Shown here in pieces: positions 1 to 64,000 of a DNA stretch of 64,000 bases. The stretch covers positions 4,177,155 to 4,241,154 of the forward strand of contig OZ014422.1 of the NCBI GenBank assembly GCA_963965975.1, in the 5' to 3' direction. How positions within the stretch are numbered: position 1 is the first letter of the stretch; each line of letters starts with the position of its first letter. This DNA comes from Xestospongia bergquistia. Lineage: Eukaryota; Porifera; Demospongiae; Haplosclerida; Petrosiidae. The notes beneath the pieces are model-generated. The model searched no databases. It had not been told where the DNA came from and was given only the letters and a program-made list of their open reading frames with translations. Position numbers and translations under genes: made by a program.

Positions 1-504
1 AATAGCTCTTTTTCATTTTATACTTGTTCTGTAGTGTAATGATATAATGTTGTAATGGTTGTGTGTTGTGTAGTAAGAATAATGTTAGAACAAAAATTCT
101 GTTACATTTAGTAGGTCTATCAATAAACAATAAGAGATGATCTGATAACAATTGTCAATATACCTACTGTAAGTTGAATTATTAAATAGTACAATGTCTA
201 CTAAATGAATCTCAATGTTCTATAATAGGATAGAAAGGTTAATGTCACTGGTAATGATGATCTTATGTACATTAACTGATGACTAATGTAAGTTATCTGT
301 TATAATAATATGGAGATTTCTTTACTAAACATTTATTTTAATAATTTTTAGATGGACTCTAGTCTATTATAAAGGCGTATTATTAACTCTATGCGTGACT
401 AGAGTGGACTGGAGGTGATGCAGTGATGTTCTCTAATAATCACTCTATGTAAGATTGATCTTTATATACATTTTGTTAAACTTTTCATTCTGTAGTGATG
501 TTCA

Positions 505-640
505 AGTTGAGTGTACTGAGATGGTGGAGATGATGATGGAGACGATGATTGAGATTGTGATGGAAATGATGATGGAGATGGAGATGGTGGTGATGGTGAT
601 TGTAATGATTGAGATGGTGATGGAGATAATGGTTGTATAT
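505..640. repeat. GATGG/GAGATGG short-period repeat inside the 4.2 kb unit
   Basis: About 135 bases are built from GATGG, GATGATGG and GAGATGG words on the + strand. The same block lies at about 4697, 8889, 13081 and 16377; the last differs by single bases. One frame reads as Asp-Gly-rich but is broken by two TGA codons, so no coding claim is made. It resembles a degenerate minisatellite. Confidence 0.8.
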
Positions 641-1019
641 GAATAGTTACACTATATATAGTACAATTATAAACTGTTTTGGTCTCCTTTAATTGGTTTA
701 TCTACTACTAACACTGTGTGGACATCAATAATTGTTCATGGGTCTGGAAAAATATTCGACATTGCTGGTTGTGGCTCTTTATCTTGGTTCTTGAGGTTGA
801 CAGTCTTTGTGTGTTGAGTATGGTCAGGGATCAGTTTGTTGGTTGTGTATATGGACATCATAATGTGATTATAGGGTGGTTGTTGAGTCTGGGCTATTAA
901 TAGGTGGATTTGGACATGGAAGAACTGTTTGTATGTTATTTTGTGAATACTTTCTAATATTGTATCCTCTTCCTTGTCTTGTGGTACCTCACATCTCATT
1001 CATCTTTGTCTTTTGTGTA

Positions 1020-1235
1020 TCTATATATAAACTCTACCTGTATAACCTTCTAGGTGTTATTGATGTATAAGGGTGACCCTTTCTCTTGATATTAAACCTG
1101 ACGTCAGACCTTCCGTATTTATTTTAATCCCTTTGCGTGTGTCTGTTAGTGTATAATGGTGACCCTTTCTCTTGATATTAAACCTGACGTCAGACCCTTC
1201 CATATTTATTTTAGTCCCGTTGTGTGTGTCTGTTA
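1020..1235. repeat. Two 86 bp direct repeats, each with a palindromic TGACGTCA
   Basis: The segments starting 'ggtgaccctttctcttgata' at 1072 and 1158 are tandem copies 86 bp apart. Each holds a perfect 8 bp CRE/ATF-type palindrome TGACGTCA, at 1099-1106 and 1185-1192. A TATA-like 'ctatatataaac' lies just upstream at about 1020-1031. CREB/ATF factors bind this octamer in animals, but use of the site here is only an inference. The pair recurs at each 4192 bp step. Confidence 0.6.
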
Positions 1236-1284
1236 CTGTGTCATAATGTTCTATAACTTACGTCTGCCATATTAAGTCCCTTTG

Positions 1285-1600
1285 TGTTGTGTAATCCTGA
1301 ATTATTTAACCCCTTTTGTGCGTCATATAATCCTGAATAATTTAACCCCTTCTGTTTTTAATTGTTGCCCATTGAGTGTGTTGTGTATTAATCCCTTGTG
1401 TGTGTCGTATAATCTTGAATTACTTAACCCTCCATTTCATAATTGTTACCATTGTGTTGCATATTTATCCCTTTATGTGTGCTTTATAATCCTGAATAAT
1501 TTAACCCCTTCTGTTTCGTAATTGTTAACCATTGAGTGTGTTGCATATTTACCCCTTATGTGTGCTGTATAAGGCTGAATTATTTAACTCCTTTTATAAT
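1285..1600. repeat. About 80 bp degenerate minisatellite ('aatcctgaataatttaaccc')
   Basis: The core 'aatcctgaataatttaaccc' or close variants occurs at about 1294, 1329, 1411, 1488 and 1569, mostly 77-82 bp apart, interleaved with 'tgtgtgttg' and 'ccattgagtgtgttg' motifs. It is present in all five unit copies. No coding potential is seen. Confidence 0.75.
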
Positions 1601-2581
1601 TTTTTGTAAATTAATGCTGACATCTCATTGTCATTGTATTACTGGTATCTGGCTTGGTTTTGAAGGTTAGGTTTGTGGTGGTCTGGAAGGGTTACATTTT
1701 ATTAACTGGTGTTTGTGAAGTCTACGCTCTTCTTCTCTTTATCCCTAATAAGTGACATGGACTTTTGTACACTAGAATTATTAAGTAATTTAATATACAA
1801 CAGACTCTTGCCAATTTATAATAATTTTTATTGCTCTGTTATAATAAGTATTTTTCATTTTATAGTAGTACTGTTTTCTACTGGAGATGATCAACTAATT
1901 GAGAGTTATAAATTCAATAATTTTAGTGATACCTTCTTTTAGGATAAGAGTAGAATAGGTCTGTTTACTGACTGGTCTATTGGAGATGATTGTCGTACTT
2001 CTAGTAAGTTAATAGAAACACTTATATTAAATAATGTTTTTACTGTTTGTTCTCTTCTATTATAATTGTAATTTATTCTACATCAACATGCGATGATCTG
2101 GATATAGTATAGTCCTATGATATACTATATATGACTAGACTAGAGATGATGTAGTGATGTTCTCTAATAACTACTCTATGTAAGATTGATTTTTTATATA
2201 TCATTAATTCTAACTGCCCATTTTTATTCTCTAGTTGTTTTTATTGTCTAGTTGCAACATGTTCTAGTTGAGTGCTGGGAATGATGACAGCTGTATCATA
2301 ATACTTATTCTATGTTATAAGTACGATACTACTGACCCTTTTGTCACTCTAATATATTTATGATCTAATCTACATTAACTTATGACTACTGTAAGTGGAC
2401 TTATTAAGTAGTATAAGTAGCACAATTTTCTACTAAAGAATTTGTTTTAAGCTTTCGTTATTATCCAGAAAGATCAGAATTACTTTATTACTAGCCTCTA
2501 AAAGTGTACTTCAATTTTTTTTACTAGCAACTAAAAATTTACTACAGTATTTTTTACTGGCATCTAGTAATTTACTTCAGT

Positions 2582-2630
2582 ATGGCATGTAGAATTTTTT
2601 GTGTCCTGTTCATTGGCATCAGGGCTTTTG
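2582..2630 (+). other. Possible signal-peptide-like exon remnant in the 4.2 kb unit
   Basis: An ATG opens 16 codons of hydrophobic, signal-peptide-like sequence (MACRIFCVLFIGIRAF) and is followed at once by a consensus donor GTAAGT (2631). A paralogue at 4042-4090 reads MASRIFCVLFIGIKAF with the same donor, and a third form lies at 18529-18577. All hold the frame and donor despite substitutions. No convincing following exon was found: the nearest acceptor-like sites lead into stops. It could be a decayed first exon of a secreted-protein gene, or chance. Confidence 0.3.
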
Positions 2631-4192
2631 GTAAGTTTTCATTCATGGTTTGTATCAGCCTGGAGGGTTTGAAGGTTAGGTTTTATAGCAGATGTCTATG
2701 AAATATAAACTCTTTATCCCTAACAAAGTAATTTTAATATACAACAGACTCTTGTCAATTTATAATTATTATTATTGCTCTGTTATAACAAGTATTTTTC
2801 ATTTTATAGTAGGACTGCTTTCTACTGGAGATGATCAACTAATTGAGAGTTATAAACTCAATAATTTAAATGATACCTTCTTTTAGGATAAGAGTAGAAT
2901 AGGTCTGTTTACTGACTGGTCTATTGGAGATGATTATCCTACTTCTAGTAAGTTAATAGAAACACCTATATTAAATAATGTTTTTACTGTTTATTCTCTT
3001 CTATTATAATAGTAATTTATTCTACATCAACATGCGATGATCTAGATCTAGTATAGTCCTATGATATACTATATATGACTAGACTGGAGATGATGTAGCG
3101 AGTTCTCTAATAACTACTCTATGTAAGATTGAAAATCAAACTGCCCATTTTTATTCTCTAGTTGTTTTTATTGTCTAGTTGCAACATGTTCTAGTTGAGT
3201 GCTGGGAATCATGACAGCTGTATGATAATACTTATACTATGTTATAAGTACGATACTACTGACCCTTTTGTCACTCTAATAGGTTTATGATCTATTGTAC
3301 ATTATCTTATGACTACTTGTTCTGTAGTGTAATGATATAATGTTGTGATGGTTGTGTGTTGTATAGTAAGAATAATGTTAGAACAGAACAAATTCTGTTA
3401 CATTTAGTAGATCTATCAAGAAACTAAAAAGAGATGATGTGATAACAATTGTTAATATACCTACTGTAAGTTGAATTATTAAATAGTACAATGTCTACTA
3501 AATGAACCTCAATGTTCTATAATAGGATAGAAAGGTTAATGTCACTGGTAATGATGATCTTATGTACATTAACTGATGACTAATGTAAGTTATCTGTTAT
3601 AATAATATGGAGATTTCTTTACTAAACATTTATTTTAATAATTTTTAGATGGACTTTAGTCTATTATATAGGCGTATCATTAACTCTATGCATGACTAGA
3701 GTGGACTGGAGGTGATGCAGTGATGTTCTCTAATAATCACTCTATGTAAGATTGATCTTTATATACATTTTGTTATCATGATACTTATAAGTACGATACT
3801 ACTGACCCTTTTGTCACTCTAATAGGTCTATGATCTAATCTACATAACATATGACTACTGTAAGTTGACTTATTAAGTAGTACAATTTTCTACTAAAGAC
3901 TTTGTTTTAAGCTTTCGTTATTATCCAGAAAGATCAGAATTACTTCATTACTAGCATCTAAAAATTTACTACAGTACTTTTTACTGACATCTAGAAATTT
4001 ACTTAAGTATTTTGTACTGGGATCTAAAAATTTACTTCAGTATGGCATCTAGAATTTTTTGTGTCCTGTTCATTGGCATCAAGGCTTTTGGTAAGTTTTC
4101 ATTCATGGTTTGTATCAGCCTGGAGAGTTCAACAGTTAATGTTTATTGTACACTAGAATTACAAGTAATAATTGTTATTGGAGCTCTGTTGT

Positions 4193-7100
4193 AATAGCTC
4201 TTTTTCATTTTATACTTGTTCTGTAGTGTAATGATATAATGTTGTAATGGTTGTGTGTTGTGTAGTAAGAATAATGTTAGAACAAAAATTCTGTTACATT
4301 TAGTAGGTCTATCAATAAACAATAAGAGATGATCTGATAACAATTGTCAATATACCTACTGTAAGTTGAATTATTAAATAGTACAATGTCTACTAAATGA
4401 ATCTCAATGTTCTATAATAGGATAGAAAGGTTAATGTCACTGGTAATGATGATCTTATGTACATTAACTGATGACTAATGTAAGTTATCTGTTATAATAA
4501 TATGGAGATTTCTTTACTAAACATTTATTTTAATAATTTTTAGATGGACTCTAGTCTATTATAAAGGCGTATTATTAACTCTATGCGTGACTAGAGTGGA
4601 CTGGAGGTGATGCAGTGATGTTCTCTAATAATCACTCTATGTAAGATTGATCTTTATATACATTTTGTTAAACTTTTCATTCTGTAGTGATGTTCAAGTT
4701 GAGTGTACTGAGATGGTGGAGATGATGATGGAGACGATGATTGAGATTGTGATGGAAATGATGATGGAGATGGAGATGGTGGTGATGGTGATTGTAATGA
4801 TTGAGATGGTGATGGAGATAATGGTTGTATATGAATAGTTACACTATATATAGTACAATTATAAACTGTTTTGGTCTCCTTTAATTGGTTTATCTACTAC
4901 TAACACTGTGTGGACATCAATAATTGTTCATGGGTCTGGAAAAATATTCGACATTGCTGGTTGTGGCTCTTTATCTTGGTTCTTGAGGTTGACAGTCTTT
5001 GTGTGTTGAGTATGGTCAGGGATCAGTTTGTTGGTTGTGTATATGGACATCATAATGTGATTATAGGGTGGTTGTTGAGTCTGGGCTATTAATAGGTGGA
5101 TTTGGACATGGAAGAACTGTTTGTATGTTATTTTGTGAATACTTTCTAATATTGTATCCTCTTCCTTGTCTTGTGGTACCTCACATCTCATTCATCTTTG
5201 TCTTTTGTGTATCTATATATAAACTCTACCTGTATAACCTTCTAGGTGTTATTGATGTATAAGGGTGACCCTTTCTCTTGATATTAAACCTGACGTCAGA
5301 CCTTCCGTATTTATTTTAATCCCTTTGCGTGTGTCTGTTAGTGTATAATGGTGACCCTTTCTCTTGATATTAAACCTGACGTCAGACCCTTCCATATTTA
5401 TTTTAGTCCCGTTGTGTGTGTCTGTTACTGTGTCATAATGTTCTATAACTTACGTCTGCCATATTAAGTCCCTTTGTGTTGTGTAATCCTGAATTATTTA
5501 ACCCCTTTTGTGCGTCATATAATCCTGAATAATTTAACCCCTTCTGTTTTTAATTGTTGCCCATTGAGTGTGTTGTGTATTAATCCCTTGTGTGTGTCGT
5601 ATAATCTTGAATTACTTAACCCTCCATTTCATAATTGTTACCATTGTGTTGCATATTTATCCCTTTATGTGTGCTTTATAATCCTGAATAATTTAACCCC
5701 TTCTGTTTCGTAATTGTTAACCATTGAGTGTGTTGCATATTTACCCCTTATGTGTGCTGTATAAGGCTGAATTATTTAACTCCTTTTATAATTTTTTGTA
5801 AATTAATGCTGACATCTCATTGTCATTGTATTACTGGTATCTGGCTTGGTTTTGAAGGTTAGGTTTGTGGTGGTCTGGAAGGGTTACATTTTATTAACTG
5901 GTGTTTGTGAAGTCTACGCTCTTCTTCTCTTTATCCCTAATAAGTGACATGGACTTTTGTACACTAGAATTATTAAGTAATTTAATATACAACAGACTCT
6001 TGCCAATTTATAATAATTTTTATTGCTCTGTTATAATAAGTATTTTTCATTTTATAGTAGTACTGTTTTCTACTGGAGATGATCAACTAATTGAGAGTTA
6101 TAAATTCAATAATTTTAGTGATACCTTCTTTTAGGATAAGAGTAGAATAGGTCTGTTTACTGACTGGTCTATTGGAGATGATTGTCGTACTTCTAGTAAG
6201 TTAATAGAAACACTTATATTAAATAATGTTTTTACTGTTTGTTCTCTTCTATTATAATTGTAATTTATTCTACATCAACATGCGATGATCTGGATATAGT
6301 ATAGTCCTATGATATACTATATATGACTAGACTAGAGATGATGTAGTGATGTTCTCTAATAACTACTCTATGTAAGATTGATTTTTTATATATCATTAAT
6401 TCTAACTGCCCATTTTTATTCTCTAGTTGTTTTTATTGTCTAGTTGCAACATGTTCTAGTTGAGTGCTGGGAATGATGACAGCTGTATCATAATACTTAT
6501 TCTATGTTATAAGTACGATACTACTGACCCTTTTGTCACTCTAATATATTTATGATCTAATCTACATTAACTTATGACTACTGTAAGTGGACTTATTAAG
6601 TAGTATAAGTAGCACAATTTTCTACTAAAGAATTTGTTTTAAGCTTTCGTTATTATCCAGAAAGATCAGAATTACTTTATTACTAGCCTCTAAAAGTGTA
6701 CTTCAATTTTTTTTACTAGCAACTAAAAATTTACTACAGTATTTTTTACTGGCATCTAGAAATTTACTTCAGTATGGCATGTAGAATTTTTTGTGTCCTG
6801 TTCATTGGCATCAGGGCTTTTGGTAAGTTTTCATTCATGGTTTGTATCAGCCTGGAGGGTTTGAAGGTTAGGTTTTATAGCAGATGTCTATGAAATATAA
6901 ACTCTTTATCCCTAACAAAGTAATTTTAATATACAACAGACTCTTGTCAATTTATAATTATTATTATTGCTCTGTTATAACAAGTATTTTTCATTTTATA
7001 GTAGGACTGCTTTCTACTGGAGATGATCAACTAATTGAGAGTTATAAACTCAATAATTTAAATGATACCTTCTTTTAGGATAAGAGTAGAATAGGTCTGT

Positions 7101-8384
7101 TTACTGACTGGTCTATTGGAGATGATTATCCTACTTCTAGTAAGTTAATAGAAACACCTATATTAAATAATGTTTTTACTGTTTATTCTCTTCTATTATA
7201 ATAGTAATTTATTCTACATCAACATGCGATGATCTAGATCTAGTATAGTCCTATGATATACTATATATGACTAGACTGGAGATGATGTAGCGAGTTCTCT
7301 AATAACTACTCTATGTAAGATTGAAAATCAAACTGCCCATTTTTATTCTCTAGTTGTTTTTATTGTCTAGTTGCAACATGTTCTAGTTGAGTGCTGGGAA
7401 TCATGACAGCTGTATGATAATACTTATACTATGTTATAAGTACGATACTACTGACCCTTTTGTCACTCTAATAGGTTTATGATCTATTGTACATTATCTT
7501 ATGACTACTTGTTCTGTAGTGTAATGATATAATGTTGTGATAGTTGTGTGTTGTATAGTAAGAATAATGTTAGAACAGAACAAATTCTGTTACATTTAGT
7601 AGATCTATCAAGAAACTAAAAAGAGATGATGTGATAACAATTGTTAATATACCTACTGTAAGTTGAATTATTAAATAGTACAATGTCTACTAAATGAACC
7701 TCAATGTTCTATAATAGGATAGAAAGGTTAATGTCACTGGTAATGATGATCTTATGTACATTAACTGATGACTAATGTAAGTTATCTGTTATAATAATAT
7801 GGAGATTTCTTTACTAAACATTTATTTTAATAATTTTTAGATGGACTTTAGTCTATTATATAGGCGTATCATTAACTCTATGCATGACTAGAGTGGACTG
7901 GAGGTGATGCAGTGATGTTCTCTAATAATCACTCTATGTAAGATTGATCTTTATATACATTTTGTTATCATGATACTTATAAGTACGATACTACTGACCC
8001 TTTTGTCACTCTAATAGGTCTATGATCTAATCTACATAACATATGACTACTGTAAGTTGACTTATTAAGTAGTACAATTTTCTACTAAAGACTTTGTTTT
8101 AAGCTTTCGTTATTATCCAGAAAGATCAGAATTACTTCATTACTAGCATCTAAAAATTTACTACAGTACTTTTTACTGACATCTAGAAATTTACTTAAGT
8201 ATTTTGTACTGGGATCTAAAAATTTACTTCAGTATGGCATCTAGAATTTTTTGTGTCCTGTTCATTGGCATCAAGGCTTTTGGTAAGTTTTCATTCATGG
8301 TTTGTATCAGCCTGGAGAGTTCAACAGTTAGTGTTTATTGTACACTAGAATTACAAGTAATAATTGTTATTGGTGCTCTGTTGT
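4193..8384. repeat. 4.2 kb unit, copy 2
   Basis: This copy is full length with only scattered substitutions relative to copy 1, for example a private A near 7543. It carries 'ctagaaattt' near 6757 where copies 1 and 3 carry 'ctagtaattt', a state it shares with copy 4. Confidence 0.95.
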
Positions 8385-11300
8385 AATAGCTCTTTTTCAT
8401 TTTATACTTGTTCTGTAGTGTAATGATATAATGTTGTAATGGTTGTGTGTTGTGTAGTAAGAATAATGTTAGAACAAAAATTCTGTTACATTTAGTAGGT
8501 CTATCAATAAACAATAAGAGATGATCTGATAACAATTGTCAATATACCTACTGTAAGTTGAATTATTAAATAGTACAATGTCTACTAAATGAATCTCAAT
8601 GTTCTATAATAGGATAGAAAGGTTAATGTCACTGGTAATGATGATCTTATGTACATTAACTGATGACTAATGTAAGTTATCTGTTATAATAATATGGAGA
8701 TTTCTTTACTAAACATTTATTTTAATAATTTTTAGATGGACTCTAGTCTATTATAAAGGCGTATTATTAACTCTATGCGTGACTAGAGTGGACTGGAGGT
8801 GATGCAGTGATGTTCTCTAATAATCACTCTATGTAAGATTGATCTTTATATACATTTTGTTAAACTTTTCATTCTGTAGTGATGTTCAAGTTGAGTGTAC
8901 TGAGATGGTGGAGATGATGATGGAGACGATGATTGAGATTGTGATGGAAATGATGATGGAGATGGAGATGGTGGTGATGGTGATTGTAATGATTGAGATG
9001 GTGATGGAGATAATGGTTGTATATGAATAGTTACACTATATATAGTACAATTATAAACTGTTTTGGTCTCCTTTAATTGGTTTATCTACTACTAACACTG
9101 TGTGGACATCAATAATTGTTCATGGGTCTGGAAAAATATTCGACATTGCTGGTTGTGGCTCTTTATCTTGGTTCTTGAGGTTGACAGTCTTTGTGTGTTG
9201 AGTATGGTCAGGGATCAGTTTGTTGGTTGTGTATATGGACATCATAATGTGATTATAGGGTGGTTGTTGAGTCTGGGCTATTAATAGGTGGATTTGGACA
9301 TGGAAGAACTGTTTGTATGTTATTTTGTGAATACTTTCTAATATTGTATCCTCTTCCTTGTCTTGTGGTACCTCACATCTCATTCATCTTTGTCTTTTGT
9401 GTATCTATATATAAACTCTACCTGTATAACCTTCTAGGTGTTATTGATGTATAAGGGTGACCCTTTCTCTTGATATTAAACCTGACGTCAGACCTTCCGT
9501 ATTTATTTTAATCCCTTTGCGTGTGTCTGTTAGTGTATAATGGTGACCCTTTCTCTTGATATTAAACCTGACGTCAGACCCTTCCATATTTATTTTAGTC
9601 CCGTTGTGTGTGTCTGTTACTGTGTCATAATGTTCTATAACTTACGTCTGCCATATTAAGTCCCTTTGTGTTGTGTAATCCTGAATTATTTAACCCCTTT
9701 TGTGCGTCATATAATCCTGAATAATTTAACCCCTTCTGTTTTTAATTGTTGCCCATTGAGTGTGTTGTGTATTAATCCCTTGTGTGTGTCGTATAATCTT
9801 GAATTACTTAACCCTCCATTTCATAATTGTTACCATTGTGTTGCATATTTATCCCTTTATGTGTGCTTTATAATCCTGAATAATTTAACCCCTTCTGTTT
9901 CGTAATTGTTAACCATTGAGTGTGTTGCATATTTACCCCTTATGTGTGCTGTATAAGGCTGAATTATTTAACTCCTTTTATAATTTTTTGTAAATTAATG
10001 CTGACATCTCATTGTCATTGTATTACTGGTATCTGGCTTGGTTTTGAAGGTTAGGTTTGTGGTGGTCTGGAAGGGTTACATTTTATTAACTGGTGTTTGT
10101 GAAGTCTACGCTCTTCTTCTCTTTATCCCTAATAAGTGACATGGACTTTTGTACACTAGAATTATTAAGTAATTTAATATACAACAGACTCTTGCCAATT
10201 TATAATAATTTTTATTGCTCTGTTATAATAAGTATTTTTCATTTTATAGTAGTACTGTTTTCTACTGGAGATGATCAACTAATTGAGAGTTATAAATTCA
10301 ATAATTTTAGTGATACCTTCTTTTAGGATAAGAGTAGAATAGGTCTGTTTACTGACTGGTCTATTGGAGATGATTGTCGTACTTCTAGTAAGTTAATAGA
10401 AACACTTATATTAAATAATGTTTTTACTGTTTGTTCTCTTCTATTATAATTGTAATTTATTCTACATCAACATGCGATGATCTGGATATAGTATAGTCCT
10501 ATGATATACTATATATGACTAGACTAGAGATGATGTAGTGATGTTCTCTAATAACTACTCTATGTAAGATTGATTTTTTATATATCATTAATTCTAACTG
10601 CCCATTTTTATTCTCTAGTTGTTTTTATTGTCTAGTTGCAACATGTTCTAGTTGAGTGCTGGGAATGATGACAGCTGTATCATAATACTTATTCTATGTT
10701 ATAAGTACGATACTACTGACCCTTTTGTCACTCTAATATATTTATGATCTAATCTACATTAACTTATGACTACTGTAAGTGGACTTATTAAGTAGTATAA
10801 GTAGCACAATTTTCTACTAAAGAATTTGTTTTAAGCTTTCGTTATTATCCAGAAAGATCAGAATTACTTTATTACTAGCCTCTAAAAGTGTACTTCAATT
10901 TTTTTTACTAGCAACTAAAAATTTACTACAGTATTTTTTACTGGCATCTAGTAATTTACTTCAGTATGGCATGTAGAATTTTTTGTGTCCTGTTCATTGG
11001 CATCAGGGCTTTTGGTAAGTTTTCATTCATGGTTTGTATCAGCCTGGAGGGTTTGAAGGTTAGGTTTTATAGCAGATGTCTATGAAATATAAACTCTTTA
11101 TCCCTAACAAAGTAATTTTAATATACAACAGACTCTTGTCAATTTATAATTATTATTATTGCTCTGTTATAACAAGTATTTTTCATTTTATAGTAGGACT
11201 GCTTTCTACTGGAGATGATCAACTAATTGAGAGTTATAAACTCAATAATTTAAATGATACCTTCTTTTAGGATAAGAGTAGAATAGGTCTGTTTACTGAC

Positions 11301-12576
11301 TGGTCTATTGGAGATGATTATCCTACTTCTAGTAAGTTAATAGAAACACCTATATTAAATAATGTTTTTACTGTTTATTCTCTTCTATTATAATAGTAAT
11401 TTATTCTACATCAACATGCGATGATCTAGATCTAGTATAGTCCTATGATATACTATATATGACTAGACTGGAGATGATGTAGCGAGTTCTCTAATAACTA
11501 CTCTATGTAAGATTGAAAATCAAACTGCCCATTTTTATTCTCTAGTTGTTTTTATTGTCTAGTTGCAACATGTTCTAGTTGAGTGCTGGGAATCATGACA
11601 GCTGTATGATAATACTTATACTATGTTATAAGTACGATACTACTGACCCTTTTGTCACTCTAATAGGTTTATGATCTATTGTACATTATCTTATGACTAC
11701 TTGTTCTGTAGTGTAATGATATAATGTTGTGATGGTTGTGTGTTGTATAGTAAGAATAATGTTAGAACAGAACAAATTCTGTTACATTTAGTAGATCTAT
11801 CAAGAAACTAAAAAGAGATGATGTGATAACAATTGTTAATATACCTACTGTAAGTTGAATTATTAAATAGTACAATGTCTACTAAATGAACCTCAATGTT
11901 CTATAATAGGATAGAAAGGTTAATGTCACTGGTAATGATGATCTTATGTACATTAACTGATGACTAATGTAAGTTATCTGTTATAATAATATGGAGATTT
12001 CTTTACTAAACATTTATTTTAATAATTTTTAGATGGACTTTAGTCTATTATATAGGCGTATCATTAACTCTATGCATGACTAGAGTGGACTGGAGGTGAT
12101 GCAGTGATGTTCTCTAATAATCACTCTATGTAAGATTGATCTTTATATACATTTTGTTATCATGATACTTATAAGTACGATACTACTGACCCTTTTGTCA
12201 CTCTAATAGGTCTATGATCTAATCTACATAACATATGACTACTGTAAGTTGACTTATTAAGTAGTACAATTTTCTACTAAAGACTTTGTTTTAAGCTTTC
12301 GTTATTATCCAGAAAGATCAGAATTACTTCATTACTAGCATCTAAAAATTTACTACAGTACTTTTTACTGACATCTAGAAATTTACTTAAGTATTTTGTA
12401 CTGGGATCTAAAAATTTACTTCAGTATGGCATCTAGAATTTTTTGTGTCCTGTTCATTGGCATCAAGGCTTTTGGTAAGTTTTCATTCATGGTTTGTATC
12501 AGCCTGGAGAGTTCAACAGTTAGTGTTTATTGTACACTAGAATTACAAGTAATAATTGTTATTGGTGCTCTGTTGT
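8385..12576. repeat. 4.2 kb unit, copy 3
   Basis: This copy is full length. It shares the 'ctagtaattt' state (about 10949) with copy 1 and the G and T states at its end (about 12512 and 12565) with copy 2, so variants are shuffled between copies as expected under gene conversion or unequal exchange. Confidence 0.95.
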
Positions 12577-15500
12577 AATAGCTCTTTTTCATTTTATACT
12601 TGTTCTGTAGTGTAATGATATAATGTTGTAATGGTTGTGTGTTGTGTAGTAAGAATAATGTTAGAACAAAAATTCTGTTACATTTAGTAGGTCTATCAAT
12701 AAACAATAAGAGATGATCTGATAACAATTGTCAATATACCTACTGTAAGTTGAATTATTAAATAGTACAATGTCTACTAAATGAATCTCAATGTTCTATA
12801 ATAGGATAGAAAGGTTAATGTCACTGGTAATGATGATCTTATGTACATTAACTGATGACTAATGTAAGTTATCTGTTATAATAATATGGAGATTTCTTTA
12901 CTAAACATTTATTTTAATAATTTTTAGATGGACTCTAGTCTATTATAAAGGCGTATTATTAACTCTATGCGTGACTAGAGTGGACTGGAGGTGATGCAGT
13001 GATGTTCTCTAATAATCACTCTATGTAAGATTGATCTTTATATACATTTTGTTAAACTTTTCATTCTGTAGTGATGTTCAAGTTGAGTGTACTGAGATGG
13101 TGGAGATGATGATGGAGACGATGATTGAGATTGTGATGGAAATGATGATGGAGATGGAGATGGTGGTGATGGTGATTGTAATGATTGAGATGGTGATGGA
13201 GATAATGGTTGTATATGAATAGTTACACTATATATAGTACAATTATAAACTGTTTTGGTCTCCTTTAATTGGTTTATCTACTACTAACACTGTGTGGACA
13301 TCAATAATTGTTCATGGGTCTGGAAAAATATTCGACATTGCTGGTTGTGGCTCTTTATCTTGGTTCTTGAGGTTGACAGTCTTTGTGTGTTGAGTATGGT
13401 CAGGGATCAGTTTGTTGGTTGTGTATATGGACATCATAATGTGATTATAGGGTGGTTGTTGAGTCTGGGCTATTAATAGGTGGATTTGGACATGGAAGAA
13501 CTGTTTGTATGTTATTTTGTGAATACTTTCTAATATTGTATCCTCTTCCTTGTCTTGTGGTACCTCACATCTCATTCATCTTTGTCTTTTGTGTATCTAT
13601 ATATAAACTCTACCTGTATAACCTTCTAGGTGTTATTGATGTATAAGGGTGACCCTTTCTCTTGATATTAAACCTGACGTCAGACCTTCCGTATTTATTT
13701 TAATCCCTTTGCGTGTGTCTGTTAGTGTATAATGGTGACCCTTTCTCTTGATATTAAACCTGACGTCAGACCCTTCCATATTTATTTTAGTCCCGTTGTG
13801 TGTGTCTGTTACTGTGTCATAATGTTCTATAACTTACGTCTGCCATATTAAGTCCCTTTGTGTTGTGTAATCCTGAATTATTTAACCCCTTTTGTGCGTC
13901 ATATAATCCTGAATAATTTAACCCCTTCTGTTTTTAATTGTTGCCCATTGAGTGTGTTGTGTATTAATCCCTTGTGTGTGTCGTATAATCTTGAATTACT
14001 TAACCCTCCATTTCATAATTGTTACCATTGTGTTGCATATTTATCCCTTTATGTGTGTTTTATAATCCTGAATAATTTAACCCCTTCTGTTTCGTAATTG
14101 TTAACCATTGAGTGTGTTGCATATTTACCCCTTATGTGTGCTGTTAAGGCTGAATTATTTAACTCCTTTTATAATTTTTTGTAAATTAATGCTGACATCT
14201 CATTGTCATTGTATTACTGGTATCTGGCTTGGTTTTGAAGGTTAGGTTTGTGGTGGTCTGGAAGGGTTACATTTTATTAACTGGTGTTTGTGAAGTCTAC
14301 GCTCTTCTTCTCTTTATCCCTAATAAGTGACATGGACTTTTGTACACTAGAATTATTAAGTAATTTAATATACAACAGACTCTTGCCAATTTATAATAAT
14401 TTTTATTGCTCTGTTATAATAAGTATTTTTCATTTTATAGTAGTACTGTTTTCTACTGGAGATGATCAACTAATTGAGAGTTATAAATTCAATAATTTTA
14501 GTGATACCTTCTTTTAGGATAAGAGTAGAATAGGTCTGTTTACTGACTGGTCTATTGGAGATGATTGTCGTACTTCTAGTAAGTTAATAGAAACACTTAT
14601 ATTAAATAATGTTTTTACTGTTTGTTCTCTTCTATTATAATTGTAATTTATTCTACATCAACATGCGATGATCTGGATATAGTATAGTCCTATGATATAC
14701 TATATATGACTAGACTAGAGATGATGTAGTGATGTTCTCTAATAACTACTCTATGTAAGATTGATTTTTTATATATCATTAATTCTAACTGCCCATTTTT
14801 ATTCTCTAGTTGTTTTTATTGTCTAGTTGCAACATGTTCTAGTTGAGTGCTGGGAATGATGACAGCTGTATCATAATACTTATTCTATGTTATAAGTACG
14901 ATACTACTGACCCTTTTGTCACTCTAATATATTTATGATCTAATCTACATTAACTTATGACTACTGTAAGTGGACTTATTAAGTAGTATAAGTAGCACAA
15001 TTTTCTACTAAAGAATTTGTTTTAAGCTTTCGTTATTATCCAGAAAGATCAGAATTACTTTATTACTAGCCTCTAAAAGTGTACTTCAATTTTTTTTACT
15101 AGCAACTAAAAATTTACTACAGTATTTTTTACTGGCATCTAGAAATTTACTTCAGTATGGCATGTAGAATTTTTTGTGTCCTGTTCATTGGCATCAGGGC
15201 TTTTGGTAAGTTTTCATTCATGGTTTGTATCAGCCTGGAGGGTTTGAAGGTTAGGTTTTATAGCAGATGTCTATGAAATATAAACTCTTTATCCCTAACA
15301 AAGTAATTTTAATATACAACAGACTCTTGTCAATTTATAATTATTATTATTGCTCTGTTATAACAAGTATTTTTCATTTTATAGTAGGACTGCTTTCTAC
15401 TGGAGATGATCAACTAATTGAGAGTTATAAACTCAATAATTTAAATGATACCTTCTTTTAGGATAAGAGTAGAATAGGTCTGTTTACTGACTGGTCTATT

Positions 15501-15872
15501 GGAGATGATTATCCTACTTCTAGTAAGTTAATAGAAACACCTATATTAAATAATGTTTTTACTGTTTATTCTCTTCTATTATAATAGTAATTTATTCTAC
15601 ATCAACATGCGATGATCTAGATCTAGTATAGTCCTATGATATACTATATATGACTAGACTGGAGATGATGTAGCGAGTTCTCTAATAACTACTCTATGTA
15701 AGATTGAAAATCAAACTGCCCATTTTTATTCTCTAGTTGTTTTTATTGTCTAGTTGCAACATGTTCTAGTTGAGTGCTGGGAATCATGACAGCTGTATGA
15801 TAATACTTATACTATGTTATAAGTACGATACTACTGACCCTTTTGTCACTCTAATAGGTTTATGATCTATTG
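12577..15872. repeat. 4.2 kb unit, copy 4, shortened by about 0.9 kb
   Basis: This copy follows the consensus until its downstream 450 bp module and then passes directly into the upstream paralogous module of the next copy, so the step to copy 5 is 3296 bp instead of 4192. It also has a 1 bp deletion near 14144 ('ctgttaagg' for 'ctgtataagg') and a C to T change near 14058. The switch point is described under the hybrid module. Confidence 0.93.
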
Positions 15873-18782
15873 TACATTATCTTATGACTACTTGTTCTGT
15901 AGTGTAATGATATAATGTTGTGATGGTTGTGTGTTGTATAGTAAGAATAATGTTAGAACAGAACAAATTCTGTTACATTTAGTAGATCTATCAAGAAACT
16001 AAAAAGAGATGATGTGATAACAATTGTTAATATACCTACTGTAAGTTGAATTATTAAATAGTACAATGTCTACTAAATGAACCTCAATGTTCTATAATAG
16101 GATAGAAAGGTTAATGTCACTGGTAATGATGATCTTATGTACATTAACTGATGACTAATGTAAGTTATCTGTTATAATAATATGGAGATTTCTTTACTAA
16201 ACATTTATTTTAATAATTTTTAGATGGACTTTAGTCTATTATATAGGCGTATCATTAACTCTATGCGTGACTAGAGTGGACTGGAGGTGATGCAGTGATG
16301 TTCTCTAATAATCACTCTATGTAAGATTGATCTTTATATACATTTTGTTAAACTTTTCATTCTGTAGTGATGTTCAAGTTGAGTGTACTGAGATGGTGGA
16401 GATGATGATGGAGACGATGATTGAGATTGTGATGGAAATGATGATGGAGATGGAGATGGCGGTGATGGTGATTGTGATGATTGAGATGGTGATGGAGATA
16501 ATGGTTGTATATGAATAGTTACACTATATATAGTACAATTATAAACTGTTTTGGTCTCCTTTAATTGGTTTATCTACTACTAACACTGTGTGGACATCAA
16601 TAATTGTTCATGGGTCTGGAAAAATATTCGACATTGCTGGTTGTGGCTCTTTATCTTGGTTCTTGAGGTTGACAGTCTTTGTGTGTTGAGTATGGTCAGG
16701 GATCAGTTTGTTGGTTGTGTATATGGACATCATAATGTGATTATAGGGTGGTTGTTGAGTCTGGGCTATTAATAGGTGGATTTGGACATGGAAGAACTGT
16801 TTGTATGTTATTTTGTGAATACTTTCTAATATTGTATCCTCTTCCTTGTCTTGTGGTACCTCACATCTCATTCATCTTTGTCTTTTGTGTATCTATATAT
16901 AAACTCTACCTGTATAACCTTCTAGGTGTTATTGATGTATAAGGGTGACCCTTTCTCTTGATATTAAACCTGACGTCAGACCTTCCGTATTTATTTTAAT
17001 CCCTTTGCGTGTGTCTGTTAGTGTATAATGGTGACCCTTTCTCTTGATATTAAACCTGACGTCAGACCCTTCCATATTTATTTTAGTCCCGTTGTGTGTG
17101 TCTGTTACTGTGTCATAATGTTCTATAACTTACGTCTGCCATATTAAGTCCCTTTGTGTTGTGTAATCCTGAATTATTTAACCCCTTTTGTGCGTCATAT
17201 AATCCTGAATAATTTAACCCCTTCTGTTTTTAATTGTTGCCCATTGAGTGTGTTGTGTATTAATCCCTTGTGTGTGTCGTATAATCTTGAATTACTTAAC
17301 CCTCCATTTCATAATTGTTACCATTGTGTTGCATATTTATCCCTTTATGTGTGCTTTATAATCCTGAATAATTTAACCCCTTCTGTTTCGTAATTGTTAA
17401 CCATTGAGTGTGTTGCATATTTACCCCTTATGTGTGCTGTATAAGGCTGAATTATTTAACTCCTTTTATAATTTTTTGTAAATTAATGCTGACATCTCAT
17501 TGTCATTGTATTACTGGTATCTGGTTAGGTTTGTGGTTGTCTGGAAGGGTTACATTTTATTAACTGGTGTTTGTGAAGTCTACGCTCTTCTTCTCTTTAT
17601 CCCTAATAAGTGACATGGACTTTTGTACACTAGAATTATTAAGTAATTTAATATACAACAGACCCTTGTCAATTTATAATAATTATTATTGCTCTGTTAT
17701 AATAAGTATTTTTCATTTTATAGTAGTACTGTTTTCTACTGGAGATGACCATCAACTAATTGAGAGTTATAAACTCAACAATTTAAATGATACCTTCTTT
17801 TAGGATAAGAGTAGAATAGGTCTGTTTACTGACTGGTCTATTGGAGATGATTGTCGTACTTCTAGTAAGTTAATAGAAACACTTATATTAAATAAATGTT
17901 TTTACTATTTTTTCTCTTCTATTATAATAGTAATTTATTCTACATCAACATGTGATGATCTGGATATAGTATAGTTCTATGATATACTATATATGACTAG
18001 ACTAGAGATGATGTAGTGAAGTTTTGTAATAACTACTCTATGTAAGATTGAAAATCAAACTGCCTATTTTTATTTTCTAGTTGTTTTTATTCTCTAGTTG
18101 CTTATACTATGTTATAAGTACATTCACTTTTGTCACTCTAATAGGTTTATGATCCAATCTACATTATCTTATGATTACTGTAAGTTGACCTTTTAAATAG
18201 TAGAATTTTCTACTGAATGAACTATTTAATAGGATGGACAGGTTTAATGATCACTGGTAGTGATGATCTGATGTACCAGATGACAAACGTTAAGTATTAC
18301 AAGTGTTTTCCATGCGGATAAAGAGCTGTAAATCTACCAATTCATCTTATCTTTTGAGTTAATCTCTTTAGCCAAAGAATTTGTTTAAAGCTTTCGTTAT
18401 TATCCAGAAAGATCAGAATTACTTTATTACTAGAATTACTGGCATCTAAAAATTTACTACAGTATTTTTACTGGCATGTAGAATTTTACTTCAGTATTTT
18501 TTACTGGCATCTAAAAATTTACTACAGTATGGCATCTAGAATTTTTTGTGTCCTATTCATTGGCATCAGGGCTTTTGGTAAGTTTTCATTAATGGTTTGT
18601 ATCAGCCTGGAGAGTTCAACAGTTAGTGTTTATTGTACACTAGAATTACAAGTAATAATTGTTATTGGTGCTCTGTTGTAATAGCTCTTTTTCATTTTAT
18701 ACTTGTTCTGTAGTGCAATGATATAATGTTGTAATGGTTGTGTGTTGTATAGTAAGAATAATGTTAGAACAAAACAAATTCT
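15873..18782. repeat. 4.2 kb unit, copy 5, diverged and internally deleted edge copy
   Basis: It matches the other copies closely until about 17520, where 'cttggttttgaagg' is missing. Divergence then rises: 'gatgaccatcaac' near 17747, a lost segment after about 18100, and a rearranged stretch at 18200-18480. The last 240 bases (18540-18782) again match the end and start of the unit. Array homology ends at about 18782. Greater divergence of the terminal copy is the usual picture in tandem arrays homogenised from within. Confidence 0.9.
15889..16345. repeat. Hybrid module: crossover between two internal paralogous segments
   Basis: From 15889 to about 16253 this stretch carries the diagnostic variants of the downstream module (as in 3318-3690): 'gttgtgatgg', 'gaacagaaca', 'agatctatcaag', 'ggactttagtc', 'tataggcgtatcatt'. 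From about 16266 ('ctatgcgtgac') onwards it carries those of the upstream module (as in 388-479), followed by the sequence that normally lies downstream of it. The switch lies within a stretch of about 13 identical bases. This is the signature of homologous recombination between direct repeats about 0.9 kb apart. Confidence 0.9.
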
Positions 18783-19161
18783 GCAAATAACTTTTGTCAT
18801 CTAATAGATTTATAATCTTTCTAAAGCAACTTTGCTAGCACAGTTTGCCTCTGGGTCAACTAACAGAGTCAGTCACATCTTCATAAATATGCTGTTATTT
18901 TACAAATTATTATGAACAAAATAATTAAAAAAATAGAAACGACCTGCCGCAAAGATTCTTCACCTGATGATGTCAAACAAAATAATTTTTTAGAGTGAAT
19001 TAGATTCTGGGAACAAGGGGAGGTTAGTAGACTAATCAAGAGTTTGTTCCATGTTGATAAAACCAAGTTACAATTATAGACATTAGTATATACGCAATTC
19101 AATATGCCTGCAATTTTTTTAAAATTTTAGTTTCTTATCAATTTTGATAATTATTGTTTAG
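18783..19161. other. Unannotated sequence between the 4.2 kb array and the HMG-CoA reductase remnant
   Basis: AT-rich sequence with no recognisable exon. By position it would be intronic or exonic DNA upstream of the reductase remnant, but no match to the preceding part of the catalytic domain could be read in any frame. The stretch ends in an acceptor-like 'attgtttag' at 19153-19161. Confidence 0.5.
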
Positions 19162-19883
19162 GGTGTTGAGAATTCCTTGAGGTTTCTTCAGAAGCAGTTT
19201 CCAGAGTAAGTAATTAGTCTTAGTGGTAATTAAGACAAGAAACCTTCTGCTATTAATTGGATAGAAGGTCGTGCTGTGTGTGATGCAACAATACCTGCTC
19301 AAGTAGTTGAAAATGTATGTTAATTTTAATGTATGCAATAACTCTATTCTTGGGACATCAGGTTCTCAAAACTTCATGAGATGCTCTCGTTGATGTTAAT
19401 ACCAATAAGAACCTTGTGGGATCAGCAATGGCAGGCTCAATTGGTGGTTTCAACGCACATGCTGCCAACATAGTTACTGCTACTTTATTGCAACTGGTCA
19501 AGTAAGGTTGTTCACTTAGCTTTTGTTTGTATGAAGACTTGTGTGATATATTGTTAGGACCCTGCTCAAGTAGTTGGTAGCTCCAATTGTATCACACTTG
19601 GAGAGAGGAGAACTTTATTATAAAGATTTATATATTAGTTCTACGCCATCATTGGAAGTAGGAACTGTAGGAGGAGGTACAAGTAAGCTTATGACAAAAA
19701 CACCTCACTCAAATAAGACACTTTTTGTGTGATAGATCTTAGGTATTCATGGCCCATCCCTTAAAGGATAACCAGGTGACAATGCAGGACGAATTAGCTC
19801 GTATCATTTGTGGGACAGTGTTGTCTGGTGAACTCTCTCTTGTTTCTGCTCATGCTGCATGTCACTTAGTTAAAAGTAAACAG
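19162..19883 (+). pseudogene. HMGCR: HMG-CoA reductase, 3' part, intron-containing pseudogene
   Basis: Four exons match the catalytic domain of class I HMG-CoA reductase, the NADPH-dependent enzyme that makes mevalonate for the sterol/isoprenoid pathway. Exon 19162-19314 holds GVENSLRFLQKQFPE and DKKPSAINWIEGR (catalytic Lys region). Exon 19362-19501 holds [15 protein letters not shown] and [10 protein letters not shown]. Exon 19558-19682 starts DPAQVVGSSNCITL (catalytic Asp region) and ends STPSLEVGTVGGGT. Exon from about 19743 to 19883 has LARIICGTVLSGELSL and CHLVKSK (catalytic His kept; a usual Gly is Cys). Introns of 47 bp (19315-19361) and 56 bp (19502-19557) keep GT-AG ends. It is broken: TAA at 19207 and 19231, TGA at about 19374, a 1 bp loss near 19484, shifts near 19610 and 19775, and a shortened Gly-rich loop after WIEGR. 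The membrane domain and first half of the catalytic domain are absent. Retained introns mean a DNA-level duplicate, not a retrocopy. Confidence 0.9.
19315..19361 (+). other. 47 bp intron in the HMG-CoA reductase remnant
   Basis: The donor GTATGT and acceptor ACATCAG bound the interruption between the PAQVVEN and VLKT parts of the conserved domain, so removal restores the family alignment. The phase is 0. Confidence 0.8.
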
Positions 19884-20139
19884 GTAAAGCATGTTTATAG
19901 CTATTATGTCATTGTAGCTCAATCTCTTGTTCATAGATCATGTCTTGCTCTTTCGACAATAGAAGATAATGAAAAATAATTGTTAATATGATAAATGGTG
20001 TCTGTATTGTACTATTTTATTTATAACTATAAATTTTCTCTCATTACTCTGTTTTTAATAATACATAAACCAATTACTTCTAGATATCAGGTGTAACATT
20101 TAAAAGTTACATAACATCATAGATGCTAATAAAATATTC
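19884..20139. other. Tail-to-tail spacer between the two pseudogenes
   Basis: A donor-like GTAAAG (19884) follows the last reductase exon, but no C-terminal exon was recognised after it. The rest is AT-rich and featureless. It would hold the 3' ends of both converging genes. No clear polyadenylation hexamer was assigned. Confidence 0.5.
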
Positions 20140-20812
20140 TGTGAATACTGCACAACATATTTATACAAATTACGTCTTTATTATAATAGCAGGCAACTAT
20201 ACTAATTAAACATCCAGTCATTAATACTATCAAAAGTATGCAAACAAAACCAAAAACAGCACTCGATGCTATCACTATAAAATCAACAGATAACAAAATG
20301 ATACGGTTATTAAGCAATCCAACCTTGTGTTTCATTTTGAACAGAGAGTATAAAATGGAGATATAGGTGTAACAAGTCCACAATACTCAACTAAAGATCT
20401 TCAGTCAGGTTGCTTAATTGTCTATACAATAATACTAATATGTGAGTTTAGTTAGTATCACAGTGATATATAGGGATAATGACATAATAATAGAAACATT
20501 ATAGACTTACTAGTTGACTACAAAAAATAATTATAAAAAAGATAAACCTAGTGCATACTTTTGTATTTCATCTAAGGAACAAAGATTATAACAATCAGAA
20601 TGTGAAGTAATTAATGAAAATTATCATTCCATGTTTCATTGAACAGAGAAATTTCACATAATAGTGACTATAATAATACTCCATGAAATGATAAAAGCAT
20701 GCTAAATGTTTACATACGCATTGTTATAGTACAATTCAATGACAAATGCTGCAGTGTAGGATGGTTGAATACCATCAAATGTACTTAAAAATGCTGATAC
20801 TGTTGTATCATG

Positions 20813-20837
20813 CTGAAAACAATGTCAGATTAGTTAC
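20813..20837 (-). other. 25 bp intron between the acid phosphatase YSA and HDTT exons
   Basis: On the - strand the sequence runs ...TCTGCT, then GTAACTAATC...TTTTCAG, then CATGATACA. Removing these 25 bases joins LYSA to HDTT exactly as in the family, and without removal the frame breaks. The insert has a GTAACT donor, a branch-like CTAAT and a TTTTCAG acceptor. It is among the shortest spliceosomal-type introns one would expect in an animal. Confidence 0.75.
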
Positions 20838-21390
20838 AGCAGAATACAAGGCCAATTTTAGATCTCTCACACTGTCACTGTTAATACCTTTTATTTTCAT
20901 ATCAGCCAATACTTTATCAGTCCATAAACCTACGACAACAGTCACATCATATAAATTACACTCCAATCAAAATAGTTATTACCTCCCATTATTTGTTTTT
21001 TGGTGCAGGTGTCAGAGAATAAACCTAATGAAAAGTCAGTATAGGCTTAAGAGACATTAACAAATCTACTGAGAACCAAGGTGGCATTGTCAGATTATAA
21101 ATATACTAAAAAACAAAGTATCTATATAATTACAATTGCAATGAGTTTAACATTCACCTCTATAAATAAGGCATCTCTAATACTCCAGGCATTCAAAGTG
21201 TCAATCTTTTTCCCAGTGTACTATCCAAGCTCTTCATACAAATGCTAAATAAATCTAATCACTTTAATTGTCAATAAATGTGAGGGTTTACTTGATGTTG
21301 TTGCTCCATTTCTTTGTATTTTGTAGTGTTTTTATCATTATCTCGTAATTTTGTATACTCAGGACAATATGTAGAGTATGCCTTTAATAA

Positions 21391-22334
21391 CTGCAATAAA
21401 ATAACTTAGTTGTCACCAAAAAAATAATACAACGATACAGAAAAATGCATGGAATACAGAAATGGCACTTTGTAGACATGTTGTAAGAGCTATGAATATT
21501 CTATTTAATGTTTCATTAATTAGATGCAAGAACTTTCACGAATGCTTGGCTATGTGTGAGGGCTGTCACTATGGAATTTATAACAGGGCAGTCTTATATA
21601 CCACATACTTGTCCTTTCTGAGAAGTTGTTTGTTGAAGTAAATGAGCTGTCAATTCCATAGTATTAGTAATCAGATTATCATATATTGTTAATACATTTC
21701 AATGCAGTATATAATGCCCAATGCAATCTATAATACCTAGTGACAATGATTTGGTTTAAAACAAGCAATCAATTTTATCAGTAATGCATACAGTATTTCA
21801 CTATGAAATCAGTATCTTCTAAAACAGTTTATAGGATGATTTCTTTAGATTATAATCTTGTCTTACAGTCTATAACTAATTTTTTATTGTCAATAGAAAA
21901 CATTAAATTAACCTTAAACCAACCTTGACTCAGTAATGCATTAATATATTCATCAAAGTGGACTTAGTAGGGGTTGATGTCATTTGGAGGAGGCTTAAAA
22001 TTAGTTATCATAATGGAAACTTTGGACACATCACATTTATTTTAATAAATTTGCCAATTCTAAATATAAAGGTTTCAAGACATTAGCTTTGGTTTATGGT
22101 ATGAGACTTTTTATTCAGAAATATACTTCCCATATGATTTGTTTATGAAAATTAACTTGTTAATTGTTATAAAAACATTAATTCTAAATTCATATTTTTT
22201 TACATCCCACATCATTTTCCAATCTGAAAGGAAGGCAATTGGTATTAATTGCATTATGTGGAACATAAAGAGGATGCTTACACCAAATACTGAATATAGA
22301 TTTAATATCCACCCAACAGAAAAGTAAACTACAC
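21391..22334 (-). other. 944 bp intron of the acid phosphatase, far longer than its neighbours
   Basis: Neighbouring introns are 25-53 bp; this one lies between the PIPVHTV and CPEY exons. It holds an 11 bp inverted pair (21568-21578 and 21652-21662) and, on the - strand at about 21920-21985, a short exon-like open stretch with one TAG (IN..LLSQGWF). That stretch does not align to the phosphatase. The length difference suggests a later insertion, but clear element ends and a target duplication were not found. Confidence 0.55.
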
Positions 22335-22817
22335 CTTATCATCTTCTTTTAGTACAGTATGGACAGGAATAGGCTACCAGTATAAATCAGTCTTAAATTT
22401 CTACAATAGAAATTACTTATTATGGATGTTAAAATAAAATTGTATACTTGTGATTTATCAGGTGGGTACAATCCAGCTAGCAGACTCTCTGTACTCATTA
22501 ACGTTCTATCTAAATCTGTGCTCCGGATATATACCTTAATGTATATTTTTATGCATGAAAAAATCCCTCATAAACTAAATTCACCTGGTTTCTGGATTAA
22601 TTGTTATACATGTAACCAAATTTAATGTATTTCGACTTCAATATAAGTCTAAGATTATAAGCTTCTTTCATTTCAAGCTATGAAATATGAGAATAGACAG
22701 ACTGCAATGTATTCAACTTACAGTTGTTAGTTGTCCAAATCTTTGAGACCATGCATCTTCCTGTTATGGGTCATTAGGATAAGTTTGAACAGGGTTTCGA
22801 TCACCATGTCGAAATAC

Positions 22818-22985
22818 CTAATTTGAGACAAAGACTTTTGAAATGAAATTCATAAACATTGCATAAAAATTAATTGACATGTATACTACTTAACACTCTT
22901 CTCTCAAAGGTAGTCATGAGACTAAGAATAACCTGGGCTGGAGATATATTTATTATTGACAACATAATCAAAGATCCCTTAATGA
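22818..22985. other. Spacer between the acid phosphatase remnant and the retroelement
   Basis: About 170 bases of AT-rich DNA. It should hold the first (signal peptide) exon of the phosphatase or its intron, but no convincing match was read. No LTR is seen here, so the retroelement is truncated at its 3' side. Confidence 0.45.
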
Positions 22986-22989
22986 GACA

Positions 22990-23560
22990 TCTTACATGTT
23001 CATACCCATACTGCTTCTGATACTGTTAAAAACTCAAGTGAGATGTCCCAAGTGCTCACTCCAGCTGTCACTGAAAATCACTACATCATCCAAGTAGGCT
23101 GCTGCAAATTATTCCATACCATGTATATTGTAAAACCTTATCCATTAATCATTGAAATATTGCCGGAGCACCTTGAAGACCAAATAGCCTAACATTGAAC
23201 TGAAATAGCCCGAAGGACGTCACAAATACTGTCTTGGGTCAGCCATCCTTGGCAACTGGAACCTGCCAATAACCACGAGTAAGGTCCAATGCTGAGATGA
23301 ATTTGGCTTTGCCAACTTGGGTGATCAGCTCGTCCACTCTGGGCATTGGATATGCATCACCTTACAAGAGTCTGCTCAAACACTGGTAATCAACACACAG
23401 CTGTAATGATCTGTCCTTCTTCTTTAACAGTGCCACTGGAGCACTCCAAGCAATTTCTGGTGGAGCATTTGATCCAACTCTTGTTTCACAGTGTCTATAT
23501 AGGAGTGTGGTAGGCAATAAGCCGGCAGTCGTACTGGATGAGCATCTCTAGTGAGAACAT
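22990..23560 (-). pseudogene. Reverse transcriptase domain, truncated (Ty3/gypsy type)
   Basis: It begins with the gypsy-type entry DAHPVRLPAY near 23530 and continues through WSAPVALLKKKD (about 23440), VDYQ, the palm segment FISALDLTRGYWQVP (about 23310-23270), GLQGAPAIFQ and the catalytic YLDDVV (about 23080-23096). Stops and shifts interrupt it after LSRLL, PVAKDG and AIFQ. The domain ends soon after the YLDD block with no RNase H. Its N-terminus is in one open frame (23861-23424) with the integrase C-terminus, which fixes the domain order integrase then reverse transcriptase. Confidence 0.88.
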
Positions 23561-23759
23561 AGTGTTCCACCAAATCTGTACAATCAGGAGTATTACTAAT
23601 CATATCACTAAATCCCTTTAACAACTGCATCAGGTTCTCCTGCTGGAATTGGATGAGATTATTTCCAAAAATTGGTTGACCTTTTGACTGTGTTTTACCA
23701 CTCTCTGTCCAGGTAGGTTTGTCCTGCTCCCTGTCCAATACTTCTGAACTATATAGAGC

Positions 23760-24836
23760 ACTGCTTGATGGGACATACCATTCACATAACATGTTGACAT
23801 GGAACAATTGTTTCCTTTTCCTGTGATCACGCATGTCCACAATATAATTGACTTCTCCCATGCGTTAGTTAAACACATGGGAGAAGGCAATTACCTCACA
23901 TGGCCCTTGCCATTGAGCAAGCAGTTTACTACTGGATGTGTGAAGAAGCACTAGCACTTGCTGTCCTGGCTTAAAGTCACAAGTACAGGCATTGCAGTTA
24001 TACCATTTACGTTGTCTCTCCTGGGCATTAGATAAATTACTCTTCACCAGCTCTGTCATTTTTGCTAGCTTGTCAGAAATTGAAAGGATATGAGATACCA
24101 CACTGTGTTCTCCAGGCCCTCCAGCTTCCCAGGTATTCTTCAGCATATCCAAAGGACCATTCACAGCTCTCCCATACAAAAGTTCAAAAGGAGAGAACCC
24201 TGTGAATGCCTGAGGGACCTCCTGATAAGCAAACAGGAGATTGGGCAACATTTTGTCACAGTCCTTGCCTTCACTTATTGCCGCTTTCTTTAACATGGAC
24301 TTTAGAGTTTGATTAAAACAATGCACGAGTCTGTCCGCTTGAGGATGGTAGGGGCTTGTTTGTAACTGATGGATGTAAAGCATTTTGTATAATTCTGATA
24401 GGAGTAGATGTAAAGTTATCCTCTTGGTCTGCGAGAATCTCATATGGGATGCCCACATTAGCAAAAATGAGGACTAGTTACTCAACAATGTTTTCAGTAT
24501 CAATTGAGTGTAAGGCAACAGCCTCAGGATACCGAGTTGCATTGTCACACAAGACGGGAATGTATCATTTTCCTGACCGACTGCAAGAGAGAGGTCCGAC
24601 AATATCCATAGCAACTCTCTTAAATGGAGTATCAATAATAGGGAGGGGAATGAGTGGTGATGGTTGCATATGATGTTGAGCAACCTTCTGGCATGATCCA
24701 CAGGTCCAGCAGTACTCCACCACATCTCTGTATATAGTTGGCCAATAGAACTGCTGTAAGATACATTGAGTCATCTTGTCTCAGCCCAAATGACCAGCAA
24801 GGGCAATGGAATGTGCCAGACTTATAACTCTGTCAC
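23760..24836 (-). pseudogene. Integrase (H2C2 zinc finger, DDE core, C-terminal module), inactive
   Basis: The H2C2 finger starts with the two His of AHSIALAGH (about 24830-24800, followed by an in-frame TGA), then FYWPTIYRDV and CWTCGSCQK. The first core Asp is in AMDIVGPL (about 24604); the second is in ADQEDNF (about 24435) after a frameshift and a TAA. The expected third acidic residue, after TSPYHPQ, is replaced by His in LVHCFNQTL (about 24300). The segment LLFAYQEVPQAFTGFSPFEL and the C-terminal block ending HVNMLCEW (about 23800) follow. Loss of the catalytic Glu and the stops mean no activity. The C-terminal end runs in frame into the reverse transcriptase. Confidence 0.88.
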
Positions 24837-24839
24837 GAC

Positions 24840-25165
24840 ATTCCTTTGGAAGCACGAGTTGTTCTACAGCTATGTCTTCACCATCTCTACCAGATGGCAT
24901 CCAATATCTTTACAGTAAACCATATTTCCAGTAGAATCGTATTCCACTACCAGTTGTACGATCTGCATAAGCTTTATTATACTGACTGATTCCAATGATG
25001 GGTCGGTCTTCTATAGCGTCTTCAATACTTCTGAGTCAATCCTTCGAATATGGTTGTCACCTGATCCTCCACTTCTGTTGTACTGTTTCTTGTTTGCTCT
25101 CTTCATGTTTCTGCTTAATCTTCTCTTCTCTCGAGATTTCTCAAACAAATCATCATCTATCATCG
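24840..25165 (-). pseudogene. Linker between protease and integrase, degraded
   Basis: Highly charged, stop-rich remnant on the - strand: Glu/Arg/Lys-rich codons after the protease, then a stretch like the region that precedes the H2C2 finger in gypsy elements. No domain is assigned. Open frames on the + strand here are antisense shadows. Confidence 0.5.
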
Positions 25166-25729
25166 TCATCTAATCTGTCTCTTCACTCTTGTCTTCTTCC
25201 TCCTTATTATGATCATCGCCCTTTGCTTCGGTTCTCTGCTCCTCTTCATTAATGGGTATGATGTCACTCCGCATTTCTCCTCCAATTGTTTCTCCTCAAC
25301 CTTTTGTTCCTTGTGTTTCCGTACTGCAGCTATTGTCATTATTCCCATGGCCTTCTCTGGTTCCCCTACTCCAGAGTTCTGTTTAGTTAATAGCTCGGGT
25401 AGTTGGGACACATCTGTAGCCAACAGTACTCCCACAGGTAAGCGATCTGAGACAGCAGCCTCAACTTCTATTGGTTTTCCCTCGACTTCCATGTGCACCT
25501 TTGCCAAGTGACACAACACTGTGGCTCCATGTGCACAACACACCATAGTAGCTTTTCCTTCAAGCAACACCTCTTCAGGTACTAGCTTCCGATGTATTAG
25601 AGTCCTTGAACAACCTGTGTCTAATAGAATATTTTTCACATATGTTCCCTCTACTGTCCCAGATCTCATTATTCCAGACTCCTGATGAGTGTTGTTCTGC
25701 CCACAGAACATGACATTATATGAGGGCAA
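25166..25729 (-). pseudogene. Retroelement aspartic protease region (187-codon open frame)
   Basis: The active-site motif LLDTGCS is at residues 35-41 (Asp at about 25619-25621), followed by a second beta-hairpin region and the typical LPVGVLLATDV (near residue 98). The protease spans roughly residues 25-115. The remainder is a Lys/Glu-rich tail leading to the integrase. Retropepsins of this kind act as dimers and cut the Gag-Pol polyprotein. The frame is open here, but the gag and pol parts on both sides are broken. Confidence 0.85.
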
Positions 25730-26050
25730 TGTGAAGAGTAGTGTCCTTACTCATCACAGTTGTAGCATTCAATATCCTTCTTTCTTCTTTTTCTCCTTCT
25801 ACTACCTGAGCCTCCGTTTCCAGTACTAGTCATTGCCAATATGCCAGCTGTTTTAGTAGTAGGACAATCTTTCACCTTACGTCCAGGTTACCACATCCAT
25901 GACACAGTCCACATACTCCTCCAGATGTGCCATAGATTGCTTTCCATTTGATGAGCCCAGTCGGGGTCCTCTAGCCAGGACGTAATCATCAGCATACTCT
26001 CCAGCCTCCTTGCTTGTCTTAGGCTTACGCTCCTTCACCCATATACGTAC
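25730..26050 (-). pseudogene. Gag C-terminal part: SCAN-like capsid segment and zinc knuckle
   Basis: The segment VRIWVKERKPKTSKEAGEYA (about 26055-25995) with following DDYVLARG resembles the capsid C-terminal region from which vertebrate SCAN domains are thought to derive. Downstream are a degenerate Cys/His stretch (about 25890-25860), a basic RRRKRRKK run and a CCHC knuckle, C-Y-N-C...G-H-Y-S-S-H-C (about 25765-25725). The knuckle carries an in-frame TAA at 25747-25749. The knuckle binds RNA in functional relatives. Confidence 0.8.
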
Positions 26051-26256
26051 ATAAGGAGAGTTGAAAATGTCTTTTGTGACCTCCATCGAAAATCAGCTTG
26101 AGCTTGAGCGTTTGCTTCCTCGTCAAGTTCTTCTGTACCATCTACAAAACCCCATAGTCCCTTAGCCAACAGCATATGTCACATCTGGAACTTCAATGTA
26201 GTCCAGTTCGTGGTATCTAACTTGTTAATGGACCATTTATCATCTACAGCTGTCAT
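26050..26256 (-). pseudogene. Copia-type gag N-terminus
   Basis: An ATG at 26254-26256 opens MTAVDDKW, then KLDTTNWTTLKFQM, a TGA (26179-26181), HMLLAKGLWGFVDGT and ADFRWRSQKTFSTLLM. The order 'kl.g.NW.twkfqm..ll..k.lwg.vdg' is the hallmark of Ty1/copia gag (UBN2/DUF4219 type), not of gypsy gag. It passes within about 15 bases, near 26045-26062, into the gypsy-type gag segment in a different frame. Confidence 0.8.
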
Positions 26257-26349
26257 TTTGACTCTTGCTAATTCGTTGTCCAAAAAAAGATTATATACAG
26301 ATCAGCACAACTACAAACCTGGGTCTAGTGTGATGAATTTAGTTGGAGA

Positions 26350-26363
26350 CTGGGCTCATAACC
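26350..26363 (-). promoter_or_regulatory. Primer binding site, half initiator-tRNA-Met type
   Basis: On the - strand GGTTATGAGCCCAG follows the LTR end without a gap. It differs by one base from the complement of the anticodon-arm region of initiator tRNA-Met, the primer used by copia-type elements through a cleaved tRNA half. This ties the LTR to the Ty1/copia class. Confidence 0.8.
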
Positions 26364-26702
26364 TGTTGAAAGTTTTTGTATAGTTCTATGGTCAGACTGC
26401 AGCTGAGTACATAGCTCTGTTCTCGTCACAACTAAGTTTAAGTAGAACTTGTATTTAAATGAAATCAATACGGTTAGACTAACAATGTGAACAAAAATCA
26501 GGTATTTATAACAGAAATCAAACAAAGAACAAAGATTAAACTAAATGGACAAAGATAAGGACTATCACAGAAATCATGAATGAGAAAGTTTACACACACT
26601 TAATTAACACTTAAATGATTCAAAGAAAATAGACTTACAGATAGACTAATTTACACACAAATGAATACAGATAAACAACCTAACCAATTACCTCTTCCAA
26701 CA
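26364..26702 (-). mobile_element. LTR, 339 bp, copia-like
   Basis: On the - strand it begins TGTTGGAAGAGG and ends CTTTCAACA, giving matching short inverted ends (TGTTGGAA/TTTCAACA) and the standard TG...CA termini. The primer site follows directly. The outer flank at 26703 falls inside a dispersed repeat (compare 29255 and 30556). No second LTR is in the window, so its age cannot be judged by LTR comparison. Confidence 0.78.
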
Positions 26703-26890
26703 GGTCAATCATTATTACCATGAGACATGACTTGTTACATAAATAAGACATTGTTATATATCATAAGTGGGCATTAATTAGAATACGTTTCATATTCTAA
26801 TTAATTTGTGGTTTAACAGAATTTTGTGTATAATATGTTTAAAGAATGAGAGAGTATTTTCTTCTGTCAAGGTACTACAAGAATAAGAGA
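26703..26890. repeat. Dispersed repeat R, copy 1 (partial)
   Basis: The stretch 'tcaatcattatta...acataaataagacat...gggcattaattagaat' matches 29257-29338 and 30558-30640. The following 'tttgtggtttaac...gagagtattttcttctgtc' matches 30660-30725. It is cut on its left by the LTR and runs on its right into the GA-rich block, just as copy 3 does. Confidence 0.8.
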
Positions 26891-27152
26891 AGCGAAAAAC
26901 TCTGAAAAGAAATAGATTGAGAGATACCGAGTGTGAGAGAGAGACTCCTAATGTGAGGGAGAAGAGACAGAGAGGAAGAAAGACTAAGAGACATGAGTGT
27001 GTGAGTGAGAAAAAGAGAGAGAGAAAAGGAATTAAAGAAACTGGGAGTGTGGTTGTGTGAGAAAGTGGAAAAGATGGAGGTAGCCTCTGACAGTGATGCT
27101 CTGTGAGATAGAGAGAGAGAGAGACGAGAATGAAACGGAGAGACTCTGAATC

Positions 27153-27189
<37 letters not shown>

Positions 27190-27785
27190 GACAGACAGAC
27201 AAAGAGAAAATAAGAGAGAAAGAAAGAGAAATAGAGACTGATAGAGAGAGAGAGGGAGATTCTGAAAGAAAGAGAGAGAGAATAAACTGAGGAAGGAGAC
27301 ACAGAGAAAGACTGACAGACTCTGAGAGTGTGTTTATGTGTTTGTGTGTAACAGGCACTCTAACAGTGATAAACTATGAGAGAGAGAGAGAGAGAGAGTA
27401 AGAGAAAGAAAGAGATATAGACAGAGACAAAGAGACAGAGAAAGAGAGAGAGGGAAAGACTCTGACAGTCTATGTGCATGGGTGAGAGAAAGGGACAGAG
27501 AGTACAGAATGAAAAGAAGTGAATAAGAAAGAGACATACAAAATAATAAGTAGAGAGAGAAATTTTTAAAATGAGAGAATGAGAGACATAGAGACTCAGA
27601 GAGTAATATAGAGAGATAATCCTATTGCGAGGGGCGAGAGAGACAAGGAGAAAGACTGACAGAATCTAAGAATGTAAGTATGTAACTGAAAAAAGAGACT
27701 CTGACAGTGAAGTACTATGAAAGAGAGAGAGATACTCTGAAAGATACCGGGAGAGTGAGGGAGGACTTCTTTTGTGATGGAGGAT

Positions 27786-27817
<32 letters not shown>

Positions 27818-28955
27818 TGAATGAGAGACTCTGTGAATGTTTCTGTGACAGAGAAAGTGAAAGTGAGAGAAAGAGAAAGAGTGTGAGTGTGCTAGAGAAA
27901 GGCTTTATGTGTGATACCATATGAGAGAGAGACACACACATAGTAACACATACAGACAGATTGAGACTCTAAGTGTGCGTGTGTTTGCGTGTGTGTGTGT
28001 GTGCGTGTGCATGTGTGTGTGTGTGTGAGGGAGGGAGAGAGACACAGTCAGATAGAGTATAATAGGAGAGAGATACAGAGACATTGATAAGGAATGTGAG
28101 ACTCTAAGAGAGAGAGTTCTAAAGTAAGGGAAGGAGAGACAGATAGACTGAGAGAATCTGTGTTTGTGAGTATGAGAGAGAGAGACTTCTAAAGTGAGAG
28201 AGTGAGAGAGAGAAAAAGTGAAAGAATTTGATAGTGTATCTCAGTGTTTAATAGAGAAAGAAGGGACTCTGAGAGTGATCGACTATGAGATAGAGAGAGA
28301 GAGATAGGGACTCAGAGAGTGAGAGAGAGAGAAACTGTAAGGGTGGCTGTCTATGAAACTCTAACAGAGATTCTCTGATAAAGATATCAAGAGGCTATGA
28401 AAGTGCATGTGAGGAAGGAGGGACTGAGAGATACTTTGACTGAGAGAAAGAGATTTTGAGAGAGAGAGATAGAGGAACTCTTAAGATGTTTGTATTTGTA
28501 TGTGAGAGGATAACATGCATGTAGGGAAACAGAGAGACTGTGTGAGTGGAAGAACGTAAAAGAGAGACACTCCAAGAGATAGACCGTGAGAGAGAGATTC
28601 CTAAATAAGAGAAACATAGGCACAGAGAGATAGCCAAGCAGAAACTCTGAGAAAATCTACGTGTGAGATAGGGAGAAAGAGAAATAGAGATTGATCAGGA
28701 GAGACATTGTGAGAGTGAGAAAAACAGAGAGAGAGAGAGAGAGAGTCTCAGAGTGAGAGAGAAAGATAAGGACAGAAAGAGAGACTGAAAGACTTTGCGT
28801 GAGTAAAACTCAACGAGAAAAACACTCTAAGAGAGACACAGAGATAAAAGAGAGGGACTGACTCTGAGATAAAGAGAGGGAGAGTAATAAAAGATAAAGA
28901 GTGATAGAGATATAGAGACAGAGAGAGAGATGAATAGAGTCTCTCATAGCAAGTT
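26890..28955. repeat. Purine-rich GA block 1, about 2.1 kb
   Basis: The + strand is largely G and A (GAGAGA runs) with recurring 'gactctgagagtg' and 'actatgagagag' words and short (GT)n runs, for example near 27150 and 27970-28027. Frames on the - strand that read as Ser-Leu repeats come from the CT-rich complement and are not genes. Long polypurine tracts with mirror symmetry can form triplex (H-)DNA. Confidence 0.92.
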
Positions 28956-29340
28956 CATCAGCCGGGTAGTTTGAGGTCCATAAAAAATAACCTTCATATT
29001 TCATTCAAAAAACAATGTAACCTGTGAAACTAATAGATCAAGTCAAAGGCCAACCAAAAATGCTTCATCGAAACATATTACACGTTATATCACACCAATG
29101 ACTCTGGTACATTATATTGGAATATGTTTTAGTAAATCACACATAGGAATGGATTGATTTGCAAGTTCTTGAGTTGTTCATTTGTTGTCTTCTTACTAGT
29201 AGGTTTGCTGATAATCAGTATGATAACTACTACTAATACACCACTAATAGACTAGTTCAATCATTATTATCACATGATATAATTTGTCATATAAAAAAAC
29301 TATATCATACATCATGACTATGGGCATTAATTAGAATAGG
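28956..29340. repeat. Dispersed repeat R, copy 2
   Basis: It includes 'gaaacatattacac', 'ctctggtacatta', 'ggattgatttgcaagttctt', 'gttgtcttcttactagtag', 'actactactaatacac' and 'gggcattaattagaat', in the same order as copy 3 at 30300-30640. It is followed directly by the piggyBac fragment instead of the usual purine-rich transition. Confidence 0.85.
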
Positions 29341-29780
29341 AGACAGAAGGATCTTTTTTCCATAATTAAATTTTGTTCAAGAAGTTCTTTCGTTACAGCT
29401 AACCAAAAGTCTAAGTGAGTCATTGGTTTCTCAGCAGCTATATTATGTAGTATCCATGCATTCACTAAACTGAGATCTACTAGGTGAAAGAACACTCGCT
29501 TCCACCATTTCACTGTCCTATTTTAGTACTACAATAATCTGTGAATGCTACATAATTGGCTAACCTATGTGAATAGCCATAAGACTGCAACATTGGATCA
29601 CTTAGATCGACCACACCCATGTATTGATTGTAGTCCTCTATCATCACAGGTTTAGTGATTTTTACAACACCAGTGTGAGCTCTTCTTGTTCTACATCATC
29701 ACAGGTTTAGTGATCTCTTCAAAACCAGTGTGAGCTCTTCTTGTTCTCCTCCGTTTGACTAACATATCATCATTGTTAAA
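29331..29780 (-). pseudogene. piggyBac-type transposase fragment
   Basis: On the - strand the segment reads ITKPVMIEDYNQYMGVVDLSD (Asn/Met-Gly-Val-Asp box of DDE_Tnp_1_7 transposases, near the last catalytic Asp), then after a frameshift KWWKRVFFHLVDLSLVNAWI and HLDFWLAVTKELLE (29513-29331). This is the C-terminal part of a piggyBac-family DNA transposase, related to PGBD4-like proteins. A 55 bp tandem duplication (starts at 29641 and 29696) and the frameshift at about 29520 break it. The N-terminal two thirds and terminal repeats are absent. Confidence 0.8.
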
Positions 29781-29784
29781 TATG

Positions 29785-30295
29785 ATAGAGAGAGTGAGAC
29801 ACACTGACGGAGAGAGAAAGACTGACAGAGAGAGACTCTTAAAGTGAAGGAAAGAAAGATAGATAGAAAGATGGACTCACAGTCACTCTGTGTGTCTCTC
29901 TCATGCATGCACAGGTACACACACTCTGAGACTCTCTCTCTCTAGACTGAGAGACAACAAGAAATAACAAATAGATAACCTGAGATACATAGATTAAGGG
30001 AGAGTGAGATAGAGACAGATATAGAGTCCTAAAGTTAGGGAGACAAAACAGTGAGAGGAAGAGAATAAGAGAGACCGGGAATCAAGGAGAGAGAGAGATA
30101 AAGTGAGAGTAAGAGGTCATAACAGTCAGAGAAAAAAAGAGAGACTCAGAAAAAAAAGACACTTAGAAAGAGAGGGAGAGACTGTCAGACTCCAAGAGTG
30201 TGTTTGTGTGAGACAGAGACTCCCCCAGAGCGAGAGACTACCAGAGACACGCACTCCTAGAGAGAAAAGATTAAGCAATCCTGAGAGTATGTGTG
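29785..30295. repeat. Purine-rich GA block 2
   Basis: It has the same composition and words as block 1 ('gagagagactct', 'agagtgtgtttg'). A short pyrimidine-rich inversion of sense occurs at 29890-29945 ('tctctctctctag'), so the purine strand switches locally. Confidence 0.88.
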
Positions 30296-30770
30296 TGTTT
30301 ATGTCAAAGGTCAACTAAAAATTCTACATTGAAACATATTACACATTATCACAGCAATGAGCCTGGTACATTACATCAAAATATGTTTAGGAAATAACAC
30401 ATAGTAGTAATATATGTGATAAGAAACACAGTATAGAATGTCTCTTACACTGGATTGATTTGTAAGTTCTTGAGTTGTTTATTTGTTGTCTTCTTACAAG
30501 TAGATTTCACGATAATAAGTACAATAACTACTACTAATACACTACTAATAGACTAGCTCAATCATTATTATCATGTGACATAATTTGTTACATAAATAAG
30601 ACATCATTATAGATCACGAATGTGGGCATTGATTAGAATGTCATGCAGGTGGGTCTCATTTGTGATTTAATGGAAATTGGTGCAAAATCAGTAAAAAGGA
30701 TGAGAGAATAGTTTCTTCTGTTCAGGCTATGAGAAGAATTAGAGTGAGAGAGAAAAACAGATAGAGACTC
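30296..30770. repeat. Dispersed repeat R, copy 3 (longest)
   Basis: It runs from 'gtcaaaggtcaactaaaaat' through 'gaaacatattacacattat', 'ggattgatttgtaagttctt', 'actactactaatacac', 'tcaatcattattatcatg' and 'gggcattgattagaat' to 'gaatagtttcttctgttc' and then into GA-rich sequence. It is flanked by purine blocks on both sides. No open frame or terminal inverted repeat was recognised. Confidence 0.85.
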
Positions 30771-31790
30771 TGAGAGTGAGAGAGAGATAAAGAGAGAGAG
30801 AGAGAGACAGTGAAAGTTAGAGACTATAAGAGAGTGATAGTAACATTGAGATAGATACATAGCAAATCTCAAGGAGAGACAGAGAGAGACAGACACAGAG
30901 AGATGGATGGAGGGAGGGAGAGAGAGAGTCTGAGAGTGAAAGACTATGAGACAGAGAGACTCTGAGAGAGAGAGAGGAAGATTGAGAGATCCTGAGAGTG
31001 TTTGTGTGTACCCAGAGAGAGAGAGACAGAGAGAGAGAGATCCTTTTAGACTTAAAAAGAGCGAGACAGAGAGAGATAGATGTTCAGAGTAAGAAAGAGA
31101 GAGTGACACTCTGAGAGAGGAAAAGAGAGACTTTGAGTAAGAGAGAGAGAGACTGTGAGAGTGAGATACTATGAGAGAGATTCTGATAGATAAATAGAGA
31201 GAAACAGAGGAGGAAAACAGAGACTCAGAGAAATATAGAGAAAGAGAGACCCTGAAAGAGAGAAAAAGGAATACATAGAGTCTAAAAAAAGAGAAAGTTG
31301 GAGATTCTGGGAAGTGAGAGAGAGACCCTTAGAAAAAGAGAAGGACAGAGATTTTGTGAGACAGAGAAAGAGAGACAGAGAGGGTCGGTGAAAAAGAGAC
31401 TGAGAGAGAGAGAGAGAAAGAGAGAGGCTATGAGAGAGAGAAAAACACTCAGAGAAACAGAGAGAGACACTACTATATAGATAAGACTTTGAGAGAGCAA
31501 AAGATAGAGCATGAGTGTGAGACTTTGAGAGAGAGGGAGAGCCTCAGATCAGTAAGATATATAGAGAAATAGAACAAAAATGAAAGAGAGCAAGGCTATG
31601 AGAAGTGAGAGACTTCAAAACAGAGAGAGAGAGACGCCTCAAAGAGAGAAAGAAATAGAGAAAGAGAGACAAAGAAAGAGAAACAAAGAGATAGAGAGAG
31701 AGAGAGACAGACAGACAGATAGACACAGAGACAGAGAGACAATATGAGAGACAGAGACAGAAAATCTCTGGGTGCACGTTTATCAGCTAT
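30771..31790. repeat. Purine-rich GA block 3, about 1.0 kb
   Basis: Almost uninterrupted G/A on the + strand with periodic 'gagactctgagagtgag' and 'actatgagagag' motifs. Ser/Leu-rich frames on the complement are composition artefacts. Confidence 0.9.
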
Positions 31791-31930
31791 CTCAGTTTGA
31801 GTCTCTTGCACTGGATTGATTTTCAAGTTCTTGTGTTGTTTATTTGTTGTCTTCTTACTAGTAGATTTGTTCATAACAATTAATTAGAAATGAGGTAGAG
31901 GGTGTGGCTTATGGTACAATAGAAGTTCAC
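31791..31930. repeat. Dispersed repeat R, copy 4 (short fragment)
   Basis: The stretch 'ctggattgattttcaagttc ... gttgtcttcttactagtaga' matches copies 2 and 3. It ends early, running into 'aacaattaattagaaatgag'. Spacing of this landmark (about 29151, 30451, 31811) is near 1.3-1.36 kb, so R plus GA block behaves as a loose tandem unit. Confidence 0.78.
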
Positions 31931-32070
31931 GCATTACGAGAGAGGGTGACTATAAGAGAGATACTCCTAGAGAGACTCCTAAACTGAGGAAGAGAAAACA
32001 TTTAAGAGACTTTAAGAAAGTGTGTAAGTGTCAGAGAGACTCTAAGAGTGAGACACTATGAAAGAGTGAA

Positions 32071-32114
<44 letters not shown>

Positions 32115-32395
32115 TTTATATATATAGAAAGAGAGTCTGTAAGACTCCGAAAGTGTAAATGTGTGGGTGGGCGTTAGAGAGAGAGAGACACTTAGAATGA
32201 GAAACTATGATAGAGAAAGAGGTAAAGAGAGACACAGAGACTCTAAGAGAGTGTGTGTGTGTGTGTGAGAGAGAGACAGACAGCTCTGTGAGTGAAACAC
32301 AATGAGAGAGAGAGAATAGACTCTAAGAGAGTGTGAGACAGAGAGAGATAGAGAAAGAGAAATAAAGAGAGATAGATAGAGAGAGAGAGAGAAAC
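31931..32395. repeat. Purine-rich GA block 4 with an (AT)n tract
   Basis: GA-rich as above. A dinucleotide AT run of about 55 bp lies at 32072-32126, and (GT)n at about 32251-32268. The purine bias stops at about 32393. Confidence 0.88.
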
Positions 32396-32550
32396 CAATA
32401 TACTTCAGTAGTCTAACTATTGTCAATATTAAAACAATGTGACACATACAGCTGATCAATGTGCCTCCTCCTATTTACGCAGTCTTCCTCAATACTATAA
32501 GATATGATGTAATTAATAAAAGGGTGCAGTCTCACAACATAGTGGTTGCA
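32396..32550. other. Unique spacer between GA block 4 and the 143 bp satellite
   Basis: About 155 bases of ordinary AT-rich sequence with no match to the flanking repeats and no coding signal. The first satellite monomer begins at about 32551 ('aagttaataactttagagcg'). Confidence 0.6.
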
Positions 32551-35500
32551 AAGTTAATAACTTTAGAGCGTTAATGCAAACCAATTTACTAAAATGTTAA
32601 TAACAGTTGATTTTGTTAGTCCCATTAAGTCCTTTAGAATGAGCAGTTCACTTTATAAAATTCACTCAATACTTTATACCTTCTAAATTCTTTAAATTAA
32701 TAACTTTAAAGCGTTAATGCAAACAAACTTACTAAACTGTAAATAGCAGTTTATTTTGTTAGTCCCAATAACTCCTTTAGACTGAGCAGTTTACTTTATA
32801 AACTTCAGTCTATAGTGTAAACCCTCTAAAGTCTTTAAATTAAAGACTTTAGAGCATTAATGCAAACCAACTTACTAAATTGTTAGTAGCATTTTGTTTA
32901 GTTAGTCCCAATAACTCCTTTAGACTGAGCAGTTTACTTTATAAACTTCACGCAATAGTGTTAACTTTCTAAACTCTATAAATTAAAAACATTAGAGTGT
33001 TAATACAAAACAACTTACTAAATTGTAAATAGCAGTTTATTTTGTTAGTCCCAATAAGTCCTTTAGACTGAGTAGTTTACTTTATAAACTTCACTCAATA
33101 GTCTAAACCTTCTAAAGTCTTTAAATTAAAGACTTTACACCCTTAACGCAAACCAACTTACTAAAATCTAAATAGCAGTTTACTTTGTTAGTCCCAATAA
33201 GTCCTTTAGACTGACTAGTTTACTTTATAAACTTCACTCAATAGTCTGAACCTTCTAAAGTCTTTAAATTAAAGACTTTACACCCATAATGCAAACAAAC
33301 TTACTAAACTGTTAATTGCAGTTTATTTAGTGAGTGCCAATAAGTCCTTTAGAGTGAGAAGTTTACTTTATGAACTTCACTCAATAGTCTAAAGCTTCTA
33401 AAGTCTTTAAATTTATAACTATAGAGCGTTAATGCAAACCAACTTACTAAACTATTAATTGCATTTTGTTTAGTTAGTCCCATTAAGTCCTTTACACTGA
33501 GCACTTTACTTTATAAACTTCACTCAATAGTTTGAACCATCTAAAGTCTTTAAATTAATAATTTTAAAGCGTTAATGCAAGCCAACTTACTAAACAGTTA
33601 ATTGCAGTTTACTTAGTTAGTGCCAACAAGCCCTTTAGAGTGAGCAGTTTAATTTATAAACTTCACTCAATAGTCAAAAGCTTCTAAAGTCTTTAAATTA
33701 ATAAGTTTAGACCGTTAATGCAAACCAACTTATTAACTGTTCATAACAGTTTATTTTGTTAGTCCCAATAAGTTCTTTACACTGAGCATTTTACTTCATA
33801 AACTTCACTTAATAGTCTAAACCTTCTAAAGTCTTTAAATTAAAGACTTTAGATCCTGAATGCAAACAAACTTACTAAGCTGTTAATTGCATTTTGTTTA
33901 GTTAGTGCCAATAAGTCCTTTAGACTGAGTAGTTTACTTTATAAACTTCACTCAATAGTCTCAAACTTCTAAAGTCTTTAAGTTAAAGACTTTACACTCT
34001 TAATGCAAACCAACTTACTAAACTGTTAATTGCAGTTTATTTAGTTAGTGCCAATCACTCCTTTAGAGTGAGCAGTTTACTTTATAAACTTCACTCAATG
34101 GTGTAAACCTTCTAAAGTCTTTAAAATAAGGACTTTAGAGCGTTAATGCAACACAACTTACTAAACTGTTAATACCAGTTTATATAGTTAGTCCCATTAA
34201 GTCCTTTAGACTGAGCAGTTTACTTTATAAAATTCACTCAATAGTCTAAACATTCTAAAGTCTTTAAATTAAAGACTTTAGATCGTTAATGCAAACCAAC
34301 TTACTCTACATACTGTTAATTGCAGATGATTTAGTTAGTCCCATTAAGTCCTTCAGACTGAGCAGTTTACTTTATAAATTTCACTCAATAATCTAAACCT
34401 TCTAAAGTCATTAAATTAATAAGTTTAGAGCGTTAATGCAAACTAACTTACTAAACTATTAATAGCAGTTTATTTTGTTAGTCCCAATAAGTCCTTTAGA
34501 CTGAACAGTTTACTTCATAAACTTCACTCAATAGTCTAAACCTTCTAAATTCTTTAAATTAAAGACTTTATACCCTTAATGCAAACCAACTTACTAAACT
34601 GTTAATTGCATTTTGTTTACTTAGTCCAAGTAAGTCCTTTACACTGAGCACTTTACTTTATAAACTTCACTCAATAGTCTAAACCTTCTAAAGTCTTTAA
34701 ATTAATAACTTTAAAGCGTCAATGCAAGCAAACTTACTAAACTGTAAATAGCAGTTTATTTTGTTAGTCTCAATAAGTCCTTTAGACTGAGTAGTTTACT
34801 TTATAGACTTCACTCAATAGTCTGAACCTTGTAAAGATTTTTAAATTAAAGACTTTACACCCTTAATGCAAACCAACTTACTAAACTGTAAATAGCAGTT
34901 TACTTTCTTCGTCTCAATAAGTCCTTTAGACTGACTCGTTTACTTTATAAACTTCACTCAATAGTCTAAACCTTCTAAAGTCTTTAAATTAATAACTTTA
35001 AAGCGTTAATGCAACAAAACTTACAAAACTGTAAATAGCAGTTTATTTTCTTAGTCCAATAAGTCCTTTAGACTGAGTAGTTTACTTTATAAACTTCACT
35101 TAATAGTCTAAAACTTCTAAAGTCTTTAAATTAAAGACTTTACACCCTTAATGCAAACCAACTTACTAAACTGTTAATTGCAGTTTATTTGGTTAGCGCT
35201 AATAAGTCCTTTAGAGTGAGCAGTTTACTTTATAAACTTAACTCAATAGTCTAAACCTTATAAAGTCTTTAAATTAAAGACTTTAGAGCGTTAATGCTAA
35301 CCAACTTACTAAACTCTAAATAGCAGTTTAATTTGTTAGTCCCAATAAGTCCTTTAGACTGAGTAGTTTACTTTGTAAACTTCACTCAATAGTCTGAACC
35401 TTCAAAAGTCTTAACATTAAACACTTTACACCCATAATTGCAAACCAACTTACTAAACTGTTAATTGCAGTTTATTTAGTTAATGGCAATAAGTCCTTTA

Positions 35501-38500
35501 GAGTGAGCAGTTTACTTTTTGAACTTCACTCAATAGTCTGAAGCTTCTAAAGTCTTTAAATAAATAACTTTAGAGCGTTAATGCAAATCAACTTACTAAA
35601 CTGTTAATTCATTTTGTTTACTTAGTCCCATTAAGTCCTTCAGACTGAGCACTTTACTTTATAAACTGTACTCAATAGTGTAATCCTTCTAAAGTCTTTA
35701 AATTAAAGACTTTAGAGCGTTAATGCTAACCAACTTACTAAACTCTAAATAGCAGTTTATTTAATTAGTCCCATTAAGTCCTTTAGACTGAGAAATTTAC
35801 TTTATAAACTTCACTCAATAGTCAGAATCTTCAAAAGACTTTAAATTAAAGACTTTACACCCATACTGCAAACAAACTTACTAAACTGTTAGTTGCAGTT
35901 CAGTTAGTTAATGCCAATAAGTCCTTTAGACTGAGCTGTTTACTTTATGAACTTCACTCAATAGTCTAAAGCTTCTAATGTCTTAAAATTAATAACTTTA
36001 GAGCGTTAATGCAAACCAACTTACTAAACTGTTAATTAAAGTTTATTTAATTAGTGCCAATAAGTCCTTTAGAGTGAGCAGTTTACTTTATAAACTTCAC
36101 TCAATAGTCTAATATTTCTAAAGTCTTTAAATTAAAGACTTTAGACCCTTAATTCAAGCCAACTTACTAAACTGTTAATTGCAGTTTATTTAGTTAGTCC
36201 CATTAAGTCCTTTATACTGAGCAGTTTACTTTATAAACTTCCCTCAATAGTCTAAACCATCTAAAGTCTTTAAATTAATAGCTTCAGAGCGTTAATGCAA
36301 ACAAACTTACTAAACTGTTAATAGCAGTTTATTTTGTTAGTCCCAATAAGTCCTTTAGAGTGAGCAGTTTACTTTATAAACTTCACTCAATAGTCTAAAC
36401 CTTCTAAAGTCTTTAAATTAAAGACTTTAGACCCTAAATACAAACCAACTTACTAAACTGTTAATTGCATTCTTTTAGTTAGTCCCAATAACTCCTTTAG
36501 ACTGAGCAGTTTACTTTATAAACTTCACGCAATAGTCTAAACCTTCTAAAGTCTATAAATTAAAGACTTTAGAGTGTTAATGTAAAACAACGTACTAAAT
36601 TGTAAATAGCAGTTTAATTTGTTAGTCCCAATAAGTCCTTTAGACTGAGTAGTTTACTTTATAAACTTCTCTCAATAGTCTGAACCTTCGAAAGTCTTTA
36701 AGTTTAAGACTTTACACCCATAATGCAAACCAACTTATTAAACTGTTAATTGCAGTTTTTTTAGTTATTGCCAATAAGTCCTTTAGAGTGAGCAGTTTAA
36801 TTTATAAAATTCACTCAATAGTCTAAAGCTTCTAATCTCTTTATGTTAATAACTTTAGAGCGTTAATGCAAACCAACTTACTAAAGTGTTAATACAGTTG
36901 ATTTTGTTAGTCCCATTAAGTCCTTTAGACTGAGCAGTTCACTTTATAAAATTGACTCAATACTCTATTCCTTCCAAATTCTTTAAATTAATAACTTTAA
37001 AGTGTTAATGCAAACAAACTTACTAAACTGTAAATAGCAGTTTATTTTGTTAGTCCCAATGAGTCGTTTAGACTGAGCAGTTTACTTTATATACTTCAGT
37101 CTATAGTGTAAACCTTCTAAAGTCTTTAAATTAAAAACTTTAGAGCATTAATGCAAACCAACTTACTAAATTGTTAGTAGCATTTTGTTTAGTTAGTCCC
37201 AATAAGTCCTTTAGACTGAGTAGTTTATTTTATAAACTTCACGCAATAGTGTTAACTTTGTAAAGTCTATAAATTAAAAACATTAGAGTGTTAATATAAA
37301 AAACTTACTAAACTGTAAATAGCAGTTTATTTTGTTAGTCCCAATAAGTCCTTTAGACTGAGTAGTTTACTTTATAAACTTCACTCAATAGTCTCAAACT
37401 TCTAAAGTCTTTAAATTAAAGACTTTACACACTTAATGCAAACAAACTTACTAAAATGAAAATAGTAGTTTACTTTGTTAGTATCAATAAGTCCTTTAGA
37501 CTGACTAGTTTACTTTATAAACTTCACTCAATAGTCTGAACCTTCTAAAGTCTTCAAATTAAAGACTTTACACCCATAATGCAAACAAACTTACTAAACT
37601 GTTAATTGCAGTTTATTTAGTGAGTGCCAATAAGTCCTTTAGAGTGAGAAGTTTACTTTATGAACTTCACTCAATAGTATAAACCTTCTAAAGTCTTTAA
37701 ATTAAAGACTTTAGACCCTAAATGCAAACCAACTTACTAAACTGTTGATTGCACTTTTTTAGTTAGTCCCAATAACTCCTTTAGACTGAGCAGTTTACTT
37801 TATAAACTTCACGCAATAGTCTAAACCTTCTAAAGTCTATAAATTAAAGACTTTATAGTGTTAATGCAAAACAACTTACTAAACTGTAAATAGCAGTCTA
37901 ATTTGTTAGTCCCAATAAGTCCTTTTGACTGAGTAGTTTACTTTATAAACTTCTCTCAATAGTCTCAACCTTCGAAAGTCTTTAAATTTAAGACTTTACA
38001 CCCATAATGCAAACCAACTTACTAAACTGTTAATTGCAGTTTATTTAGTTAGTGCCAATAAGTCCTTTAGAGTGAGCAGTTTACTTTATGAACTTCACTA
38101 AAGAGTCTGAAGCTTCTAAAGTCCTTAAATTAATAACTTTATAGCGTTAATGCAAACCAAATTACTAAACTGTTAATTGCAGTTTTTTTAGTTAGTGCCA
38201 ATAAGTCCTGTAGAGTGAGCAGTTTAATTTATAAACTTCACTCAATAGTCTAAACCTTCTAAAGTCTTTAAATTAAAGACTTTACACCCTTAATGCAAAC
38301 AAACTTACTAAAATGTAAATAGTAGTTTACTTTGTTAGTACCAATAAGTCCTTTAGACTGACTAGTTTACTTTATAAACTTCACTCAATAGTCTGAACCT
38401 TCTAAAGTCTTTAAATTATAGACTTTACACCCATAATGCAAACAAACTTACTAAACTGCTAATTGCAGTTTATTTAGTGAGTGCCAATAAGTCCTTTAGT

Positions 38501-40220
38501 GTGAGAAGTTTACTTTATGAACTTCACTCAATAGTCTAAAGCTTGTAATGTCTTGAAATTTATAACTTTAGAGCGTTAATGCAAAACAACTTACTAAACT
38601 GTTAATAGCAGTTTATTTCGTTAGTCCCAATAAGTCTTTTAGAGTGAACAGTTTACACTATAAACTTCACTCAATAGTCTAAACATTCTAAAGTCTTTAA
38701 ATTAAAGACTTTAGACCCTTAATGCAAATCAACTTACTAAACTATTAATTGCATTTTGTTTTGTTAGTCCCATTAAGTCCTTTAGACTGAGCAGTTTAAT
38801 TTATAAACATTACTCAATAATCTAAACCTTCTAAAGTATTTAAATTAATAATTTTAAAGCATTAACGCAAACAAACTTACTAAACTTTAAATAGCAGTTT
38901 ATTTTGTTAGTCTCAATAACTCCTTTAGACTGAGTAGTTTACTTTATAAACTTCACTCAATAGTCTCAAACTTCTAAAGTCTTTAAATTAAAGACTTTAG
39001 ACCCTTAATGCAAACCAACTTACTAAACTGTTAATTGCAGTTTTTTTAGTTAGAGCCAATAAGTCCTTTAGAGTGAGCAGTTTACTTTATAAACTTAACT
39101 CAATAGTCTAAACCTTCTTTACACCCATACTGCAAACAAACTTACTAAACTGTTAGTTGCAGTTTAGTTAGTAAATGCCAATAAGTCCTTTAGACTGAGC
39201 AGTTTACTTTATCAACTTCACTCAATAGTCTAAAGCTTCTAAAGTCTTTAAATTAAAGACTTTAGACCCTTAATGCAAACAAACTTACTATGCTTTTAAT
39301 TGCATTTTGTTTAGTTAGTGCCAATAAGTCCTTTAGACTGTGCAGTTTACTTTATAAACTTAACTCAATAGTCTCAAACTTCTAAAGTCTTTAAATTAAA
39401 GACTTTAGACCCTTAATGCAAGCCATCTTACTAAACTGTTAATTGCAGTTTATTTAGTTAGTGCCAATAAGTCCTTTGGAGTTAGCAGTTTACTTTATAA
39501 AGTTGACTGAATAGTCTAAACCTTCTAAAGTCATTAAATTAAAGACTTTAGAGCATTAATGCAAACCAACTTCCTAAACTGTTAATTGCAGTTTATTTAG
39601 TTAGTCCCATTAAGTCCTTTAGACTGAGCAGTTTACTTTATAAAATTCACTCAATAGTCTAAACATTCTAAAGTCTTGAAATTAAAGACTTTAGATCGTT
39701 AATGCAAACCAACTTACTATAGATACTGTTAATTACAGATGATTTAGTTAGTCCCATTAAGTCCTTTAGAGTGAGCTGTTTACTTTGTAAACTTCACTCA
39801 ATAGTCTAAACCTTCTATAGTCTTTAGATTAATAACTTTAAAGAGTTAATGCAAACAAAGTTACTAAACTTTAAACAGCAGTTTATTTTGTTAGTCCCAA
39901 TAAGTCCTTTAGACTGAGCAGTTTACTTTATAAACTTTTCTCAATAGTCCGAACCCTCTAAAGTCTTTAAATTAAAGACTTTACACGCTTAATGCAAACC
40001 AACCTACTAAACTGTTAATTGCAGTTTATTTAGTTAGTGCCAATAAGTCGTTTAGAGTGAGCAGTTTATTTTATAAACTTCACTCAATAGTCTAAACCTT
40101 CTAAAGTCTTTAAATTAATAATTTTAAAGCATTAATGCAAACAAACTTACTAAACTGTAAATAGCAGTTTATTTTGTTAGTCCCAATAAGTCCTTTAGAT
40201 TGAGTAGCTTACTTTATAAA

Positions 40221-43200
40221 CTACACTCAATAGTCTCAAACTTCTAAAGTCTTTAAATTAAAGTCTTTACACCCTCAATGCAAACCATCTTACTAAACTG
40301 TTAATTGCAGTTTATTTAGTTAGTGCTAATAAGTCCTTTAGAGTGAGCAGTTTACTTTATAAAGTTGACTGAATAGTCTAAACCTTCTAAAGTCATTAAA
40401 TTAAAGATTTTAGAGTGTTAATGCAAACCAACTTCCTAAACTGTTAATTGCAGTTTATTTAGTTAGTCCCATTAAGTCCTTTAGACTGAGCAGTTTACTT
40501 TATAAAATTCACTCAATAGTCTAAACATTTTATAGTCTTGAAATTAAAGACTTTAGATTGTTAATGCAAACCAACTTACTATACATACTGTTAATTGCAG
40601 ATGATTTAGTTAGTCCCATTAAGTCCTTCAGACTGAGCAGTTTACTTTATAAATTTCACTCAATAATCTAAATCTTCTAAAGTCTTTAAATTAATAAGTT
40701 TAGAGCGTTAATGCAAACCAACTTACTATACATACTGTTAATTGCAGATGATTTAGTTAGTCCCATTAAGTCCTTCAGACTGAACTGTTTACTTTATAAA
40801 ATTCACTCAATAGTCTAAACCTTCTAAAGTCTTTAAATTAAAGACTTTATACCCTTAATGCAAACCAACTTACTAAACTGTTAATTGCATTTTGTTTACT
40901 TAGTCCCATTAAGTCCTTTACACTGAGCACTTTACTTTACAAACTTCACTCAATAGTCTAAACCTTCTAAAGTCTTTAAATTAATAACTTTAAAGCGTTA
41001 ATGCAAACAAACTTACTAAACTGTAAATAGCAGTTTATTTTGTTAGTCCCAATAAGTCCTTTAGACTGAGTAGTTTACTTTATAAATTTCACTCAATAGT
41101 CTCAAACTTCTAAAGCCTTTAAATTAAAGACTTTACACCCTTAATGCAAACCATCTTATTAAACTGTTAATTGCAGTTTATTTAGTTAGTGCCAATAAGT
41201 CCTTTAGAGTGAGCAGTTTACTTTATAAAGTTGACTGAATAGTCTAAACCTTCTAAAGTCATTAAATTAAAGACTTTAGAGCGTTAATGCAAACCCACTT
41301 CCTAAAATGTTAATTGCAGTATATTTAGTTAGTCCCACTAAGTCCTTTAGACTGAGCAGTTTACTTTATAAACTTCACTCAATAGTCTAAACATTCTAAA
41401 GTCTTTAACTTAAGAACTTTAGAGTGTTAATGCAACCCAACTTACTAAACTCTTAATAGCAGTTTATAGAGTTAGTCCCATTAAGTCCTTTAGACTGAGC
41501 AGTTTAGATTATAAAATTTACTCAATCGTCTAAACCTTCTAAAGTCTTGAAATTAAAGACTTTAGAGCGTTAATGCAAACCAACTTACTATACTGTTAAT
41601 TGCAGTTTATTTAGTTAGTCCCATTAATTCCTTTAGACTGAGCAGTTTACTTTTTAAATTTCACTCAATAATCTAAACCTTCTAAAGTCTTTAAATTAAT
41701 AAGTTTAGAGCGTTAATGCAACCTAACTTACTAAACTATTAATAGCAGTTTATTTTGTTAGTCCCAATAAGTCCTTTAGACTGAAAAGTTTACTTTATAA
41801 ACTTAACTCAGTAGTCTAAACCTTCTAAAGTCTTTAAATTAAAGACTTTAGACCCTTAATGCCAAACAACTTACTAAAATGTTAATTGCATTTTGTTTAC
41901 TTAGTCCCATTAAGTCCTTTAGATTGAGTAGTTTACTTTATAAACTACACTCAATAGTCTCAAACTTCTAAAGTCTTTAAATTAAAGTCTTTACACCCTC
42001 AATGCAAACCATCTTACTAAACTGTTAATTGCAGTTTATTTAGTTAGTGCTAATAAGTCCTTTAGAGTGAGCAGTTTACTTTATAAAGTTGACTGAATAG
42101 TCTAAACCTTCTAAAGTCATTAAATTAAAGATTTTAGAGTGTTAATGCAAACCAACTTCCTAAACTGTTAATTGCAGTTTATTTAGTTAGTCCCATTAAG
42201 TCCTTTAGACTGAGCAGTTTACTTTATAAAATTCACTCAATAGTCTAAACATTTTATAGTCTTGAAATTAAAGACTTTAGATTGTTAATGCAAACCAACT
42301 TACTATACATACTGTTAATTGCAGATGATTTAGTTAGTCCCATTAAGTCCTTCAGACTGAGCAGTTTACTTTATAAATTTCACTCAATAATCTAAATCTT
42401 CTAAAGTCTTTAAATTAATAAGTTTAGAGCGTTAATGCAAACCAACTTACTATACATACTGTTAATTGCAGATGATTTAGTTAGTCCCATTAAGTCCTTC
42501 AGACTGAACTGTTTACTTTATAAAATTCACTCAATAGTCTAAACCTTCTAAAGTCTTTAAATTAAAGACTTTATACCCTTAATGCAAACCAACTTACTAA
42601 ACTGTTAATTGCATTTTGTTTACTTAGTCCCATTAAGTCCTTTACACTGAGCACTTTACTTTACAAACTTCACTCAATAGTCTAAACCTTCTAAAGTCTT
42701 TAAATTAATAACTTTAAAGCGTTAATGCAAACAAACTTACTAAACTGTAAATAGCAGTTTATTTTGTTAGTCCCAATAAGTCCTTTAGACTGAGTAGTTT
42801 ACTTTATAAATTTCACTCAATAGTCTCAAACTTCTAAAGCCTTTAAATTAAAGACTTTACACCCTTAATGCAAACCATCTTATTAAACTGTTAATTGCAG
42901 TTTATTTAGTTAGTGCCAATAAGTCCTTTAGAGTGAGCAGTTTACTTTATAAAGTTGACTGAATAGTCTAAACCTTCTAAAGTCATTAAATTAAAGACTT
43001 TAGAGCGTTAATGCAAACCCACTTCCTAAAATGTTAATTGCAGTATATTTAGTTAGTCCCACTAAGTCCTTTAGACTGAGCAGTTTACTTTATAAACTTC
43101 ACTCAATAGTCTAAACATTCTAAAGTCTTTAACTTAAGAACTTTAGAGTGTTAATGCAACCCAACTTACTAAACTCTTAATAGCAGTTTATAGAGTTAGT

Positions 43201-43668
43201 CCCATTAAGTCCTTTAGACTGAGCAGTTTAGATTATAAAATTTACTCAATCGTCTAAACCTTCTAAAGTCTTGAAATTAAAGACTTTAGAGCGTTAATGC
43301 AAACCAACTTACTATACTGTTAATTGCAGTTTATTTAGTTAGTCCCATTAATTCCTTTAGACTGAGCAGTTTACTTTTTAAATTTCACTCAATAATCTAA
43401 ACCTTCTAAAGTCTTTAAATTAATAAGTTTAGAGCGTTAATGCAACCTAACTTACTAAACTATTAATAGCAGTTTATTTTGTTAGTCCCAATAAGTCCTT
43501 TAGACTGAAAAGTTTACTTTATAAACTTAACTCAGTAGTCTAAACCTTCTAAAGTCTTTAAATTAAAGACTTTAGACCCTTAATGCCAAACAACTTACTA
43601 AAATGTTAATTGCATTTTGTTTACTTAGTCCCATTAAGTCCTTTAGATTGAGTAGTTTACTTTATAAA
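40221..43668 (+). repeat. Tandem duplication of a 1724 bp, 12-monomer block
   Basis: Segment 40221-41944 is repeated at 41945-43668. Private variants such as 'ctacactcaatagtctcaaa', 'aaagtctttacaccctcaat' and 'actatacatactgttaattg' recur at the same offset. The copies look essentially identical, so the duplication is recent. Homology stops at 'tataaact', where the second copy continues 'tcattcaatag'. Confidence 0.88.
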
Positions 43669-46600
43669 CTTCATTCAATAGTCTAAACCTTCTAAAGTCT
43701 TTAAATTAACAACTTTAAAGCGTTAATGCAACCAAACTTACTAAACAGTAAATTGCAGTTTATTTTGTTAGTCCCAATAAGTCCTTTAGACTGAGTAGTT
43801 TACTTTATAAACTTCACTATATAGTCTAAACCTTCTAATTTTTTTAAATTAAAGACTTTACACCCTTAATGCAAACCATCTTACTAAAATGTTAATTGCA
43901 GTTTATTTAGTTAGTGCCAATAAGTCTTTTAGAGAAGCAATTTACTTTGTAAACTTCACTCAATAGTCTAAACCTTCTAAAGTCATTAAATTAAAGACTT
44001 TAGAGCGTTGATGGAAACCAACTTACTAAACTGTTAATTACAGTTTATTTAGTTAGACATATTACGTCCTTTAGACTGAGCAGTTTACTTTATAGACTTC
44101 ACACAATAGTCTGAAACTTCTGAAGACTTTTAAATTAAAGAATTTACACCCTTAATGCAAACCAACTTACTAAACTGTTAATTGCAGTTTATTTAGTTAG
44201 TGCCAATAAGTCCTTTAGTGTGAGCAGTTTAATTTATAAACTTCACTCAATAGTCTAAAGCTTGTAAAGTCTTTCAATTAATAACTTTAGACCGTTAATG
44301 CAAACCTACTTACTAAACTGTTAATTGCATATTGTTTACTTAGTCCTATTAAGTCCTTTAGACTGAGCAGTTTACTTTATAAACTTAACTCAATAGTCTA
44401 AACCTTCTGAAGTCTTTAAGTTAATAACTTTAAAGCGTTAATGCAACCAAACTTACTAAACTGTAAATAGCAGTTTATTTTGTTAGTCCCAATAAGTCCT
44501 TTAGACTGAGTAGTTTACTTTATAAACTTAACTCAATAGTCTAAACCTTCTAAAGTCTTTAAATTAATAACTTTAGACCATTAATGCAAACCAACTTACT
44601 AAACTGTAAATAGCAGTTTATCTTGTTAGTCCCATTATGTCCTTTATACTGAGCAGTTTCTTTTGTAAACTTCACTTATTAGTCTGAACCTTTTAAATTC
44701 TTTAAATTAATAACTTTAATGCGTTAATGGAAACAAACTTACTAAACTGTAAATAACAGTTTATTTTGTTAGTCCAATAACTCCTTTTGACTGAGTAGTT
44801 TACTTTATAAACTTAACTCAATAGTCTAATATTTCTAAAGTCTTTAAATTAAAGACTTTAGAACGTTAATGCAAACAAACTAACTAAATTGTTAGTAGCA
44901 TTTTGTTTAGTTAGTCCCAATAACTCCTTTAGACTGAGCAGTTTACTTTATAAACTTCATGCAATAGTGTAAACCTTCTAATGTCTATAAATTAAAGACT
45001 TTAGAGTGTTAATGCAAAACAACTTTCTAAATTGTAAATAGCAGTTAGTTTTGTTAGTCCTAATAAGTCCTTTAGATTGACTAGTATACTTTATAAACTT
45101 CACTCAATAGTCTGAACCTTCTAAACTGTTTAAATTACAGACTTTACAACTTAAATGTAAACCAACTTACTAAACTGTTAAATGCAGGTTTGGTAGTCAG
45201 TGCCAATAAGTCCATTAGAGTGAGCAGTTTACATTATAAACTTCACTCAATAGTCTAAACCTTCTAAAGTCTTTAAATTAAAGACTTTAGAGCGTTAATG
45301 CAAACCAACTTACTAAACTGTTAATAGCAGTTTATTTTATTAGTCCCAATAAGTCCTTTAGATTGAGCAGATTTCTTTATAAACTTCACTCAAAAGTCTA
45401 AACCGTTTAAAGTCCTTAAATTAAAGACTTTAGACCCTTAATGCAAACCAACTTACTAAACTGTTAATTCCATTTTTTTAAATTAGTCCCAAAAACTCAT
45501 TTAGACTGAGCAGTTTGCTTGATATCCTTCACGCAATAGTGTAAACCTTCTAAACTCTATAAATTAAAGACTTTAGAGTGTTAATGCAAAACCAACTTAC
45601 TAAACTGTAAATAGCTGTTTATTTTAATAGTCCCAATAAGTCCTTTAGATTGATTAGTTTACTTTATAAACTTCACTCAACAATCTAAACCTTCTAAAGT
45701 CTTTAAATTAAAGAGTTTAGAGCGGTAATGTAAACAAACTTACTAAACTGTTAATTGCAGTTTATTCAGTTAGTCTCATTAATTTTTTTAGACTGAGCAG
45801 TTTACTTTATAAACTTACTCAATAGTCTAAACCTTCTAAAGTCTTTAAATTAAAGACTTTAGACCCTTAATGAAACCAACTTGCTAAACTGTTAATTGTG
45901 TTTTGTTTAGTTAGTCCGATTAAGTCCTTTAGACTGAGCAGTTTACTTTATAAAATTTACTCAATAGTCTAAACCTGCTAAAGTCTTTAAATTAATAACA
46001 TTAGACCATTAAAGCAAACCAACTTACTAAACTGTTAATAGCAGTTTATTTTCTTACTCCCAATAAGTCATTTAGACTGAGCAGTTTACTTTATAAAATT
46101 CACTCAATAGTCCGAACCTTCTAAAGTCTTTAAATTAAAGACTTTAACCCTTAATGCAAACTAACTTACTAAACTGTTAATTGCAGTTTATTTTATTAGT
46201 CCCAATAAGTCCTTTAGACTGAGCAGTTTAACTTATAAACTTCACTCAATAGTCTAAACCTTCTAAAGTCTTTAAATTAAAGACTTTAGATCCTTAATGC
46301 AAACCAACTTACTAAACTGTTAATTGCATATTGTTTACTTAGTCCTATTAAGTCCTTTAGACTGAGCAGTTTACTTTATAAACTTAACTCAATAGTCTAA
46401 ACCTTCTAAAGTCTTTAAATTAATAACATTAATAACTTTAAAGCATTAATGCAAACAAACCTACTAAACTGTAAATAGCAGTTTATGTTGTTTGTCCCAA
46501 TAAGTCCTTTCGACTGACTTGTTTACTTTATAAACTTCACTCAATAGTCTGAACCTTCTAAAGTCTTTAAATTAAAGACTTTACAACCATAATGCAAACC

Positions 46601-46671
46601 AACTAACTAAACTGTTAATTGCAGTTTATTTACTTAGAGCCAATAAGTCTTTTAGAGTGATAAACTACACT

Positions 46672-46899
46672 CAATAGTCTTAATGGGACTAATTATATAA
46701 ACTGCTATTAACAGTTTAGTAAGTTGGGTTGCATTAACGCTCTAAAGTCTTTAACTTAAAGACTTTAGAAGGTTCAGACTATTGATTGAAGTTTATAAAT
46801 AAAACTGCTCACTCTAAAGGAGTTATTGGCACTAACTAAATAAACTGCATTTATCTCTTTAGTAAGTTGGTTTGCTATTTACAGTTTAGTAAGTTTGTT
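46672..46899 (-). repeat. Short inverted segment inside satellite A
   Basis: From 'cttaatgggactaattatat' to 'gctatttacagtttagtaag' the monomers read on the - strand for about 1.5 units, then the + orientation resumes at 'tttgtttactttataaactt'. The inverted part includes atypical fragments ('tgcatttatctctttag'), so the event was not a clean monomer flip. Confidence 0.85.
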
Positions 46900-49819
46900 T
46901 ACTTTATAAACTTCACTCAATAGTCTATACCTTCTAAAGTCTTTAAATTAAAGACTTTAGATCCTAAACGCAAACCAACTTACTAAACTGTTAATTGCAT
47001 TTTGTTTAATTAGTCTCCTTAAGTCCTTTAGACTGAGCAGTTTACTTTATAAACTTCACTCAATAGTCTAAACCTTCTAAAGTCTTTAAATTATTAACTT
47101 TAGAGCGTTAATGCAAACCAACTTACTAAACTGTTAATAGCAGTTTATATAGTTAGTCCCATTAAGTCCTTTACACTGAGCAGTTTAGTTTATAAAGTTC
47201 ACTCAATAGTCTAAACCTTCTAAAGTGTCTAAATTAAAGACTTTAGACTGTTAATGCAAACCAACTTACTAAACTGTTAATAGCACTTTATTTTGTTAGT
47301 TCCAATAAGTCCTTTAGACTGAGCAGTTTACTTTATAAACTTCACTCAATAGTCTAAGCCTTCTAAAGTCTTTAAATTAAAGACTTTAGACCCTTAATGA
47401 AAACAAACTTACTAAACTGTTAGTTGCATTTTGTTTAGTTAGTCCCATTAAGTCGTTTAGACTGAGCAGTTTACTTTACAAACTTCACTCAATAGTCTAA
47501 ACCTTCTAAAGTCTTTAAATTAATAATTTTAAAGCGTTAATGCAAACAAACTTATTAAACTGTAAATAGCAGTTTATTATGTTAGTCCCAATAAGTCCTT
47601 TAGATAGAGTATTTTACTTTATAAACTTCACTAAATAGTCTGAACCTTTTAAAGTCTTTAAATTAAAGACTTTACACCCTTAATGCAAACCAACTTACTA
47701 AACTGTTAATTGCAGTTTATTTAGTTAGTCCCAATAACTCCTTTAGACTGAGCAGTTTACTTTATAAACTTCACGCAATAGTGTAAACCTACTAAGGTCT
47801 ATAAATTAAAAACTTTAGAGTGTTAATGCAAAACAACTTATAAAACTGTAAATAGCAGTTTAATTTGGTATTCCCACTAAGTTCTTTAGACTGAGTAGTT
47901 TACTTTATAAACTTCACTCAATAGTCTGAACCTTCTAACGTCTTTAAATTAAAGACTTTAATCCCATAATGCAAACCAACTTATTAAACTGTTAATTGCA
48001 GTTTATTTAGTTAATGCCAATAAGTCCTTTAGAGAGAGCACTTTACTTTATCAACTTCACTCAATAGTCTAAAGCTTATAAAGCCTTTAAATTAAAGACT
48101 TTAGACCCTTAATGCAAACCAACTTATTAAACTTTTAATTGCATTTTGTTTAGTTAGTTCTATTAAGTCCTTTAGACTGAGCAGTTTACTTTACAAACTT
48201 CACTCAATACTCTAAACCTTCGAAAGTTTTTAAATTGATAAGTTTAAAGCGTTAATGCAAAGAAACTTACTAAACTGTCAATAGAACTTCATTTTGTTAG
48301 TCCCAATTAGTCCATTAGACTGAGTAGTTAACTTTATAAACTTCACTCAATAGTCTAAAAATTCTAAAGTCTTTAAGTTAAAGAGTTTACACCCTTAATG
48401 CAAACCAACTTACTAAACTGTTAATTGCAGTTTATTTAGTTAGTGCCAATAAGTCCTTTAGTGTGAGCGCTTTACTTTATAAACTTCACTCAATAGTCTA
48501 AACCTTCTAAACTCCTTAAATTTATAACTTTAAAGCGTTAATGCAAACAAACTTACTAAACTGTAAATAGCAATTTATTTTGTTAGTCCCAATAAGTCCT
48601 TTCGACTGAGCAGTTTACTTTATAAAATTCATTCAATAGTCTAAAACTTCTAAAGTCTTTAAATTGTAGACATTAGAGCTTTAATGCAAACCAACTTACT
48701 AAACTGTTAATAGCAGTCTATATAGTTATCCCCATGAAGTCCTTTAGACTGAGCAGTTTATTTTATAAAATACACTCAATAGTCTAAACCTTCTAAAGTC
48801 TTTAAATTGTAGACTTTAGAAATTTAACGCAAAAAAACTTACAAAACTGTTAATTGCAGTTTTATTTAGTTAGTCCCATTAAGTCCTTTAGACTGAGCAG
48901 TTTACTCTATAAACTTCATTCAATAGTATAACCTTATAAAGTCGTAGAATTAAAGACTTTACAGCGTTAATGCAACCCAACTTACTAAACTGTTAATAGC
49001 AGCTTATGTAGTTAGTCCCATTAAGTCCTTTGGACTGAGCAGTTTAGTTTATAAAATTCACGCAATAGTCTAAACCTTCTAAAGTCTCTAAATTAAAGAC
49101 TTTAGACTGTTAATGCAAACAAAGTTACTAAACTGTTAAATGCAGTTTATTTAGTTAGTACCAATATCTACTTTAGACTGAGCAGTTTACTTTATAAACT
49201 TCACGCAATAATGTAAACCTACTAAAGTCTATAAATTAAAAACTTTAGAGTGTTAATGCAAAACAACTTAGAAAAATGTAAATAGCAGTTTAATTTGTTA
49301 GTCCCAGTAAGTTCTTTAGACTGAGTAGTTTACTTTATAAACTTCACTCAATAGTTTGAAACTTTTAAAGTCTTTAAATTAAAGACTTTACACCCTTAAT
49401 GCAAACCAACTTACTAAACTGTTAATTGCAGTTTATTTAGTTAGTGCCAATAAGTCCTTTAGACTGAGCAGTTTACTTTATGAACTTCACTCAACAGTGT
49501 AAACCTTCTACATTCTTTAAATAAAAGACGTTAGAGCGTTAATGCAAACCAACTTACTAAACTGTTAATTGCAGTTTATTTAGTTAGACCCATTAAGTCC
49601 TTTAGACTGAGCAGTTTACTTTATAAACTTCACTCAATAGTCTAAACCTTCTAAAGTCTTTAAATTGATAACCTTAGAGCGTTAAAGCAAACCAACTTAC
49701 TAAACTGTTAATGGCAGTTTATTTTGTCGGTCCCAATAAGTCCTTTCAACTGAGCAGTTTTCTTTATAAACTTCACTCAATAGTCTAATATTTCTAAAGT
49801 CTTTAAATTAAAGACTTTA

Positions 49820-50961
49820 CACACTTAATGCAAACCAACTTACTAAACTGTTAATTGCACTTCATTTAGTTAGTGCCAATAAGTCCTTTAGAGTAAGCAG
49901 TTTTCTTTATAAACTTCACTCAATAGTCTAAACCGTCTAAAGTCTTTAACTTAATAACTTTAAAGCGTTAACGCATACAAACTTACTAAACAGTAAATTA
50001 CTGTTTATTTTGTTAGTCGCAGTAGGTACTTTAGACTGAGTAGTTTACTTTATAAACTTCACTCAATAGTCTAAAACTTCTAAATTTATTAAATTAAAGA
50101 CTTTACACCCTTAATGCAAACCAACTTATTAAACTGTTAATTGCAGTTTATTTAGTTAGTGCCAATAAGTCCTTTAGAGTGATTAGTTTACTTTATAAAC
50201 TTCACTAAAGAGTGTAAACCTTCTAAAGTCTTTAAATTAAAGACTATAAAGCGTTAATGCAACACAACTTACTAAATTGTTAATTGCAGTTTATTTAGTT
50301 AGTCCCATTAAGTCCTTTACAGTGAGAAGTTTACTTTGTAAACTTCACTCAATAGTCTAAACCTTCTAAAGTCATAAATTAAAGACTTTAGAGAGTTAAT
50401 GCAAACCAACTTACTAAACTGTTAATTGCACTTCATTTAGTTAGTGCCAATAAGTCCTTTAGAGTAAGCAGTTTTCTTTATAAACTTCACTCAATAGTCT
50501 AAACCGTCTAAAGTCTTTAACTTAATAACTTTAAAGCGTTAACGCATACAAACTTACTAAACAGTAAATTACTGTTTATTTTGTTAGTCGCAGTAGGTAC
50601 TTTAGACTGAGTAGTTTACTTTATAAACTTCACTCAATAGTCTAAAACTTCTAAAGTTATTAAATTAAAGACTTTACACCCTTAATGCAAACCAACTTAT
50701 TAAACTGTTAATTGCAGTTTATTTAGTTAGTGCCAATAAGTCCTTTAGAGTGATTAGTTTACTTTATAAACTTCACTAAAGAGTGTAAACCTTCTAAAGT
50801 CTTTAAATTAAAGACTATAAAGCGTTAATGCAACACAACTTACTAAATTGTTAATTGCAGTTTATTTAGTTAGTCCCATTAAGTCCTTTACAGTGAGAAG
50901 TTTACTTTATAAACTTCACTCAATAGTCTAAACCTTCTAAAGTCATAAATTAAAGACTTTA
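49820..50961 (+). repeat. Tandem duplication of a 571 bp, 4-monomer block
   Basis: The private string 'ttaattgcacttcatttag' occurs at 49851 and 50422, with matching 'cgcatacaaacttac', 'gttagtcgcagtaggtac' and 'actaaagagtgtaaac' at the same offset. The copies differ at only a few bases. Confidence 0.85.
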
Positions 50962-52170
50962 GAGAGTTAATGCAAACCAACTTACTAAACTGTTAATTGC
51001 AGTTTATTTAGTTAGTCCCATTAAGTCCTTTAGACTGAGCAGTTTACTTTATAAACTTCACTCAATAGTCTAAACCTTCTAAAGTCTTTAAATTGATAAC
51101 TTTAGAGCGTTAATGCAAACAAACTTACTAAACTATTAATAGTAGATTATTTTGTTTGTCCCAATAGGTCCTTTAGACTGAGTAGTTTTTCTTATAAACG
51201 TCACTCAATAGTCTAATATTTCTAAAGTGTTTAAATTAAAGACTTTGCTGACTTAATGCAAACCAACTTACTAAACTGTTAATTGCAAGTTATTTAGTTA
51301 GTGACAATAAGTCCTTTAGAGGGAGCAGTTTACTTTATAAACTTCACTCAATAGTTTAAACCATCTAAAGTCTATAGATTAAAAACTTTAGAGTGTTAAT
51401 ACAAAACAACATATAAAACTGTAAATAGCAGTTTAAATTGTTAATCCCAGTAAGTTCTTTAGACTGAGTAGTTTACTTTATATACGTCGCTCATTAGTCT
51501 AAATCGACTAAAGTCTTTAAATTAATAACTTTAAAGCGTTAATGCAAACAAACCTACTAAACTATAAATAGCAGTTTATTTTGTTAGTCCCAATAAATAC
51601 TTTAGATTGAGTAGTTTACTTTATAAAGTTCACTCAACAGTGTAAAACTTCTAAAGTCTTAAAATAAAAGACTTTACACCCTTAATGCAAACCAACTTAC
51701 TAAACTGTTAATTGCAGTTTATTTAGTTGGTGCCAATAAGTCCTTTAGACTGAGCAGTTTACTTTTTAAACTTCACTCAACAGTCTAAACCTTCTAAAGT
51801 CTTTAAATTAATAACTTTAAAGCGTTAATGCAAAACGACTTACTAAACTGTTAATTGCAGTTTATTTATTTAGTCCCATTAACTCCATTGACTGAGTAGT
51901 TTACTTTATAAACTTCAATCAATAGTCTAAACCTTCTAAAGTTTTTAAATTGATAACTTTAGAGTGTTAATGCAAACAAACTTACTAAACTGTTAATAGC
52001 AGATTATTTTCTTTGTCCCAATATGTCCTTTAGACTGAGCAGTTTTCTTTATAAACTTCACTCAATAGTCTAATATTTCTAAAGTGTTTAAATTAAAGAC
52101 TTTACACACTTAATGCAAACGAACTTACATAACTGTTATTTGCAGTTTATTTAGTTAGTGACAATAAGTC

Positions 52171-53598
52171 CTTTACAGTGAGCAGTTTACTTTATAAACT
52201 TCACTCAATAGTCTAAACCTTCTAAAGTCTTTAAATTAAAGACTTTAGAGCATTAATGCAAACCAACTTACTAAACTGTTAATTGCATTTTATTTAGTTA
52301 GTCCCATTAACTCCATTAGACTGAGTAGTTTACTTTATAAACTTCAATCAATAGTCTAAACCTTCTAAAGTTTTTAAATTGATAACTTTAGAGTGTTAAT
52401 GCAAACAAACTTACTAAACTGTTAATAGCAGATTATTTTCTTTGTCCCAATATGTCCTTTAGACTGAGCAGTTTTCTTTATAAACTTCACTCAATAGTCT
52501 AATATTTCTAAAGTGTTTAAATTAAAGACTTTACACACTTAATGCAAACGAACTTACATAACTGTTATTTGCAGTTTATTTAGTTAGTGACAATAAGTCC
52601 TTTAGAGGGAGCAGATTACTTTATAAACTTCACTCAATAATCTAAACCGTCTAAAGTCTACAAATTAATAACTTTAAAGCGTTAATGCAAACAAACTTAC
52701 TAAACAGTAAATAGCAGTTTTTTTGTTAGTCCCAGTAAGTACTTTAGACTGAGTAGTTTACTTTATAATCTTCAGTGAATAGTCTAAACCTTTTAAAGTC
52801 TTTAAATTAAAGACTTTAAAGCGTTAATGCAAACCAACTTACTAAACTGTTAATTGCAGTTTATTTAGTTAGTCACATTAAGTCCTTTACAGTGAGCAGT
52901 TTACTTTATAAACTTCACTCAATAGTCTAAACCTTCTAAAGTCTTTAAATTAAAGACTTTAGAGCATTAATGCAAACCAACTTACTAAACTGTTAATTGC
53001 ATTTTATTTAGTTAGTCCCATTAACTCCATTAGACTGAGTAGTTTACTTTATAAACTTCAATCAATAGTCTAAACCTTCTAAAGTTTTTAAATTGATAAC
53101 TTTAGAGTGTTAATGCAAACAAACTTACTAAACTGTTAATAGCAGATTATTTTCTTTGTCCCAATATGTCCTTTAGACTGAGCAGTTTTCTTTATAAACT
53201 TCACTCAATAGTCTAATATTTCTAAAGTGTTTAAATTAAAGACTTTACACACTTAATGCAAACGAACTTACATAACTGTTATTTGCAGTTTATTTAGTTA
53301 GTGACAATAAGTCCTTTAGAGGGAGCAGATTACTTTATAAACTTCACTCAATAATCTAAACCGTCTAAAGTCTACAAATTAATAACTTTAAAGCGTTAAT
53401 GCAAACAAACTTACTAAACAGTAAATAGCAGTTTTTTTGTTAGTCCCAGTAAGTACTTTAGACTGAGTAGTTTACTTTATAATCTTCAGTGAATAGTCTA
53501 AACCTTTTAAAGTCTTTAAATTAAAGACTTTAAAGCGTTAATGCAAACCAACTTACTAAACTGTTAATTGCAGTTTATTTAGTTAGTCACATTAAGTC
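52171..53598 (+). repeat. Tandem duplication of a 714 bp, 5-monomer block
   Basis: The landmark 'ctttacagtgagcag' lies at 52171, 52885 and 53599, and the private 'cccattaactccatt' at 52303 and 53017 (also at 51875, a 428 bp, 3-monomer step earlier). Repeated rounds of duplication have built this part of the array. Confidence 0.85.
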
Positions 53599-54866
53599 CT
53601 TTACAGTGAGCAGTTTACTTTATAAACTTCACTCAATAGTCTAAACCTTCTAAAGTCTTTAAATTAAAGACTTTATAGCGTTAATGCAAACCAACTTACT
53701 AAACTGTAAAATGCAGTTTATTTAGTTAGTCCCATTAAGTCCTTTAGGCTGTGCAGTTTACATTGTAAACTTCACTCAATAGTCTAAACCTTCTAAAGTC
53801 ATTAAATTAATAACTTTAGAGCGTCAATGCAAAAAACTTACGAAACTGTTAATAGCAGTTTATTTTGTATGTCCCAATAAGTCCTTTAGACTGAGCAGTT
53901 TTCTTTATAAAGTTCACTCAATAGTCTAAACCTTCTAAAGTCTTTAAATTAAAGACTTTAGGCCCTTAATGCAAACCAAGTTACTAAACTGTTAGTTGCA
54001 GTTTATTTATTTAGTACCAATAACTCCTTTAGAATGAGCAGTTTACTTTATAAACTTCACTCAATAGTCTAAACCTTCTAGAGTCTTTAAATTAATAACT
54101 TTAAAGCATTAGTGTAAACAAACTTACTAAACTGTAAATAGCAGTTTATTTATTTAGACCCAATAAGTCCTTTAGACTGAGCAGTTTACTTTATAAAATT
54201 CACTCAATAGTCTAAACCTTCTAAAGTCTTCAAATTAACAACTTTAGAGTGTTAATGCAACCCAACTTACTAAACTGTTAATAGCAGTTTATATAGTTAG
54301 TCCCATTAAGTCCTTTAGACTGAGCAGTTTATTTTATAAAATACACTCAATAGTCTAAACCTTCTAAAGTCTTTAAATTAACGACTTTAGAGCGTTAATG
54401 CAACCCAACTTACTAAACTGTTAATAACAATTTTTATAGTTAGTCATATTAAGTCCTTTAGACTGAGCAGTTTACTTTGTAAACTTCACTCAATAGTCTA
54501 AAGCTTCTAAAGTCTTGAAATTATAGACTTTAGAGTTTAATGCTAACAAACTTATTAAACTGTTAATTGCAGTTTATTTAGTTAGTCCTAATAACTCCTT
54601 TAGACTGAGGAGTTGACTTTATAATCTTCACGCAATAGTGTAAACCTACTAAAGTCTATAGATTAAAAACTTTAGAGAGTTAATGCAAAACAACTTATAA
54701 AACTGTAAATAGCAGTTTAAATTGTTAATCCCAGTAAGTTCTTTAGACTGAGTAGTTTACTTGATAAACTTCACTCAATACTCTAAACCGTCTAAAGTCT
54801 TTACATTAAGAACTTTAAAGCGTTAATGCAAACAAACTTACTAAACTATAAATGGTAGTTTATTTT

Positions 54867-54905
54867 TGCATTAAGTGTGTAAAGTCTTTAATTTAAACAC
54901 TTTTT
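54867..54905 (-). repeat. Inverted sub-monomer fragment at the A/C subfamily boundary
   Basis: About 37 bases ('tgcattaagtgtgtaaagtc' onward) read as a reversed piece of a monomer, in the middle of + oriented sequence. Forward sequence resumes at 'ccattaagtcc' (54906) with a different subfamily. Confidence 0.75.
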
Positions 54906-57111
54906 CCATTAAGTCCTTTAGACTGAGCAGTTTACTTGATAAATTAACTCAAAAGTCTAAACCTTCTAAAGACTTTAAATTAAAGAGTTTAGAGAGTTAA
55001 TGCAAGCCAACTTACCAAACTATTAATAGCAGTTTATTTAGTTATTCCCATTAGGTCCCTTAGACTGAGCGGTTTACTTCATAAAATTCACTTGATAGTC
55101 TAAACATTCTAAAGGCTTTAAATTAAAGACTTTAGAGAGTTAATGCAAACCAATTTACTAAACTGTTAATAGCATCTTATATAGTTAGTCCCACTAAGTC
55201 CCTTAGACTTAGTAGTTTACTTTATAAACTAGTCCCATTAACTCCCTAAGTAGGAGTAGTTTACTTCATAATATTCACTTAATAGTCTAAACCTTCTAAA
55301 GTCTTTAAATTAAAGACTTTAGAGGGTTAATGCAAACAAACTTACTAAACTGTTAATAGCAGCACATATAGTTAGTCCCACTTAGTCCCTTAGACTAAGT
55401 AGTTTACTTTATAAACTTCAATCAATAGTTTAAGACCTCTAAAGTCTTTATCTTAAAGACCTTAGAGAGTTAACGCAAACCAAGTTACTAAACTGTTAAT
55501 AGCAGTTTATTTAGTTAGTCCCATTAAGTCCTTTAGACTTAGCAGTTTACTTCATAAACATCACTTGATAGTCCAAACATTCTAAAGTCTTTAAATTAAA
55601 GACATTAGAGCGTTAATGCAAATCAACTTACTAAACTGTTAATAGCAGCTTCTGTAGTTAGTCCCATTAAGTCCCTAAGTCTGAGTAGTTTACTTTATAA
55701 ACGTCAATCAATAGTCTAAACCTTCTAAAGTCTTTATATTAAAGACTTTAGAGCGTTAATGCAAACCTACTTACTAAACTGTTAATAGCAACATATATAG
55801 TGAGTCCCACTAAGTCCCTTAGACTAAGTAGTTTACTTAACAAACTTCACTCAATAGTTTAAACCCTCTAAAGTTTTTATATTAAAGACTTTAGAGTGTT
55901 ATTGCAAACCAACTTACTAAACTGTTAATAGCAGTTTATTTAGTTAGTCCCATTAAGTCCTTTAGACTGAGCAATTTACTAGATAAAATTCACTCAATAG
56001 TCTACACTTTCTAAAGTCTTTAAATTAATGACTTTAGAGGGTTAATGCAAACCAACATACTAAACTGTTAATAGCAGCATATATAGTTAGTCCCACTAAG
56101 TCCCTTAGACTAAGTAGTTTACTTAATAAACTTCAATAAATAGTTTAAAAGCTCTAGAGTCTTTAAATTAAAGACTTTAGAGCGTTAATGCAAATCAACT
56201 TACAAAACTGTTAATAGCATCTTGTATAGATAGTCCCATTAAGTCCCTAACTCTGAGTAGTTTACTTTATAAACTTCACTCAATAGTCTAAACCTTCTAA
56301 AGTCTTTAAATTAAAGACTTTAGAGCGTTAATGCAAACCAACTTACTAAACTGTTAATAGCAGCATATATAGTGAGTCTCACTAAGTCCCTTAGACTAAG
56401 TAGTTTACTTAATAAACTTCACTCAATAGTTTAAACCCTCTAAAGTTTTTATATTAAAGACTTTCGAGTGTTATTGCAAACCAACTTACTAAACTGTTAA
56501 TAGCAGTTTATTTAGTTAGTCCCATTAAGTCCTTTAGACTGAGCAATTTACTAGACAAAATTCACTCAATAGTCTACACTTTCTAAAGTCTTTAAATTAA
56601 TGACTTTAGAGGGTTAATGCAAACCAACATACTAAACTGTTAATAGCAGCATATATAGTTAGTCCCACTAAGTCCCTTAGACTAAGTAGTTTACTTAATA
56701 AACTTCACTCAATAGTTTAAACCCTCTAAAGTTTTTATATTAAAGACTTTCGAGTGTTATTGCAAACCAACTTACTAAACTGTTAATAGCAGTTTATTTA
56801 GTTAGTCCCATTAAGTCGTTTAGACTGAGCAATTTACTAGATAAAATTCACTCAATAGTCTACACTTTCTAAAGTTATTAAATTAATGACTTTAGAGGGT
56901 TAAAGCAAACCAACTTACTAAACTGTTAATAGCACCATATATAGTTAGTCCCACTAAGTCCCTTAGACTAAGTAGTTTACTTAATAAACTTCCCTCAATA
57001 GTTTAAACCCTCTAAATTCTTTAAATTAAAGACTTTAAAGTGTTAATGCAAACCACTTCACTAAACTGTTAATAGCAGTTTATTTAGTTGATCGCACTAA
57101 GTCCCTTAGAC
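54906..57111 (+). repeat. 143 bp satellite, subfamily C, with 286 bp dimer periodicity
   Basis: Monomers carry 'cccactaagtcccttagact' and 'aagtagtttacttaataaac', alternating with a type carrying 'gactgagcaatttactaga'. The latter is spaced at 572 and 286 bp (55971, 56543, 56829), that is two-monomer higher-order units. A 'cagcatatatagttagt' variant marks one of the pair. Confidence 0.88.
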
Positions 57112-59576
57112 TTTGAAGACGTTAAAAGGTTTAGACTATTGAGTGAAGTTTATAAAGTATACAGCTCAGTCTAAAGGACTCTATGAAACTAAATAAATAA
57201 ACTGCTTTTAACAGTTTAGTAAGTTGGTTTGCTTTATATCTCTAAAGTCTTTTAATTTAAAGACTTTAGAAGGTTTAGACCATTGAGTGAAGTTTATAAA
57301 GTAAAAAGCTCAGTCTAAAGGACTCTATGGGACTAACTGAATAAACTGCTATTAACAGTTCAGTAAGTTGGTTTACATTAACACTCTAAAGTCTTTAAAT
57401 TAAAGACTTTAGAAGGTTGTGACTATTGAGTGAAGTTTATAAAGTAAACTGATCATTCTATAGGACTCTATGGGACTAACTAAATAAACTGCTATTAACA
57501 GTTTAGTAAGTAGGTTTGCATTAACACTCTAAAGTCTTTAATTTAAAGACTTTAGAAATTTGTGACTATTGAGTGAAGGTTATAAAGTAAACAGCTCAGT
57601 CTAAAGGACTCTATGAAACTAAATAATTAAACTGCTATTAACAGTTTAGTAAGTTGGTTTGCATTAACACTCTAAAGTCTTTAATTTAAAGACTTTAGAG
57701 GTGGAGACCATTGACTAAATTTTGTAAAGTAAACTGGTCAGTCTAAAGGACTCTATGGGACTAACTAAATAAACTGCTAATAACAGTTTAGTAAGTTGGT
57801 TGCATTAACACTCTAAAGTCTTTAATTTAAAGACTTTAGAAGGTTTAGACTATTGAGTGAAGTTTATAAAGTAAACAGCTCAGTCTAAAGGACTCTATGG
57901 GACTAATGAAATAAAGTACTATTAACAGTTTAGTAAGTTGGTTTGCATTAACACTCTAAAGTCTTTAATTTAAAGACTTTAGAATGTTTGGACTGTTGAG
58001 TAAAGTTTATAAAGTAAACTGCTCAGTCTAAAGGACTCTATGGGACTAATGAAACAAACTGCTATTAACAGTTTAGTAAGTTGTTTTGCATTAACACTCT
58101 AAAGTCTTTAAATTAAAGTGTTTAGAAGGTTTAGACTATTGAGTGAAGTTTATAAAGTAAAGAGCTTAGTCTAAAGGACTCTATGGGACAAAGTAAATAA
58201 ACTGCTATTAACAGTTTTTTAAATTGGTTTGCGTTAACACTTTCAAGTCTTTAAATTAAAGAGTTTAGAAGGTTTAGACTATTGAGTGAAGTTTGTAATG
58301 TAAACAGCTCAGTCTAAAGGACTCTATGGGACTAACTAAATAAACTGTTATTAACAGTTTAGCAAGTTGGTTTGCATTAACACTCTAAAGCCTTTAATTT
58401 GAAGACGTTAAAAGGTTTAGACTATTGAGTGGAGTTTATAAAGTAAACAGCTCAGTCTAATGGACTCTATGAAACTAAATAGATAAACTGCTTTTAACAG
58501 TTTAGTAAGTTGGTTTGCATTAAATCTCTAAAGTCTTTAATTTAAGGACTTTAGAAGGTTTAGACCATTGAGTGAAGTTTATAAAGTAAAAAGCTCAGTC
58601 TAAAGGACTATGGGACTAACTAAATAAACTGCTATTAACAGTTTAGTAAGTTGGTTTGCATTAACATCTAAAGTCTTTAATTTAAAGAATTTAGAAGGTT
58701 TAGAATACTGAGTAAATTTTATAATGTAAACTGTTCAGTCTAAAGGACTCTATGGGACGTACTAAATAAACTGCTATTAACAGTTTAGTAAGTAGGTTTG
58801 CATTAACACTCTAAAGTCTTTAATTTAAAGACTTTAGAAATTTGTGACTATTGAGTGAAGTTTATAAAAAAAACAGCTCAGTCTAAAGGACTGTATGAAA
58901 CTAAATAAGTAAACTGCTATTAACAGTTTAGTAAGTTGGTTTGCATTAACACTCTAAAGTCTTTAACTTAAAGACTTTAGAAGGTTTAGACTATTGAGTA
59001 ATATTGATAAAGTAAACTGCTCAGTCTAAAGGACTCTATGGGACTAACGAAATAAACTGCTATTAACAGTTCATTAAGTTGGTTTGCATTAAAACTCTAA
59101 AGTCTTTAATTTAAAGACTTTAGAATGTTGTGACAATTGAGTGAACTTTATAAAGTTAACAGCTCAGTCTAAAGGACTCTATGAAACTATGTAATTAAAC
59201 TGCTATTAACAGTTTAGTAAGTTTTTTTGCCTTAACACTCAAAAGTCTTTAATTTAAAGACTTTAGAAGGTTTAGACTATTGAGTAAATGTTATAAAGTG
59301 AACTGCTCAGTCTAAAGGACTCTATGGGACTAATGATATAAACTGCTATTAACTGTTTAGTAAGTTGTTTTGCATTAACACTCTAAAGTCTTTAAATTAA
59401 AGTGTTTAGAAGGTTTAGACTATTGAGTGAAGTTTATAAAGTGAAGAGCTTAGTATAAAGGACTCTATGGGACAAAGTAAATAATCTGCTATTAACAGTT
59501 TAGTAAGTTGGTTTGCATTAACACTCAAAAGTCTTTAAATTAAAGAGTTTAGAAGGTTTAGACTATTGAGTGAAGT
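57112..59576 (-). repeat. 143 bp satellite, subfamily B, inverted block (about 17 monomers)
   Basis: At about 57112 the array reverses ('...cccttagacttt' to 'gaagacgttaaaaggtttag'). The monomers carry 'aggactctatgggactaac', the reverse of subfamily B ('gttagtcccatagagtcct'). A copy of the junction-proximal monomer recurs near 58400 (about nine monomers on), which points to a multi-monomer duplication within the block. Confidence 0.92.
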
Positions 59577-62500
59577 TCATAGAGTCCTTTAGACTGAGCT
59601 TTTTTCTTTATAAAGTTCACTCAATAGTCTAAACCTTCTAAAGTCTTTAATTTAGAGACTTTAGAGTGTTAATGCAAACCAACTTACTAAACTGTTAATA
59701 GCACTTTATTTATTTTGTTTCATAGAGTCCTTTATACTTAGCTCTTTACTTTATAAACTTCACTCAATAGTCTAAACCTTCTAACGTCTTTAAATTAAAG
59801 ACTTTAGAGTGTTAATGCAAAAAAACTTACTAAACTGTTAATAACAGTTTATTTAGTTAGTCCCATAGAGTCCTTCAGACTGAGCTGTTTACATTATAAT
59901 CTTCACTCAATAGTCTAAACCTTCTAAACTCTTTAATTTAAAGACTTTAGAGTGTTAATGCAAACCAACTTACTGAACTGTTAATAGAAGTTTAATTAGT
60001 TAGTCCCATAGAGTCCTTTAGAATTAGCAGTTTACCTTATAAACATCACTCAATAGTCTAAACCTTCTAAAGTCTTTAATTTAAAGACTTTAGAGTGTTA
60101 ATGCAAACAAACTTACTAAACTGTTAATAGCACTTTATTTATTTAGTTTCATAGAGTCCTTTAGACTGAGCTGTTTACTTCATAAACTTCACTCAATAGT
60201 CACAAATTTCTACAGTCGTTAAATTAAAGACTTTAGAGTGTTAATGCAAACCTACTTACTAAACTGTTAATAGCAGTTTACGTAGTTAGTCCCATAGAGT
60301 CCTTTCTACTGACCAGTTTACTTTGTAAAATTTACTCAGTATTCTAAACCTTCTAAATTCTTTAAATTAAAGACTTTAGAGTGTTAATGTAAACCAACTT
60401 ACTAAACTTATAATAGCTGTTTATTTAGTTAGTCCCATAGAGTCCTTTAGACTGAGCTGTTTACTATATAAACTTCACTCAATAGTCTAAACCTTCTAAA
60501 GTCTTTAATTTAAAGACTTGAAAGTGTTAACGCAAACCAATTTAAAAAACTGTTAATAGCAGTTTATTTACTTTGTCCCATAGAGTCCTTTAGACTAAGC
60601 TCTTTACTTTATAAACTTCACTCAATAGTCTAAACCTTCTAAACACTTTAATTTAAAGACTTTAGAGTGTTAATGCAAACCAACTTACTAAACTGTTAAT
60701 AGCACTTTATTTATTTAGTTTCATAGAGTTCTTTAGACTGAGCTCTTTACTTTATAAACTTCACTCAATAGTCTAAACCTTCTAACGTCTTTAAATTAAA
60801 GACTTTAGAGTGTTAATGCAAAAAAACTTACTAAACTGTTAATAACAGTTTATTTAGTTAGTCCCATAGAGTCCTTTAGACTGAGCTGTTTACATTATAA
60901 ACTTCACTCAATAGTCTAAACCTTCTAAATTCTTTAATTTAAAGACTTTAGAGTATTAATGCAAACCAACTTACTAAACTGTTAATAGTAGTTTATTTAG
61001 TTAGTCCCATAGAGTCCTTTCTACTGACCAGTTTACTTTATGAAATTTACTCAGTATTCTAAACCTTCTAAATTCTTTAAATTAAAGACTTTATAGTGTT
61101 AATGCAAACCAACTTACTAAACTTATAATAGCAGTTTATTTAGTTAGTCCCATAGAGTCCTTTAGACTGAGCTGTTTACTTTATAAACTTCACTCAATAG
61201 TCTAAACCTTCTAAATTCTTTAAATTAAAGACTTTAGAGTGTTAATGCAAACCAACTTACTAAACTGTTAAAAGCAGTTTATTTATTTAGTTTCATAGAG
61301 TCCTTTAGACTGAGCTGTTTACATTATAAAGTTCACTCAATAGTCTAAACCTTCTAAACTCTTTAATTTAAAGACTTTAGAGTGTTAATGCAAACCAACT
61401 TACTAAACTGTTAATGGCAGTTTATTTACTTTGTCCGATAGAGTCCTTTAGACTAAGCTCTTTACTTTATAAACTTTACTCAACAGTCCAAACATTCTAA
61501 AGTCTTTAAATCAAACACTTTAGAGTATTAATGCAAACCAACTTACTAAACTGTTAATAGTAGTTTATTTCATTAGTCACATAGAGTCCTTTAGACTTAA
61601 CAGTTCACTTTATAAAATTTACTCAATAGTCTAAACCTTCTAAAGTCTTTAAATTAAAGACTTTAGAGTGTTAATGCAAACCAACTTACTAAACAGTTAA
61701 TAGCAGTTTTTTTATTTAGTTTCATAGAGTCCTTTAGACTGAGCTGTTTACTTTATAAACTTCACTCAATTGTCACAACCTTTAAAAGTCTTTAAATTAA
61801 AGACTTTAGAGTTTTAATACAAAACCTGAATGAACTGTTAATAGCACTTTATTTCGTTAGTCCCATAGACTCCTTTAGACTAAGCAGTTTACTTTATCAA
61901 CATTACTCAATAGTCTAAACCTTCTAAAGTCTTTCAATTAAATACTTTAGAGTGTTAATGCAAACCAACTTACTAAACTGTTAAAAGCAGTTTATTTATT
62001 TAGTTTCATAGAGTCCTTTAGACTGAGCTGTTTACATTATAAAGTTCACTCAATAGTCTAAACCTTCTAAACTCTTTAATTTAAAGACTTTAGAGTGTTA
62101 ATGCAAACCACCTTACTAAACTGTTAATAGCAGTTTATTGACTTTGTCCGATAGAGTCCTTTAGACTAAGCTCTTTACTTTATAAACTTTACTCAACAGT
62201 CCAAACTTTCTAAAGTCCTTAAATTAACGACTTTAGAGTATTAATGCAAACCAACTTACTAAACTGTTAATAGTAGTTTACTTTATTAGTCCCATAGAGT
62301 CCTTTAGACTTAGCAGTTCACTTTATAAAATTTACTCAGTAGTCTAAACCTTATAAAGTCTTTAAATTAAAGACTTTAGAGTGTCAATGCAAACCAACTT
62401 ACTAAACTGTTAATAGCAGTTTTTTTATTTACTTTCATAGAGTCCTTTAGACTGAGCTGTTTACTTTATAAACTTCACTCAATTGTCACAACCTTTAAAA

Positions 62501-63162
62501 GTCTTTAAATTAAAGACTTTAGAGTTTTAATGCAAACCACCTGAATGAACTGTTAATAGCACTTTATTTCGTTAGTCCCATAGACTCCTTTAGACTAAGC
62601 AGTTTACTTTATCAACATTACTCAATAGTCTAAACCTTGTAAAGTCTTTAAATTAAAGACTTTAGAGTGTTAATGCAAACCAACTTACTAAACTGTTAAT
62701 AGCAGTTTATTTAGTTAGTCCCAAAGAGTCCTTTAGAATGAGCAGTTTACTTTATAAAATTTATTCAATAGTCTAAACCTTCTAACGTCTTTAAATTAAA
62801 GACTTTAGAGTGTTAATGCAAACCAATTTGCTAAACTACTAATAACAGTTTATTTAGTTAGTCCCATAGAGTCCTTTAGACTGAGCTGTTTACATTATAA
62901 ACTTCACTCAATAGTTTAAACCTTCAAAACTCTTTAATTTAATGAGTTTAGAGTGTTAATGCAAACCAACTTACTAAACTGTTAATATCAGTTTATTTAG
63001 TTAGTCTCATAGAATCCTTTAGAATGGGCAGTTTACTTTATAAAATTTACTCAATAGTCTAAACCTTCTAAAGTCTTTAAATTAAAGACTTTAGAGTGTT
63101 AATGCAAACCAACTTACTAAACAGTTAAGAAAAGTTTATTTACTTTGTCGCATAGAGTCCTA
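59577..63162 (+). repeat. 143 bp satellite, subfamily B, forward block (about 25 monomers)
   Basis: Orientation reverts at about 59577 ('gaagttcatagagtccttt'). Monomers carry 'cccatagagtcctttagact'. A 5-monomer block of 713 bp is duplicated (61265-61977 and 61978-62690, marked by 'ctgttaaaagcag' and 'aattgtcacaacctttaaaa'), and a 7-monomer step links about 59770 with about 60780 ('ttctaacgtcttt'). Confidence 0.92.
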
Positions 63163-64000
63163 AAGGACTCCATGAGACTAACTAAATAAACTGCTATTAA
63201 CAGTTTAGTAAGTAGGATTGCATTAACACTCTAAAGTCTTTAATTTAAAGAATTTAGAAGGTTTAGAATACTGAGTAAATTTTATAAAGTAAACTGGTCA
63301 GTCTAAAGGACTCTATGGGACTAACTTAATAAACCGCTATTAACAGTTTAGTAAGTTGGTTTGCATTAACACTGTAAGTCTTTAATTTAAAGACTTTAGA
63401 AGGTTGTGACTATTGAGTGAATTTTATAAAGTAAACAGCTCAGTCTAAAGGACACTATGACACTAAATAAATAAAGTGCTATTAACAGTTTATCAAGTTT
63501 GTTTGCATTAACTCTCTATTGTCATTAAATTAAAGACTTTAGAAGGTTTAGACTATTGAGTGAAGTTTATAAAGTAAACAGCTCAGTCTAAAGGACTCTA
63601 TGAAACTAAGTAAATAAAGTGCTATTAACAGTTTATTAAGTTGGTTTGCATTAACACTCTATTGTCTTTAAATTAAAGACATTAGAAGGTTTAGACTATT
63701 GAGTAAAGTTTATAAAGTAAACAGCTCAGTCTAAAGGACTCTATGGGACTAAATAAATAAACTGCTATTAACAGTTTAGTAAGTTGGTTTGCATTAACAC
63801 TCTAAAGTCTTTAATTTAAAGACTTTAGAATGTTTAGACTATTGAGTAAAGATTATAAAGTGAACTGCTCAGTCTAAAGGACTCTATGGGACTAACTAAA
63901 TAAACTGCTATTAACAGTTTAGTAAGTTGGTTTGCAATAACACTCTAAAGTCTTTAATTTAAAGACTTTAGAAGGTTGTGACTATTGAGTGAAGTTTATA
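63163..64000 (-). repeat. 143 bp satellite, subfamily B, second inverted block (runs off the window)
   Basis: Orientation flips at about 63163 within a near-perfect palindrome 'gagtcctaaaggactc'. The remaining monomers read on the - strand to the window end. Confidence 0.92.

Follow-up and report, generated by a model that had tools for sequence, protein, structure and literature searches.

A joint between a copia left end and a Gmr1-like Ty3/gypsy fragment in the sponge Xestospongia bergquistia, very probably spread as duplicated DNA

In a 64-kb stretch of Xestospongia bergquistia DNA (the window), the left end of a Ty1/copia element is joined to part of a Gmr1-like Ty3/gypsy element, and the evidence very strongly favors a single accidental fusion of dead elements that was later amplified by segmental and tandem duplication in repeat-rich DNA. 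No sign of retrotransposition of the composite was seen. A first-pass annotation of this DNA had described a composite retroelement and had raised two explanations for it, an accidental fusion in heterochromatin and a mobile lineage that had captured a copia 5' end. The parts and the joint are present as described, but they do not amount to an element, there being no 3' LTR, a truncated reverse transcriptase (RT), no RNase H match and broken reading frames in the window copy. Of the two explanations, the accidental fusion is supported by the common flanks and single target site of the copies, whereas the mobile lineage is contradicted by those shared flanks, that one target site and the lack of a far-side LTR.

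All features of the composite lie on the minus strand of the window. Its copia-derived part begins with a single LTR of 337 bp at 26366–26702, which has the TG...CA form previously noted (TGTTG...CAACA) and occurs once in the 64 kb, with no second copy and no 3' LTR in the window. Directly adjoining the LTR at 26352–26365 is the primer site GGTTATGAGCCCAG, whose 14 bases are perfectly complementary to the anticodon region of a tRNA-Met(CAT) encoded in the same genome, in agreement with the half-tRNA type of priming that had been proposed. The copia gag N-terminus (26060–26256) starts from an ATG at 26256 and is interrupted by an in-frame TGA at 26181–26179, which is also present in the complete copia element at locus L024. 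Its identification as copia-type gag was borne out by a match to Pfam Retrotran_gag_2 that falls below the curated cut-off (E 0.00049), together with the DNA identity of the window to L024, which is 93.6% over 645 bp with the LTR counted in. The LTR, primer site and gag start (the left ~640 bp) are all that the window retains from copia, and the left copy of the 5-bp target duplication survives beside them at 26703–26707, reading TGACC in the window and TGAGC on both sides of L024 and of two solo LTRs (L027 and L028). The LTR ends, the 5-bp target duplication, the primer on the inside of tRNA-Met and the copia gag start all resemble Ty1/copia elements with half-tRNA priming, a mode that passages of PMC5371799 describe for Drosophila copia; unlike such elements, the window has neither the copia pol nor a 3' LTR.

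The right part begins within a few bases of the copia gag, as had been reported, with the C-terminal part of a SCAN-like Gmr1-type gag at 25943–26054, identified by Pfam (E 0.0094, below the cut-off), DNA comparison and a tblastn match to Gmr1-like gag (8e-14). Compared with the Gmr1-like gag frame at locus L029, the window lacks ~240 residues from the N-terminus. There follow a Gmr1-like zinc knuckle (25776–25720, by tblastn) and aspartic protease (25711–25268), which together span 25268–25776, then a Gmr1-like integrase split between two frames at 23586–25160 and a truncated RT region at 23010–23828, the last two assigned by both Pfam and tblastn. Homology to Gmr1 ends within the RT at 23010, and tblastn gave no match to RNase H in the 64-kb window. 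The order protease, integrase and then RT agrees with the first-pass annotation and derives mainly from tblastn with L031 and L032, since among ten window pieces compared with Pfam the integrase zinc-binding domain was the only one to pass a curated cut-off. The protease, RVT_1 and Integrase_p58_C fell below theirs, one 202-residue integrase piece had no Pfam match, and the remaining domains of the window were assigned from its DNA identity to L024 and by tblastn, for which pieces of L029, L031 and L032 served as queries. With a Ty3/gypsy-type RT and an integrase that lies upstream of it both in the window and in L031, the right part would belong to the Gmr1 clade as judged from domain order. 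The integrase-first order of Gmr1 is already known, according to passages of PMC8220671 and PMC2774666, and it is in this respect that the window and L031 are like Gmr1-like Ty3/gypsy elements. The window copy is unlike them in having no LTRs, gag N-terminus, RT end or RNase H.

The two parts meet at 26055–26059, where 5 bp are attributable to neither parent, copia homology reaching 26060 and Gmr1 homology starting from 26054. A pattern spanning the joint and allowing up to 3 mismatches was found in 37 places in the genome and its reversed-pattern control in none, which argues that the junction is not a chance match. These places included the following: 27 on C9, of which 24 lie inside 3.657–3.946 Mb, 5 on C12, 3 on C7 and one each on C5 and C13. 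A DNA search, in which, as in all of our genome DNA searches, only the best 40 candidates were scored (here out of 102), gave 37 matches that span the joint, 2 with the copia side only and 1 with the Gmr1 side only. Gmr1-like gag upstream of the point at which the composite is cut is carried by L029 and by C6:5577744, and the cut point is the same in 29 of 29 composites among the matches listed. It had been foreseen that a genome search with the junction would return either many independent copies or a single occurrence; the outcome lies between the two, as the copies are many but have common flanks and one target site. Microhomology as the origin of the joint finds no support either way in the 5 bp that come from neither parent. 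Nesting of a Gmr1-like element within copia finds no support either, since neither the window nor the fetched composites have copia beyond the Gmr1 part and the joint lies inside the Gmr1 gag, not at an LTR.

The flanks of the copies carry the case for duplication. Upstream of the LTR, at 26703–28391, lies a GA-rich repeat together with ~80 bp of another repeat, and in blast comparisons with the fetched loci this DNA was common to other junction copies. The upstream flank was shared by 36 of the 37 junction copies (C9:3736219 was left out of the count), with a flank match within 1 kb for 33 of the 37 joints. Consistent with this, it was present in each of the loci L009–L023; in L011 and L014 flank and LTR fell within a single local alignment with the window, and L023 has the flank without the LTR, which it has lost. 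Directly ahead of 19 distinct LTR edges in the fetched loci, 16 of which were composite, the ~20 bp were the same apart from point differences. The 83 bp past the LTR edge were found in all 40 places listed (the best 40 of 110 candidates), a result to be read with the fact that the query itself contained the flank and so favors flank-bearing places. An empty copy of this second repeat, which is the copia target, was located by blast at 29150–29375 in the window, and another copy of it was noted by eye near 30560.

On the other side, the DNA at 20000–23009, which none of the Gmr1-like proteins used matched, is common to 11 of the 12 other fetched non-array copies. In these 11 the match continues, with indels, to 20000 or 20002, ~3 kb beyond where Gmr1 homology ends, and the exception is L023, where it ends at 23904. 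In the C9 cluster copies L020–L022 the downstream match ends at 23277 or 22868. Homology thus extends past both ends of the joined pieces, as is characteristic of segmental or tandem duplication, and ends earlier in L023 and L020–L022; the duplicated blocks vary in extent, and a single uniform block fails to describe every copy. Neither the window nor the fetched composite loci showed an LTR bounding the composite on its far side or a pair of same-orientation LTRs enclosing it; only L020, L021 and L022 had a second LTR, which there starts a neighboring array unit with its own upstream flank. Nor were there independent insertion sites with their own target duplications, the flank being shared by 36 of 37 copies and the site being the same at 16 composite LTR edges. 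The common flanks show that the joined block was copied as DNA among C5, C7, C9, C12 and C13, and in addition as a dense cluster on C9. Four of the junction copies on C12 (L010–L013) have a ~1 kb insert at the same point, equivalent to 24475 in the window, which serves as a marker of that group of copies.

Full-length relatives of each half, whose separate existence had been put forward as a check on the nature of the composite, were indeed found, each having LTRs and a target duplication of its own: L024 and L025 for copia and L031 and L032 for the Gmr1-like part. L024 is the same insertion in full-length form: a 4.57-kb copia element at the target site of the composite, with TGAGC on both sides, two TG...CA LTRs that are 88.9% identical, copia gag, and copia-type RT and integrase. 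Pfam recognized the copia pol domains RVT_2, SH3_retrovirus and gag_pre-integrs in it, with no match for the last piece. The solo LTRs L027 and L028 occupy that same site, four more places on C12 have the LTR without the joint, and L025 is a copia at a different site with an AATCA duplication. Neither the window nor any fetched composite locus contained copia sequence past the joint, and a genome search with this sequence gave no composite among 59 matches (best 40 of 51 candidates scored). Trees of the copia part give L024 no firm position outside the composites: it lies outside them in IQ-TREE (support 28/32) and is nested among them, with weak support, in FastTree. For the Gmr1-like part, the LTRs of L031 measure ~287 bp and have 99.7% identity in a 290-bp alignment; this locus has a GTAAT duplication and a single frame of 1455 residues with SCAN, CCHC, protease and integrase and then RT and RNase H, and L032 has LTRs that are 96.1% identical and an ATAAT duplication. 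Both loci lie in tandem repeats containing such letters, and their duplications therefore carry less weight than duplications in unique sequence. Their primer site is of the TTTGGTGGC type, unlike that of the window. The family to which L031 belongs is represented on C1, C2 and C6 by five places of equal score, with frames of 1011–1470 residues, and is probably young given the 99.7% LTR identity in the one that was fetched. L026, on C14, has the Gmr1 fragment and the downstream block (shared from 20749) without copia. A Gmr1-like RNase H with the end of an RT was also seen there (L026:1176–1885), on the strand of the gag fragment and ~3 kb upstream of it, which implies either a rearrangement of the C14 block itself or the presence of two pieces in it. 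Blocks similar to the DNA upstream of the L026 gag were returned by a genome search on C10 and elsewhere.

Taken with the fusion reading, these loci suggest an order of events. A Ty1/copia element inserted once in the GA-rich repeat, leaving the TGAGC target duplication that is still seen. Later the LTR, primer site and gag start at its left end were joined to a block in which a truncated fragment of a Gmr1-like Ty3/gypsy element lay. The joint can be read directly, and we infer that illegitimate recombination or repair was its cause. A one-time chimeric cDNA, made by a template switch between copia and Gmr1-like RNAs, integrated once and thereafter duplicated as DNA, would account for a sharp joint inside both gag genes, and switches of this kind between retroelement RNAs are generally known to occur. 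We nevertheless consider this very unlikely because a new cDNA would be expected at a new site, and the composite instead sits at the target site of the complete copia L024 and the solo LTRs L027 and L028, an objection that holds unless the match of sites came by later conversion. The Gmr1 side, moreover, runs into a flank that has no Gmr1 matches and that is also found in L026.

The coding state of the composite bears on whether it could ever have moved as a hybrid. The frames of the window copy are broken, and a stop closes the copia frame no more than 8 codons past the junction in 17 of 17 distinct copies (21 rows, with one duplicate, one shortened row, L024 and L025 left aside; copies were read in the window register, with single-copy small indels uncounted). 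Variable sites were distributed evenly over codon positions 1, 2 and 3 in the integrase (38, 38 and 43; p 0.81) and the protease (40, 40 and 40; p 1.0), as counted over up to 15 copies in columns with at least 8 letters, and the commonest letters of the composites differed from L029 at 17, 8 and 19 sites, respectively (p 0.10). Counting-method dN/dS against the window copy was 0.33–0.77 in 12 of 13 composite comparisons and 1.41 in one, and against L029 it was 0.36–0.60. By themselves these ratios would hint at a degree of constraint; the counting method takes no account of transition bias, however, and the codon-position counts among the composites give no support. As such, although dN/dS points the other way, the stops in 17 of 17 copies and the even codon-position variation are not those of an open, constrained gag-pol: the composite encodes no joined Gag and drifts without visible constraint. 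A mobile hybrid family, in which the copia LTR, primer site and gag start drove a Gmr1-like pol and the composite retrotransposed, is for these reasons extremely improbable. A junction common to many copies and a well-kept LTR and primer site are what such a family would show, but its copies would not be expected to have common flanks, a single target site, a far side that has no LTR in the window and fetched loci, a truncated RT, a copia frame closed close to the junction and even codon-position variation. That the junction is an assembly misjoin of two repeats is scarcely conceivable even in a region so rich in satellite and repeats, as the joint occurs in 37 places on five contigs and the fetched copies have point differences and copy-specific indels, and a misjoin is not expected to recur and diverge.

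The DNA around the composite is itself highly repetitive. Positions 1–16350 of the window hold a 4.19-kb unit in tandem, in nearly four copies of 99.9% identity followed by a diverged partial copy, and no closed stop-to-stop frame of at least 150 residues was found there. At 26850–32400, copies of the copia-target repeat are interspersed in a long GA-rich tract of low complexity, and a 143-bp satellite array of ~31 kb occupies 32560–64000. The consensus of this satellite switches strand near 57112, 59578 and 63160, which suggests inversions within the array. The junction places on C5, C7, C9, C12 and C13 sit towards the middles of their contigs, and these positions, together with the 143-bp satellite in the window, make a pericentromeric setting probable. 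Regions of high element density in Drosophila, mostly pericentromeric, contain duplicated nests of element pieces, as passages of PMC1794594 describe, and the blocks studied here are like them in that pieces of several families are spread by tandem and segmental duplication, with extra insertions in some copies. They differ from the Drosophila nests in belonging to another genome, in lying on at least five chromosomes or contigs and in repeating one copia/gypsy joint.

We speculate, with little expectation that it is so, that the retained copia LTR may drive transcription over the block and that the transcripts may act at the centromere or in silencing (e.g., as small-RNA precursors), which would have favored amplification of this unit into the dense C9 cluster. 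The joint is an ordinary outcome in such repeat-rich DNA and does not represent a new class of mobile element. It provides a worked example of how one rearrangement copied as DNA can mimic a hybrid family, being recurrent and having kept its LTR and primer site. In addition, one copia insertion persists in this genome in three states, full-length, solo LTR and fused, which aids in rebuilding the order of events.
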